Source of the DNA: Burkholderiales bacterium
Lineage (GTDB): Bacteria; Pseudomonadota; Gammaproteobacteria; Burkholderiales; SG8-39
Length of the DNA: 52,824 bases
Direction of reading: 5' to 3'
Assembly: GCA_014860445.1 (NCBI GenBank)
Contig: JACZJT010000064.1
Span: forward strand, 1-52,824
Part shown: positions 1-52,824 of the stretch, piece by piece
Position numbering within the stretch: position 1 is the stretch's first letter
Layout: each line of letters begins with the position of its first letter
Notes under the pieces: generated by a model
The model's database searches: none
Told to the model about the DNA's origin: nothing
Seen by the model: the letters and a program-made list of their open reading frames with translations, nothing else
Made by a program: the position numbers and the translations under genes

Positions 1-1920
1 GTCCGTGCCCGCAAGGGTATGCAGATCGGCGAGTTTCAAACCGCACCAGGGCGCGCGCAGGATCGCGAGCCAGGCGAGTCGGTCGCCGCTATGCGCGAGC
101 GCGCGTGTGAGCGCCAGCAGGTCCTGCACCACGGGCCGGTCGTCGAGTCGGTCGATTTCGATGGCGCGAAATGCAAGGCCCGACTGTTTCAGTTGCGGCA
201 CGATCTCCGACAGATGACTGCGCCCGCGCACCAGGATCGCAATGCTCGGAGTGGTTCCCTGCTTCGCATTTTCGGCCGCGATGCCGGCGACGATGTCCGC
301 CACCTGCGCGGCCTCGCTGGACGCACCGCCTGCGATGCGCGCACGCACCTCGACCGCTGCACCCGGCAGGCGCGGATGCACCGCAGTGGATTCCGTGTAG
401 GCGACCGCGCCCGAGGCGATGTCCTCGTACTCGGGCATCACCTGCACGAAAGCCTCATTCACCCAATCGACGATGCCCGCCTGGGAGCGGAAATTCGCCG
501 ACAGTTCCAGCGCTTCGAACAGCACATTGCCGATGCCCAGGGCGCGCGCCCGCAGGAACAGTCCGACCTCGGCCTCGCGAAACCGGTAGATCGACTGCAT
601 CGGATCGCCGACCGCGAACAGCGTGCGGCCGTCGTCGGGCGTCCATCCCGCGGTCAGCTTCGCCACCAGTTCGAACTGGCTGATCGAGGTGTCCTGGAAT
701 TCGTCGATCAGCAGATGACGTATCTGATAGTCGAGCCGCAGCGCGAGTTCGGTCGGACCCTCGCTGTCCCCCAGCGCAAGCAGGGCGCGCTGCGACACTT
801 CGGTGAAATCGACCTGGCCGCGCGACTGGAACACGAGCTTCAGCTGCGCTACCGCGCGTTTGAGCAGTTCGGTGATCGCTTCGAGCACCTGCCATTGTTC
901 ATCGTCGTAACCCGCAGCGGGCAGCCTGCGCGCGTCTGCGAGTGCCGCGCACAGCGCATTGCTTTCGCCCAGGCGCGCGATCAGCGCGAGTGCCTGCTGC
1001 TTGCGTGCCGCGTGCGCCGGTCCCGCCGGAAAGCCGTTGTTCTTCGTGAGGCTCTTGCGCCAGCTGTCCTTCTCGGTCAGGAGCAAACCGGCCAGCGCCT
1101 TCCAGCCCTCGGCATCGTCGGCGCCGGGCAGTGTGCTCAGCGGCGGCCGCCCCAGATTGGCATAGGCGAAATTCGCGATTTGCAGCAGTTCGCCCTGCGC
1201 GTCCGCCGGCAGCTGCGCACGCACCAGAGTGAGCACACGCGCGAGCACCGCATGGCGCTCAGCGGCGAGCGCGGCTTGCAGATCATCGCGCCTCAAGCCC
1301 AGCACATGACGCAGCCAGTGATCGCGCCGGCTCAGCATGTCCACGAGCAGTTGCTCGACGCGCTCCACATTGTTGTCCAGATGATCGAGCAGCCGCGCGA
1401 CATACTCCGCAGCCGCATCCTTCGCCTCGATCAGCTCGATCGTCGCGCGCGCGGCCTCGGCATAAAGCGCACCGGCATCCTCGACGCTCTCCGGCTGCGA
1501 ACCGAATTTGGACAGCACCGGCATCTGCCGCGTGAGCGCAGCGCACAGGGAATCGATGGTCTGGATGCGCAGCCGCGCCGGGCTGTCATCGATGCGCCAG
1601 CCGCGCGCGCGGTCGCGTGCCAGCGCCGCGCGGGCGAGCGCCTGCGTGCGCCGTTCGTGGTCGGATTCCGGCGGCTTGCCCGCGCCCACGTCCGCAAACG
1701 CTTCCAGCACGCGGGCGCGCATTTCGGCCGCTGCCTTGCGCGTGAACGTAATGGCGACGATTTCCTCCGGCTCGTCGACGGTTGCGAGCAGCCCGAGGTA
1801 GCGCTGGATCAGAAGTTCGGTCTTGCCCGAACCCGCCGGCGCCTGCACGATGAACGAGCGCGTCGGAGCGAGCGCCGTTTCGCGCGCGTGCAGATCGGCG
1901 ATTTCCGCCGCATCAGTCAT
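1..1920 (-). CDS. AddA-like UvrD/RecB-family helicase-nuclease (partial, C-terminus outside window)
   Basis: This is the N-terminal 640 residues of a superfamily 1 DNA helicase that runs off the left edge of the window. The ATG at 1920 gives a Walker A motif APAGSGKT at residues 27-34. The Walker B/motif II region reads IDEFQDTS at about 405-412, and GDPMQSIYRFREAE follows shortly after. These are typical of the UvrD/RecB/AddA group, which unwinds duplex DNA with ATP during double-strand break repair. The AddB-like nuclease lies 80 bp upstream on the same strand, so the two probably form an operon and an AddAB-type complex that would replace RecBCD. The usual C-terminal RecB nuclease domain cannot be seen. 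A short inverted repeat (ACTTG, 10-nt gap, CAAGT) at 1933-1952 lies just upstream of the start. The helicase call is firm; the AddA assignment rests mainly on the partner. Confidence 0.88.
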   Translation of the reverse strand, partial: MTDAAEIADLHARETALAPTRSFIVQAPAGSGKTELLIQRYLGLLATVDEPEEIVAITFTRKAAAEMRARVLEAFADVGAGKPPESDHERRTQALARAALARDRARGWRIDDSPARLRIQTIDSLCAALTRQMPVLSKFGSQPESVEDAGALYAEAARATIELIEAKDAAAEYVARLLDHLDNNVERVEQLLVDMLSRRDHWLRHVLGLRRDDLQAALAAERHAVLARVLTLVRAQLPADAQGELLQIANFAYANLGRPPLSTLPGADDAEGWKALAGLLLTEKDSWRKSLTKNNGFPAGPAHAARKQQALALIARLGESNALCAALADARRLPAAGYDDEQWQVLEAITELLKRAVAQLKLVFQSRGQVDFTEVSQRALLALGDSEGPTELALRLDYQIRHLLIDEFQDTSISQFELVAKLTAGWTPDDGRTLFAVGDPMQSIYRFREAEVGLFLRARALGIGNVLFEALELSANFRSQAGIVDWVNEAFVQVMPEYEDIASGAVAYTESTAVHPRLPGAAVEVRARIAGGASSEAAQVADIVAGIAAENAKQGTTPSIAILVRGRSHLSEIVPQLKQSGLAFRAIEIDRLDDRPVVQDLLALTRALAHSGDRLAWLAILRAPWCGLKLADLHTLAGTD

Positions 1921-2000
1921 GCGCTGCACTAAACTTGTCAAATATGGCAAGTCTATGCGTCCGGAACGTAGATATTTCCTTACCTTTGGAAAATGAAAGT

Positions 2001-4721
2001 TCAAGATTCTTCATCGCCGTCCCTGTCGAGAACCGCCGCGCCGAGCCGCTCGTGGATGCGGCATAGCGCCTGCACGTCGCAGTTGCGGCAGCTCGTTCGC
2101 GGATTTTTCGGATGCACGGCTGCCGCGCCCGCTGCGAACTGGGTCGCGAGCCGCTCGAGCACCGTGCGCCATGCGGCCACCTGCGCGTCCCAACCTGCAT
2201 CGGGCAGGGATTTCTTCACGGGCAGCAGGGTCTCTTCGGCGGCGAGCGCGGCGAACTTCATCTCGCCCGCCTTCACCTGCGCAAACGCGATCGCCACGCC
2301 TTCGGCTTCGCTCGCAACCAGATACAGCGGCAACTGCGGCGCGTCGGGTCGTTCGCCCAGCCAGGCACCCGTCGGATCGGCGGTCGATTTGTAATCGATG
2401 ACGATGCGCCGGCCGTCTTCGAGCTCGTCCACGCGATCGAGCTTGCCGCGCAGCGTGAGCGGGCCGATGACCATGCGGCGCTTGTCTTCGACCGCGGCGA
2501 CGCGGAAATCGTCGCCGCGCGCCTCGCGCTCGAATTCCAGCCAGGCGCGCGCGAGGCGCTGCAGCCGGCCTTTTTCCACTTCGGCAAAGCGGCCCGAGAG
2601 CGTCGCCGGCCGGTCGCGCCGCAAGCGCGTCACCGCCTCCTCCGCCGCCGCGGCGAGCAGTGATTGCAGATCGCCCTCGCCGATCGCATCGAGCCTGGCC
2701 TTGGTGTTGAGTTCGCCCCAGGCGCTGGCGAGCACGCGGTGCACGAGTATGCCGCGCTCCATGGCATCGAGCCCCGCGTGCGGCGCCTCGGGTGAGCGCG
2801 CATCGAGCCGGTGCCGCGCAAACGCGCGAAACGGGCAGGCCGACTGGTCGGTGATCACCGCCGCACCGCCGGTCAAGGCCGCCCCCGCAGTGAGCGGCGG
2901 TGCGATCGCGTCCTCGATAGCCTCGATGGCAGCCGAGGCATGGATGCGCTCGCGATGGCCTTCATAGACAGGTAGCGCAAGTTCGCTCTCCGGCAGTTCA
3001 CGCAACAGCGGACTGGGCAGGAGTTTCCGCTCGCCTTCGGCTTTGGCATGCGAGAGCACCACCTCGCCCGCGGCCCCCAGCCAGCCGCGCGTGATGGCGG
3101 CATCCAGCGCGAGCGTGGCTTCGATCGACGCCTCGGGTACGCGCGCATTGCGTTGCGCCGCGAGCGGCAGGAAGGGATTGGGACGCGGATGGATGGGCCA
3201 GGCTTCGTCCGTGAGGCCCATGACCCACAGATGATCGAACGCCATCCCGGCGGATTCGAGCACGCCGAGAATTTGCACGGGCGCATCCTGCGCCTCGGGC
3301 TGAAACAGGGTCTGCGCAGCCATGCGCCGCAGCCGCGACAGCGCCTGTGCATGGCCCAGCTTCGCACTCACCCGGTCGAGCAGCGCGAAGCCTGCGACGA
3401 CTTCGTGCCATTTCTTCAGCGTCTGGTATTCAGTCGAGTCGAGACTGCGGCCCTTGTCGGGAAACCCCATGAGCTTCAAGGCCTCGGTAAACGCTTTCGC
3501 CCAATCCGAGGGCGCGCGCGCGGCAAACAGCTCGGACTTGCGAAACGCGGCGAGCTTGCGCAGGCGCTGCACCAGCTCGGACGCCTGCGCGCCGCGGTCG
3601 GCGGCTTCGATGGTGGCAAGCAGCCGCTCCAGCGTGATCGTCGGCTCGGCGCGGCGGCGCAATTCGAGATCGAGCAGCGCGCGCCCGGCCGCTTCGCTTT
3701 CGGCCGCCGCAATAAAGGGCGAGCGCAGCAGCAGGCTCGCGCGTCCGAATTCCATTTCGCGACCCGCGAGTTCGAGGATGAGGCAGGCCGCCTGCACCAG
3801 CGGATAGCTGTCCAGCGCGGCTCCCAGAGAAACATTGAAGGGCGGCGCGTCCTGATCGGATCCCGGCAGCATCGAGGCGGGCGCCATCAGACTGCGAAAG
3901 ATGCGCAGGATCGCCTTGCGTTGTTTGTTGAGATCGGGCACGACGACGCCGATGCGCGCGCGCGGATCCGCTTCGAGGCGCGCGCGCGCCCAGCTGGCGG
4001 CGCGCGTGAGCTCGTCGCGCGCATCGACGCAGGCGAGGCGCAGCACGCGCGCCTCGCGCACGGGCGGCACGCACACCAGCAGCTGCGTTCCCGCGCGCTG
4101 CAAGGCATCGAACAAAGCCTGCTGCTGCGGCGTGCGGATGTCGAAGCCGTAGATCGCCAGCGCCTGCGGCCTGCGTATGTCCGCGCCGTTCACGCGCGCC
4201 GCGACGAGATCGGAAAGCGATGCCGCGTCGCCATGCCCGTCGCGCTGGCAGCGCAGCGAATACTCAGCGCACCAGTCGCGAAACGCCGACGCATCCTCGT
4301 TCAACTGGTCCGAGCGCAGGCTGTCGAGCAGGCGCCAGGCGTGCGCCGTTTTCCACGCATCGGCGGCCAGTGCCGCGGTCTCGGGCAGCGCGAGCAGTGC
4401 GCCGCCCGCGTCCGAACGCCGGATGATGTCTTCCCACAGCGCGAGTTCCTGCGCCGGCGTGAGTGGCACGGGCAGCGCAGACGCGGACCCCGAGTAGAGC
4501 GCGTCCTCGAAGCAGCGCTGCACGAATGCCGCATAGGGCAGGATGTCGGCCGACTCCCAGGCGCTGCGGCCTTGCGCGGCCTGCTCCGCGTCGAATTCGC
4601 GCGCGAGCGATTGCGCCAGGCGCAGATTGGGCGTGATGACCGTCAGCTCGCCGGCGAGGCCCTGCGCGAGGCGCGCGTAGAGTTGCGCCTTGGAAATCAC
4701 TGCGAATTCTGTGCCGGACAT
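2001..4721 (-). CDS. AddB-like PD-(D/E)XK nuclease / inactivated-helicase repair protein
   Basis: A 906-residue protein of the type often annotated in Betaproteobacteria as a probable DNA repair protein. The C-terminal third carries a RecB-type PD-(D/E)XK nuclease: GKLDRVDEL followed by VIDYKST, with D776 and K778 as likely catalytic residues. Four cysteines (C629, then C878, C881 and C887 in a CxxCx5C arrangement) match the split 4Fe-4S cluster of AddB proteins, which staples the nuclease domain together. The N-terminal part (ITPNLRLAQSLAREFD near residue 30) resembles the degenerate helicase domain of AddB and has no intact Walker A motif. It is the first gene of a minus-strand pair with the AddA-like helicase. 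The likely role is processing of double-strand ends for RecA loading; the cluster and the pairing make this fairly secure, although nothing in the sequence demonstrates complex formation. Confidence 0.87.
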   Translation of the reverse strand: MSGTEFAVISKAQLYARLAQGLAGELTVITPNLRLAQSLAREFDAEQAAQGRSAWESADILPYAAFVQRCFEDALYSGSASALPVPLTPAQELALWEDIIRRSDAGGALLALPETAALAADAWKTAHAWRLLDSLRSDQLNEDASAFRDWCAEYSLRCQRDGHGDAASLSDLVAARVNGADIRRPQALAIYGFDIRTPQQQALFDALQRAGTQLLVCVPPVREARVLRLACVDARDELTRAASWARARLEADPRARIGVVVPDLNKQRKAILRIFRSLMAPASMLPGSDQDAPPFNVSLGAALDSYPLVQAACLILELAGREMEFGRASLLLRSPFIAAAESEAAGRALLDLELRRRAEPTITLERLLATIEAADRGAQASELVQRLRKLAAFRKSELFAARAPSDWAKAFTEALKLMGFPDKGRSLDSTEYQTLKKWHEVVAGFALLDRVSAKLGHAQALSRLRRMAAQTLFQPEAQDAPVQILGVLESAGMAFDHLWVMGLTDEAWPIHPRPNPFLPLAAQRNARVPEASIEATLALDAAITRGWLGAAGEVVLSHAKAEGERKLLPSPLLRELPESELALPVYEGHRERIHASAAIEAIEDAIAPPLTAGAALTGGAAVITDQSACPFRAFARHRLDARSPEAPHAGLDAMERGILVHRVLASAWGELNTKARLDAIGEGDLQSLLAAAAEEAVTRLRRDRPATLSGRFAEVEKGRLQRLARAWLEFEREARGDDFRVAAVEDKRRMVIGPLTLRGKLDRVDELEDGRRIVIDYKSTADPTGAWLGERPDAPQLPLYLVASEAEGVAIAFAQVKAGEMKFAALAAEETLLPVKKSLPDAGWDAQVAAWRTVLERLATQFAAGAAAVHPKNPRTSCRNCDVQALCRIHERLGAAVLDRDGDEES

Positions 4722-4833
4722 GGTTGCCTATGATAAGTCACGATCGCCGGCGGGCGACCGGATTTCGCGCGGGCTCAAGCAGCGCGGGAAACACGCTGGA
4801 ACGGCGAACGCGGGTGCCCCCAGAACCTGCTGA

Positions 4834-4883
4834 CGTGACTGCGGTCACATACATGGCGCCCTGATCGCGCTATGCTAGGGACA
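4834..4883 (+). promoter_or_regulatory. Crp/Fnr-family site and -10 element of the cyd (cio) operon
   Basis: An almost perfect Crp-type dyad, GTGA-N6-TCAC, lies at 4835-4848 and forms a 5-bp inverted repeat GTGAC/GTCAC. A -10-like hexamer TATGCT is at 4871-4876, with no recognisable -35. With a start point at about 4883 the dyad is centred at -41.5, the classic class II activator position. This suggests that a Crp/Fnr-family protein activates the bd oxidase genes. The half-sites look more like Crp (GTGA) than Fnr (TTGAT). The start point is inferred, not observed. Confidence 0.5.
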
Positions 4884-4905
4884 GATTTGCTGAAACCCCG
4901 ACCCC

Positions 4906-6246
4906 ATGGACAACCCTGACCTGCTGCTGCTTGCGCGCGCCCAATTCGGGCTGAACATCGGCTTTCACATACTGTTCCCCAGCCTTACCATCGCGCTGGC
5001 CTGGTTCCTGGTGTACTTTCGCATCCGCTACGCGAGGAGCGGCGATGCAGCCTGGCTCGCGACCTACAAGCTGTGGACCAAGGTGTTCGCCCTCTCGTTC
5101 GCGATGGGCGTGGTTACGGGCATCACCATGTCCTTCCAGTTCGGCACCAACTGGCCGGGCTTCATGAATCACGTCGGCAACATCGCGGGCCCGCTGCTCG
5201 CCTTCGAGGTGCTGACCGCATTCTTTCTGGAGGCCACCTTTCTCGGCGTAATGCTGTTCGGCATGAACCGCGTGCCCGCCTGGGTGCACATAGGCGCGAC
5301 GCTATTGGTCGCGATCGGCACCCTGTTTTCCGCGTTCTGGATACTCGCGCTCAACTCCTGGATGCAAACACCCACCGGCCAGGTGATGGAGGGCGGCGCG
5401 CTGATCGCGGGCGACTGGATGCAGGTGATCTTCAATCCCTCCTTCCCCTACCGCATGACGCACATGCTGCTCGCTTCCGCGCTCACCGCCTCCTTCGTGG
5501 TGGCCGGACTGTCGGCCTGGCGCCTGCTGCGCGCGAGCACGGACGCCTCGGCGCTGCGCACACTGCGCACCAGCATCATGGTGGCCGCCGTGATCGCGCC
5601 GCTGCAGATTTTTGCGGGCGATCAGCACGGGTTGAATACGCTGGAACACCAGCCTGCCAAGATCGCCGCAATGGAGGCCTTGTGGAACACCGAGCGCGGC
5701 GCGCCGCTGGTGCTGTTCGCCGTCCCCAACGAAGAAAAGCGGCGCAATGACTATGCCATCGAAATTCCCAGGATCGCGAGCCTGATACTCACGCACGAGC
5801 TCGACGGCGAGGTGAAGGGCATAGACGCTTTCGCGCCCTCCGCACCCGGTGCGGACCATCTTGCGCCGCCGGTGGCGCCGGTATTTTTCGCGTTTCGCAT
5901 CATGCTGGCCATGGGCGTACTGATGCTCGCCGTGGCGTGGGGCGGCGCCTGGCTGATGCGCAAGGACCGCGCGCCGCCGCGCTGGCTGCTGTGGATTTTT
6001 GCCGGCGCCACCTTCTCCGGCTGGATCGCCACGCTGGCAGGATGGCTGGTGACTGAAATCGGGCGCCAGCCCTGGCTGGTCACGGGAATACTGAAGACTT
6101 CGCAGGCGGTGGGACGCATCCCCGAAGCGCAAATGGGTGCAAGCCTCACCGGTTACGTGTTGGTCTACACGCTGATGCTCGGCGCCTATATGGTGGTGAT
6201 CACCCACCTCGCCGGCAAAGGCGCATTACCGGTGAAAACGCCATGA
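4906..6246 (+). CDS. cydA: Cytochrome bd-type quinol oxidase subunit I (CydA/CioA, short Q-loop)
   Basis: Subunit I of a terminal quinol oxidase in the inner membrane, which reduces oxygen to water with electrons from quinol. It has 446 residues, clearly shorter than the roughly 520 of E. coli CydA, because the periplasmic Q-loop is short, as in the cyanide-insensitive (CioA) branch. Visible family hallmarks are H21 in GFHILFPS (heme b595 side), H186 in RMTHMLLAS (heme b558 ligand), the quinol-loop segment with DQHGLNTLEHQPAK, and the GRQPW motif near the C-terminus. Several hydrophobic helices run throughout. The stop overlaps the start of cydB by 4 bp (ATGA), so the two are translationally coupled. 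A Crp/Fnr-type dyad lies upstream. No cydDC genes are present here. Confidence 0.95.
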   Translation: MDNPDLLLLARAQFGLNIGFHILFPSLTIALAWFLVYFRIRYARSGDAAWLATYKLWTKVFALSFAMGVVTGITMSFQFGTNWPGFMNHVGNIAGPLLAFEVLTAFFLEATFLGVMLFGMNRVPAWVHIGATLLVAIGTLFSAFWILALNSWMQTPTGQVMEGGALIAGDWMQVIFNPSFPYRMTHMLLASALTASFVVAGLSAWRLLRASTDASALRTLRTSIMVAAVIAPLQIFAGDQHGLNTLEHQPAKIAAMEALWNTERGAPLVLFAVPNEEKRRNDYAIEIPRIASLILTHELDGEVKGIDAFAPSAPGADHLAPPVAPVFFAFRIMLAMGVLMLAVAWGGAWLMRKDRAPPRWLLWIFAGATFSGWIATLAGWLVTEIGRQPWLVTGILKTSQAVGRIPEAQMGASLTGYVLVYTLMLGAYMVVITHLAGKGALPVKTP

Positions 6247-7238
6247 ACCTCGACCTGCCGCTGATCTTTGCCGCACTCATGGGCGTGGCCGTCCTCGCCT
6301 ATGTCGTGCTCGACGGCTACGACCTCGGCGTGGGCATGCTGATGCCCGCGGCGGACGCGCGCGAACAGGAACTGATGGTGTCCTCGATCGGGCCGTTCTG
6401 GGACGCGAACGAAACCTGGCTGGTGCTGGGCGTAGGCATCTTGCTGGTCGCGTTTCCGGCGGCGCACGGCGTGGTGCTGGGCGCGCTCTATCTGCCCGTG
6501 GCCGCGATGCTGATCGGACTGATGCTGCGCGGCGTGGCCTTCGAATTCCGCGTCAAGGCCGAAGGCTGGCACCGCGAACTGTGGAACTGGTTGTTCTACC
6601 TCGGTTCGTTCCTGGCTTCGTTTTCGCAGGGCCTGATGCTGGGTCGCTACATTACCGGTTTCGAATCCGGCTTCGGCTATCTTCTGTTCGCCGTGGTGGT
6701 GGGCGCGGGGCTCTGCGGCGGCTATGTGCTGCTAGGTGCGACCTGGCTGATCTACAAGACCGAAGGCAGCTTGCAGAAAAAAGCGCTCGCCTGGGCACGC
6801 TGGGGATTGCTGTGGGTCGCACTGGGCGTCGCTGCGGTAAGTTTGGCGACGCCGCTGGTGAGCAACACGGTACAGATGAAATGGTTCGATTTCCCGCAGA
6901 CGCTCGGGCTGATGCTGCTGCCGCTGGTGACGCTCTTCGCGTGGATCTGGGTGTGGCGCTCGACCGGGCGCTTGTCGCGCGGTGTCGAGGGTGCCGCGCA
7001 CTGGGCGCCCTTCGCGGGCGCGGTGGCGATCTTCGTGCTCGCCTTCATCGGCCTCGCCTACAGCCTGTTTCCGTATGTGGTGATCGACCGTCTGACCTTC
7101 TGGGACGCGGCCGCGCATCCCTCGTCGCTGAAAGTGGTGCTCGTCGGCGCACTGATCGTACTGCCCTTCATCGTTGCCTACACCGCGTTTTCCTACTACG
7201 TATTCCGCGGCAAGGCGCGACCCGGCCTGTACGACTAG
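6243..7238 (+). CDS. cydB: Cytochrome bd-type quinol oxidase subunit II (CydB/CioB)
   Basis: The 331-residue membrane partner of CydA. It begins MNLDLPLIFAALMGVAVLAY followed by VLDGYDLGVGML, the characteristic CydB N-terminus (DGFDLG-type motif). The segment IGPFWDANETWLV is also a strongly conserved CydB signature. About eight to nine hydrophobic helices can be counted. It starts within the stop of cydA. I found no CydX- or CioZ-like small peptide in the 146 bp that follow, so the operon appears to hold only two genes. Subunit II stabilises the heme-bearing subunit I and completes the oxidase. Confidence 0.95.
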   Translation: MNLDLPLIFAALMGVAVLAYVVLDGYDLGVGMLMPAADAREQELMVSSIGPFWDANETWLVLGVGILLVAFPAAHGVVLGALYLPVAAMLIGLMLRGVAFEFRVKAEGWHRELWNWLFYLGSFLASFSQGLMLGRYITGFESGFGYLLFAVVVGAGLCGGYVLLGATWLIYKTEGSLQKKALAWARWGLLWVALGVAAVSLATPLVSNTVQMKWFDFPQTLGLMLLPLVTLFAWIWVWRSTGRLSRGVEGAAHWAPFAGAVAIFVLAFIGLAYSLFPYVVIDRLTFWDAAAHPSSLKVVLVGALIVLPFIVAYTAFSYYVFRGKARPGLYD

Positions 7239-7384
7239 CCCGGGGACCGGGCGCGGCGGCGCAAGAAAAAAAGCCACAGCGTGCGCTATCCCACAGATGG
7301 CGCCGCGCCGAACGGGTAGATTCTCCAGAATACGCGATCCATAAGGGGTCGATTCGTCCACCCGATTTTTCAAGGAAATTTCAC

Positions 7385-8134
7385 ATGCTATCGAATCGTG
7401 AAGGCCAACGCGTCCCGAACGTCACTTTCCATCTGCGCGCAAACGATGCGTGGCAGCGCGTCACCACCGACGACCTGTTCCGCGGCAAGACGGTGATCGT
7501 GTTCTCGCTGCCCGGCGCGTTTACCCCGACCTGCTCGTCCACACACCTGCCGCGCTTCAGCCAACTCGCGCCGGCATTCAAGGCCAACGGGGTCGACGAC
7601 ATTTTGTGCCTGTCCGTCAACGACGCGTTTGTCATGAACGAGTGGAAGAAGGATCAGGCGGCGGACAACATCACGCTGATCGCCGACGGCAATGCGGAAT
7701 TCACCGAAGGCATGGACATGCTCGTGGACAAGCGCGACATCGGCTTCGGAAAGCGGTCCTGGCGTTACTCGATGCTGGTCAGAGACGGTGTGATAGAGAA
7801 GATGTTCATCGAACCGCAGAAGCCCGGCGATCCCTTCGAAGTGTCCGACGCGGACACGATGTTCGCCTACCTCGCGCCCAAGGCGAAGAAACCGCCGAAA
7901 ATCGCCTTGCTGACCAAGCCGGGCTGCCCGTTCTGCAAGAAAGCGAAGGACCTGTTGCGCGACCACGGTGTTGCCTATAGCGAAGTGCTGCTGGAGGACC
8001 GCCTGCGGCTGGCCGTCGTAAGCGCAATCACGGGCGCGACCACCACACCGCAGATGTTCGCCGACGGCAAGCTGATCGGCGACTCCGAGGCGATCGCGCA
8101 GTGGATCGGACAAACCGAACGCAAAGCGGCCTAG
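7385..8134 (+). CDS. Peroxiredoxin 5-glutaredoxin hybrid (thiol peroxidase)
   Basis: A 249-residue cytoplasmic thiol peroxidase built of two domains. Residues 1-165 are a Prx5/AhpE-like peroxiredoxin with the peroxidatic cysteine C50 in PGAFTPTCSSTHLP. Residues 173-245 are a glutaredoxin with the active-site pair C181-P-F-C184. Such fusions reduce hydrogen peroxide and alkyl hydroperoxides using glutathione directly, the glutaredoxin domain recycling the peroxidatic cysteine. The start at 7385 is chosen because AAGGA lies about 8 nt upstream. An open frame runs further upstream but only overlaps cydB out of frame. The gene follows the bd oxidase by 146 bp on the same strand. A joint role in oxygen and peroxide defence is plausible, but no shared promoter is evident. 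Confidence 0.93.
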   Translation: MLSNREGQRVPNVTFHLRANDAWQRVTTDDLFRGKTVIVFSLPGAFTPTCSSTHLPRFSQLAPAFKANGVDDILCLSVNDAFVMNEWKKDQAADNITLIADGNAEFTEGMDMLVDKRDIGFGKRSWRYSMLVRDGVIEKMFIEPQKPGDPFEVSDADTMFAYLAPKAKKPPKIALLTKPGCPFCKKAKDLLRDHGVAYSEVLLEDRLRLAVVSAITGATTTPQMFADGKLIGDSEAIAQWIGQTERKAA

Positions 8135-8150
8135 GGCTGATTAAAAGACG

Positions 8151-8214
8151 AGGGGATATGTCCCCGCGTGATCCCCTATATCCGAGGTCATTTCGGTAAT
8201 TCTGAAATGGCCTC
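8151..8214. repeat. Two consecutive inverted repeats between the hybrid peroxiredoxin and the flavoprotein gene
   Basis: AGGGGAT (8151-8157) pairs with ATCCCCT (8171-8177). Immediately after, GAGGTCATTTC (8184-8194) pairs with GAAATGGCCTC (8204-8214) with one G-T wobble. Neither is followed by a T tract, so they are not convincing intrinsic terminators. They may end transcription of the peroxiredoxin gene with Rho, or stabilise its transcript end. Confidence 0.4.
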
Positions 8215-8282
8215 GTAATACGTAATACGCGCGCGTGGCGGTGTCGCGCGCGCGACCGGGCAATCGAACAGGAGCCCACTCC

Positions 8283-9731
8283 ATGACGCCGAATCAAATC
8301 GACACCGACATCGCCATCATCGGCGCCGGCACCGCCGGCATGGGAGCCTACCGCGCGGCGCGCGCACACACTGATTCGATCTTGCTGATCGAAAGCGGCG
8401 CCTACGGCACCACCTGTGCGCGCGTCGGCTGCATGCCCAGTAAACTGCTGATCGCCGCAGCGGAGGCGGCGCACGCCGCCGGCCATGCGGAAGCATTCGG
8501 CGTGCATGCGCAAGGCGTCAGCGTGGATGGAGCCGCGGTAATGGCCAGGGTGCGGCGCGAACGGGACCGATTTGTCGGATTCGTGCTGGAGACCATCGAA
8601 GCCTATCCCGAAGCCGGCCGTTTCAAGGCGAAGGTTCGGTTTCAGGACGCGGGCACTCTGGTCACGGAGCAAGGTCAGTTGATCCGCGCCCGGCGTATCG
8701 TGATTGCCAGCGGCAGCACACCCTTCCTGCCGCCCATGCTGCAAGGCCTGGGCACGCGCTTGCTGAGCAGCGATTCGGTGTTTGAATTACCCACCCTGCC
8801 CAAGCGTCTGGTGGTATTCGGTCCGGGTCCGCTCGGCCTGGAACTGGCGCAGGCCATGAGCCGGCTGGGAGTCGAAGTCAAGGTGTTCGGCGTCGGCGGC
8901 GGCATCGCCGGCATTCGCGACGAGGCCATGCGCGCGTATGCAGACAAGATTTTCAATGAAGAGTTTTATCTGGATGCAGCGGCCCAGGTGGAGTCGGTCA
9001 GCGAGACGGCGGCCGGCGTCGAGGTCCGCTATCTGCATCGCGACGGCGACCATCGGACCGAGCAATTCGACTACGTGCTGGCGGCGACCGGTCGCACGCC
9101 CAATGTCGCAGCTCTGGCGCTGGACAAGACCGGTCTGCAACTGGACAAACGCGGCGTGCCTTTGTTCGACCGCCACACCCTGCAGTGCGGCGACAGTCCG
9201 ATATTCATTGCCGGCGATGCCAGCAATGACGTTCCTCTGCTGCACGAAGCCGCCGACCAGGGCCGCATTGCAGGCGACAACGCCGGACGCTATCCGAAGG
9301 TGCAGGCCGGCTTGCGCCGCGCGCCGCTGGCCGTCGTGTTCACCGAACCGCAGGTCGCCTCAGTCGGATTGAACGTGGAACAGATCCGCCTGCGTTCGGC
9401 CGGCGCTTTCGCGGCGGGCGTCGCGTCCTTTGAAGACCAGGGCCGCAGCCGTGTGATGCTGCGCAACAAGGGCTTGCTGAAGGTATATGGCGAGATGGGC
9501 AGCGGCCGGTTCCTCGGCGCCGAGATGTTCGGCCCGGACGCCGAACACATCGGGCATCTGCTCGCCTGGGCGGTGCAAAAACAAATGACGGTTTCTGAAA
9601 TGCTGGAGATGCCCTTCTATCATCCGGTTGTCGAAGAAGGGCTGCGCACCGCCTTGCGCGACCTCAACCACAAGCTCCGCATCGGCCCGAAACCGGTCGA
9701 GCGCTGCATGGATTGCGGGCCGGGGACCTAG
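8283..9731 (+). CDS. Dihydrolipoyl dehydrogenase-like pyridine nucleotide-disulfide oxidoreductase
   Basis: A 482-residue flavoprotein of the dihydrolipoamide dehydrogenase/glutathione reductase family. The FAD-binding GAGTAG motif is at residues 14-19, the redox-active disulfide is C45-ARVG-C50 followed by MPSK, a second Rossmann motif (GPGPLGLELA) precedes the NAD(P)H half, and IFIAGDAS is the second FAD motif. The C-terminal HPVVEEG supplies the His-Glu dyad that acts as acid-base catalyst. The ATG at 8283 has AGGAG about 10 nt upstream; an upstream in-frame start at 8235 has no such site. It stands alone, away from pyruvate or 2-oxoglutarate dehydrogenase genes. The disulfide loop is CARVGC, not the CLNVGC of classical LpdA, so a substrate other than protein-bound lipoamide is possible. 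Confidence 0.88.
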   Translation: MTPNQIDTDIAIIGAGTAGMGAYRAARAHTDSILLIESGAYGTTCARVGCMPSKLLIAAAEAAHAAGHAEAFGVHAQGVSVDGAAVMARVRRERDRFVGFVLETIEAYPEAGRFKAKVRFQDAGTLVTEQGQLIRARRIVIASGSTPFLPPMLQGLGTRLLSSDSVFELPTLPKRLVVFGPGPLGLELAQAMSRLGVEVKVFGVGGGIAGIRDEAMRAYADKIFNEEFYLDAAAQVESVSETAAGVEVRYLHRDGDHRTEQFDYVLAATGRTPNVAALALDKTGLQLDKRGVPLFDRHTLQCGDSPIFIAGDASNDVPLLHEAADQGRIAGDNAGRYPKVQAGLRRAPLAVVFTEPQVASVGLNVEQIRLRSAGAFAAGVASFEDQGRSRVMLRNKGLLKVYGEMGSGRFLGAEMFGPDAEHIGHLLAWAVQKQMTVSEMLEMPFYHPVVEEGLRTALRDLNHKLRIGPKPVERCMDCGPGT

Positions 9732-9754
9732 GGGACCTGGGGCCCGCCGTCCGG

Positions 9755-10078
9755 CTACTTCTCCAGCAGCTTCTTCTTGTCCTTCACCTTGGCCCACTCA
9801 TCCGCATCGGGCGGCGCATCCTTGCGCTCGATGATCGGCTTCCACAGCTTGCACAATTCGGCGTTGATCGCCGTATATTCCTTCATGTTGTCCGGCACAT
9901 CGTCCTCGGCGAAAATCGCCTCCACCGGGCATTCGGCCACGCACAGGGTGCAGTCGATGCATTCCTCGGGATCGATGACCAGCATGTTCGGCCCTTCGCG
10001 GAAACAATCCACTGGGCAAACGTCAACGCAGTCGGTGTATTTGCACTTGATGCATGCTTCGGTAACAACGTAGGTCAT
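9755..10078 (-). CDS. fdxA: Seven-iron ferredoxin FdxA
   Basis: A 107-residue ferredoxin that carries one 3Fe-4S and one 4Fe-4S cluster. The cysteines of the first motif are at 9, 12, 17, 21 and 25 ([18 protein letters not shown]), and the second motif is [12 protein letters not shown]. The C-terminal half (after about residue 60) is the extended charged tail typical of FdxA in proteobacteria. It is a cytoplasmic low-potential electron carrier; its partner cannot be told from the sequence. It converges with the flavoprotein gene (23 bp between stops) and is divergent from trxA. The fdxA-trxA-rho neighbourhood is common in Betaproteobacteria. Confidence 0.95.
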
Positions 10079-10163
10079 GGCTGAGGTCCTGAAAAAGCGT
10101 CCGTGGAACGATCCTCGAATCGGGAGGCACGAATTTTACCATAGCCGTCCGGCGGTCCGATAC

Positions 10164-10193
10164 TTGAAACCCTGCAGCCCGCCTCAATATACG
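10164..10193 (+). promoter_or_regulatory. Candidate sigma-70 promoter for trxA
   Basis: TTGAAA at 10164-10169 and TATACG at 10188-10193 are separated by 18 bp in the fdxA-trxA divergent region. The position would give a leader of about 125 nt. Matches are moderate (four or five of six), so this is only a candidate. Confidence 0.35.
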
Positions 10194-10327
10194 GGATACG
10201 GCCGACTCCATGCGGCGGGACTGAAATAGGGCTAGAATCGGGGCTCACCCCTTCCCCGCCTTGACGGCTGCGAGTCACGAGCAGGCAAACAATCACAATT
10301 TTACGAACGCGAGAACAAGAGGAATGC

Positions 10328-10654
10328 ATGAGCGATAACATCCAGCATGTAACAGACGACACATTCGAAGCCGAAGTACTGCAGGCGCAAAACCCGGTGC
10401 TGGTCGATTACTGGGCCGAGTGGTGCGGGCCCTGCAAGGCCATCGCCCCGACGCTTGAGGAAGTCGCCAAGGAATATTCCGGCAAGCTCAAGGTCGCCAA
10501 GGTCAACGTAGACGAGAACCAGGAGATTCCGCGCAAGTACGGCATCCGCGGCATTCCCACCCTGATGCTGTTCAAGAACGGCAATATCGAAGCCACCAAG
10601 GTCGGCGCGCTGTCCAAATCACAGCTCACCGCCTTCCTTGACAGCAACATCTAG
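10328..10654 (+). CDS. trxA: Thioredoxin 1
   Basis: A 108-residue thioredoxin with the classic active site W32-C33-G-P-C36-K and the cis-proline loop RGIPTL. It reduces protein disulfides in the cytoplasm (ribonucleotide reductase, PAPS reductase, thiol peroxidases) and is itself reduced by thioredoxin reductase. The length and an N-terminal [10 protein letters not shown]-type start match the family. GAGGAA precedes the ATG by a few bases. The gene is followed by rho, the same order as in E. coli. Confidence 0.98.
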
Positions 10655-10880
10655 ACCCTCTATCCTTGCCCCAGAAGCGTCACCGGCAGTTTTTCTCAGA
10701 GGTCGTTTCAGCATAACCGAAGCGATCGCTGACGTAGGGGAGCATGAGGGGAAACACCCCCCCATATCGTAATCACCCCAGCCGGATCCGGACGCCGGAT
10801 CCTCCCTGTTGCAACTCTCAAGGCCTCTTTTGCCTTTTCGTTCCACATGATTTTTTTCGTTCTTCACGAGCGCTTTCCGC
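10655..10880 (+). promoter_or_regulatory. Long leader of rho (possible autoregulatory rut region)
   Basis: The 226 bp between trxA and rho hold no convincing gene. The second half is rich in C and T (for example CCTCCCTGTTGCAACTCTC and CCTTTTCGTTCC) and contains a GGATCC...GGATCC hairpin at 10784-10802. A weak AAGGC/GCCTT hairpin is followed by T-rich DNA near 10823-10855. In E. coli the rho leader is the site where Rho limits its own synthesis; a similar role is likely here. No leader peptide like E. coli rhoL is recognisable. Confidence 0.4.
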
Positions 10881-12140
10881 ATGCAATTATCCGAACTTAA
10901 GACACTGCACGTCACCGAATTGGTCGAGATGGCGGTGGGACATGAAATCGAAGGCGCCAACCGCCTGCGAAAACAGGAACTGATTTTCGCGCTGCTTAAA
11001 AACCGCGCGAAGAAAGGCGAATCGATATTCGGCGACGGCACGCTGGAAGTGTTGCCCGACGGTTTCGGTTTCCTGCGTTCGCCGGACACCTCCTATCTTG
11101 CCTCCACCGACGACATTTATGTCTCCCCCTCCCAGATCCGCCGCTTCAATCTGCATACCGGCGATTCCGTCGAGGGCGAGATCCGCACGCCCAAGGACGG
11201 CGAACGCTATTTCGCGCTGGTCAAGGTCGACAAGGTCAACGGCGACCTGCCGGAGAACTCCAAGAACAAGATCCTGTTCGAGAACCTGACGCCGCTGCAC
11301 CCGGACGAAGTATTCAAGCTCGAGCGCGACATCAAGGCCGAAGAGAACATGACCGGCCGCATCATCGACATCATCGCGCCCATCGGCAAGGGCCAGCGCG
11401 GGCTGATCGTATCCCCGCCCAAGGCCGGCAAGACCGTGCTGATGCAGCACATGGCGCATGCCATCATCGCCAATCATCCCGACGTGGTGTTGATCGTGCT
11501 GCTGATCGACGAGCGTCCCGAGGAAGTGACCGAGATGACGCGCACCGTGCGCGGCGAAGTGGTCGCCTCCACCTTCGACGAGCCGGCCACGCGCCACGTG
11601 CAGGTCGCCGAAATGGTGATCGAAAAAGCCAAGCGCCTGGTCGAGCACAAGAAGGACGTGGTGATTCTGCTCGATTCGATCACCCGCCTCGCGCGCGCCT
11701 ACAACACCGTGGTGCCCGCTTCGGGCAAGGTGCTCACCGGCGGCGTCGACGCCAACGCGCTGCAGCGGCCGAAGCGCTTTTTCGGGGCGGCGCGCAACGT
11801 CGAGGAAGGCGGCTCGCTCACCATCCTCGCCACGGCGCTGATCGACACCGGCAGCCGCATGGACGACGTGATCTATGAGGAATTCAAGGGCACCGGCAAC
11901 ATGGAGATTCACCTCGACCGGCGCATGTACGAAAAGCGGATCTTCCCGGCGATCAACGTCAACCGTTCGGGCACGCGCCGCGAGGAATTGCTGATCGCGA
12001 AAGAGGTGCTGTCCAAGGTATGGGTGCTGAGGAAGCTCCTTTACCCCATGGACGACCTGGAAGCCGCGGAGTTCCTGGTGGACAAGATCCGTGCGACGAA
12101 AAACAATGCGGACTTCTTTGATTCCATGCGCAGGGGCTAG
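10881..12140 (+). CDS. rho: Transcription termination factor Rho
   Basis: A 419-residue hexameric RNA-dependent ATPase that terminates transcription. The N-terminal Rho helix bundle ([13 protein letters not shown]) is followed by the cold-shock-like RNA-binding fold ([15 protein letters not shown], residues about 50-115). The P-loop PPKAGKT has K184 and T185 at the same numbers as the E. coli protein. [15 protein letters not shown] is the Walker B/Q-loop region, and [13 protein letters not shown] is the secondary RNA-binding R-loop area. No insertion is present between the RNA-binding and ATPase domains, unlike Rho of high-GC Gram-positives. The ATG follows a pyrimidine-rich leader with only a weak Shine-Dalgarno sequence. 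Confidence 0.99.
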
Positions 12141-12146
12141 CGCTGC

Positions 12147-12175
12147 TTGCTTAGCGCATTGATTTCTGGGATAAT
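12147..12175 (+). promoter_or_regulatory. Candidate sigma-70 promoter for rpmE
   Basis: TTGCTT (12147-12152) and GATAAT (12170-12175) are exactly 17 bp apart, just after the rho stop. A GCCGC/GCGGC hairpin (12177-12191) covers the expected start point. The leader to the rpmE ATG would be about 50 nt. Confidence 0.5.
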
Positions 12176-12233
12176 TGCCGCCTTTTGCGGCTCCTATTCC
12201 CGGACCGCGCCGAAGTAAAAACGAGGAAATACC

Positions 12234-12467
12234 ATGAAAACAGGCATACATCCCGAATATCACGAAATTCAGGTCACCTGCAGCTGCGGCAATACCTGGA
12301 AGACGCAATCGACCATGGGCAAGGCCCTGACCGTCGAGGTGTGCTCCAATTGCCACCCCTTCTACACGGGCAAGCAGAAGATCATCGACACCGCGGGTCG
12401 CGTGGAAAAATTCCGCCAGAAATACGCGAAGAAGCCGGTCGCCGAGGCTGCGCCCAAGACCGCCTGA
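12234..12467 (+). CDS. rpmE: 50S ribosomal protein L31 (zinc-binding form)
   Basis: A 77-residue L31. The four zinc ligands C16, C18, C37 and C40 are all present (TCSCGNTW and [15 protein letters not shown]), so this is the C+ form used when zinc is adequate, not the zinc-free paralogue YkgM. It sits at the central protuberance of the large subunit and bridges to the 30S head. GAGGAAA lies 7-8 nt before the ATG. A strong intrinsic terminator follows within 25 bp, and a promoter precedes it, so it is probably a single-gene unit after rho. Confidence 0.98.
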
Positions 12468-12488
12468 ACTGAGGTCGGCGCGGGCAGG

Positions 12489-12519
12489 AAAAGGCAGCTA
12501 CGGCTGCCTTTTTTGTTTT
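12489..12519 (+). terminator. Intrinsic terminator after rpmE
   Basis: An 8-bp stem AAGGCAGC/GCTGCCTT with a TACG tetraloop is followed by TTTTGTTTT. It is the clearest terminator on the left side of the window. Confidence 0.9.
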
Positions 12520-12593
12520 CCGGCCGAGTAAAATGCGCCCATGACTCCCAGTGAGACAGCCAGGCTGGCGCGAACACTCAGGGCGGTCGCCTA

Positions 12594-14264
12594 GTGTCCG
12601 GATTTCGCATCGCGCTGCCACTGGCACGCATCCCGCTGCTGATTCTGATCGCGATTTACCTGCTGCCCGGCCTGGTCGGCCACGATCCCTGGAAAAACGA
12701 CGACGCCATCGGCATCGGCATTGCGCACCAGTTTGCCAGCCACGGCGATTGGCTGCTGCCGCGTCTAGCCGGCGAGCACTATGCCAACGATGGCCCGCTG
12801 TTCTACTGGATCGCCGCGGGGTTCGCCAAACTGCTGGGCGGCCTCCTTGCGCAACATGACGCGGCGCGCCTTGCGGCGGGCGTCTGCATCGCCCTGACCC
12901 TGGCCTTCCTGCGCCTGGCCGGACGCGCCTTCCACGAAAAGAACTACTACGACGACGACAGCCGCGGCGAGGACATGAGCCTCCGGGGCCACGGCGTCAT
13001 GCTCATGTTCATGGGCTGCACCGGTCTGCTGATGCATGCACACCAGACGATCAGCGAAACCGCCCTGCTCGCGGGCCTGGCCTGCGCGTACTGGGGCGCC
13101 GCGCTGGTCGGCAAACGACCGTACGCGGCGGGCATCGCCCTGGGCTGCGGTCTGGGCGCAGCGTTCCTCGCCACCGGGCTCCCGCACATCCTGCCCTTGC
13201 TCATCGCGCTGCTTGCGACGCCCTTGTTCGTGGCGGACTGGCGCAGCCGCAACACCACGCTTGCCCTGGCATGCGCGGCGCTGGTGCTCGCGCCCTGGCT
13301 CGTCACCTGGCCCGCGCTGCTCTACGCGCGTTCGCCGGTGCTGTTCGCGGCGTGGCTGCACGAAAACAGTCTGGCTGTTCTGGCGCAGGCACCGAGCCTG
13401 GATGCCGCCACGCAGGTACTGCGCACGCTCTCCTGGTTCGCATGGCCGGCCTGGCCGATCGCCCTCTGGGGCTTGTGGCTGTATCGCAGAAAATCGCATT
13501 CCGCCGCAGTGGTGCTGCCGCTGATCGCACTGGTCGCGGAACTGTGCCTGAGCGTGCTGGCGCCTGCCCGCGGGGAATTGCCGTTGCTGCCGCTGCTGCT
13601 GCCTCTCGCGCTGCTGGGCGCACAGGTATTGGGCGATTTGCGCCGCGGCGCGGCCAATGCGCTCGCCTGGTTCGGCGCCATGACCTTCAGCCTGCTCGGC
13701 GGCCTCATCTGGGTGGGCTACATGGCGCTGCAGACCGGTTTTCCGCCGCGCATTGCCGCCAATGCCGTGCGCATCGAGCCGGGCTTCGTCGCGCATTTTT
13801 CATGGCTGCCCCTGATCACCGCCATCGCGGTTACGCTCGCCTGGATCACGCTGCTCTGGCGCAGCAAAAACGCATCCCATCGCTGCGTCACCTTCTGGGC
13901 CGCCGGACTTGCCACGTTCTGGGCACTGACCATGATGTTGTGGCTGCCATGGATAGACTACGGCAAAAGCTATCGGCCGGTGGCGCGCGCGCTGCAGGCC
14001 AACCTGCCCAAACGGCACGGCTGCATTGCCAGCCGCGGCCTGGGTGAAGCGCAACGCGCCGCGTTCGACTACCATGCAGGCATCGTCACCGAACGCGCCG
14101 AAGTCCATGCAGGCCGTCGCTGCGCGCTGCTGCTGATCCAGGAAAACGCCCGCCTTCCCGCCGCGAACCCGGGGGTATCATGGAAAAAACTCTGGGAAGG
14201 CAATCGCGCGGGCGATCGCACCGAGAAATTCCGCCTTTACCGCAAAGACAAGTCAATATCATGA
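12594..14264 (+). CDS. GT39/ArnT-like membrane glycosyltransferase
   Basis: A 556-residue integral membrane protein with about ten to twelve hydrophobic segments. Near the N-terminus GHDPWKNDDA matches the DPW-x-x-D-E/D motif of the PMT/ArnT (GT-C, family 39/83) transferases, where the acidic residue in the first periplasmic loop is catalytic. Such enzymes move a sugar from a polyprenyl phosphate donor to lipid A or another envelope acceptor. A soluble C-terminal part (from about residue 455) ends the protein. The start is a GTG at 12594 behind AGGGCGG. The stop overlaps the pgi start (ATGA), implying coupling. The donor and acceptor cannot be deduced, and no arn or colistin-type cluster is nearby, so ArnT function in the strict sense is not claimed. 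Confidence 0.78.
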   Translation: MSGFRIALPLARIPLLILIAIYLLPGLVGHDPWKNDDAIGIGIAHQFASHGDWLLPRLAGEHYANDGPLFYWIAAGFAKLLGGLLAQHDAARLAAGVCIALTLAFLRLAGRAFHEKNYYDDDSRGEDMSLRGHGVMLMFMGCTGLLMHAHQTISETALLAGLACAYWGAALVGKRPYAAGIALGCGLGAAFLATGLPHILPLLIALLATPLFVADWRSRNTTLALACAALVLAPWLVTWPALLYARSPVLFAAWLHENSLAVLAQAPSLDAATQVLRTLSWFAWPAWPIALWGLWLYRRKSHSAAVVLPLIALVAELCLSVLAPARGELPLLPLLLPLALLGAQVLGDLRRGAANALAWFGAMTFSLLGGLIWVGYMALQTGFPPRIAANAVRIEPGFVAHFSWLPLITAIAVTLAWITLLWRSKNASHRCVTFWAAGLATFWALTMMLWLPWIDYGKSYRPVARALQANLPKRHGCIASRGLGEAQRAAFDYHAGIVTERAEVHAGRRCALLLIQENARLPAANPGVSWKKLWEGNRAGDRTEKFRLYRKDKSIS

Positions 14265-15835
14265 ACACACCAAGCTCGAACACGCTGACGCAAAGCCCGG
14301 CATGGAAAGCGCTGCAGGCGCACCAGGCGGAGATCGCGAATGTCCGCATGGACGAGTTGTTCGCGCGCGCGCCCGGGCGCGCGCGCGAATTTTCGCTGAC
14401 AGCGGGCGCGCTGCTGCTCGATTACTCCAAACACCGCGTGACCGGCACCACGCTCGGACTGCTCGCCGACCTCGCGCGGCAGGCGGATGTCGAAGGCTGG
14501 CGCGCGCGCATGTTCGCGGGCGAACACATCAATGCGAGCGAGGACCGTGCCGTGCTGCATGTCGCACTGCGCTCGGCGCAGGCGGTGTTTCCCGCCGGCG
14601 GCGACGTGATGCCCGTCGTGCGCAAGGCGAAGCAGGACATGCGCGCCTTCAGCGACGCAGTGCGCGGCGGGCGCCTGCTGGGCCATACGGGCAAGCCCAT
14701 GCGCACGGTGATCAACATCGGCATCGGCGGTTCCGATCTCGGCCCGCGCATGCTCACCCAGGCCCTGTGGCGCCACGCCGACGCGCCGCAGGCCGTGCAT
14801 TTCGTCGCCAATGCCGACCCCGAAGATCTGGCGCACGTGCTCGCTGCGGCCGAGCCGGACACGACCTTGTTCATCGTCGCCTCCAAGACCTTCACCACGG
14901 TAGAGACCCTGGGCAATGCCAATCTGGCCAGGGCCTGGCTGGTCAAGGCGCTGGGCAGCGAGCAAGCCGTGACCCATCATTTTGCGGCGGTCACCACCAA
15001 TCTCGTCGCTGCCGCAAACTTCGGCATCGAGGGCGAGCGCTGTTTTCCGCTATGGGACTGGGTCGGCGGGCGTTATTCGGTCTGGGCCTCGGTGGGATTG
15101 CCCGTGGCCATTGCCATCGGCATGGACCGGTTCGAGGAATTGCTCGCCGGCGCGCGCGATATGGACGCGCATTTTCTCTCGGCGCCGCTGGAAGCCAATA
15201 TGCCGGTGCTGATGGCGCTGCTCGGCATCTGGTACGCCAATTTCTTCGGCGCCGAATCGCACGCAGTGCTGCCCTACGCCGAGGCGCTGCGCGAGCTGCC
15301 GGCCTACCTGCAACAACTCGAAATGGAATCGAACGGAAAAAGCGTGGACCGCGACGGCCGGTCGGTGGACTACGCTACCGTGCCCGTGGTCTGGGGCGCG
15401 CCCGGCACCAACAGCCAGCACGCCTTCCACCAGATGCTGCATCAGGGCACGCACCTCGTGCCCTGCGATTTCCTGGTTCCGGTCGCGACCACAGGCACCG
15501 CGGCGGAGAACGCCTTGGCCCAGGGCGCGGCGCTGATGGCGGGCAAGGATGCCGTTCAGCCGCAGCGGCGCTTCGAGGGCAACCGGCCGTCGTCGACCAT
15601 ACTGTTCAAGCATATCGATCCCTACACCATGGGCCAGTTGCTGGCGCTCTACGAGCACAAGGTGTTCGTGCAGGGCATCATCTGGAACATCAACAGCTTC
15701 GACCAATGGGGCGTGGAACTGGGCAAGGAAATCGCACGCACCCTCGCGGCGCAGCCTGCCGGCGGTGGAACCATCGCCGGCCTGGACGCCTCCACCAACG
15801 CGCTGCTCGCGCGCGTGCGCGCCTGGCGCGCCTGA
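14261..15835 (+). CDS. pgi: Glucose-6-phosphate isomerase
   Basis: A 524-residue phosphoglucose isomerase interconverting glucose-6-phosphate and fructose-6-phosphate in the cytoplasm. Visible signatures include [28 protein letters not shown], and the PGI signature region [19 protein letters not shown] containing the catalytic His. The C-terminal [14 protein letters not shown] carries the active-site Lys/Gln segment. The ATG at 14261 overlaps the preceding stop; an upstream in-frame ATG lies inside the glycosyltransferase gene and would add a tail not seen in the family. A perfect 30-bp CG-rich palindrome lies inside the coding sequence near codons 34-43. The gene leads directly into ygiQ (1 bp after the stop). 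Confidence 0.98.
14360..14389. repeat. Perfect 30-bp CG-rich palindrome inside pgi
   Basis: The 15-bp arm TTCGCGCGCGCGCCC (14360-14374) is followed with no spacer by its exact reverse complement (14375-14389). It encodes [10 protein letters not shown] within the pgi reading frame. Most of it is alternating CG. Confidence 0.9.
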
Positions 15836-15836
15836 G

Positions 15837-18016
<2,180 letters not shown>

Positions 18017-18020
<4 letters not shown>

Positions 18021-18970
18021 CTTGAGCGTTGCTGCTCGCCGATATATCGCGTCGGATTGCGCCGCAGGCGATCCAGATCCTTGTTTTCGAGCAGGGTCTT
18101 CAGATAACCGAGATTGCGCTGGATCGCCTCTTCCCAGGGATCAGCGCCCGTCATATGTGCGCGCAAATAGCGCCGCACTCCCTGGAAATCAACGTCCATG
18201 CGCTTGTGAAGGTAGCCCTCGATGAATGCCGGCGTCTTTTCCAGCAGAGTCCGGCTGTCGGGGTAGGGGCTGTCCGGCTTGCCGGCCAGGCCAAACGCGC
18301 TGAACTCGAGAAACAGAAAATCGCGGCACTTCTCCAGATAGCATCGATCGGAAAGCTGGCTGACCAGGTCGGCGGTGGCAACCATGCCGGCCAGCCTGCG
18401 TTCCTCCGCCGTCCAACTCTCGGGAAACATAAAGACGAGCTTGGTCGCCATGATCAACTTGCTCTCTCCGATTAGCGGTGCGAGCGTTGTTCCCGGTAGA
18501 TAGGCGTACATGAATTCGACGCCCCGCTCTTCATGGATCGGGGTCAGGGACGGGCCCCACAGATCGGCCTCGGCGTCGCGCCGCAGCAAGCCGATGTCGT
18601 GAAAAAGCGCCAGCAAAATGGCAAGCAGCGCATGATCGGCATCGATGTCGGCGGCACAGTCGTCCTGCGCGTGATGCGCCGCGTACCCGTCGATCAGGCG
18701 CGCCGTCGTAAGCGCGGTTTCCAGCGAGTGGCGCAGATCGTGGTACAGGGCGTCGCAACGCAGCAGGCCGGGGTATTCGCCACGATAGGCACGCACGACA
18801 TCGTCCATGGCTTTGCGCAGCAGAGCGGCGTCATACCTGCCGGCGTAGCGCCGGTCCAGAATCGCGCGCACAGCCCGCTCGACCGCATTCAAATCCTCCA
18901 GGTCGACGCCACCTGTAGGATCGAAATTCGACCGACGTTCCGTCTGGCGAACCGGACTATCCATATTCAT
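18017..18970 (-). CDS. HD-domain metal-dependent phosphohydrolase
   Basis: A 317-residue cytoplasmic protein with an HD domain: H81 in YHDLRHS, and H124-D125 in [10 protein letters not shown]. These are the metal-binding residues of HD hydrolases, most of which act on nucleotides or phosphoesters. Another His-rich, acidic stretch (HHAQDD) precedes the HD motif. No second domain such as GYP of cyclic-di-GMP phosphodiesterases is visible, so a specific substrate cannot be given. The start could be the ATG at 18970 or the one at 18964. The gene is convergent with ygiQ, overlapping it by 4 bp, and divergent from the acyltransferase gene. Confidence 0.7.
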
Positions 18971-19188
18971 GAACTCGCTTTTTCCATATGCCGGGATTCA
19001 GATTGGGCGCCTGCCCGTCAAGGCCGTCAATAGACCGTTTGATTATTTTTGCAATAGTTCACATTTGGATACCGCCGACCGGACTTTGGTTCCCGAGCCG
19101 AAGTCCGAAATTGTAGCCCGCCGCCCCGGCATCGGCGCATGAATTCCTGTAGCATCGCCGTCCCTTCCCTCCGGCTGCTTCCCTCAAA

Positions 19189-19749
19189 ATGAACATCCTG
19201 CGCGGCCCGGCTCGTCTCGCTCTCAAACTCATGGGCTGGACACTGCTCGACCTTGCCGAGCGCCCCGCCAAGGCCGTGGTCATAGCCTATCCGCACACCT
19301 CGAACTGGGATTTTCCGGTGACACTGCTGGCGCTCGCTGCTCTGCCCTTCGACGCCCACTGGGCGGGCAAAGACAGCCTGTTTCGCGGCATATCGGGCCC
19401 GATCATGCGCAGCCTGGGCGGCATACCCGTTAGTCGCAGCGAGCGCACCGGCTTCGTCGCCCGACTCTCCGAGGAATTCCGGCTAAGAGATCAATTTCAT
19501 CTGGTGATCGCAACCGAAGGCACACGCGGACTGCAGAAAGGGTGGAAATCCGGCTTCTACAGGATCGCCGTCGCTGCCGGCGTACCGGTCATCCTCGCGG
19601 TCGTCGACTACCCGAAGCGAGAGCTGGGCTTGTTGTCCTGCATCACGTTAAGCGGCGACGAGGACGCCGATATGGCGCAGATCGCCGTCCTTTACGCGGG
19701 CCGTCAAGGCTATCACCACGAGCAAGCCTCGCCCATACGGCTGCTGTGA
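19189..19749 (+). CDS. PlsC-like lysophospholipid acyltransferase family protein
   Basis: A 186-residue acyltransferase. The catalytic HX4D motif is H36-TSNW-D41, followed by the acyl-acceptor-binding block ATEGTRGLQKGWKSGFYRIA and a hydrophobic VPVILAVVDYPKRELG segment, in the usual PlsC order. It is shorter than 1-acylglycerol-3-phosphate acyltransferase (about 240 residues) and close to the small PlsC-like proteins found widely in Gram-negatives. It probably acylates a lysophospholipid or related lipid at the inner membrane. A weak AG-rich site precedes the ATG. The neighbours (HD protein, phosphonate importer) do not clarify its acceptor. Confidence 0.82.
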   Translation: MNILRGPARLALKLMGWTLLDLAERPAKAVVIAYPHTSNWDFPVTLLALAALPFDAHWAGKDSLFRGISGPIMRSLGGIPVSRSERTGFVARLSEEFRLRDQFHLVIATEGTRGLQKGWKSGFYRIAVAAGVPVILAVVDYPKRELGLLSCITLSGDEDADMAQIAVLYAGRQGYHHEQASPIRLL

Positions 19750-19906
19750 CGCTGCGGCGCGCAGGTCGCGCAGAATGGCCATTGACGGGTTCCCGCGTGC
19801 GACCACTTGCGGATATACTATTTGGGCAGCAAGTAATGGCGCAGCACCCCCAGCATTCGGCCGGTCCGAGCGAAATGCGGAAGAATATCAATCAGAGGAG
19901 AAAACC

Positions 19907-20899
19907 ATGAGGAACACAGCCGCAATCCCGTTTCGCGTCCGCGTGTTGCAGTTCACAGGCGCACTCGTATTCGCAACCATCGCCGGTGCCGCTTCAGCGC
20001 AGAGTTGTCCGCATGGCACCCTGGACGCGCGCTTCTGCGACGTCGACGGCGATCTGGTTGCCGACACCCCCACCGACAAGAGCAAACTGGTCAATCCCCC
20101 GACCCTGATATTCGCCTATACGCCGGTAGAAGACCCGGCGGTCTATGCCAAGGTGTGGGACGAATTTCTGAAGCACCTCGAGAAGGTGACGGGCAAGCGG
20201 GTGCAGTTCTTCCCGGTGCAGTCGAATGCGGCACAGATCGAAGCGATGCGGGCCGGGCGCCTGCATATCGCGGGCTTCAACACGGGCTCGAATCCGCTCG
20301 CCGTCAACTGCGCAGGCCTCGTGCCGTTTGCGATGATGGCGCGGGCCGACGACAGCTTCGGCTACGAGATGGAGATCATCACCTATCCGGGCAGCGGCGT
20401 GAACAAGGTCGAGGACATCAAGGGCAAGACGCTCGCGTTCACCTCGCAGACCTCGAATTCGGGTTTCAAGGCGCCGTCGGCGCTGCTGAAGGCCGAGTTC
20501 AAGATGGAGGCGAACAAGGACTTCAAACCTGCTTTCTCCGGCAAGCACGACAACTCGATACTTGGCGTCGCCAACAAGGACTATCCCGCGGCATCGATCG
20601 CGAATTCAGTCTTGAAGCGCATGATTTCGCGCGACGTGATCAAGGCGGAGCAGGTGAAGACGATCTACAAGTCGCAGACCTTCCCGACGACGGGTTACGG
20701 ATACGTCTACAACCTCGAGCCGGCGCTGGCCAAGAAGATCGGCGAAGCGTTCTTTTCGTTTCCGTGGGAAGGCTCGGCGCTCAAAAAGGAATTCGAAAAA
20801 TCCGGCGAAGCGAAATTCATTCCGATCACCTACAAGGGCCACTGGGACGTGATCCGCAAGATCGACGCGGCGAACAACGTCAGCTACACCTGCAAGTAA
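19907..20899 (+). CDS. phnD: Phosphonate/phosphite-type ABC transporter substrate-binding protein (PhnD)
   Basis: A 330-residue secreted protein: a signal peptide (basic [13 protein letters not shown], hydrophobic core, cleavage after GAASA) leads to the periplasm. The body has the PhnD pattern [12 protein letters not shown], then [19 protein letters not shown], and [22 protein letters not shown], the ligand-binding block of phosphonate/phosphite-binding proteins. Before this fold the mature protein carries a short Cys-flanked acidic segment ([11 protein letters not shown] then [13 protein letters not shown]) that resembles an EF-hand-like calcium loop. The start at 19907 is supported by AGAGGAG at 19893-19899. 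A TATACT -10-like hexamer at 19814 precedes it. It is first of a phnD-C-E-E operon. Confidence 0.92.
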
Positions 20900-20912
20900 G
20901 CCGGTCCCCCTG

Positions 20913-21743
20913 ATGCTTCGCCTCGAGGGCCTGAGCAAGCGCTACAAGACCGGCGACCTGGCACTGCAAAATGTGGATCTGCGGGTGCCGGCCGGGCAGG
21001 TAATGGCACTGATCGGCCCCTCCGGGGCGGGCAAGTCCACGCTGATCCGCTGCATCAACCGGCTGGTCGAACCTACGGCCGGCCGGGTCGTGCTGGGTGA
21101 CACGGAGATCACGGCGCTCTCGCGCAACGAATTGCGCCGCGCTCGGCGGCGCATGGGAATGATCTTCCAGGAATATGCGCTGGTCGAGCGGCTGACAGTG
21201 ATGGAGAACGTGCTATCGGGGCAGCTTGGCCACGTCGGGTTCTGGGCGAGCTACTTCCGGCGTTTTCCGCAGGCTGCGGTAGACGAAGCCTTTTCGACCC
21301 TGGATCGCGTCGGCCTTTCCGAGCATGTGGACAAGCGAGCCGACGCCCTCTCGGGCGGGCAGCGTCAGCGCGTGGGCATTGCCCGGGCGATGCTGCAGCG
21401 GCCGGAGATCCTGCTCATCGACGAGCCGACCGCGAGCCTTGATCCGAAGACTTCCCGCCAGATCATGCGTCTGATCTGCGACCTGTGCGCCGAACGCGGG
21501 CTCGCAGCGGTCATCAACATACACGACGTGCAGCTCGCGCAACTGTTCGTTCAGCGCGTGGTCGGATTGCAGGACGGCAAAATCGTGTTTGACGGGCCGC
21601 CTGGAGATCTGACCTCCGAGGTACTGACGCAGATTTACGGCGAAGAGGACTGGACTGCGACGGTCCGGCGCAAGCGCAAAGCGGTCGATCCGGACGATGA
21701 AGATCCGGTACTGGACGAGGAACGCCTGGCGGGGAATGTGTGA
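20913..21743 (+). CDS. phnC: Phosphonate-type ABC transporter ATPase (PhnC)
   Basis: A 276-residue ABC ATPase that energises import. Walker A is GPSGAGKST at 35-43, the ABC signature [16 protein letters not shown] and Walker [13 protein letters not shown] are intact, and the switch His is in NIHDVQLA. The order and sequence match PhnC. The C-terminal 25 residues are a charged tail ([19 protein letters not shown]). It follows phnD by 13 bp and overlaps the next gene by 4 bp (GTGA). Confidence 0.94.
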
Positions 21744-22540
21744 GCGTCGCTTCGGGAACAAGGTGGCATCCGCAGCCGCTCATCGCCGATGCGCGGGTGC
21801 GCTGGGCGCTGATCATCGGCGCGACGCTCTACCTGATTCTCGCGCTCGCCTCGATCGATGTGAACTGGAGGCGCGTCGCCGAGGGCATTCCGCGCGCCAT
21901 TCGCTTTATCGGCGCATTCCTTCCGCCGGATTTCACCAGCCGCTGGGGCGACATCTGGGCCGGGCTCGCCGAGAGCCTTACCATGACGCTCACCTCTACG
22001 GTGGTGGGCATCCTGATTTCGATTCCGATCGGCGTCGGCGCCGCGCGCAACGTCGCCCCGGTGTGGGTCTACCTGCTGTGCCGGTCGATCATTGCGATTT
22101 CGCGCAGTTTTCAGGAGGTGATCATCGCAATCCTGTTCGTCGCGCTGTTCGGATTCGGTCCGCTGGCCGGCTTCCTGACCCTGTCATTCGCGACCATCGG
22201 CTTTCTGTCCAAGCTGCTTGCCGAAGACATCGAAGACATCGACCCGGCATCGGCCGAGGCGGTTCGCGCGACCGGTGCCTCCTGGCTGCAATGGATGAAC
22301 TACGGCATCCAGCCGCAGGTGATGCCGCGGCTGATCGGCCTGTCGCTGTACCGGCTGGACATCAATTTCCGTGAGTCAGCGGTCATCGGCATCGTCGGAG
22401 CAGGCGGCATAGGGGCCACGCTGAATACCGCCATCGATCGCTATGAATTCGATTCCGCGGCGGCCATCCTGCTGATCGTCATCATTATCGTCATGTTCGC
22501 CGAATACAGCTCGAGCTGGATCCGGCAAAAGGTGCAGTAA
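21740..22540 (+). CDS. phnE: Phosphonate-type ABC transporter permease (first PhnE)
   Basis: A 266-residue inner-membrane permease of the PhnE family with about six helices. The EAA-like loop facing the ATPase reads [27 protein letters not shown], typical of binding-protein-dependent permeases. The segment [17 protein letters not shown] is a PhnE hallmark. The start is a GTG at 21740 overlapping the phnC stop, and its stop abuts the ATG of the second permease (TAATG). A heterodimer of the two permeases is likely. Confidence 0.93.
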
Positions 22541-23355
22541 TGACGATAGAGCGTATCGGGGACCACATCCTGTGGAAGCGCCAGCCGCCCGCGGTCGTAG
22601 CAGCGCGGTTTGCGGGCTGGCTGGTGCTCGTCGCGGCGACCCTGTGGTGCTTCGAGATCATGACGCGCGATACGATCTGGTCCTTCGTGCTGGATGCACC
22701 GCGTCAGGGCGCAGATCTGGTCGGGCGCATGGTACCGCCGCGCTGGGGCTACATTCAGGAACTGTGGTGGCCGATGTGGGAGACTCTGAACATCGCCACG
22801 CTCGGCACGATGATCGCAATCGTCATGGCCTTGCCGGTCGCGTTCTGCGCGGCGCGCAACACCACGCCGAGCGTCCTGTTCGTGCGGCCGATCGCGCTGT
22901 TCATCATCGTGTCCTCGCGTTCGATCAATTCGCTGATCTGGGCGCTGCTGCTGGTTTCGATACTCGGGCCGGGGTCTTTTGCGGGAATCATTGCGATCGG
23001 GCTGCGCTCGATCGGCTTCCTCGCGAAGCTGATCTACGAAGCAATCGAGGAAATCGACGCCAGCCAGGTCGAGGCGATCACCGCGACCGGCGCGAGTGGT
23101 GCGCAAACCCTGGTCTACGGCATCTGGCCGCAGATCCTGCCTGCGTTTGCGGGCGTATGCGTGTTCCGCTGGGACATCAACATCCGGGAATCCACGGTAC
23201 TGGGCCTGGTGGGCGCAGGCGGAATCGGCCTGAACCTGCAGGCCTCGCTCAACGTGCTGGCCTGGCCGCAGGTGACACTGATATTCATCGTCATTCTCGC
23301 GACAGTGGTGCTGAGCGAGTGGGTCTCGGCGCGCGTGCGCCACGCTTTCATCTGA
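22540..23355 (+). CDS. phnE: Phosphonate-type ABC transporter permease (second PhnE)
   Basis: A 271-residue permease paralogous to the preceding gene. It has the same EAA loop (ASQVEAITATGASGAQTLVYG) and NIRESTVLGLVGAGGIG signature, and about six hydrophobic helices. The ATG overlaps the stop of the first permease by 1 bp. Two-permease phnCDEE operons are known and import phosphonates, phosphite or hypophosphite. No C-P lyase, phosphonatase or phosphite dehydrogenase gene is in the window, so the imported compound is open. Confidence 0.92.
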   Translation: MTIERIGDHILWKRQPPAVVAARFAGWLVLVAATLWCFEIMTRDTIWSFVLDAPRQGADLVGRMVPPRWGYIQELWWPMWETLNIATLGTMIAIVMALPVAFCAARNTTPSVLFVRPIALFIIVSSRSINSLIWALLLVSILGPGSFAGIIAIGLRSIGFLAKLIYEAIEEIDASQVEAITATGASGAQTLVYGIWPQILPAFAGVCVFRWDINIRESTVLGLVGAGGIGLNLQASLNVLAWPQVTLIFIVILATVVLSEWVSARVRHAFI

Positions 23356-23360
23356 TCCAG

Positions 23361-24134
23361 GTGAAATTCCGCCTGCGCCGGCTCCGCACCTTTGCCTCGA
23401 TTTTCGTCGGAGGCGTCCTGATCCTGGCCTTTGCGGGCGCCTGCTCGACCCGGGGCGACTGGCGCACTGCCAGTTCCGAACCCACAGGGCTTGCGCCCGA
23501 CCCCGCCTCGGCACGCGAAGCGCTGGTACAGGTCTATGCCGCCCGCACCTGGGGCTGGCGCGGCTATTTCGGCGTGCATACCTGGGTTGCCGTCAAGCCG
23601 GCCAATGCGGATGACTACAAGGTCTATGAAGTGATCGGATGGCGCTTGCGCTCGAACCGGTCGGTCGTTGCCATCAGCGGGCGCCACCCCGATGCCCGCT
23701 GGTACGGGAATGCGCCCGAACTGATCGCGGAGAAGCGCGGGCCGGGCGTCGACGCCATCATCAAACGCATCGATCAGGCGGCTGCGACCTATCCCTATGC
23801 CGACCGGTACACACTCTGGCCCGGCCCGAACTCCAACACGTTTACGGCCTGGTTGCTGCGGGCTGCGCCGGAATTGAAAGCCGATCTCCCGTCGACTGCC
23901 ATCGGCAAGGACTATCGACTTGATGGCATCGCTTCGAGCGCCCCCAGCGGCAGCGGCTATCAACTTTCCCTTTGGGGTCTGGTCGGTGTTGCAGCAAGCC
24001 GCGTCGAAGGACTCGAAGTCAACCTGCTGGGCCTGAATTTCGGGATCAACCCCTTCGATCCTTCCCTGAAGCTTCCGTTCGTGGGGCGTATCGGCGCGGA
24101 GCGCCGGATCGATACGGCCGTCGCGACGCCGTAA
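23361..24134 (+). CDS. DUF3750-like envelope protein downstream of the phosphonate importer
   Basis: A 257-residue protein starting at a GTG (23361) 5 bp after the second permease. The first 35 residues are a basic then hydrophobic stretch ending LAFAGACSTRG, which looks like a lipobox (FAGAC), so the protein is probably a lipoprotein. The body contains WGWRGYFGVHTWVAVKP, then YKVYEVIGWRL and WYGNAPELI, the pattern I associate with the DUF3750 family of proteobacteria. A GPNSNTF segment with Asn and Cys/Ser-like residues recalls papain-fold NlpC/P60-like proteins, but I cannot confirm this. Function is unknown. Its tight spacing suggests cotranscription with the importer. Confidence 0.7.
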   Translation: MKFRLRRLRTFASIFVGGVLILAFAGACSTRGDWRTASSEPTGLAPDPASAREALVQVYAARTWGWRGYFGVHTWVAVKPANADDYKVYEVIGWRLRSNRSVVAISGRHPDARWYGNAPELIAEKRGPGVDAIIKRIDQAAATYPYADRYTLWPGPNSNTFTAWLLRAAPELKADLPSTAIGKDYRLDGIASSAPSGSGYQLSLWGLVGVAASRVEGLEVNLLGLNFGINPFDPSLKLPFVGRIGAERRIDTAVATP

Positions 24135-24158
24135 AAAAACCCCGCCGAAGCGGGGTAA
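24133..24158 (-). terminator. Intrinsic terminator of the lar genes (minus strand)
   Basis: CCCCGC-CGAA-GCGGGG at 24140-24155 is preceded on the plus strand by seven A residues, so read on the minus strand the stem is followed by TTTTTTT. It lies about 110 bp past the larA stop and would end the minus-strand transcript. On the plus strand it overlaps the end of the DUF3750 gene but lacks a T tract. Confidence 0.8.
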
Positions 24159-24267
24159 TCTCTGGAGGAGATCTAACGTGAAGCGTTCGCAGTGTAGCTG
24201 ACCCAGCCGAAGAGTCTATTGGCCAAACGGCCTAGTCGCGCGCTGCCTGCTGCAAACCGGCAAACGC

Positions 24268-25554
24268 TCAAACCGCCGGGCGGTATTCGGGAACGACGTA
24301 AGGCCCCTCGGGAATCACCGCTATATGCGTGTCGCCGCTGCGCTGCACGCTGGCGCGTATGGCATCCGGAACGGAATCGATTCTGCGCACGCCGGTGAGC
24401 CCCCAAGCTTCCGCGGCAAGCTTTTCGCTGTAAAGATGCACCGAACCTGACCGCATCGGCTTTAACTGCATCTGCGTCTGCCACTCGTCGATATCGGCGT
24501 GGCGTTTTGCGTTGATGTCCGCCATGAAACCTTCCGGTCCGAGTCCGAGCAGCCGCCGCTGCGCCTCCACGTACTCGGGCGAGCCCATGCCTTCGGCGCA
24601 CTCCGACACGATCAACAGGTCGCCACCCGGCGCGAGTATGTCGATCGGCGCCACCATGCCCTTGACCGTCTGGTAATAGGTCTTGTCCAGCGGATAGCCG
24701 GCCGCGCTGGTCACCACGGTGCCGAATTTGCGCTCAATGGGCACCACGGCGTAGCGGCGGATGAAATCGACGGCCAGCAGATGGCTTTGCACCACTTCGC
24801 CGAAGTTCACGAAGGACAGATTGCGATGCTCGTCGATCACCGTGTTCAGCGCCAGCGCATGGCCCAGCTTGCCCATGATTTCGAGCTGCTCCTCGTGCAG
24901 CGGGTTGCCCTCCAGAACGCAATTGGCTGCAAGCGGATGGCCCATGAAGCGCGCGCTGTGGAAAGTGGTGATCGTGTCCTTGTGCGCGACACCCGGCGCG
25001 ATCACCTTGCGCCCGCCCGAATATCCCGCCATGAAATGCGGCTCGACCAGGCCGGTCGCAATGCGCACATCGGCTTCGACGAAGCGCCGGTCCAGTTTCA
25101 CCGGCGTGCCGCGCGCTGTCGCGCCCAGGTCGACGTGATCGGCGTCGTTGCGCGCGTAGTGGTTCTCCACCCGCACGGTCTGCATCACCCAGGGATCGCC
25201 CACCAGTTCGGCCAGTTCATCTCCTTCATTGGGCCGATGCAAGCCCGTCGCGACCAGGATGGTGATACCCGATGCCGGAATGCCGGCATCCATGAGCGTA
25301 CGCACCAGCTGGGGCAGAAACAAGCCGTTGGGCACGGGACGGGTGATGTCGCACACCAGGATGCAGGCACTTTTCGCGCCACGTGCCTCTTCGGCCAGCG
25401 GACGGGCGCCCACCGGTGCGGCGAGCGCCGCGCGCACCGCGCCCACCGGGTCGGCAAGCAGAGGCATGTCGGGCTTTCTGATCACCGTGACGTCCCAGTC
25501 CGGATCCAGTTCCAGGCGGTGGATCCCTTTGCCGTATCTGAGGTCTATGTGCAT
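24268..25554 (-). CDS. larA: LarA-family nickel-pincer racemase (lactate racemase-like)
   Basis: A 428-residue LarA-family protein. Residues known from Lactobacillus LarA are kept with the same spacing: D and R in CDITRPVP (D72, R75), His in ATGLHRP (H108), His in EPHFMAGYSGGRK (H174) with Lys ten residues on (K184, site of the pincer cofactor thioamide linkage), and His sixteen residues after that in TTFHSARF (nickel ligand H200). The protein should thus be able to bind the nickel-pincer nucleotide and racemise or epimerise a 2-hydroxy acid. Many homologues act on substrates other than lactate, so the substrate is not fixed. larB lies upstream on the same strand beyond a palindromic repeat. 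larC and larE are not in the window. Confidence 0.85.
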   Translation of the reverse strand: MHIDLRYGKGIHRLELDPDWDVTVIRKPDMPLLADPVGAVRAALAAPVGARPLAEEARGAKSACILVCDITRPVPNGLFLPQLVRTLMDAGIPASGITILVATGLHRPNEGDELAELVGDPWVMQTVRVENHYARNDADHVDLGATARGTPVKLDRRFVEADVRIATGLVEPHFMAGYSGGRKVIAPGVAHKDTITTFHSARFMGHPLAANCVLEGNPLHEEQLEIMGKLGHALALNTVIDEHRNLSFVNFGEVVQSHLLAVDFIRRYAVVPIERKFGTVVTSAAGYPLDKTYYQTVKGMVAPIDILAPGGDLLIVSECAEGMGSPEYVEAQRRLLGLGPEGFMADINAKRHADIDEWQTQMQLKPMRSGSVHLYSEKLAAEAWGLTGVRRIDSVPDAIRASVQRSGDTHIAVIPEGPYVVPEYRPAV

Positions 25555-25581
25555 TTGCTCTCCTCCTGCAACGCCAATTAT

Positions 25582-25665
25582 GTCATTCCGAGCGTAGCGA
25601 GGAATCTGCTTTCTTCGCTAAAAAAAACAAAAAGCAGATTCCTCGGCCTTTGGCCTCGGAATGAC
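25582..25665. repeat. 84-bp palindromic repeat between larB and larA
   Basis: GTCATTCCGAG at 25582-25592 opens an imperfect palindrome that closes with CTCGGAATGAC at 25655-25665. Inside, CGAGGAATCTGCTTT pairs with AAGCAGATTCCTCG around an A-rich loop. A T-rich stretch follows on the plus side. Palindromes beginning GTCATTCCGAG are a recurrent dispersed repeat in many bacterial genomes. Here it fills most of the 134-bp larB-larA gap and could attenuate or punctuate the transcript. Confidence 0.85.
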
Positions 25666-25687
25666 AAGTTTTTTGAATTTCTACAAC

Positions 25688-26356
25688 TCACGCGGGCGGT
25701 CCAATGACGTGCAACATACGCAGTGCAACGCAGGCGGCGCCGTAGCCGTTGTCGATATTGACCACCGCCAGTCCCGGCGCGCAGCTCGCGAGCATCGCGT
25801 CCAGCGCAACGCGTCCGCCGCTGGCAACCCCGTAACCCACCGATGTCGGCAAGCCGATCACGCAGGCGCGCACCAGTCCGCCCACCACGCTGAGCAATGC
25901 GGCATCCATGCCGGCGACGACGATCAGCACGGGGTAACGACGGATTTCCTCCAGGCGCTCGGTCAAACGCCACAAGCCGGCAACGCCGATATCGTGAAAT
26001 TCTGCGGCCGGCTGGCCGTACCAGGCCAGCGTGCGCTGCGCCTCGCGCGCCACGGGCAGGTCCGAGGTGCCGGCGGAGAGTATGGCGACACGGGGTTCGC
26101 CGGGGCCCGCCGGCGACGCACCGAGAAAAGCGGTGCACGAGAGCGCGTCGTAGTCGAGCACTGCCAGGGCATCCGCGGACAATGCATTCAGCTTGTCGGC
26201 CGCGAGGCGCGTCAACAGCAGCCGCGCATTGCGCGAGCGCGCATCGGCGAGAATCGCTTCGATCTGGCTCGCGCTCTTGCCTGCGCAGAATATCGCCTCG
26301 TCCAAGCCGACGCGATCGCCGCGGCCTGCATCGGGACGCACCTCTGGAACGTTCAT
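25688..26356 (-). CDS. larB: LarB, pyridinium-3,5-bisthiocarboxylic acid mononucleotide synthesis protein
   Basis: A 222-residue LarB homologue with the AIR-carboxylase (PurE)-like fold in its second half: AILSAGTSDLPVAREAQ (about residues 92-108), DIGVAGLWRL, VVAGMDAALLSVVGGL and GLPTSVGYG. LarB carboxylates and hydrolyses nicotinic acid adenine dinucleotide in the first step of nickel-pincer cofactor assembly. The ATG at 26356 is preferred over a TTG two codons upstream. It precedes larA on the minus strand. LarE (sulfur donor) and LarC (nickel insertion) must be encoded elsewhere for a complete pathway. Confidence 0.88.
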   Translation of the reverse strand: MNVPEVRPDAGRGDRVGLDEAIFCAGKSASQIEAILADARSRNARLLLTRLAADKLNALSADALAVLDYDALSCTAFLGASPAGPGEPRVAILSAGTSDLPVAREAQRTLAWYGQPAAEFHDIGVAGLWRLTERLEEIRRYPVLIVVAGMDAALLSVVGGLVRACVIGLPTSVGYGVASGGRVALDAMLASCAPGLAVVNIDNGYGAACVALRMLHVIGPPA

Positions 26357-26771
26357 TGCCAAGGGCCAAGAATTCTCGTCATAAATTGCTTCCTATTCCA
26401 GCGAAGCCGGCGCGCGAACTTGTCGACGAAACGCAAGGCTTCGATTTTATCACCGCCTCCTCGACCCGCACCGGCGCGACGATTAAAAGCGTTTCAAAAA
26501 ACAAAGAATCCACGATTACATTGTGTGTATGGAACCGAACATAGCGCGACAAGAACAATAATTTGCTTGTCTTACATGCGTTCTTAGATAAGAATCCTGC
26601 CGCCACTATGCTAATGGTAGTCAGTAGCAATCGGATCTGCGGCATGCGGGTGGATCAGTAGCGGTCATGAGTCGGTCGATCTATCAGGCTAGTCGATATT
26701 TCGTTCTTTCCATGCTGAAGAGCACCGATCAAAGTGCTCGAAAAATATATTTATAAAAATGGGAGAAACAA
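26357..26771. other. 415-bp intergenic region upstream of the large lipoprotein gene
   Basis: No gene is evident and base composition is clearly lower in GC than the neighbours. A candidate promoter, TTGCTT (26563) and TAGATA (26585) 16 bp apart, points towards the lipoprotein gene. A GAGCAC/GTGCTC hairpin with an 8-nt loop (26721-26740) is followed by an AT-rich run. GGGAG a few bases before the ATG at 26772 serves as ribosome binding site. The minus-strand promoter for larB must also lie here but I cannot place it. Confidence 0.5.
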
Positions 26772-28796
26772 ATGAAATATTCGTCAGCCTGCAAGATTGC
26801 AGCGAGTTTGCTGCTGGCTGGGGTTCTGTCTGCCTGCGGCAGTAGTAACGATCCGGCGCCGGAAACCGCAGCGCCTGTTGTAGCTGCACCCACCACCTTC
26901 GCCGTATCCGGCACGGCCGCAACCGGCGCCGCATTGGATGGCGCGACCATCACCATCACCGGCAGCGATGGCAAGACCTACCCCGCCGCCGGCGAAGCGC
27001 CGATCGTTACGGGTACCGACGGTAGCTACACTATCACCCTCCCCCTCACAGCGAAGCCGCCATTCGTGGTCACGGCCGTAAGGAGCGACATCAGCCTGGT
27101 CAGCGTGATCGCGGAGGCGAAGGACAGCACGGCCAACGTTACCCCGGTCACCAATCTGATCGCCTCGCGTTTGTCGAGCTCGGGCGATCCGGCCAAGCTG
27201 GCCGCTGAGTTCCTGGCCGACCCGACCTTGCTCGACCTGGCGAAGATCACCGCCAGCGTCGCCGAGGTCGTCAAACTGATCCAACCGCTGATGGACGCGG
27301 TCGGCGACAGCACTAATCCGCTGAGCGGCAATATCCAGCTTGCCGTTACCAACGGCACGGGCGCCGACAAAATGCTCGATTCCCTGTCGATCAGCATCGT
27401 TCCTTCAAGCGATAAGACGGTCAATATCGCAGTGTCGGTGAAACAACAACAAGCTGAGGGCGCGCAACCCGTGGTTATCGCGTTCAGCGGCGGTACCGGC
27501 GCCACGGCGCCCGCAGCGACGCTCCCGACCGTAGTGGCCACCGACCTGGTTGACAGCGGCAATGCTGTCCTGATCGCCGACCTGCTCAAGCGCATGACCG
27601 CATGCTACGCACTGCCGCAAGCCGATCGCGTGGTTTCCGGTGGAACGGTCGTCGTCGACATCAAAGCAACCGCATGCAAGGACATGTTCGTTGGCAATGA
27701 CGCCGCAAACTACCTGAACAGCGGCGCGAAAGTGAGTTCCACTGGCGCCTTTGCCGGTCTGTTCGGCACGGGTACAGGCGCCACGTTCGATCTGGGCAGC
27801 TATGAGTTCACGCGCGGCAACGGTGATTGGGTGATCGCCTATCGCCTCACTGCCTCAGGCAACGTGAGCTACAACACCCTGGCAGTCAGGGTCGACACCG
27901 ACAAGAAGCTGCGCGTGATCGGCAACCAGTACAAATACAACGGCGGCGTGAATGCCTACCAGCAGGTTCGCAATTTCGTTGCCCAGCCGGCAGCGGACTA
28001 TTACAGCACCGGTTACAACCTGACCGTCAACAACACGGCCGACGTCGCCGATATCGTCAAGGTCGTCGTGACCTCGCCATCGGGCAAGACCTTGCTGTTG
28101 AAACGGAGTGCGGCCTCGTCCTATTTCCCCATAGTGAAATCCGATAACACAATTACCGGCACCAGCTTCGTGCGTCTGGCAAGACAATTTCTCGACACCG
28201 CCAACACCGGTGATCCGGCCCTGGCCGATCTCGGTACCTTCTTCTCCACGGATCGGTATGCCGCTGCAGACATTATTGCGATTCCGGCGCAAGCCAGGTG
28301 GAAGTTCGAATATTTTACGGACGAGACCACAATCGATGCGACGCAGTACTACACGACCCGCGCGCGCGCGATGACCATCGCCGAGTTGCAAACGCAGCCT
28401 TTGGCTAACCTCCCGGCTGCTGACATCGCCGAGGCGAAGTCAAGTATTGTCAGCAATACTGCCGGCACTACCTGGTGGCTCCCGGTCGATGGCACGGTAG
28501 ATGTTGACTGGGAAGTGCCCACGGGCGCTCTGGCTCCGACCAGCATTCAAGTGTACGGAAACTACGTGACCGGCCCAACGACGCGATCCGGTTTCAATGA
28601 CAAGACAGGTGTCAAGTCGACGGACCGCAAGGGTACTATTCCTTGCAGCAACGGCGGATCCGGTGATACGCATTGCGACAGCGCGGGTAATTATGCAACC
28701 TCCGACCACTTCAACGGCATCCATCTGTGGGCACAGGACGCGACGGGACGTGATTTCGCGCACTTCTACGCGTTCTACAAAATTACCTTGCCTTGA
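26772..28796 (+). CDS. Large lipoprotein of unknown function
   Basis: A 674-residue protein I do not recognise. The signal peptide ends in a clear lipobox LSAC (Cys at residue 22) followed by GSSNDPAP, so the mature protein is lipidated and, lacking Asp after Cys, likely sorted to the outer membrane. Residues about 40-120 (TFAVSGTAATGAALDGATITITGSDG) look like a carboxypeptidase-regulatory or Ig-like beta domain of the type common in secreted proteins. The remainder is rich in Thr, Ala and Val with Cys pairs near residues 277/297 and near the C-terminus (IPCSNGGSGDTHCDSAG). No catalytic motif is apparent. It has its own promoter region and a strong terminator, so it is a single-gene unit. A surface or adhesion-like role is only a guess. 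Confidence 0.8.
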   Translation: MKYSSACKIAASLLLAGVLSACGSSNDPAPETAAPVVAAPTTFAVSGTAATGAALDGATITITGSDGKTYPAAGEAPIVTGTDGSYTITLPLTAKPPFVVTAVRSDISLVSVIAEAKDSTANVTPVTNLIASRLSSSGDPAKLAAEFLADPTLLDLAKITASVAEVVKLIQPLMDAVGDSTNPLSGNIQLAVTNGTGADKMLDSLSISIVPSSDKTVNIAVSVKQQQAEGAQPVVIAFSGGTGATAPAATLPTVVATDLVDSGNAVLIADLLKRMTACYALPQADRVVSGGTVVVDIKATACKDMFVGNDAANYLNSGAKVSSTGAFAGLFGTGTGATFDLGSYEFTRGNGDWVIAYRLTASGNVSYNTLAVRVDTDKKLRVIGNQYKYNGGVNAYQQVRNFVAQPAADYYSTGYNLTVNNTADVADIVKVVVTSPSGKTLLLKRSAASSYFPIVKSDNTITGTSFVRLARQFLDTANTGDPALADLGTFFSTDRYAAADIIAIPAQARWKFEYFTDETTIDATQYYTTRARAMTIAELQTQPLANLPAADIAEAKSSIVSNTAGTTWWLPVDGTVDVDWEVPTGALAPTSIQVYGNYVTGPTTRSGFNDKTGVKSTDRKGTIPCSNGGSGDTHCDSAGNYATSDHFNGIHLWAQDATGRDFAHFYAFYKITLP

Positions 28797-28881
28797 TAGC
28801 AGGGAATCGACCAGCCTCGGACCCGGCCATCGTCGGCCGTGTTCGAGCGTAGTCTGGACAGACAGTAGTTCTTTGAGATAG

Positions 28882-28914
28882 TAAGGCCGCCTGATTCAGG
28901 CGGCCTTATTTTTT
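28882..28914 (+). terminator. Intrinsic terminator after the large lipoprotein gene
   Basis: A perfect 13-bp stem, TAAGGCCGCCTGA (28882-28894) with its complement (28896-28908), is followed by TTTTTT. It is strong for the plus strand and lacks a T tract on the minus strand. Confidence 0.93.
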
Positions 28915-28933
28915 GTCCGAAGGAAACGGGGAC

Positions 28934-31900
28934 TCAAGTACGCCGAGGAAGATCGAATTTCATGACCGTCGGGGCGTCGGCGCCGCAATACACGCTTGCA
29001 CTCACGCTCCAGCCGCGTTCTGTGGGATTGACGCCCACCATGGTGAAGCTGTCGCCTTCGGCTACAAGCTTGCGCTCATAGCGCATGTTCGCGCTACCGG
29101 CCGGCTCGAGCGGCAAAGCGCCGTCATCGACGAAGTCCTCCGCCTTGGCGTTGGCGAAAGGATAAGGCGCATAGAAGGGCGAAGCGACGATGCACAGCGC
29201 GCGCAGGCCGGAGACGCCCTCGCCTTCGAACGTAATCTTGCTGGCCATGGACAAATGCGGATCGCCGCAAAGGAACACCACGTTTTGGATGCGTTTTTCG
29301 GCGATAAACGAGAATAGCGCGCATAGCGAGTCTGGGAAACCATCCCAGCCGTCCGAGCGCGCCGCGTAGGCGTCGCCGCCGCGCGTCGCTTTCAGGAAAG
29401 GCACTACCACGCTGGGAGACAGCACGAACTTCGGCCGGTCGCCATAATTGCTGTCCCCTTGCTTGCGCTCCAGCCAGCACGTCAGCGCAGCGAACTGTTC
29501 ATCCGACATGATCTGCTTCCGATCCTTGCGGCCGGTGCGCGTATCGCAGGCGAAGAAGCCGAAGCCGCCGGCATCGAACGAATAAAAATAAGCGGGAGCT
29601 TTTCCCGTTGCGCCTACCGGGAGCGGCACGCCTGCTTCCTCGCAAAGTTCCGCTGCGTTGTTCGGCGAATGCTCCAACTGGTAAGCCTTGACCGCGCCCA
29701 GACCCCACTCCTTGTTGCGCTCGCGCTCTTCGTCGCACTCGTCTTGCGGGTGCCAGTCGTCGCACACCTCGTGGTCGTCCAGCATCATGTAGGTGGGCAG
29801 CTGCCGCAGCACCTCGCGTGCGTTCGGTGCGGTCCATACCTCTCGGTAGGCGTCGTAGAAGCGCGACCTGCGGTCCTTTGGATCGAACAGCCCGGCGGTG
29901 GCATCGGCGTAAATCTGATCACCGGCGAGCAACAGCAGCGAGGGCGCGTCCGGTCCCTTGGCATCGATCAAGTCGCGCAGCCGGCCGAAGCTCGCATCCG
30001 CCCGTTCGCGGTCCACCATCGCCGCCGGGTAGCGGCAGCTTCCGACGGCAAAGTTGATCGATGTACAGCTCGGATCGAGCCGGTCAAGCAGCTTCCGCGA
30101 CAATACGACTGAATCGCGGCGCGCCTCGTAGCCGAGGTCGCAGACGCGGCGTGCTTCCGCGCCTTGCTCCATCTTGCCTTCCCAGTGCACGCGTTCTTCC
30201 AATGTACTTTCGCCGTACCCGGCGCGAAGTTGGCACACGCCCTTCGCCAGTCCCGGTACCGATGACGGGTCTACACATACGTGATGGTGAGCTTTCTTCG
30301 CACCGACAGCTGCGCTTTCTTGCAGCAGCTGCACCGACGGCCTGTCGCTCTCCTTGGTATCGCGTTCGACCGAGGCGTAGGCGCCCACCATAAGAATCTC
30401 GAAATCCTGGTCAGGCAGCCCTGGGAGTGGAATGTCATTCACGCACAGGATGTCGGGCACCGGCCGCCGCGCCATTCGAAGATCCATCTTGAACGCGTAC
30501 CCCGGGACGGGAATGCCGTGCGTATCGAGTACGACCGCAATGACGAAATGTGCCGGCACATATTCGTCGTCCGTGCGGCACCAGATCCGCGCGATCCACT
30601 GGTCGCCCTTCTTGCACGTCCAACCAAGGACCGGGCCGATGAGAGGAGGCAACGCAAAGCGCGGGTGTCGATCCAGCGGCTTGGACGGGTCGAGCTTGGC
30701 AGCGGCATGGAGAAACTTGGACATGTCTCCATAAACATCGTACTCGGCGGTCTTGCCGATCAGTGGATCGAGGTGGCCGTAACCTGGGATCAACTTTCGA
30801 TCCCGGCGCTTGGCATCGGAGCCGAATATATCCACCAGCAGCCTTAACGAACGTTCCGTTGTTTTAGGATGGAATACATCGTTCTTTTCTCCGTGCATGA
30901 ACAGCACCGAAAAGCCGAAATGCTTCTTGATGTTTTCGTCCGTGACGTAGGTATTGCAGCCATCGTAGTCCGTTAGCCGCATGGAAAGCGCGTACTTTCC
31001 CGTCTGTTCGAAGGTCCTGATATTGGTGTGCCCGAGCATGTCGCCGAGCGCGTCGAGCATGCTTGGGTCGACGTTTTCATGTTGGAACAGGCGCCCGAAC
31101 ACGCCGGCCGAACGGTTGCAGTTGGCGATGTGGGTGTCTAACTCGCACGGAGGCCAAGGCTTGTGCGCAGAGAGCTCCGATTCCGGGTAGGGATAGGTGT
31201 ACAGGATACGATCGAGCAGCGCATCCTTCCAGTCTGCACTGCTGTCGACCGAGCTATAAAGGAAATCCGCCGCCATATAGCGGCGCATGGCCGCGGCCAT
31301 ATAACCACGGAACCGATTGCCTTCCGAGAGCGTGATCAGCGGCCCGACCTGCAACAGCACCGCGCTGCGCACCTGCTGGTCCAGCGTGCCAGCGAGGGCG
31401 GCACTGCAAAACATCGCCGAGCCGATGCAATGCGCGACCACGTCGAGCTTGTCGTGCTTGCTTGCCTTCAACACCTGTTGCACGATGGCCGGAATGTCGT
31501 TGCGCGCGACTTCGTCCAGCGTCCATTGATGGAAGGACGAGGGTACGGCGATGCTGGTGCGCAGTTCCGCCACCCAGACGTCGAAGCCGTTCTCCGCCAG
31601 ATGGCGCACCAGATTGCGCTCCAGTTTCGGGTGGCAGAATTGGATGCCGCCGGAACCGAAACCGTGGATTAGAAGCACGGGTAACGCGCCCGGCTTCGTC
31701 TCGTCCCGGTAGCGAGTCAATGGCAGGACCAGATTTCCTTTCGACCTGGACGAAGACACCGGAGCGGTTACGCTGTGATGCTCCATCTTCAATCCGTCCA
31801 GCGCGCCCGGCGTGCGCCGACGAATACGCTCGTCCTCCGTAAGATGCTTTTCGTACACGGGCAGGCGGAAACTCCAGAAGTGCACCTTGGCCACCACGCG

Positions 31901-34516
31901 GGCGAGAAACAACCCGATCGAAGCCAAATCCATGAATGCGCTCGGCTGGTCGAGATGGCGGACGATCTGCAACTGCGCGGCGAATCTGCGCACCATGTGC
32001 GCGAGGTCTATGCTCAGCTTGCCCACCTCGCGTGGAACGCCGCAGGGTTGGGTAACCGTCACCGTCAGTTCGGACAATTGACGCCAGGGATTGCCGTCGC
32101 TTACATACGCCAGCGTTTTCAAGCCGACGATGTGCGTATCCTTGGGAAGCAGGAGTGCACCTTTGTGCTTTAGGTCGCTCTGCAGCTGCATTTCGTAGCG
32201 CAGAAGGCGCACCTCGCCGACGTTCGATCCCAGATTGAAAAACAGCTTGGCGCTCGCCCAAAGCGACTTCCATGTTTTGAGCTTGAGCAGAGACGTCCAT
32301 CCTTCCCCCTTTCCTTCGCGTCTCCGCTGGAAGAAATCGCTGATTCCGCGCGCCCAGAGCCAGGTCCAGAATACCTTCAAGCTGCGGCCCCACGGTCCCG
32401 TCTCGTCGCGTTCCATCCAGTAGACGCTGCCTGTGACGGACGCAGGCTCGCCACCAATCGCGCTAAGGCTCGCTTTCTCCAGCTTTACCGTGTGCGGACC
32501 GGTGCGCAGGAATTCGCGGATATCACCGATCTCGGCGAACTCCACTTCGAGTTCCATGGCGACCGGTTTCCCCGGGGTCGGCAACAGGGCCAGGTCGCCT
32601 TTCATCTTCTCGGCGAAGCGAATCGCAGTGTTCGATTTTGCAGCCGGCTTGACTTGCGGCGTTTTTGGCAAGTCCGGAAGCTTGCCCGGAGTCCTTTTGT
32701 AATCTATCTCCCAGCCCCGGTCGACGGCATAGCGTGCAATCGCGCGCTCCGCGAGCGCGGTAATGGTAAGCAGCGGATTGATGCCCAACGCAGTCGGCAC
32801 GATTGCACCGTCCAGCACCAGCAGCCCTTGGTGAATGCGGGTTCGGTCCGAGGGCACCGTCGGGTCGTAGACGCGACCGATGTGATCCACCACGCCGGAT
32901 CCCCAGTCATCACCCATGGCGCAACCGCCCAGCGGGTGCACCGTCAGCAGCTTGCCCTGGGGTTTCTCCCCGGAAAGAATCCCGGAAACCTCCTCGGGCA
33001 AAGGCCGCCACATGGGATTGCGCAGATAGCTACCGCCCAGAGCTTCGGATTTACGCAGGATCTCGTCCTGACGCTGGTAGACCGCTTCGGCGCCGGCGTT
33101 ATTCCACTCCATCTTGATCGCACCGCTGCCGGCTGCGCTTTCCCAGCCATCCACCATTTCGAGACGGCCCCGCGCGCCGTCGTCACCCATGGCCGCAAAA
33201 ATCTGGGTACGCTCTATTAGGTCTGGATCCACTGCGACCGGATCGAGCCCGTCCGGATGGTGCGTGCTCCCATCGAAGCGTACGAGACCCACAGGCAGCG
33301 CGCCGGTGGTGACGATCTCCTCGAACACCCGGCGCAACGGCGAGGGGATACCCAATTCCTCGATCACGATGCGATCTGCGCGGGTACTACCTGTCTCTAT
33401 CACGCCGATGATCGTCGGCCCGACGTCGCGCTCTATTTCCGCGTCCTCCTCAGGGGCTGCGTTCACGCGGTCACGCTGCCCGTAGAGCACGCTGATCATG
33501 TCTCCATTTCCGGAGAACCGAGCACCGAGTTTTTCCGAAAAACGCAGACCCGGAGCACGCGAGCGCATCAGGATTTCAGTCGAACCCAGTGTGCCGGCCG
33601 CAAGCACGACATGGCGCGCGCGCACAAATCTGTCCTGATCGTCTTGCGGATGGCGCTGGCTGGTTTGACGGACGTGAACCTGCCAGGTTGGCGCAACGTT
33701 CTCCCCGCCAATCTTCTGCACATGCGTCACGGTGGCATTGACGAACAATCGTGCGCCGCAGCGTTTCGCCAGCGGCAGGTAATTCATCGCCAGCGTATTC
33801 TTCGCCCAGTTATTGCAGCCTGTGACGCAGTTGCCGGTGCGCAGACAGGTCTGTTGCATGACCCCCTGCGCGTTGGGTTCTGTTTTCCCATTTCTATCTT
33901 TTGCGACTTCGAACGTGACCGCCACCTTGGCCCGGCGCGCGCGCTCGCCGATCGTCTTTGCGAACGCTTCCAGTTGTTCGTACTTGGCCGCCCCTCCAAC
34001 CTCGGCCTCGACCACGCCGAGGATCTTCTCGGCGCGGTCGTAGCACGCTTCCAGCGTCGTCAGATCGCGCCGCAATTCCGCCGGCCAGGCCGGGTCCGCG
34101 AATACGTCCTTGGTGGCGCGCTCCGCCACGCTCGCATTGATCAGCGACCCACCCCCCAGGCCATTGCCGACCAGCACGCTGATGTCCGCGCCCAGGCGAA
34201 AATCGAACAGGCCGTCGGCCTGCCCTTTGGACTTCGGATCGTCGTAACGGCTGAAGCGCACGCAGCCGGGCAACTCGGAGAAACTGCCTGGGAAAGTACC
34301 GGGGACATACTCCTGCCCGCGTTCGAGCACGCAGACCCTGAGCCTCGTGCCGTTGTCGTCGATTGTCGCCTGCGCCAGCCGCGCCGCGGCGACCGCACCA
34401 CCGTAGCCGCTGCCCACCACGACGACGTCGAAATCGACTTCCTCGTTCGCGCTGCTATCGAGCGCGCTAAACAAATCCTCGACACCTTCTGCCAGCCATT
34501 GCGGTCGGTAGTTCAT
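28934..34516 (-). CDS. Three-domain fusion: GMC/cholesterol-oxidase-like flavoenzyme, alpha/beta hydrolase, PhoD-like metallophosphatase
   Basis: One uninterrupted 1860-residue protein. Residues 1-600 are a cholesterol-oxidase-like GMC flavoenzyme: FAD motif VVGSGYGG at 33-40, GNGLGGGSLINASV, HPLGGCAMG from H527, then TALGINPLLTITALAERA. Residues about 620-900 form a linker region of unknown fold. Residues about 930-1270 are an alpha/beta hydrolase: oxyanion-type HGFGSGG at 951, nucleophile elbow AHCIGS with cysteine C1030 where serine is usual, D1213 and H1248 in GYGHLDP. Residues about 1500-1860 are a PhoD-like phosphatase: GDQIYAD at 1532, DDHE at 1580-1583, GDPH with H1754. No signal peptide or clear membrane anchor is visible. 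The start at 34516 is set by AAGGAGG just upstream; an earlier in-frame ATG lies before that site. The gene follows a kinase and regulator on the same strand. The substrate is unknown; oxidation, acyl or ester chemistry and phosphoester cleavage of a lipid-like compound would fit. Confidence 0.9.
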   Translation of the reverse strand: MNYRPQWLAEGVEDLFSALDSSANEEVDFDVVVVGSGYGGAVAAARLAQATIDDNGTRLRVCVLERGQEYVPGTFPGSFSELPGCVRFSRYDDPKSKGQADGLFDFRLGADISVLVGNGLGGGSLINASVAERATKDVFADPAWPAELRRDLTTLEACYDRAEKILGVVEAEVGGAAKYEQLEAFAKTIGERARRAKVAVTFEVAKDRNGKTEPNAQGVMQQTCLRTGNCVTGCNNWAKNTLAMNYLPLAKRCGARLFVNATVTHVQKIGGENVAPTWQVHVRQTSQRHPQDDQDRFVRARHVVLAAGTLGSTEILMRSRAPGLRFSEKLGARFSGNGDMISVLYGQRDRVNAAPEEDAEIERDVGPTIIGVIETGSTRADRIVIEELGIPSPLRRVFEEIVTTGALPVGLVRFDGSTHHPDGLDPVAVDPDLIERTQIFAAMGDDGARGRLEMVDGWESAAGSGAIKMEWNNAGAEAVYQRQDEILRKSEALGGSYLRNPMWRPLPEEVSGILSGEKPQGKLLTVHPLGGCAMGDDWGSGVVDHIGRVYDPTVPSDRTRIHQGLLVLDGAIVPTALGINPLLTITALAERAIARYAVDRGWEIDYKRTPGKLPDLPKTPQVKPAAKSNTAIRFAEKMKGDLALLPTPGKPVAMELEVEFAEIGDIREFLRTGPHTVKLEKASLSAIGGEPASVTGSVYWMERDETGPWGRSLKVFWTWLWARGISDFFQRRREGKGEGWTSLLKLKTWKSLWASAKLFFNLGSNVGEVRLLRYEMQLQSDLKHKGALLLPKDTHIVGLKTLAYVSDGNPWRQLSELTVTVTQPCGVPREVGKLSIDLAHMVRRFAAQLQIVRHLDQPSAFMDLASIGLFLARVVAKVHFWSFRLPVYEKHLTEDERIRRRTPGALDGLKMEHHSVTAPVSSSRSKGNLVLPLTRYRDETKPGALPVLLIHGFGSGGIQFCHPKLERNLVRHLAENGFDVWVAELRTSIAVPSSFHQWTLDEVARNDIPAIVQQVLKASKHDKLDVVAHCIGSAMFCSAALAGTLDQQVRSAVLLQVGPLITLSEGNRFRGYMAAAMRRYMAADFLYSSVDSSADWKDALLDRILYTYPYPESELSAHKPWPPCELDTHIANCNRSAGVFGRLFQHENVDPSMLDALGDMLGHTNIRTFEQTGKYALSMRLTDYDGCNTYVTDENIKKHFGFSVLFMHGEKNDVFHPKTTERSLRLLVDIFGSDAKRRDRKLIPGYGHLDPLIGKTAEYDVYGDMSKFLHAAAKLDPSKPLDRHPRFALPPLIGPVLGWTCKKGDQWIARIWCRTDDEYVPAHFVIAVVLDTHGIPVPGYAFKMDLRMARRPVPDILCVNDIPLPGLPDQDFEILMVGAYASVERDTKESDRPSVQLLQESAAVGAKKAHHHVCVDPSSVPGLAKGVCQLRAGYGESTLEERVHWEGKMEQGAEARRVCDLGYEARRDSVVLSRKLLDRLDPSCTSINFAVGSCRYPAAMVDRERADASFGRLRDLIDAKGPDAPSLLLLAGDQIYADATAGLFDPKDRRSRFYDAYREVWTAPNAREVLRQLPTYMMLDDHEVCDDWHPQDECDEERERNKEWGLGAVKAYQLEHSPNNAAELCEEAGVPLPVGATGKAPAYFYSFDAGGFGFFACDTRTGRKDRKQIMSDEQFAALTCWLERKQGDSNYGDRPKFVLSPSVVVPFLKATRGGDAYAARSDGWDGFPDSLCALFSFIAEKRIQNVVFLCGDPHLSMASKITFEGEGVSGLRALCIVASPFYAPYPFANAKAEDFVDDGALPLEPAGSANMRYERKLVAEGDSFTMVGVNPTERGWSVSASVYCGADAPTVMKFDLPRRT

Positions 34517-34564
34517 GGCGATGCCCCCTCCTTGCAAGCCGCGTCTTGCGCGGCGTATTTCTTC

Positions 34565-36361
34565 TTATCGTGCCAGTACTGCGAGCATGGTCTGCTTGAG
34601 CTTGTCGGCGGACACCGGTTTGTGCAAAAAGGGCAGGCCGCTCTCCTGCGCCTCGCGCAGCCGCTCCGGTGCCGTGTCACCGCTGACCATGAGCGCCGGC
34701 ACATCGCCCAGGCGTTCGCGCAGCCGGCGTACGGTTTCAATGCCATTCTCGTGCTGCGGTAAGCGGAAATCGGCAACGATCAAGTCGATCTCGAGCGCGT
34801 GCTCATCGAGCAGGCGCTGCGCTTCGACATAACCGCTGCAGGCCCTGACCCGACAGCCCCAGGATTCGAGCAAAGCGCGCATGCCTACGCGCACGCTCGG
34901 CTCGTCGTCGATCACCAGGACCGTGACGCCAACGAGCGCAACCGCGTCCTCGCCCGCGGTTGCGGGCGGCGGATAGGGGAAGACGTGTCCACCTTCCGCC
35001 CTTGGCAGCGTGACGGAGAATGTCGAGCCGCGCCCGGATTGGCTCACCAGTTTGACTTTCAGCCCGAGCAGACGCGCCAGTCGCTTCACGATCGCCAGTC
35101 CCAACCCCAGTCCTTGCGTGCGGTCGCGCTCCGGATTGCCCACCTGGTAGAACTCTTCAAAAATGCGCTCGCGCTCGGAATTCGGAATGCCCGCTCCGGT
35201 GTCGCGCACCGCGATGCATACCGAGCTCTCGTCAACTTCCACGTCCAGCGCGACATCGCCCACGGCAGTGTATTTGAACGCGTTGTCCACCAGATTGCGC
35301 AGCATGCGCTCTAGCAGCACCGGGTCGGTTTCCATAATTGCATCGACCGGTGCGACGCGAAACGCCAATTTCTTCTCGCGCGCCACCGGCCGGTAATCGG
35401 CCTCGATACGCTCGATCAGTTCCTTCACGTTTACGCGCCGGATTTCCGGCGATACCGCACCCGCGTCGAGCTTGGAAACATCCAGCAGCGAATCCACCAG
35501 CGTGGACAGCGACGCGAGCGCTTGATTGATGTGGCCGGCGATCTCGCTGGTCGTGGCGTCCACGGCGCGCATGGTCAGCGTTGCACTGTACAGCGACAGG
35601 GCATGCAGCGGCTGGCGCAGATCATGGCTGGCCGCGGCGAGAAATTGCGACTTGGCGCGGTTCGCTGCTTCCGCGTGGTCGCGCGCGAGCATCACCTCCT
35701 GTCGCTCGCGCTCCAGCGCTTCGAGCAGCCTCTCGTTTTCGTAGCGAATCAGGAAGGATTCACGTACCACACGCTCGTTGTCGCGCACGAAAAGTACCTG
35801 GATCAAACCGAACAGGACGATCAATACCGCCACCGCCACGCTTTGCGTATCGCCCGTCATCACCCATAACAGCACAAGCGGCAGCAGGGCCGGCGCGACG
35901 TAAGCATAAAACACACGCGCATAGGCGGCCGCGGTGGATACACCGCCCGCGGTCCAGCACACAAGGATCATGGTGAGCAGCGCCCTTTCGACGTCGGGCA
36001 AACGTGAAAAAAACAAGGGCCCTGCCGACCCCGTAAACAGCCCGGCGCCGAACGCAAACCACATCATATGTCCCAGGGCGCGCTGTACGTCGACGGGTGG
36101 CTTGTTCAACTGGCGCAGTGCATATGCGCGGCGCACGAACAATAGCGCGACCAGCGCCACTGCCCACAAAACCACCTGATACACGGGCGCATGGCCGGAC
36201 ACTATGTACGCGAGTACCGTCGCGACGATCGCGATCACAAAGGGCGAGCGCGTCGCCTGTCGCGCGAGCAGGTTGAACTGCTGTCGTCGCAGGTGCGTAA
36301 ACCGGACCGGATCCTGCTCCACCGGCAGAAGCTCGGCTTTGCCTGAAATGGCCGCGCCCAA
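34565..36361 (-). CDS. Membrane-bound hybrid sensor histidine kinase
   Basis: A hybrid kinase of about 598 residues. The N-terminal 180 residues hold five or six hydrophobic helices without a large periplasmic loop, so it may sense the membrane or a membrane-borne signal. A short coiled coil (ENERLLEALERERQEVM) leads into HisKA with H246 in ASHDLRQPLHAL, then HATPase boxes NLVDNAFKY, DTGAGI and GLGLGLAIVKRL. The C-terminal receiver domain has D531 in IVADFRLPQ. No ATG lies in a suitable place; I chose the TTG at 36361, which follows GAGGCGG, over another TTG at 36379 that overlaps the regulator stop. It sits between the regulator and the fusion enzyme, 48 bp before the latter. Confidence 0.85.
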   Translation of the reverse strand: MGAAISGKAELLPVEQDPVRFTHLRRQQFNLLARQATRSPFVIAIVATVLAYIVSGHAPVYQVVLWAVALVALLFVRRAYALRQLNKPPVDVQRALGHMMWFAFGAGLFTGSAGPLFFSRLPDVERALLTMILVCWTAGGVSTAAAYARVFYAYVAPALLPLVLLWVMTGDTQSVAVAVLIVLFGLIQVLFVRDNERVVRESFLIRYENERLLEALERERQEVMLARDHAEAANRAKSQFLAAASHDLRQPLHALSLYSATLTMRAVDATTSEIAGHINQALASLSTLVDSLLDVSKLDAGAVSPEIRRVNVKELIERIEADYRPVAREKKLAFRVAPVDAIMETDPVLLERMLRNLVDNAFKYTAVGDVALDVEVDESSVCIAVRDTGAGIPNSERERIFEEFYQVGNPERDRTQGLGLGLAIVKRLARLLGLKVKLVSQSGRGSTFSVTLPRAEGGHVFPYPPPATAGEDAVALVGVTVLVIDDEPSVRVGMRALLESWGCRVRACSGYVEAQRLLDEHALEIDLIVADFRLPQHENGIETVRRLRERLGDVPALMVSGDTAPERLREAQESGLPFLHKPVSADKLKQTMLAVLAR

Positions 36362-36371
36362 GGCGACCGCC

Positions 36372-37022
36372 TCAGCCAAGGCGCAGCCCCAGCTTTGCGG
36401 CAGCGTAGACCGCTTCGGTGCGATTGTGGACGTCCAGCGCGAGAAATACCGCGGAAAGGTGGGCCTTGACCGTACCTTCTGACACATCCAGTTCGCGTGC
36501 GATGACTTTGTTCGGTTTGCCTTTGATTATGCAATGCAGCACGTCCATCTGCCGCGGCGTGAGACCCGGCAGCGCGCCCTTGCCCGGGTTCTGATCAGAC
36601 GACGACACGGATGCAGAGACCGGATGCGCCGCGTCGAGTACGGCGGACGGCAGGTACACGCCCTGTGCCAACACCAGCCGCAAGGCCTGGATCAGCACTT
36701 CGGGCGTCGACGACTTGGGGATGAAACCCATCGCGCCTGCGTCGATCGCCGCGCGCACGACGCGCGGATCCTCCTCGGCTGAGAGAACCACCAGCGGCGT
36801 GCCCGGAATCGCGGTTCGCAGCGCGGCGAGCGCGTCCATGCCGTTCAGGCCGGGCATCTTGAGATCGAGCAGCACCAGGTCATATGGTCGCGCGGCGACA
36901 AGATTCAGCGCATGGGCGCCGTCACTTGCCTCGTCCATTTCCAGATCGGCATCGAGGCTGCGCAGCAGGTAGCGCATACCTCCCCTAAGCAAGGGATGGT
37001 CGTCTATCAACAGAATATTCAT
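36372..37022 (-). CDS. NarL/LuxR-family response regulator
   Basis: A 216-residue two-component regulator. The receiver has the acidic pair D7-D8, phosphoacceptor D53 in LLDLKMPGLNG and conserved Lys in FIPKSS. A linker leads to a LuxR-type HTH from about residue 148: LTPRQMDVLHCIIKGKPNKVIARELDVSEGTVKAHLSAVF (the recognition helix near the end). It is the first gene of a minus-strand run with the hybrid kinase and the three-domain enzyme, so it most likely controls that enzyme or itself. An 18-bp palindrome 62-79 bp upstream of its start is a candidate binding site. Confidence 0.93.
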   Translation of the reverse strand: MNILLIDDHPLLRGGMRYLLRSLDADLEMDEASDGAHALNLVAARPYDLVLLDLKMPGLNGMDALAALRTAIPGTPLVVLSAEEDPRVVRAAIDAGAMGFIPKSSTPEVLIQALRLVLAQGVYLPSAVLDAAHPVSASVSSSDQNPGKGALPGLTPRQMDVLHCIIKGKPNKVIARELDVSEGTVKAHLSAVFLALDVHNRTEAVYAAAKLGLRLG

Positions 37023-37083
37023 GGCCTGCGCTCATGCGTATAGAAGACGACGCGAGCATACCCCAGCTTGCCGCGCGCCGCAC

Positions 37084-37101
37084 CCTAGCCAAATGGCTAG
37101 G
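37084..37101. promoter_or_regulatory. 18-bp palindrome upstream of the response regulator gene
   Basis: CCTAGCCA-AA-TGGCTAGG has perfect 8-bp arms around two bases. It lies 62 bp upstream of the regulator start and 110 bp upstream of the divergent CoA-transferase start. It looks like an operator for a dimeric regulator, with the adjacent NarL-type protein the obvious candidate. Confidence 0.55.
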
Positions 37102-37210
37102 TCCCTTGTCCGCTCACTGGCGCGACTCAGGAACTTCCTTCTCATACAAGACGATTTCGCCCCTGTTCTTGTGAGAAAATTCAGCCTGTCGTCAAATCGC
37201 CGGAACCGCA

Positions 37211-38404
37211 ATGCAACTGCCACTCGAAGGAATCAAAGTGCTGGACCTGAGCCATGCGCTCGCCGGGCCGTTTTGCTCGACCATGCTTGCCGATTACGGC
37301 GCGCAGGTGATCAAGATCGAGCCGCCCGGCCTTGGCGATATCGCACGTGCCTGGGGCACGCCGCTGCCCGGCGGGGAGACGGATTACTTCATCAGTCTGC
37401 ATCGGAATAAACAGGGCATGGTGCTCGATCTGAAGAAACCCGAAGGCAAGGAAACCTTCCTGCGTCTGGTCGAGCGCTGCGACATCGTGCTGGAGAACTA
37501 CCGTGCCGGCGCGCTTTCGCGCCTGGGCCTGGACTATGAAACAGCGCGCAAACGCAATCCCGGCATTATCTACTGCTCGATTTCTGGTTTCGGTCAGGAC
37601 GGACCCTACCGCGACCGCCCTGCGCTGGACCTGATTCTGCAGGCCGAGAGCGGTATGATCAGCGTCACAGGAGAGGCCGGCGGACACGGCGCGCGCGCCG
37701 GCGTATCGATTGCGGACCTGACGGCGGGAATGAACGCCGCGTTCGGCGTCATGCTGGCGCTGCGCGCGAAGGAAAAGAGCGGCATCGGCCAGTCGATAGA
37801 CGTGTCGATGATGGAAGGCCAGATGGCGCTGCTCAGCACCATGCTGGGCAACTACTGCGCAACCGGCGAGATTCCCGCCCCCATGGGCACCGCCTACAAG
37901 GCGCTGCTGCCGTACCAGACGTTCCAGACCAAGACGCGCGACCTCGCGCTGGCCGTGGGCAGCGAAAAGCTGTGGAGAGCTTTCTGTCCTGTCATCGGCT
38001 GCCCGGAACTGGCAGACGATCCGCGTTTTCGCAGCAATGGGGATCGCAACCGCAATCGCGAAGCACTGGTCGAAACGCTGCAGCAGGCCTTCCTCACGCG
38101 CAGCTACGAGGAGTGGGAGGAACTTCTGACCAAGGCCGGGATTCCGGTGGGCGCAATCAACAACCTCGCGCAGGTGGTCGACCATCCGCAGGTAAAGGCG
38201 CGCGGCTCCATCGTCGAGATCGACCATCCGCGCGCGGGGAAGGTTCGGGTCGTGGGCGTTCCGGTGCGCCTGTCGGCGACGCCGGGCTCGATACGCGAGC
38301 CGGCACCGGCGCCGGGAGAACACACGGCGGCGGTGTTGCGGGACGTGCTCGGATTGGGCGCCGAAGAAATCGACGCGCTGCGCGTCGCGGGCGCGCTGGG
38401 CTGA
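37211..38404 (+). CDS. Family III (CaiB/BaiF) CoA-transferase
   Basis: A 397-residue formyl-CoA transferase-like enzyme that moves CoA between carboxylic acids. The N-terminus LEGIKVLDLSHALAGPFCS and IKIEPPGLGDIAR are family hallmarks. The nucleophilic aspartate is D169 in SIADLTAGMNAAFG, the same number as in formyl-CoA:oxalate CoA-transferase. The segment LALAVGSEKLWRAFC and the C-terminal VDHPQVKARG complete the pattern. It is a single gene, divergent from the regulator. No oxalyl-CoA decarboxylase, carnitine or aromatic degradation gene is adjacent, so the acid is not known. Confidence 0.93.
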   Translation: MQLPLEGIKVLDLSHALAGPFCSTMLADYGAQVIKIEPPGLGDIARAWGTPLPGGETDYFISLHRNKQGMVLDLKKPEGKETFLRLVERCDIVLENYRAGALSRLGLDYETARKRNPGIIYCSISGFGQDGPYRDRPALDLILQAESGMISVTGEAGGHGARAGVSIADLTAGMNAAFGVMLALRAKEKSGIGQSIDVSMMEGQMALLSTMLGNYCATGEIPAPMGTAYKALLPYQTFQTKTRDLALAVGSEKLWRAFCPVIGCPELADDPRFRSNGDRNRNREALVETLQQAFLTRSYEEWEELLTKAGIPVGAINNLAQVVDHPQVKARGSIVEIDHPRAGKVRVVGVPVRLSATPGSIREPAPAPGEHTAAVLRDVLGLGAEEIDALRVAGALG

Positions 38405-38434
38405 ACCTCAACCCAGACCGCTATCGCGTTCCCG

Positions 38435-38818
38435 CTAGTTGTTTTTCGCGCCCTCGTTCACCCAGACCTTGAGGATTTCGATGTCAGCGTCGGGGAGCTT
38501 CTCCCGGCCATGGGGCATGCGGATCGAAGCATGCGCGCGACCTTCCACCAGCATGTTGAGCGAACTCGACAGCGCGTCACCGGGCTTGACCAGCGGCCCG
38601 AACTTACCGCCTTTCATGAGCGACGGATAATTCGTGGTATCCAGCCCGCTCGCGATAAAGCCCTCTTTCCCGGGCGCGTGGCATTCGGAACAATTCTTCG
38701 ACAGTATCGGCTGTACGCCCTTGCTGTAGCTCACTCCCGAAGGCGCGCAGGCGGCGGTGGCGAGCAAGGCCACCGCGGCTAGCGAGCATCTGGATACCGC
38801 TTTGAAACCGGCGCTCAT
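38435..38818 (-). CDS. Small lipoprotein c-type cytochrome
   Basis: A 127-residue protein with a signal peptide ending in a lipobox (ATAAC, Cys 24), then one heme c site C43-S-E-C46-H47. A distal Met is likely in RMPHGREKLPD near residue 100. The pattern KGVQPILSKNCSECHAPG resembles the planctomycete-type cytochrome c domain, also found in proteobacteria. It probably sits on the periplasmic face as an electron carrier. AGGAG precedes the ATG by 7 bases. It converges with the CoA-transferase, and a possible Fnr-type site lies upstream. Redox partner unknown. Confidence 0.85.
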   Translation of the reverse strand: MSAGFKAVSRCSLAAVALLATAACAPSGVSYSKGVQPILSKNCSECHAPGKEGFIASGLDTTNYPSLMKGGKFGPLVKPGDALSSSLNMLVEGRAHASIRMPHGREKLPDADIEILKVWVNEGAKNN

Positions 38819-38846
38819 GACTCATCTCCTGATTGCTGACCTTGTG

Positions 38847-38889
38847 AATCTACCCCAGCGCACAACTTATGGCAATTGATCCAGGTCAG
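38847..38889 (-). promoter_or_regulatory. Possible Fnr/Anr-type site and -10 upstream of the small cytochrome c gene
   Basis: TTGAT-CCAG-GTCAG at 38876-38889 agrees with the Fnr consensus (TTGAT-N4-ATCAA) in eight of ten bases. On the minus strand a -10-like TAGATT lies at 38852-38847, placing the dyad about 42 bp before the inferred start point, an activating position. A 12-bp tandem repeat adjoins it. Confidence 0.35.
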
Positions 38890-38891
38890 GC

Positions 38892-38915
38892 TTCAATGCC
38901 AAATTCAATGCCAAA
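38892..38915. repeat. Two tandem copies of a 12-bp sequence
   Basis: TTCAATGCCAAA occurs twice without gap, between the cyclase stop and the cytochrome c gene. It borders the possible Fnr-type site. It may be a recent duplication or a paired protein-binding site. Confidence 0.8.
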
Positions 38916-38968
38916 TGCGCGCTTCATGCCGCCGGCTCCATGGCCGCCCGCCGATCACCCCGCCGCGA

Positions 38969-41287
38969 CTACTTGCTCTGCATCACCCAGACGCCGTCCC
39001 AGCCCTCGCCCGGAGGATTTCCGGCCAGGTGCTGGCTGCGCTCGACATAGAGGCTGGCGGCCTTGTCCGCCGGATTTATCGCAAGGACTTCGGAAAACTG
39101 TTTAATCGCGTCGCTCCACTTGCCCTGGCGGTATTTGGATAAACCGTCCCGGAAGTAGCCCAGCGCATCGGTCAGATGCGGGTAGGTCTCGTCTGTGTGG
39201 TAGTCGAGAATCTCGTAGATTGCGACCGGTCTGGTCTTGCCCTTCACCACCACCAGATCCAGCTCGCGCGTGCGGTAGGTGCCGCGCAGCTTGGCGTGGG
39301 TGAACTCGCTCACCAGGACATGGCTGCCGTATTGCTTGCACGCCGACTCCAGACGCGAAGCCAGATTCACGCCGTCGCCGATGATGGTGTAGTCCATGCG
39401 CTTTTTCGAACCGATGTTGCCTGACACCACCATGTCGGTATTCAGGCCCACGCCCATGTCGACCGGCGGTTTGCCTTCGGCAATGCGCTGCGTGTTCCAC
39501 GTCCGCAAATCGCGCAGCATCGAGATCGAGGCGCGCACCGCGCGGTCGGCGTCGTCTTCGTGCGCCACCGGTATGCCGAAGGCCGCCATGATGGCGTCGC
39601 CGATGAATTTGTCCAGCATGCCCTCTTCGCGCTGGATGCAATCGACCATGAGCGTGAAGTATTCGTTGAGCAGCGCAACCGTGCCCTGCGCGCCCAGCTG
39701 CTCGGTGATGGTGGTGAAACCACGAATATCGGAGAACAGCATGGTCGCCATCACCGCCTGGCCGCCGAGCAGTTCTGCGCCGCTCGCCACCAACCGGTCG
39801 GCGATGCCCGGATCCATGTAGCGCGACATGGTCGATTTCATGCGCTTTTCGCTGCTGATGTCCTCGATCAGCAGCATCGAACCGAGGTGCTTCTTCTCCA
39901 TGTTCGACAGCGGCAGCATGGTTACATTGGCGGACACCTTGTCCTCGCCGACCAGAAGCTCGGCGTCCATGAGCATGTCCGCTTCGCCGGATGCGTCCAC
40001 CTGTTTCAATCTTTCGATGATCCAGGCATTTTCGCCCGTAAAAAACTCCGCAACCGGCCGCTGCAAAATCTGCTGCGGCGATACTTTCAGAATTTTCAGT
40101 CCCGCCGCGTTGCAGGTTGCGATCTTGCCGCCGTCGTCCAGGGTAAGCACCGCGTTCGACATCGATTCCAGCATCGCCTCGTTGTAGTTTTTCATGTTGT
40201 GCACGTCGGCGAACAGCTTGGCGTTCTCCAGCGCAATCGAAATCTGCGCGGTGAACGCGCGCAGGCGCGATTCGTCCTCGTTGGTAAACGGCCCGCCGTG
40301 CTTGTTCAGGACCTGGGTAACGCCGATGGTCTTGCCGTGCTTGTTGACGATGGGGACGCACAGGATGGAGCGCGTAAAAAAACCGGTCTTCTTGTCGAAC
40401 GCCGGGTTGAAGCGCAGGTCCGCATAGGCATAGGGAATATTGATCGCCTTGCTGGTGGTGAACACGGCGCCCGCGATGCCCAGGTGATTGGGCAGCCGGA
40501 TCTGCACCGATTCCAGCCCCTGCCCGACCTCGGACCACAGTTCGCTGGTTTTTTCGTCGTTGAGGAACAAGGTCGAGCGCTCGGCGTTCAGCATGCGTGT
40601 CGCCTCGCCCATGACTTTTTGCAGCAGCGAGCCGAGCTTGATGTCCGCGGTCATCTCGGACACCACGTCCACGAACTCCATTTCCTGCTTGCGCACCGCC
40701 TTCATGCGCTCGATAAATACCGCGCCCTGCAGCGCCAGCGTGCCCTGGGTGGTCATCGCCTCGAGCACGGCAAGGTCGCGCTTGGTGAAGTCGCCCTTCC
40801 TCTTGTTCAGCGTCTGCGCGACGCCGATGATTTCGCCCTTCACCGTGCGGATCGGAGTGCACAGAATATTGCGCGTAATAAATCCGGTCTGCTCGTCGAC
40901 GGAGCGGTTGAAGCGCGAGTCCGAATAGGCGTCATCGATAAGAACCGATTCCCCGGAAGTAAACACGTAACCTGCGATGCCGCTGGAATTCAGAATGCGA
41001 ATCTCGCGTTTGATATTGCCCTGGGCCACGCGCGAATACAGCTCGTTGGTCTCCGCATCGTTGAGAAACAGCGTGCCGCGGTCGGCGTCCAGTTCCGTCG
41101 TCGTCATCTCGACCAGGGTGCGCAATACGTCGTCCAGCGTGTCATGCGCGGCCATTCTGCGCGATACTTCGAGCAGAAGCTCGACCAACTTCAGGCGTCC
41201 GCGAACGGCCGAGCTGGCCTTTTTCTTGGCCGGCTTGCGCCGCGCGGGGAGGCGCGTGACTTCGGCGGTCGGTTTGGGCTGTTCCAT
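38969..41287 (-). CDS. Class III adenylate cyclase with GAF-GAF-PAS sensory domains and C-terminal TPR
   Basis: A 772-residue cytoplasmic signalling protein. After a basic N-terminus, two GAF domains follow (about 30-195 and 210-370; both contain FLNDAETNELYS/FLNDEKTSELWS and an ILCTPI/ILCVPI strand). A PAS domain covers about 375-490 and the class III cyclase domain about 515-700. Metal-binding Asp residues lie in FSDIRGFTT and DKFIGDAIMAAFG; the Lys in LDKFIG and Asp in MDYTIIGDGVNLASRLE favour ATP over GTP as substrate. The last 70 residues contain a TPR-like helix pair (KYRQGKWSDAIKQFSEVLAINP). It probably makes cAMP in response to a small ligand or redox cue bound by GAF/PAS. A helical-repeat protein gene lies 20 bp upstream on the same strand. 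Confidence 0.9.
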   Translation of the reverse strand: MEQPKPTAEVTRLPARRKPAKKKASSAVRGRLKLVELLLEVSRRMAAHDTLDDVLRTLVEMTTTELDADRGTLFLNDAETNELYSRVAQGNIKREIRILNSSGIAGYVFTSGESVLIDDAYSDSRFNRSVDEQTGFITRNILCTPIRTVKGEIIGVAQTLNKRKGDFTKRDLAVLEAMTTQGTLALQGAVFIERMKAVRKQEMEFVDVVSEMTADIKLGSLLQKVMGEATRMLNAERSTLFLNDEKTSELWSEVGQGLESVQIRLPNHLGIAGAVFTTSKAINIPYAYADLRFNPAFDKKTGFFTRSILCVPIVNKHGKTIGVTQVLNKHGGPFTNEDESRLRAFTAQISIALENAKLFADVHNMKNYNEAMLESMSNAVLTLDDGGKIATCNAAGLKILKVSPQQILQRPVAEFFTGENAWIIERLKQVDASGEADMLMDAELLVGEDKVSANVTMLPLSNMEKKHLGSMLLIEDISSEKRMKSTMSRYMDPGIADRLVASGAELLGGQAVMATMLFSDIRGFTTITEQLGAQGTVALLNEYFTLMVDCIQREEGMLDKFIGDAIMAAFGIPVAHEDDADRAVRASISMLRDLRTWNTQRIAEGKPPVDMGVGLNTDMVVSGNIGSKKRMDYTIIGDGVNLASRLESACKQYGSHVLVSEFTHAKLRGTYRTRELDLVVVKGKTRPVAIYEILDYHTDETYPHLTDALGYFRDGLSKYRQGKWSDAIKQFSEVLAINPADKAASLYVERSQHLAGNPPGEGWDGVWVMQSK

Positions 41288-41307
41288 GTTTCCTCGTTTC
41301 CTATTTC

Positions 41308-41856
41308 CTACTTTGCCTGTTTGGCGGGCGCGGCCGGAAGTTGATCGCGCAGCGCGCGTACCGTCGCCTGCAGTTGCACGAGTTCGGCGTGATCCTGAGC
41401 TCGCGCCGCCGCGATCTCGCTTTGCTTGGAGAACCCGGCCTGCTCCAGGGATGTGCGCAAAGTGCTTGCGGTCGTGCGCAGCTGCGCAATTTCGTCCTGT
41501 GCGCCGACCATCGCCTGGCGCACCGCAGTCTCCTCCTGCAGGCGCGCCGCTTCGAGCGCATCGCGCAGCGCCGCGACCGTGTCCTTGAGCTGCTTAATCT
41601 CGTCCAGATTCGCCGCTTGCGCCAGTCTGGCGGCCTCGTCGCGCCTGAGCGGCCATTCCTGCAATTCGTCGCGCAGCGCGCTGATAGTGGCTTTGAGCTG
41701 CGCGATTTCGGCATTCGCGCCGGAAACGCCCTGTCGCACTGCTTCCGCGGTATCACGGCGCGAGCGCTCCAGTTCCTCGCGCAAAGCGAACACCGTCTTT
41801 TTCAGGTCGCGCACCTCGGCACTGCCGTTGGACGCGGTTTCCGTGTCTGCACTCAT
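41308..41856 (-). CDS. Helical protein made of five 36-residue repeats, upstream of the cyclase
   Basis: A 182-residue, almost wholly alpha-helical, charged protein with no signal peptide. The motif L-K/R-x-T-V/I-x-A-L-R-D/E-x-L recurs at residues 18, 54, 90, 126 and 162, an exact spacing of 36 residues each time (LKKTVFALREEL, LKATISALRDEL, LKDTVAALRDAL, LRTTASTLRTSL, LQATVRALRDQL). This implies tandem duplication of a 108-bp unit and a regular rod or coiled coil. The ATG at 41856 is preferred to a GTG eight codons upstream; neither has a strong ribosome binding site. It ends 20 bp before the cyclase start, so the two are probably cotranscribed and may interact. I know no named family for it. 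Confidence 0.75.
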   Translation of the reverse strand: MSADTETASNGSAEVRDLKKTVFALREELERSRRDTAEAVRQGVSGANAEIAQLKATISALRDELQEWPLRRDEAARLAQAANLDEIKQLKDTVAALRDALEAARLQEETAVRQAMVGAQDEIAQLRTTASTLRTSLEQAGFSKQSEIAAARAQDHAELVQLQATVRALRDQLPAAPAKQAK

Positions 41857-41947
41857 CTGATTATTGTAATCCCGCCGCACAAATCGAGATACCTCGAAGC
41901 TTCATGCCGTGATCCGGCAACCACCCGCGTGCGCCGTCTCGGGCCGA

Positions 41948-42574
41948 TCAGCCTTCGACCACGCCGCCGCCCAGTTTGAGGCGCGGCATCTCGAAGCGGT
42001 CGGTGATGCGGGTATAGCCGCCCCGGCCACCGAGGCGGCCTATCGGATCGATCTTGCCGGTGTCCACGTAGTACCGCTCGTCCACAATGCCCTCGTGGTA
42101 GTGGAAATAAACCACCTGACCGATCACCAGATGGTAGGGCACATGGCCCAGTTCCAGCGTCTGCAACACGCGGCACTCAAACGCGACCGGCGCTTCCGCA
42201 ATGCGCGGCGGCCGCACCTTGCGCGACGCGACTTGCGTAAAGCCGGCTTCGGCGATTTCGTTGACGCCGCGCGGGTACTCGACGGCGCAAATGTTCATCT
42301 TGTCCCTGATCGCGTCGCTCACGATATGGACCACGAATTCCGGGATCTCGCGGATGTTCTGTATCGTGTCCTTGACGCGCCCGCCCGTGTCGCCGACCGA
42401 AAACATGACCATGGCAGGGTCGGAGCCCACGCCGTTGAAAAAGCTGAACGGCGCGGCGTTCGGCCCCTGGGCGCCGAGCGTGGTTACCAGCGCGATCGGC
42501 CGCGGCGTAATGCTTCCTATCAACAGCTTGTACTGCGTCTGCGCGCCCAGCGCGGCGGCGTCGAATTCGGTCAT
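41948..42574 (-). CDS. Flavin reductase-like (FMN-binding split barrel) protein
   Basis: A 208-residue protein of the flavin reductase-like domain family. Typical segments are YKLLIGSITPRPIALVTTLG at the start (FMN phosphate contact), NAAPFSFFNGVGSDPAMVMFSVG, and RDTIQNI-type KDTIQNIREIPEFVVHIVS. Such proteins reduce FMN or carry bound FMN, often supplying a two-component monooxygenase. No monooxygenase gene lies nearby, so the partner is unknown. It is divergent from the FAD-dependent dehydrogenase and lies 67 bp past the start of the helical-repeat gene on the same strand. Confidence 0.88.
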   Translation of the reverse strand: MTEFDAAALGAQTQYKLLIGSITPRPIALVTTLGAQGPNAAPFSFFNGVGSDPAMVMFSVGDTGGRVKDTIQNIREIPEFVVHIVSDAIRDKMNICAVEYPRGVNEIAEAGFTQVASRKVRPPRIAEAPVAFECRVLQTLELGHVPYHLVIGQVVYFHYHEGIVDERYYVDTGKIDPIGRLGGRGGYTRITDRFEMPRLKLGGGVVEG

Positions 42575-42769
42575 GTCGCTCCCTTTTTTCCTGCAGTGTA
42601 AGAAAAGTCGCTCCAGATGCTGCTTGTTTCAACACCAGGGAGTCGGCGCAGGCTGCAAAATTGACCCCGGGTCGGCGCATCGGCGCACGGTACGCATTCT
42701 AGCGGTGTCACCACTTCCGCGCGACCGTTTCTCATTGCGGTGCGGTCCCGCATCGGGCGCGCAATTGCT

Positions 42770-42798
42770 TTGCCCGTCCCGCCCACAGCTTCTATAAT
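42770..42798 (+). promoter_or_regulatory. Sigma-70 promoter of the FAD-linked dehydrogenase gene
   Basis: TTGCCC (42770-42775) and a perfect TATAAT (42793-42798) are 17 bp apart. The inferred start at about 42805 leaves a leader of about 23 nt before the ATG at 42828. Confidence 0.65.
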
Positions 42799-42827
42799 TG
42801 CATTCCGCCCCCCGAAAACGGTGTTCC

Positions 42828-44213
42828 ATGAACCAGCCCCGCGAACTCAACGCCACGCTCGTCAACGAACTCAAGGCCCTGCTGGGCGAGCGCGCCACGA
42901 CGGCGCGCGGCATCCGCGACCAGCACGGCAAGGACGAATCCTACTTTCCCTACGCCGCACCCGACGCCGTAGTGTTTCCCCTGACCACCGAGGAAGTGCG
43001 CGACATCGTCAATATCTGTCGCAGCCACCAGGTCCCGCTGATTCCCTACGGTGTCGGCACCTCGCTCGAAGGCCATATCCTGGCGGTGAAAGGCGGCGTA
43101 TGTGTAGACATGAGCCAGATGAACCAGGTCCTCGCGGTGCACGAGGCCGACCTCGACGCGGTGGTGCAGGCGGGGGTGACGCGCAAACAACTGAACGAAC
43201 ACATCCGGCACACCGGACTGTTCTTCCCCATCGATCCGGGTGCCGATGCCACGATAGGCGGGATGACGGCGACGCGCGCCTCGGGCACCAACGCCGTGCG
43301 CTACGGCACCATGCGCGAGAACGTTCTCTCGCTCACCGTGGTGCTCGCCGACGGGCGCATCATCAAGACCGCGCGGCGCGCGAAAAAATCCGCGGCGGGT
43401 TACGACCTGACGCGCCTGTTTGTAGGGTCGGAAGGTACACTTGGCATCATCACCGAAATCACGGTAAAGCTGTATGCCGTGCAGGAGGCCATGTCGGCCG
43501 CGGTATGCGCCTTCGACACGATCGACGGCTGTACCCGGACGGTGATCCAGACCATACAGGCGGGCGTGCCGATAGCGCGCTGCGAAATTGTCGACGCGAC
43601 CGCGATCGATTGCATCAACAAGTACAGCAAGACCGAGTATCGCGTTGCGCCGACCCTGTTCTTCGAATTCCACGGCACTCAGGCGAGCGTCGTCGAGCAG
43701 GCCGAGATGGTGCAGGAGATTGCGCGTGAAAACGGAGGCAAGGATTTCCAGTGGGCCACCAAAGCCGAAGATCGCACCAAACTCTGGGAAGCACGCCACA
43801 ACGCCTACTTCGCCTGCCTGCAGCTGCGGCCCGGTAGCCGGGGGATTTCGACCGATGTGTGCGTGCCGATTTCACGACTGGCCGAGTGCGTATCCGAAAC
43901 CATGAAGGACGTGGCCGACTATCTGTGTCCGGTACCTTTGCTCGGTCATGTCGGCGACGGCAATTTCCACCTGGTCTTCCTGGTCGATCCGGCAAAGCCG
44001 GAAGACCTGGAGCTGGCCAAATCATTCAATAAGCGGCTGGTGCGGCGCGCGCTGGCCATGGAAGGTACCTGCACCGGCGAGCACGGCATCGGACTGGGCA
44101 AACAGGGCTGGTTGCGGGAGGAACTGGGCGAAGCGGTTGATGTGATGCAGGATATCAAGCGGCTGTTCGACCCGGACAACCTGCTGAATCCGGGCAAGGT
44201 GGTGCCGCTTTAG
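42828..44213 (+). CDS. FAD-linked 2-hydroxyacid dehydrogenase (D-lactate/glycolate oxidase GlcD type)
   Basis: A 461-residue enzyme of the vanillyl-alcohol-oxidase/FAD-binding type 4 family. The FAD domain (residues 35-215) carries VPLIPYGVGTSLEGH and PIDPGADATIGGMTATRASGTNA. The C-terminal substrate cap has HVGDGNFH (metal or substrate histidines) and TGEHGIGLGKQGWL, hallmarks of D-lactate dehydrogenase (cytochrome) and GlcD. It probably oxidises D-lactate or glycolate and feeds electrons to the respiratory chain. The ATG at 42828 is preferred; the short extension upstream starts inside the promoter leader. GlcE and GlcF are absent, which favours a stand-alone D-lactate dehydrogenase. A link to the LarA racemase in the same window is possible but unproven. 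Confidence 0.88.
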   Translation: MNQPRELNATLVNELKALLGERATTARGIRDQHGKDESYFPYAAPDAVVFPLTTEEVRDIVNICRSHQVPLIPYGVGTSLEGHILAVKGGVCVDMSQMNQVLAVHEADLDAVVQAGVTRKQLNEHIRHTGLFFPIDPGADATIGGMTATRASGTNAVRYGTMRENVLSLTVVLADGRIIKTARRAKKSAAGYDLTRLFVGSEGTLGIITEITVKLYAVQEAMSAAVCAFDTIDGCTRTVIQTIQAGVPIARCEIVDATAIDCINKYSKTEYRVAPTLFFEFHGTQASVVEQAEMVQEIARENGGKDFQWATKAEDRTKLWEARHNAYFACLQLRPGSRGISTDVCVPISRLAECVSETMKDVADYLCPVPLLGHVGDGNFHLVFLVDPAKPEDLELAKSFNKRLVRRALAMEGTCTGEHGIGLGKQGWLREELGEAVDVMQDIKRLFDPDNLLNPGKVVPL

Positions 44214-44220
44214 GCCTGGC

Positions 44221-44302
44221 AGGCTGTTGAAATTCGCTTCCCTGCTGCCGTAAGGGGAGTAAGGTCAACGCCGTCGCAGAGGGAAGCGGATTTCGACAGC
44301 CT
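44221..44302. repeat. 82-bp foldback repeat after the dehydrogenase gene
   Basis: AGGCTGTTGAAAT at 44221-44233 pairs with ATTTCGACAGCCT at 44290-44302 (one mismatch). The inner arms CGCTTCCCT and AGGGAAGCG also pair across a loop of about 35 nt. TTTAG and CTAAA extend the pairing outside. It begins 7 bp after the dehydrogenase stop. It may be a MITE remnant or a large RNA hairpin that helps end the transcript. Confidence 0.8.
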
Positions 44303-44318
44303 CTAAATTGGGGGATAT

Positions 44319-44341
44319 AAAAGGGTGCGTGCCCCCTTTTT
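44319..44341. terminator. Bidirectional intrinsic terminator between the dehydrogenase and orn
   Basis: AAAAGGG (44319-44325) pairs with CCCTTTT (44334-44340), giving a T tract on either strand. The stem is short (7 bp), so strength is moderate. It separates two convergent genes. Confidence 0.6.
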
Positions 44342-44351
44342 CAACACCCTG

Positions 44352-44897
44352 CTAGACTTTCAGGAAGTGCTCGCGGTAGTACTTCATTTCCTCGATGGAC
44401 TCGTAGATGTCGGCAAGCGCCTCGTGCTTGCCGTGCTTGGTCAATCCCTTGGCCAGTTCGGGCTTCCAGCGCTTGACCAGTTCCTTCAGCGTGCTCACGT
44501 CGAGGTTGCGGTAATGGAAATAGGCTTCCAAACGCGGCATATGGCGCGCCAGGAATCTGCGGTCCTGACAAATCGAATTGCCGCAGATCGGCGAAGTCCG
44601 GATCGGCAGGTGCTCGGCAAGGAAACCCAGGTATTGCTGCTCCACTTCGGCCTCGGTCAGTGTTGAAGCTTTGACCTTTGCGATCAGTCCCGATCGAGCA
44701 TGCGTGGATTTGTTCCATTCGTCCATCGCGTCGAGCACGCTGTCGGCCTGATGCACCACCAGAACCGGCAATTCGGCGACGGTATTCAATTGCGAATCCG
44801 TGATCACGAAGGCGATCTCGATTATTCTGTCGCGGTCGGGATCTAAACCGGTCATTTCCATGTCCAACCAGGCAAGATTATTCTGATCTTGGGGCAT
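44352..44897 (-). CDS. orn: Oligoribonuclease
   Basis: A 181-residue DEDDh 3'-5' exoribonuclease that degrades di- to pentanucleotides, including pGpG from cyclic-di-GMP breakdown. The DEDDh acidic residues are visible: D and E in [13 protein letters not shown] (D12, E14), D in [11 protein letters not shown], and the final H...D in [12 protein letters not shown]. Length and sequence match E. coli Orn (181 residues). It is divergent from the M48 protease gene with 42 bp between starts, so the promoters overlap or are shared. Confidence 0.98.
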
Positions 44898-44939
44898 GAT
44901 GTCGGTGTTTTCCGCGTAAATTGATCGAAGGCCTTTATT

Positions 44940-46226
44940 GTGTCATATTTCAGCCAGATGCAGACTTTCACAGCCGTTTTTCTCGCAGCGCTCGCGCTTA
45001 CCGTAGGCCTGCGCCTATGGCTGGCGCGGCGCCACATTCAGCATATTGCGCAATGCCGCGACAAGGTCCCCGAAGACTTCTCCGAACACATCGGCCTGGC
45101 TGCGCACCAGAAAGCGGCAGATTACAGCACCGAGAAGACGCGCCTGGGCATGGTCGATCTGGCGATCGGCGCGCTGTTCCTGCTCGCGCTCACCCTGGGC
45201 GGCGTGCTGCAAACGCTGCACGATGTCTGGCTGCGCGTTTTCGATTCGGGCAGCCACGCGCACGGCATTGCACTCATCGTCAGCGTCGCCCTGATTTCCG
45301 GGCTGATCGACCTGCCGCTGTCGCTATACCGCACATTCGTCACCGAAGCGCGCTTCGGATTCAACAAAATGACCCTGGGACTGTTTTTCGCGGACCTTGC
45401 CAAACAGACCCTGCTCGGCGCCGCGCTGGGCTTACCGCTGCTCGCGTGCGTGCTATGGCTCATGCAGCGCATGGGCGAGCAATGGTGGCTCTACGTCTGG
45501 GTCACCTGGGTCGCGTTCAATCTGTTGGTGCTCACCGTCTACCCGACCCTGATCGCGCCGCTGTTCAACAAGTTCACGCCGCTGGCGGATGCGGGTCTGA
45601 AAAGCCGCATCGAAACCTTGCTGGCCAAATGCGGCTTCAAGGCGCGCGGCCTGTTTGTCATGGACAGTTCGAGGCGCTCGAGTCATGGCAACGCCTATTT
45701 CACCGGTTTTGGCGCTTCCAAACGCATCGTGCTGTTCGATACGCTGCTTGCGCGCCTCGCACCCGCGGAGATCGAGGCCGTGCTGGCGCATGAGTTGGGA
45801 CATTTCAAACACCATCACGTCTGGAAACGCATGGCTGCACTGTTTGCGATGAGCCTCGCCTTTCTCTGGCTCCTGGGCTACGCGATGAAACAGGATTGGT
45901 TCTACGCCGGACTCAATGTGCAATCCCACTCGACCGCGCTCGCCCTGCTGCTGTTCTTTCTGGTGGTGCCGGTGTTCACCTTTCTCCTGCATCCGCTGAC
46001 CAGTCTGTATTCGCGCAAACATGAATTCGAAGCCGATGCGTATGCCGCGCACCACGCGTCGCCTGCAGACCTGGTCCGCGCGCTGGTAAAGTTGTATCAG
46101 GACAACGCGGCCACGCTCACACCCGATCCGCTGTACTCGGCATTCTACGATTCGCATCCGCCGGCGCTCGCGCGCATCGCCCGATTGCAGGATGCGAGCA
46201 TGCAGGTGCAAGCCCAGCCGGCATGA
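44940..46226 (+). CDS. M48-family (Ste24/CAAX-protease-like) membrane metalloprotease
   Basis: A 428-residue integral membrane zinc protease. The N-terminal 200 residues contain four or five hydrophobic helices typical of the Ste24p N-terminal domain. The catalytic motif is H284-E-L-G-H288 and the third ligand lies in EFEAD (362-366). Additional helices flank the motif. The start is a GTG at 44940 with GAAGG 8 nt upstream; an ATG six codons on has no such site. It probably cleaves membrane-associated or unfolded membrane proteins. The next two genes overlap it and each other by 4 bp, forming a protease-phhB-rsgA operon that is common in Betaproteobacteria. Confidence 0.92.
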
Positions 46227-46558
46227 GCATGGAAAAACTCGAACAGGGAAACTGCCGCGCCCTGCCTGCGGGCACCCCGCCCATGGGGCAGGCGCAGATC
46301 GACGCCGGCCTCGCGCAACTGCCCGGATGGGCGCACCGGGATGGCGCCATCGGCAAAACCTTTGCGTTCAAGAATTATGCCGAAACCATTGCGTTCGTAA
46401 ACGCCGTCGCGGCAATCGCGCAGCGCGAAGACCATCATCCGGACCTGTCGGTAGGCTACGACAAGTGCCGCGTCGCATACAGCACGCACTCGGTCGGCGG
46501 CATTTCCGAAAACGATTTCATCTGCGCGGCCAAGGTCGAGGCGCTTTGCCGGACATGA
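46223..46558 (+). CDS. phhB: Pterin-4a-carbinolamine dehydratase
   Basis: A 111-residue enzyme that dehydrates 4a-hydroxytetrahydrobiopterin. The catalytic signature H71-H72-P73 in REDHHPDLSVGYDK and the TH-S-x-G-G-I-S segment are intact. It overlaps both the preceding protease and the following rsgA by ATGA, so translation is coupled. A phenylalanine hydroxylase gene, its usual functional partner, is not in the window; in this gene order the protein may have a housekeeping role in folate or pterin repair. Confidence 0.94.
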   Translation: MSMEKLEQGNCRALPAGTPPMGQAQIDAGLAQLPGWAHRDGAIGKTFAFKNYAETIAFVNAVAAIAQREDHHPDLSVGYDKCRVAYSTHSVGGISENDFICAAKVEALCRT

Positions 46559-47430
46559 CGCTCGCGGGCCAGGTGATTGCAGCCTACGGCCGCCACTACC
46601 TGGTTGAGACCGGGGACGGTCGTCGTTACGCCTGTTTTCCGCGCGGCAAGAAAAGCGCGGTTGCCTGCGGGGACAGGGTCATGTTCGCGCAAACCGCGGA
46701 CGAGCAAGGCGTGATCGAAGCGGTGGACCCGCGCTCCTCGCTGTTTTCGCGTTCGGCAGCCCACAGGCAGAAGCTGATCGCCGCCAACGTGACCCAGCTT
46801 GCCATCGTGGTCGCCGCGGAGCCCAGCTTCAGCGAAGAGCTGATCAATCGCTGCCTGGTGGCAGCCGAATATCAGGACATGCGCGCGTTGATCCTGCTGA
46901 ACAAATGCGATTTGAAGGACGCGGCCGCCGCGGCGCTGGCGCGTCTCGAACCCTACACGCAAGCCGGATATCGCGTGGTCGAGTTGTCGGCGCTCGAGGA
47001 CGCGGAACTGCTGCGCCCCCTTTTCTCGCATCAGGCCACGGTGCTGGTGGGGCAGTCCGGCATGGGCAAGTCGACCATCGTCAACGCCTTGTTTCCGGAT
47101 GCGCAGGTGGCCACCCGGGAGATTTCCGCCTTCCTCGCATCCGGCCGCCACACCACGACCCAGGCCCGGATGTACCGGCTCGATGCCGGCAGTACGCTCA
47201 TAGACTGCCCGGGCCTTCAGGAATTCGGACTGCACCACCTGTCGCGCCAGGACATCGAATCGGGCTTCATCGAATTCCGCCCCCTGCTTGGACACTGCCG
47301 CTTCCAGAACTGCCGTCACCTGAGCGAGCCCGGTTGCGCCCTGACGAAGGCCGCGGCCGAGGAGACGATCCATCCGCGCCGGCTGGACATGTTCCGCCGC
47401 ATCAGTCTTGCGGAAGCCGAACAGAGATAG
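46555..47430 (+). CDS. rsgA: Ribosome small subunit-dependent GTPase A
   Basis: A 291-residue circularly permuted GTPase that helps mature the 30S subunit. An N-terminal OB fold (residues 1-70) is followed by G4 NKCD near residue 120, then G1 GQSGMGKS at 166-173 and G3 DCPG, the permuted order typical of RsgA. A C-terminal zinc finger is visible as GHCRFQNCRHLSEPGC. The ATG overlaps the phhB stop. The last base of its stop codon is the first base of a TA-flanked foldback element, so the element lies immediately at the gene end without truncating it. Confidence 0.97.
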   Translation: MTLAGQVIAAYGRHYLVETGDGRRYACFPRGKKSAVACGDRVMFAQTADEQGVIEAVDPRSSLFSRSAAHRQKLIAANVTQLAIVVAAEPSFSEELINRCLVAAEYQDMRALILLNKCDLKDAAAAALARLEPYTQAGYRVVELSALEDAELLRPLFSHQATVLVGQSGMGKSTIVNALFPDAQVATREISAFLASGRHTTTQARMYRLDAGSTLIDCPGLQEFGLHHLSRQDIESGFIEFRPLLGHCRFQNCRHLSEPGCALTKAAAEETIHPRRLDMFRRISLAEAEQR

Positions 47431-47611
47431 GGTCTGTTTACATTCAGCACATGAGCGCGACGGGGGCAATTTTGGATACAGCACAAGGCGTGAGGAGCGC
47501 CGTTTGGTCATTCCAAACAAGCGACGAGCAACGCCGTGCTGTGCCAAAATTATCCCCCGTCCCTTCGGGTTGCCTCCAAATGCGGCGCCTGCGGTGGATG
47601 TAAACAGACCC
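47430..47611. mobile_element. 182-bp MITE-like foldback element with TA target duplication
   Basis: Terminal inverted repeats GGGTCTGTTTACAT (47430-47443) and ATGTAAACAGACCC (47598-47611) match perfectly over 14 bp. Each is flanked by TA (47428-47429 and 47612-47613), the target duplication of the IS630/Tc1-mariner group. Inside, a second pair of arms of about 30 bp (starting GACGGGGG, ending CCCCCGTC) pairs with few mismatches, and GTTTGG-TCATT-CCAAAC (47502-47518) forms the tip. No coding sequence is present. It lies between rsgA and the DUF2007 gene, occupying nearly all of the gap. Confidence 0.82.
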
Positions 47612-47616
47612 TAGCC

Positions 47617-47931
47617 ATGCAGTTGCTGTACAGCTCGCTCAATCTGCACGAGATCCACCATCTCAAGAACCTGCTTGAGGCGGAGGGCATCCGCTGCCAG
47701 GTCAGGAACGAGCTGCTCAGTCGCCTCGCGGGAGAAATCCCGTTTACCGAATGCGCGCCCGAACTATGGTTGCTGGATCCGCGCGACCTGGACCAGGCCC
47801 GGCGCATCGTAACGGACTTTGGCCGCCCTGCCGTCCCCAAGCCCTCATGGCAGTGTCCGATCTGCGGCGAGAACCTGGAAGGCCAGTTCAGCGCCTGCTG
47901 GCATTGCGGCGCGCCGCGGCCCGCCGGCTAA
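47617..47931 (+). CDS. DUF2007/zinc-ribbon small protein
   Basis: A 104-residue protein with an N-terminal DUF2007 domain (MQLLYSSLNLHEIHHLKNLLEAEGI, a possible PII-like or signal-transducing fold) and a C-terminal zinc ribbon CPICG...CWHCG (residues about 84-100). Function is unknown. The ATG at 47617 lies 5 bp after the foldback element; no clear ribosome binding site precedes it, probably because the element supplies the upstream sequence. An in-frame start further upstream would lie inside the element and is less likely. Confidence 0.8.
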   Translation: MQLLYSSLNLHEIHHLKNLLEAEGIRCQVRNELLSRLAGEIPFTECAPELWLLDPRDLDQARRIVTDFGRPAVPKPSWQCPICGENLEGQFSACWHCGAPRPAG

Positions 47932-48055
47932 AGTGCGGTTGCCGGGATAAGTACGATGTCTCCGAAATGATTTTGTCCGCGAACTTTTAATTTTTCAGGC
48001 GGGCGATTAGTATTCGAGCCGCGCTGTCCGGACTCGATATGCGAAGGAGATCCCC

Positions 48056-48532
48056 ATGCTGGAGCTGAATGTAAACGGTCGCATCCATCGCGTCGACGTC
48101 GAAGCAGAAATGCCTTTGCTCTGGGTCTTGCGCGACCATTTGAATCTGCATGGCACCAAGTACGGCTGCGGGATTTCGCTCTGCGGCGCCTGCACGGTGC
48201 ATGTGGACGGTGTAGCGGTACGCTCGTGCTCGCTGCCTGTGGCACGCGCGGCCGGAAAGAAAATCGTCACCATCGAAGGCCTGTCGCCGCGCGGGCTGCA
48301 TCGCATCCAGGAAGCCTGGATCGAACATCAGGTCCCGCAGTGCGGCTATTGTCAGACCGGGATGATCATGTCAGCCGCCGCCCTGCTTGAAAAAAAGCCG
48401 CTGCCCACGGATGCAGACATCGACGAGACCATGAGCAATCTGTGCCGCTGCGGCACCTATGCACGGGTTAGAAAGGCCATTCACGCCGCGGCAGGCGGAA
48501 CGACCAAGCCCGCAGCACCCGGCAAAGCCTGA
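48056..48532 (+). CDS. 2Fe-2S small subunit of a molybdenum hydroxylase (IorA-type)
   Basis: A 158-residue iron-sulfur subunit of the xanthine oxidase family. The plant-ferredoxin-type cluster ligands are C38, C43, C46 and C58 ([17 protein letters not shown]...SC); the second cluster is formed by CGYCQTG and NLCRCGTY. It transfers electrons from the molybdenum subunit. GAAGGAG precedes the ATG. It has no signal peptide, whereas its partner has a Tat leader, so it is likely exported as a complex. The large subunit follows 11 bp later. Substrate not known; isoquinoline 1-oxidoreductase and aldehyde oxidoreductases have this layout. Confidence 0.9.
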
Positions 48533-48543
48533 GGCCCGCCGCC

Positions 48544-50694
48544 ATGAGCCTCAGACTAAGCCGCCGCCAATTCCTCAAAGCCTCCGCCGCTGCGGGCGGC
48601 GGCCTCGCGCTCGAATTCAGTTTTCCCATGTGCAGCTCGGCAGCCGCGGGCGGGGCTGCCACCGAAGTCAACGCGTGGGTGGTGATCCACACGGACGACC
48701 GCGTTGTCGTGCGTATCGCGCGCTCCGAGATGGGGCAAGGCACCTATACCGCACTGGCTCAACTCGTCGCGGAAGAGCTCGACTGCGACTGGACGAATGT
48801 AAGCGCCGAGTTCGCCTCACCCAATGAACATATCCGCAGAAACCGCATCTGGGGTTCCATGTCCACCGGCGGCAGCCAAGGCGTGCGCTCGTCGCAGGAT
48901 TACGTGCGCAAGGCAGGCGCGGCCGCGCGAACGATGCTGATACAGGCAGCGGCCAACCGCTGGAAGGTTCCGGTATCGGAGTGCCGCGTGGACAAGGGTG
49001 TCATATCGCACCGGCCATCGCAAAGGACGCTTCGATACGGGCAGGTCGCCGCCGAGGCGGCCCGACTTGAACCACCGAAAGCCGTAAGCTTGCGCGACGC
49101 CGGGAACTGGAAAATCGCAGGCCGGCCGCTGCCGCGGCTCGACATTCCGGACAAGGTACTGGGCAAGCCGGTTTTCGCCGTCGACGTCGCATTGCCCGGA
49201 ATGCTGCATGCATCCATCGCGCAGTGCCCGGTGTTCGGCGGCAAAGTGAAATCCCTGAACGCGGATGCCGCACAAAAGATGCGCGGTGTAAAAAAGATCG
49301 TACGCGAGGAGCGCTTCGTCGCCGTCATTGCCGACAGCTGGTGGCGCGCGAACGAGGCGCTGAAGCAGTTGAAAATCGAGTGGGACGAGGGCGCCAACGG
49401 CAATGCCTCGAACGAAACCATCGCCGCGATGCTGCGCGAGGGCCTTGCCGACCCGAATTTGCCCCAGGCACGCAAGATCGGCAACGCGGACACGGCGCTC
49501 GCTTCCGCAGCGACGGTGATCGAAGCCGAGTACCAGTCGCCCTATCTCAACCATGCGACCATGGAACCGCAGACCTGCACTGCATGGTTCAGACCGGACG
49601 GTTTCCTCGAGGTGTGGACGTCGACGCAGAATGGCGAGGCGTCCCTGGCGGTCGCCGCCCGGACCGCCGGCCTGCCGCTGGAGCAGGTCGAAGTCCACAA
49701 AATGATGCTAGGCGGCGGTTTTGGCCGTCGCGGTGGCCCCCAGGATTTCGTCATTCAGGGTGTCACCATCGCCAAGGCTATGCGCGGTACCCCGGTGAAA
49801 ATGATGTGGTCGCGCGAAGAGGACATGCAGCACGGCTACTACCGCCCGGCCAGCGTGGTGAAAATGAAAGCGGGCCTGGATGCGCAAGGCAGGCTCATCG
49901 CCATGCATACTCGCATCGCCTGCCCGTCAATACTCGCCTATCTGGGTATCAGCAGAGGCGATGCAAGCATCGACTTCACCGCCGTGCGCACCCTGAGCGA
50001 CATGCCCTATGCCGTGCCGCACCAGCAGGTCGATTACGCGATGCGCAACGGACATGTCCCGGTCGGCTTCTGGCGCGCGCCGGGCCAGCAAAACGGATAC
50101 TACCGCGAGTGTTTCATCGATGAACTCGCCGCGGCCGCCGGCAAGGACCCGGTCGAATTTCGTCTGGGAATGCTCGCGGAAAACGACAAGGACAGGCTGG
50201 TGCTCGAGGCCGTGTCAAAAGCCGCAGGCTGGGGTACGCCGCCACCGCCGGGCGTGCACCGCGGCATCGCGGTGGTCAGCGGCTTCGGCAGCTATGCCGC
50301 GACCGTGGCCGAAGTATCCGTGAGTGCAAAGGGCGAACTCAAGGTGCAGCGCATTGTCGTCGCCATCGACTCAGGCTACGTCGTCAATCCTGACAATTGC
50401 CGCGCACAGGCGGAGAGCAACGTGGTCTACGGCCTGGGCAGCATCCTCTACCAGGAGAACAACGTGAAGGACGGGCGTATCGTGGAATCGAATTTCCACG
50501 ATTTCCGCCTGCCGCAAATCGCCGAAATGCCGAAGGTCGAAACCGTGCTCGTGCCCACGGGCGGCTTCTGGGGCGGGCACGGCGAACCCGGCATCCTTCC
50601 CCTGACGCCCGCCATCTGCAACGCCATATACGCAGCCACCGGCAAGCGCATCCGCGCGCTGCCTCTGACGCACCACGACCTGCGCCGGGCATAG
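48544..50694 (+). CDS. Molybdopterin-binding large subunit of a periplasmic molybdenum hydroxylase (IorB-type)
   Basis: A 716-residue catalytic subunit of the xanthine dehydrogenase family, IorB branch. The N-terminus has a twin-arginine leader (SRRQFLKASAAAGGGLAL), so the folded enzyme is moved to the periplasm by Tat. Molybdenum-cofactor contacts are visible in GGGFGRRGG (near residue 395), GFWRAPGQQNGYY, and the catalytic Glu in GGHGEPG near residue 680. It forms an operon with the 2Fe-2S subunit. The cytochrome c subunit that often accompanies this family is not adjacent, and no MocA/XdhC maturation gene follows. Substrate: an aldehyde or N-heterocycle is likely but not determined. Confidence 0.92.
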   Translation: MSLRLSRRQFLKASAAAGGGLALEFSFPMCSSAAAGGAATEVNAWVVIHTDDRVVVRIARSEMGQGTYTALAQLVAEELDCDWTNVSAEFASPNEHIRRNRIWGSMSTGGSQGVRSSQDYVRKAGAAARTMLIQAAANRWKVPVSECRVDKGVISHRPSQRTLRYGQVAAEAARLEPPKAVSLRDAGNWKIAGRPLPRLDIPDKVLGKPVFAVDVALPGMLHASIAQCPVFGGKVKSLNADAAQKMRGVKKIVREERFVAVIADSWWRANEALKQLKIEWDEGANGNASNETIAAMLREGLADPNLPQARKIGNADTALASAATVIEAEYQSPYLNHATMEPQTCTAWFRPDGFLEVWTSTQNGEASLAVAARTAGLPLEQVEVHKMMLGGGFGRRGGPQDFVIQGVTIAKAMRGTPVKMMWSREEDMQHGYYRPASVVKMKAGLDAQGRLIAMHTRIACPSILAYLGISRGDASIDFTAVRTLSDMPYAVPHQQVDYAMRNGHVPVGFWRAPGQQNGYYRECFIDELAAAAGKDPVEFRLGMLAENDKDRLVLEAVSKAAGWGTPPPPGVHRGIAVVSGFGSYAATVAEVSVSAKGELKVQRIVVAIDSGYVVNPDNCRAQAESNVVYGLGSILYQENNVKDGRIVESNFHDFRLPQIAEMPKVETVLVPTGGFWGGHGEPGILPLTPAICNAIYAATGKRIRALPLTHHDLRRA

Positions 50695-50727
50695 CTATTC
50701 GGTTAAGCGCGCGCCACTAAAGGATAG

Positions 50728-51651
50728 CTAACTTAATGCTCTGGCGATCGCCAGCAGCAGCAATACAAACAGCATCACGACCAGCGCACGCCAGACCAGC
50801 CCGATGGTGCTGTCGAGAAAGCCGACGTCGGCGTCGTCTCCCAGTCCCATTTCCGGCCGGTCCACCGGATTCTCTTCCGCCAGAAAAGGCATGCCCAGCC
50901 GCACGCCCATCGCTCCGGCACCGCTGGCCAGCACCACGCCCAGAGAAGGGTCCGGCCACTTTGCAGCCTGCCCGCGCCAGCAATATGCGGCGTCTTCGAA
51001 ATCGCCGACCACGGCGAACGCGATCCCGGTCAGCCGCGCAGGCGCCCAGTCGAGCAGCCGGAACACCTGCCCGGCGAAGTCGCCGAACGCCGCCAGTTCG
51101 GCATCGCCGCGTTCGGCCCAGCGCTGGTGCAGGAACGCCGACAGGCGGTAGAGAATCGCACCGACCGGCCCCGGCAACAACACGAACCAGAACACCACCG
51201 CGAACACATGCCGGTGCGAGGCGATCAGGGCTTCTTCGATGGTGAGGCGTGCAACCTCTTCGGCATTCAGACGTTCGCAGCTCGCGCCGCGCCACTCACC
51301 CAGGATCACTCGCGCCTCGGCCAGATCACCATTCTTGAGCGCCCAATGTATGTCTGTGAAATAGTGGCTCACCTGGCGAAACCCCATGGTCACATAGAGG
51401 ATGAGCACATTGAAAGCCAGCGCCAGAAACGGCGATACGCCATAGAGCAGGTAATAAGCCACAATCGCCAGGAGCATCGCAGGCACCACGCCGAGCATCC
51501 AGGCGATGATTCCGTGCGATCGCTCTCCCGCATTGAAATGCTGCTGCAGGAAATCTGCAAAACGGCCGGCCCAGGACGCCAGTTCCTTGCGTTCGGCGAG
51601 CGGTCGCCACTGCTCGAGCAAGAGGGCGATGATCAGGGAAACGAGGCTCAT
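50728..51651 (-). CDS. CobD/CbiB-family membrane protein
   Basis: A 307-residue integral membrane protein with four or five hydrophobic helices, similar to the CobD/CbiB-like proteins of Betaproteobacteria (adenosylcobinamide-phosphate synthase fold, related to AmpE). Conserved-looking segments are LLLEQWRPL at the start, MGFRQVSHYF and LLPGPVGAILYRL. True CobD acts in cobalamin side-chain assembly; these betaproteobacterial homologues are found without cobalamin clusters and their role is unclear. No other cob gene is present here. It converges with the molybdenum hydroxylase operon. Confidence 0.8.
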   Translation of the reverse strand: MSLVSLIIALLLEQWRPLAERKELASWAGRFADFLQQHFNAGERSHGIIAWMLGVVPAMLLAIVAYYLLYGVSPFLALAFNVLILYVTMGFRQVSHYFTDIHWALKNGDLAEARVILGEWRGASCERLNAEEVARLTIEEALIASHRHVFAVVFWFVLLPGPVGAILYRLSAFLHQRWAERGDAELAAFGDFAGQVFRLLDWAPARLTGIAFAVVGDFEDAAYCWRGQAAKWPDPSLGVVLASGAGAMGVRLGMPFLAEENPVDRPEMGLGDDADVGFLDSTIGLVWRALVVMLFVLLLLAIARALS

Positions 51652-51756
51652 TGTTGGGGCGGGATTCTCGGACGATGATACGGGACGGCAGGCAGGATAT
51701 TATACGCACTCCCACTGCTTCAAACGCAGCGCCGGGCACAGACGATGCGCGCCGGA

Positions 51757-52401
51757 CTAGCTAGCGGTCAGAAACGCATAGAAGTTCATCAGCATGCCCG
51801 CGGTCGCGCCCCAGATATAGCGCTGTTCATAGGGCATGACGTAATAGTACCGGGTGCGGCCCTGATACTGCAGCGTATTGCGCTGGTGGTTCCCCGGGTC
51901 GAGAAAAAACGCCAAGGGCACCTCGAACGCCTCCGCCACCTCGAACGCGTCCAGAGTCAATACCGGCGGAGACCTCACCAATCCGACTACCGGCGTTACA
52001 TGGTAGCCGGTAACCGTCGTGTATTCCGGCAAAGCGCCGAGTATTTCGACATGGGTGTGCGGCAGACCGATTTCCTCATACGTTTCGCGCAGGGCCGTCG
52101 CCGCCGGGGATGCGTCGCCTGCTTCGCTGCGTCCGCCGGGAAAGCTGATCTGGCCGGCGTGATCGTACAGGTGGTCGGTGCGCTGGGTCAGCAGGACGGT
52201 AAGCCCGGATTCCCTTACGACCACGGGTACCAGCACCGCCGCGGGTCGCAGCGCCTCGCCCTGCCGCCAAAGGTGTCCGTCCCCCGTAGCGATCGGCGCC
52301 ACGGCGCGGCCGGGCGCGAAGCGCTGGCGCAGCCAGGCTTCCGCTGCGGGTGCGCTCATTTCGATCAGTTCGCTTGCATCAGACAGCATGTTTGGATTCA
52401 T
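51757..52401 (-). CDS. Nudix CoA pyrophosphatase
   Basis: A 214-residue Nudix hydrolase of the CoA diphosphatase group (NudL/YeaB-like), which splits CoA and its derivatives into phosphopantetheine and 3',5'-ADP. The CoA-specific signature LLTQRTDHLYDHAGQISFPGG is seen directly before the Nudix box GGRSEAGDASPAATALRETYEEIGL (described here in two parts). The acidic RE-x2-EE residues that bind magnesium are intact. ATG at 52401 is preferred to a GTG six codons upstream; neither has a strong ribosome binding site. It lies next to the CobD/CbiB gene, a usual betaproteobacterial arrangement. Confidence 0.9.
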   Translation of the reverse strand: MNPNMLSDASELIEMSAPAAEAWLRQRFAPGRAVAPIATGDGHLWRQGEALRPAAVLVPVVVRESGLTVLLTQRTDHLYDHAGQISFPGGRSEAGDASPAATALRETYEEIGLPHTHVEILGALPEYTTVTGYHVTPVVGLVRSPPVLTLDAFEVAEAFEVPLAFFLDPGNHQRNTLQYQGRTRYYYVMPYEQRYIWGATAGMLMNFYAFLTAS

Positions 52402-52498
52402 GTTCTGCAGCGCCAGCACACCCCGGGAAAAGCGATCGGCATCGGATCTGCGCCGACGTTTCGCCGGAACCGGGCGCGGCGCGACCGGGACGCTGATT

Positions 52499-52819
52499 TT
52501 ACTGAATTGCCGACTTCGGCGTGGCGAGCAGCCGGGTGACCTGGATCTTTTCGCGGATGATCATGCCGTCATTGACCGGCTTGATCTCATTGATCCAGGT
52601 CGGGCTCTCGTACATCTCCGCATACAGGCGCAGGCGCTCCTGCTCGCTTTCGAAGCGACGGAGCCAGACATAGATATCCGGATCTTCTTCGGCGATGAAA
52701 CTGCCCAGCACCGTCACGCCGAGTGAAACCTGATAGGGAATGATCTTTTCCTCCATCCATTTCACCCAGCGCTCGCGCTGGCCGGGTTTCAACCGGTACT
52801 GGCGCAGTTCGAATATCAT
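52499..52819 (-). CDS. NIPSNAP family protein
   Basis: A complete 106-residue NIPSNAP-domain protein starting 5 bp from the window edge. The pattern ELRQYRLKPGQRERWVKWMEE, then IYVWLRRFESEQER and RLRLYAEMYESPTWINEI is characteristic of this dimeric alpha/beta-barrel family. Molecular function is not known for bacterial members; some occur in catabolic clusters. It is on the same strand as the Nudix gene with 97 bp between them. Upstream context is cut off. Confidence 0.87.
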   Translation of the reverse strand: MIFELRQYRLKPGQRERWVKWMEEKIIPYQVSLGVTVLGSFIAEEDPDIYVWLRRFESEQERLRLYAEMYESPTWINEIKPVNDGMIIREKIQVTRLLATPKSAIQ

Positions 52820-52824
52820 CGCCC

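What the first reader, a model, noticed from the sequence alone, without database searches (positions are those of the whole stretch)
28934..34516. Single 1860-residue protein joining a GMC flavoenzyme, an alpha/beta hydrolase and a PhoD-like phosphatase
The reading frame is open over 5.6 kb and each part keeps its own catalytic motifs: FAD motif at 33-40 and HPLGG at 527; HGFGSGG, C1030, D1213 and H1248; GDQIYAD at 1532, DDHE at 1580-1583 and GDPH at 1754. GMC-hydrolase fusions exist to my knowledge, but I do not recall adding a PhoD metallophosphatase. Three successive reactions on one lipid or sterol-like substrate would be a new biochemical unit.
Basis: partly seen in the sequence, partly recalled or inferred. 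Interest (0 to 1): 0.8.

Follow-up and report, generated by a model that had tools for sequence, protein, structure and literature searches.

The report
Three-enzyme fusion beside a sensor kinase
A single giant bacterial protein really does join an alcohol-oxidising flavoenzyme, a lipase-like enzyme and a phosphate-ester-cutting metalloenzyme; it belongs to a conserved, uncharacterised family, usually encoded next to a sensor kinase, and probably processes a lipid-like molecule.

Summary
Window 28934-34516, minus strand, is one open frame of 1860 residues with GMC, alpha/beta-hydrolase and PhoD domains, each above its Pfam cut-off. It is no artefact: 22 distinct fused genes were collected in Pseudomonadota, including Massilia, Janthinobacterium, Undibacterium and Ensifer. 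In a tree they lie on one side of a branch with two split relatives and one contig-broken copy.

(1) The GMC domain carries a cysteine loop: Cx2Cx2Cx3C (ferredoxin-like) in 20 of 22 fusions. In this protein and its nearest relative it is Cx5Cx3C, the spacing of the 3Fe-4S ligands in Burkholderia glucose dehydrogenase. That suggests a dehydrogenase, not an oxidase.
(2) The hydrolase nucleophile is Cys1030 (33 of 33); the catalytic-acid position is Asn1212 (32 of 33), not D1213.
(3) A hybrid kinase gene (nearest family NahK/ErcS) adjoins 17 of 19 testable fusions.

Best reading: a cytosolic, kinase-associated enzyme that cuts a phosphodiester and an acyl ester and oxidises an alcohol on a lipid-like substrate. 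Substrate and step order are inferred, not shown. My searches found no description of the architecture. It is a new variant of known enzyme kinds.

The parts
28934..34516 (-). fusion gene, 1860 aa: GMC - unassigned middle domain - alpha/beta hydrolase - beta domain - PhoD
   Evidence: translation without internal stop; Pfam; 22 distinct fused genes
32702..34444 (-). GMC flavoenzyme domain, residues about 25-605 (FAD motif 30-40, H527, N580)
   Evidence: Pfam GMC_oxred_N and _C; cholesterol oxidase nearest solved relative; G35, H527 and N580 in 33 of 33 rows
33815..33847 (-). cysteine loop C224-x5-C230-x3-C234 (residues 224-234), proposed Fe-S cluster site; most relatives have a fourth Cys at 227
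   Evidence: C224, C230, C234 in 33 of 33 rows; spacing equals Cys212/218/222 of B. cepacia FAD-GDH (PMC6719666, passages); relatives' four-Cys loop resembles ferredoxins and Fer4 profiles; loop modelled with low confidence
31742..32701 (-). middle domain, residues about 606-925, beta-rich, no known family
   Evidence: predicted strands; block-mean pLDDT 72-93 for residues about 632-711 and 65-95 for 772-881, 48-65 between; no convincing Pfam or PDB sequence match
30692..31741 (-). alpha/beta hydrolase domain, residues about 926-1275: nucleophile C1030, acid position N1212, H1248
   Evidence: Pfam; gastric lipase alignment; conservation
30077..30691 (-). residues about 1276-1480: beta domain and linker preceding the PhoD catalytic part
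   Evidence: six predicted strands at low to moderate confidence; split PhoD proteins have a similar N-terminal stretch before the match
28934..30076 (-). PhoD-like metallophosphoesterase domain, residues about 1481-1860 (C1494, D1533, Y1536, D1580, D1581, H1582, H1754)
   Evidence: Pfam; B. subtilis PhoD 2yeq; residues invariant in 17 of 17 fusions and 6 of 6 separate PhoD pieces
34565..36487 (-). hybrid histidine kinase (5 hydrophobic segments, HisKA, HATPase, receiver), directly upstream on the same strand, 48 bp gap
   Evidence: Pfam; hydropathy; best NCBIfam match NahK/ErcS NF041832, 348.4 bits against cut-off 400; homologue adjoining 17 of 19 testable fusions
36372..37022 (-). LuxR-type response regulator, upstream of the kinase
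   Evidence: Pfam; best NCBIfam match ErdR, 143.8 bits against 390; homologue within the fetched flank of 13 of 19 testable fusions

Best explanation
It is a cytosolic three-enzyme protein of a conserved, uncharacterised family, encoded next to (and probably expressed with) a NahK/ErcS-like hybrid kinase and an ErdR-like response regulator. Shown: the architecture, its conservation, purifying selection and the kinase neighbourhood. Inferred: the GMC part is an FAD dehydrogenase that oxidises a hydrophobic alcohol and hands electrons through an Fe-S cluster (3Fe-4S here, probably 4Fe-4S in most relatives) to a one-electron acceptor rather than to oxygen. The hydrolase part forms an acyl-thioester on Cys1030 with a Cys-His-Asn set and so hydrolyses or transfers an acyl group. 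The PhoD part is a Fe/Ca phosphodiesterase, possibly of phospholipase D type. The middle domain may hold the hydrophobic substrate (a guess). Together they would dismantle or remodel a lipid-like ester and phosphodiester and oxidise the freed alcohol.
For: Three domains above Pfam cut-offs. Active-site residues kept: H527, N580, C1030 and H1248 in 33 of 33 rows (22 fusions, 11 GMC-hydrolase chains). PhoD residues C1494, D1533, Y1536, D1580, D1581, H1582, D1752, H1754 in 17 of 17 fusions and 6 of 6 separate PhoD pieces; in all 22 fusions the same except H1754 in 21 (L102 misaligned there). Cys loop: four Cys in 20 of 22 fusions and 11 of 11 GMC-hydrolase chains, three Cys in window and L016; it resembles ferredoxins (best E 0.00017) and Fer4_6 (24.0 bits against cut-off 25); the three-Cys spacing equals the 3Fe-4S ligands of B. 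cepacia FAD-GDH, and GDH/FDH structures hold 9 of Foldseek ranks 13-24. Hydrolase nearest to gastric and lysosomal acid lipase. GMC-hydrolase gene followed directly by a PhoD gene in 5 loci (L023, L024, L085, L086, L089). The fused genes group together. Kinase homologue adjoining 17 of 19 testable fusions, against 1 of 9 outgroup loci, and there one gene away. No N-terminal hydrophobic segment or Tat pattern in the window protein.
Against: No substrate, product or activity is known. Described PhoD enzymes are extracytoplasmic and use Ca2+ (PMC4223295, passages), which fits a cytosolic protein poorly. Asn at the acid position could also mean a hydrolase that no longer turns over. The window protein lacks the fourth Cys of its relatives and its own loop matches no Pfam profile, Fer4 included. 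PhoD is not tied to the pair outside the fused group: 6 of 11 GMC-hydrolase chains have no PhoD gene in the fetched flank, and the Nitrosomonas PhoD gene of L027 has 9.6 kb upstream without a GMC or hydrolase relative. Regulator homology is weak guidance: in P. putida, loss of erdR did not affect ethanol use (PMC12997753, passage). The model of residues 925-1858 is poor (mean pLDDT 58.7).
Confidence: 0.45

Rival explanations
1. Steryl or wax-type ester pathway only: the hydrolase frees a sterol-like alcohol and the GMC part oxidises it; PhoD is attached but a separate activity (for example phosphate scavenging from the same lipid).
For: Nearest solved relatives are cholesterol oxidase and acid lipase/cholesteryl ester hydrolase. 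GMC-hydrolase chains without a PhoD neighbour exist (6 of 11).
Against: GMC scores 186 bits against the cholesterol oxidase cut-off of 850 and has a Cys loop that cholesterol oxidase lacks in the alignment. The nucleophile is Cys, not Ser. PhoD is in the same chain in 22 of the 24 full-length members of the fused group.
Confidence: 0.2
2. Polyester or oligoester pathway: the Cys hydrolase is a PHA-synthase- or depolymerase-like acyl enzyme and the GMC part oxidises the hydroxy-acid or glycol end.
For: Weak matches to PhaC profiles (TIGR01836 17.6 bits; also in two GMC-hydrolase chains). PhaZ and PhaC appear at ranks 35 and 44 of the Foldseek list.
Against: All far below the PhaC cut-offs (365.3 and 622.65 bits). 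The acid position is Asn in 32 of 33 rows, whereas PhaC uses Asp (recalled). No PHA gene among the window genes that I searched.
Confidence: 0.1
3. Signalling module: the fusion is the enzyme partner that tells the adjoining NahK/ErcS-like kinase about a metabolite, as proposed for the alcohol dehydrogenase YiaY/ErcA and its kinase.
For: Kinase homologue adjoins 17 of 19 testable fusions. For the ErcS-type kinase PP_2683, a review reports a modelled contact with the adjoining dehydrogenase YiaY (PMC12997753, passages).
Against: The kinase has its own hydrophobic, probably membrane, segments and scores below the NahK/ErcS cut-off. The two Ensifer fusions have no such kinase in the fetched flank.
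Confidence: 0.12
4. The fusion is an artefact of assembly or a pseudogene in decay.
For: None found.
Against: 22 distinct fused genes; dN well below dS in all five segments; no stops.
Confidence: 0.01

Closest known systems
Cholesterol oxidase type I (Streptomyces, PDB 1b4v; NCBIfam NF058674)
   Same: GMC fold, HPLGG and NP active-site motifs, top hit by sequence and structure
   Different: 186 bits against cut-off 850; no Cys loop in the alignment; no middle, hydrolase or PhoD domain
FAD glucose dehydrogenase of Burkholderia cepacia (6a2u, 8grj) and Gluconobacter fructose dehydrogenase (8jej, 7w2j)
   Same: GMC fold; Cx5Cx3C equals Cys212/218/222 that bind 3Fe-4S (PMC6719666, passages); 9 of Foldseek ranks 13-24
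   Different: B. cepacia GDH works with a hitchhiker and a triheme subunit (PMC6719666, passages); neither lies beside the window gene. Sequence matches are short, C-terminal ones
Gastric and lysosomal acid lipases (1hlg, 1k8q, 6v7n)
   Same: nearest hydrolase relatives by fold and sequence
   Different: Ser of the nucleophile elbow replaced by Cys1030; acid position is Asn1212
PhoD phosphodiesterase (B. subtilis 2yeq; S. chromofuscus phospholipase D)
   Same: Pfam PF09423 above cut-off; Cys, Tyr, Asp and His of the metal-site motifs kept
   Different: described as extracytoplasmic; here no export signal seen and C-terminal part of a fusion
GMC-hydrolase proteins of about 1140-1540 aa without PhoD in the chain (e.g. 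Nitrosomonas L023; similar proteins on Leptospira and Rhizobium plasmids)
   Same: same GMC and hydrolase parts, four-Cys loop and Cys nucleophile in 11 of 11
   Different: no PhoD in the chain; 5 of 11 have a PhoD gene next door; the middle domain is shorter in several

Membership tests
Cholesterol oxidase (NF058674) | score above curated cut-off 850 | tested here: not met
   186 bits
Cholesterol oxidase | catalytic His and Asn of the GMC active site | tested here: met
   H527 and N580 in 33 of 33 rows, aligned to 4u2l; that these are the catalytic residues is recalled
Cholesterol oxidase | O2 as electron acceptor | not testable with these tools
   Cys loop argues against
3Fe-4S GMC dehydrogenases (BcGDH type) | three Cys with x5, x3 spacing | tested here: met
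   C224/C230/C234; PMC6719666
3Fe-4S GMC dehydrogenases (BcGDH type) | hitchhiker and cytochrome subunit genes adjacent | tested here: not met
   adjoining genes are kinase and regulator and a 674-aa protein without NCBIfam or Pfam match
3Fe-4S GMC dehydrogenases (BcGDH type) | bound cluster | not testable with these tools
   needs EPR or a structure
4Fe-4S ferredoxin-type site (relatives' loop) | score above a Fer4 gathering cut-off | tested here: not met
   best Fer4_6 24.0 and 21.8 bits against 25 for two relatives' loops; none for the window's loop
PhoD (PF09423) | score above gathering cut-off 27 | tested here: met
   66.3 bits
PhoD | metal-site Cys, Tyr, Asp, His | tested here: met
   17 of 17 fusions and 6 of 6 separate pieces; equivalence of Cys and Tyr to the B. 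subtilis ligands is assigned from motif position
PhoD (B. subtilis type) | export signal | tested here: not met
   no N-terminal hydrophobic segment or Tat pattern in the window protein by a simple hydropathy and pattern test
Acid lipase family | Ser-His-Asp triad | tested here: not met
   Cys1030, Asn1212, His1248
PHA synthase | score above curated cut-off | tested here: not met
   17.6 against 365.3 bits
NahK/ErcS kinase (NF041832), for the neighbour | score above curated cut-off 400 | tested here: not met
   348.4 bits, best match

The most novel reading that the evidence does not exclude
The fusion is a self-contained lipid-dismantling enzyme whose turnover is read by its own NahK/ErcS-like kinase: an Fe-S GMC dehydrogenase, a Cys-His-Asn acyl hydrolase/transferase and a cytosolic PhoD phosphodiesterase act on one lipid-like molecule, and the redox state or product sets the kinase. 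That would be a new enzyme-sensor unit and a new redox type within the GMC superfamily (a ferredoxin-like 4Fe-4S site in the dehydrogenase itself).
Probability: 0.13. Interest if true: 0.75.

Novelty: new variant of a known kind. Interest (0 to 1): 0.5.

Why it matters
If the three activities work together, one polypeptide would carry a pathway step that elsewhere needs several proteins, and the conserved kinase offers a handle on the inducing substrate. Independently, the Cx2Cx2Cx3C loop suggests that a group of bacterial GMC proteins filed near cholesterol oxidase are Fe-S dehydrogenases, not oxidases; that is directly testable and would change annotations. The Cys/Asn replacement in the hydrolase and a cytosolic PhoD are further testable departures.

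Tried and rejected
Assembly artefact or frameshift: rejected. Anti-phage defence: no PADLOC match at E 0.01. Plasmids: 7 of 82 matching records cover at least 80% of the query, all 7 Ensifer; this says little about function. Separate PhoD relatives (L027-L045): no GMC or hydrolase relative in the fetched DNA, so context gave no clue there. The Glu of the cholesterol oxidase active site (recalled): the region around 386-387 varies between E, Q and D and I could not settle the equivalence. Literature on the architecture: 20 of 136 papers listed; 5 of 5; 0 papers; none seen to describe it. Literature on Fe-S GMC enzymes: 20 of 277 listed; 0; 12 of 12; 15 of 372 listed; the listings showed the B. 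cepacia glucose dehydrogenase and related work, none that I saw to describe a 4Fe-4S GMC enzyme. I saw only listings and starts of abstracts, except for the papers named by passage. PMC8097209 (find) held none of GMC, glucose dehydrogenase or fructose dehydrogenase. PMC13066512 (passages) only lists Leptospira GMC and cholesterol oxidase genes in expression tables.

Full report
What is there. The gene lies on the minus strand, 34516 to 28934, 1860 codons with no internal stop; the plus strand of the same stretch has stops in the frame translated. Pfam finds GMC_oxred_N and _C, Abhydrolase_1 and PhoD, all above curated cut-offs, in that order. G+C at codon position 3 is alike in all parts (0.722-0.766), so nothing points to a recent chimera. 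The nearest relative, a 5329-base contig (L005 and L016 gave identical matches and I count them once), is 71% identical over residues 1-1770 and keeps the frame open to the contig end. Between the two, dN is 0.153-0.311 and dS 0.684-1.089 in five segments, dN/dS 0.19-0.30.

Family and distribution. A scan of GTDB contigs gave 35 loci: 8 hold a fused gene (L016-L022 and L026; among them Massilia rubra, Janthinobacterium, Undibacterium and two Gammaproteobacteria), 2 Nitrosomonas loci hold the same parts as two adjoining genes (L023, L024), and the rest show a PhoD match only. Of these, L025 is a contig end that the surveys give as genome G029. Ensifer plasmids carry the fusion too; in the one record with annotation at hand it is called 'alpha/beta fold hydrolase'. 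Genome surveys, judged by all three parts in one open frame and overlapping in membership: 2 of 60 relatives, 4 of 98 genomes of the own family plus one (G029) probably broken across contigs, 7 of 399 of the order, 4 of 369 of the class (G826 and the hydrolase part of G941 by motif), 1 of 398 of the phylum, the window's own. So it is rare and patchy. I collected 22 distinct fused genes (17, 5 more). None was seen outside Pseudomonadota, but the contig scan uses exact peptide patterns and the surveys stay within the phylum.

Grouping. A quick maximum-likelihood tree on GMC and hydrolase columns (34 rows) puts the 22 fusions, two split members (L085, L086) and the contig-broken L094 on one side of a branch with SH-aLRT 100 and length 1.02, apart from nine other rows. 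The label 'fused' needs 4 changes (at least 3 by starred branches), because L085, L086 and the partial L094 lie inside. The simplest reading is one fusion and two later splits; the root was set by me on L087, ten inner forks are open and L082 is a long row. Outside that group, L023, L024 and L089 have a separate PhoD gene directly after the GMC-hydrolase gene, whereas six rows have none. A third Nitrosomonas locus, L027, has PhoD without a GMC-hydrolase relative in 9.6 kb upstream. So the link between the parts is real but not universal.

GMC part. Cholesterol oxidase is the closest solved structure by sequence and by fold, but the score is far below the cholesterol oxidase cut-off. A loop at 224-234 has Cys at 224, 230 and 234 in 33 of 33 rows (22 fusions, 11 GMC-hydrolase chains), with a fourth at 227 in 20 of 22 and 11 of 11; only the window protein (Thr) and L016 (Val) lack it. 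A profile of the four-Cys loop finds ferredoxins (best E 0.00017), and single loops score just below the Fer4_6 cut-off; the window's own loop matches no Pfam family. The three-Cys spacing is that of Cys212, Cys218, Cys222 holding 3Fe-4S in B. cepacia FAD glucose dehydrogenase (PMC6719666, passages). Cholesterol oxidase has no Cys there in the alignment. Seven GMC-only proteins (L002 from the window's own genome, L010-L013 and L015 from the same genus, L014 from the same family) carry the four-Cys motif as well, so this feature is wider than the fusion. The loop is modelled with low confidence (block pLDDT about 50). I infer an Fe-S flavo-dehydrogenase.

Hydrolase part. The best structural matches are gastric lipase and lysosomal acid lipase/cholesteryl ester hydrolase. 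The alignment sets the Ser of the lipase's GHSQG against Cys1030; a second stretch that would set the lipase's NHLD against GH1248LD is not significant by itself. Cys1030 and His1248 are invariant in 33 of 33 rows. The position three after the strand-end Gly, where alpha/beta hydrolases usually have Asp (recalled), is Asn1212 in 32 of 33 rows (Ser in L079); position 1213 is Asp in 8 of 22 fusions. So the likely set is Cys-His-Asn; it may hydrolyse or transfer acyl groups, or be impaired.

PhoD part. Cys1494, Asp1533, Tyr1536, Asp1580, Asp1581, His1582, Asp1752 and His1754 are invariant in 17 of 17 fusions and 6 of 6 separate PhoD pieces; over all 22 fusions only His1754 of L102 differs, where the alignment has slipped. 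B. subtilis PhoD has a Fe3+ with Tyr and Cys ligands and two Ca2+, and S. chromofuscus phospholipase D belongs to the same Cys subfamily (PMC4223295, passages); I assign the equivalent residues from motif position. Those enzymes are extracytoplasmic; here a simple hydropathy and Tat-pattern test saw no export signal in the window protein. One extended N-terminus (L080, start uncertain) matched the loose Tat pattern. The nine split and solo PhoD N-termini printed had no hydrophobic segment.

Middle domain. Residues about 606-925 are predicted as a beta-rich domain ending in a long helix, in a model of mean pLDDT 76.5, with no convincing Pfam or PDB sequence relative. The second model, of residues 925-1858, is weaker (mean pLDDT 58.7, pTM 0.41), so no claim on domain packing is made.

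Neighbourhood. A hybrid histidine kinase gene ends 48 bp before the fusion's start codon on the same strand, preceded by a LuxR-type regulator. A homologue of this kinase adjoins 17 of the 19 fusions with enough flank; the two without are the Ensifer plasmids, and L016, L017 and L102 begin at contig edges. It lies upstream on the same strand except in L082, where it is divergent. Of the other members of the group, L085 and L094 have it and L086 does not. Of nine outgroup loci only L091 has it, divergent and one gene away. A regulator homologue was found near 13 of the 19. L086 and Ensifer L051 have instead a divergent large protein matching a kinase/cyclase profile below cut-off. The kinase is nearest NahK/ErcS and the regulator nearest ErdR, both below cut-off. 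In Pseudomonas, relatives of these are tied to biofilm dispersal (NahK), acetate use and ethanol-induced swarming (ErdR), and lie in or act on alcohol-oxidation clusters, although loss of erdR in P. putida did not affect ethanol use (PMC12997753, passages; PMC8402216, abstract). That fits alcohol oxidation but does not prove it.

Verdict. The 'three successive reactions' idea is plausible but unproven, and the GMC chemistry is more likely dehydrogenation through an Fe-S cluster than oxidation with O2.

Noticed in passing
L002, L010-L015 (GMC-only genes): Seven GMC-only proteins, one in the window's own genome (L002), carry the same CxxCGxCxxGC ferredoxin-like loop; a broader Fe-S GMC group may exist.
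   Followed up: partly
window 34565-37022: NahK/ErcS-like hybrid kinase and ErdR-like regulator upstream of the fusion.
   Followed up: yes
window 19775-23355: Phosphonate-type ABC transporter: substrate-binding protein and two PhnE permeases with an ABC ATPase between; about 5.6 kb beyond the 3' end of the fusion, link unknown.
   Followed up: no
window 24268-26362: LarA-like nickel-dependent racemase (333 bits, below cut-off 460) and LarB cofactor gene (above cut-off) on the minus strand.
   Followed up: no
window 26772-28796: 674-aa protein with a lipoprotein-like N-terminus (by eye), no NCBIfam or Pfam match, convergent with the fusion.
   Followed up: partly
window 37211-38404 and 38969-41287: CoA-transferase family III gene, and an adenylate/guanylate cyclase with GAF and PAS domains.
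   Followed up: no
L086:12886-16962; L051:5467-9477: Large proteins divergent from the fusion where the kinase is missing, matching a kinase/cyclase profile below cut-off; the L086 one has AAA and cyclase domains.
   Followed up: partly
L028-L044: A PhoD-like protein group mostly of 424-523 aa in Pseudomonas, Rheinheimera, Photobacterium and others; the four N-termini looked at have no hydrophobic export signal, so it may be a cytosolic PhoD subfamily.
   Followed up: partly
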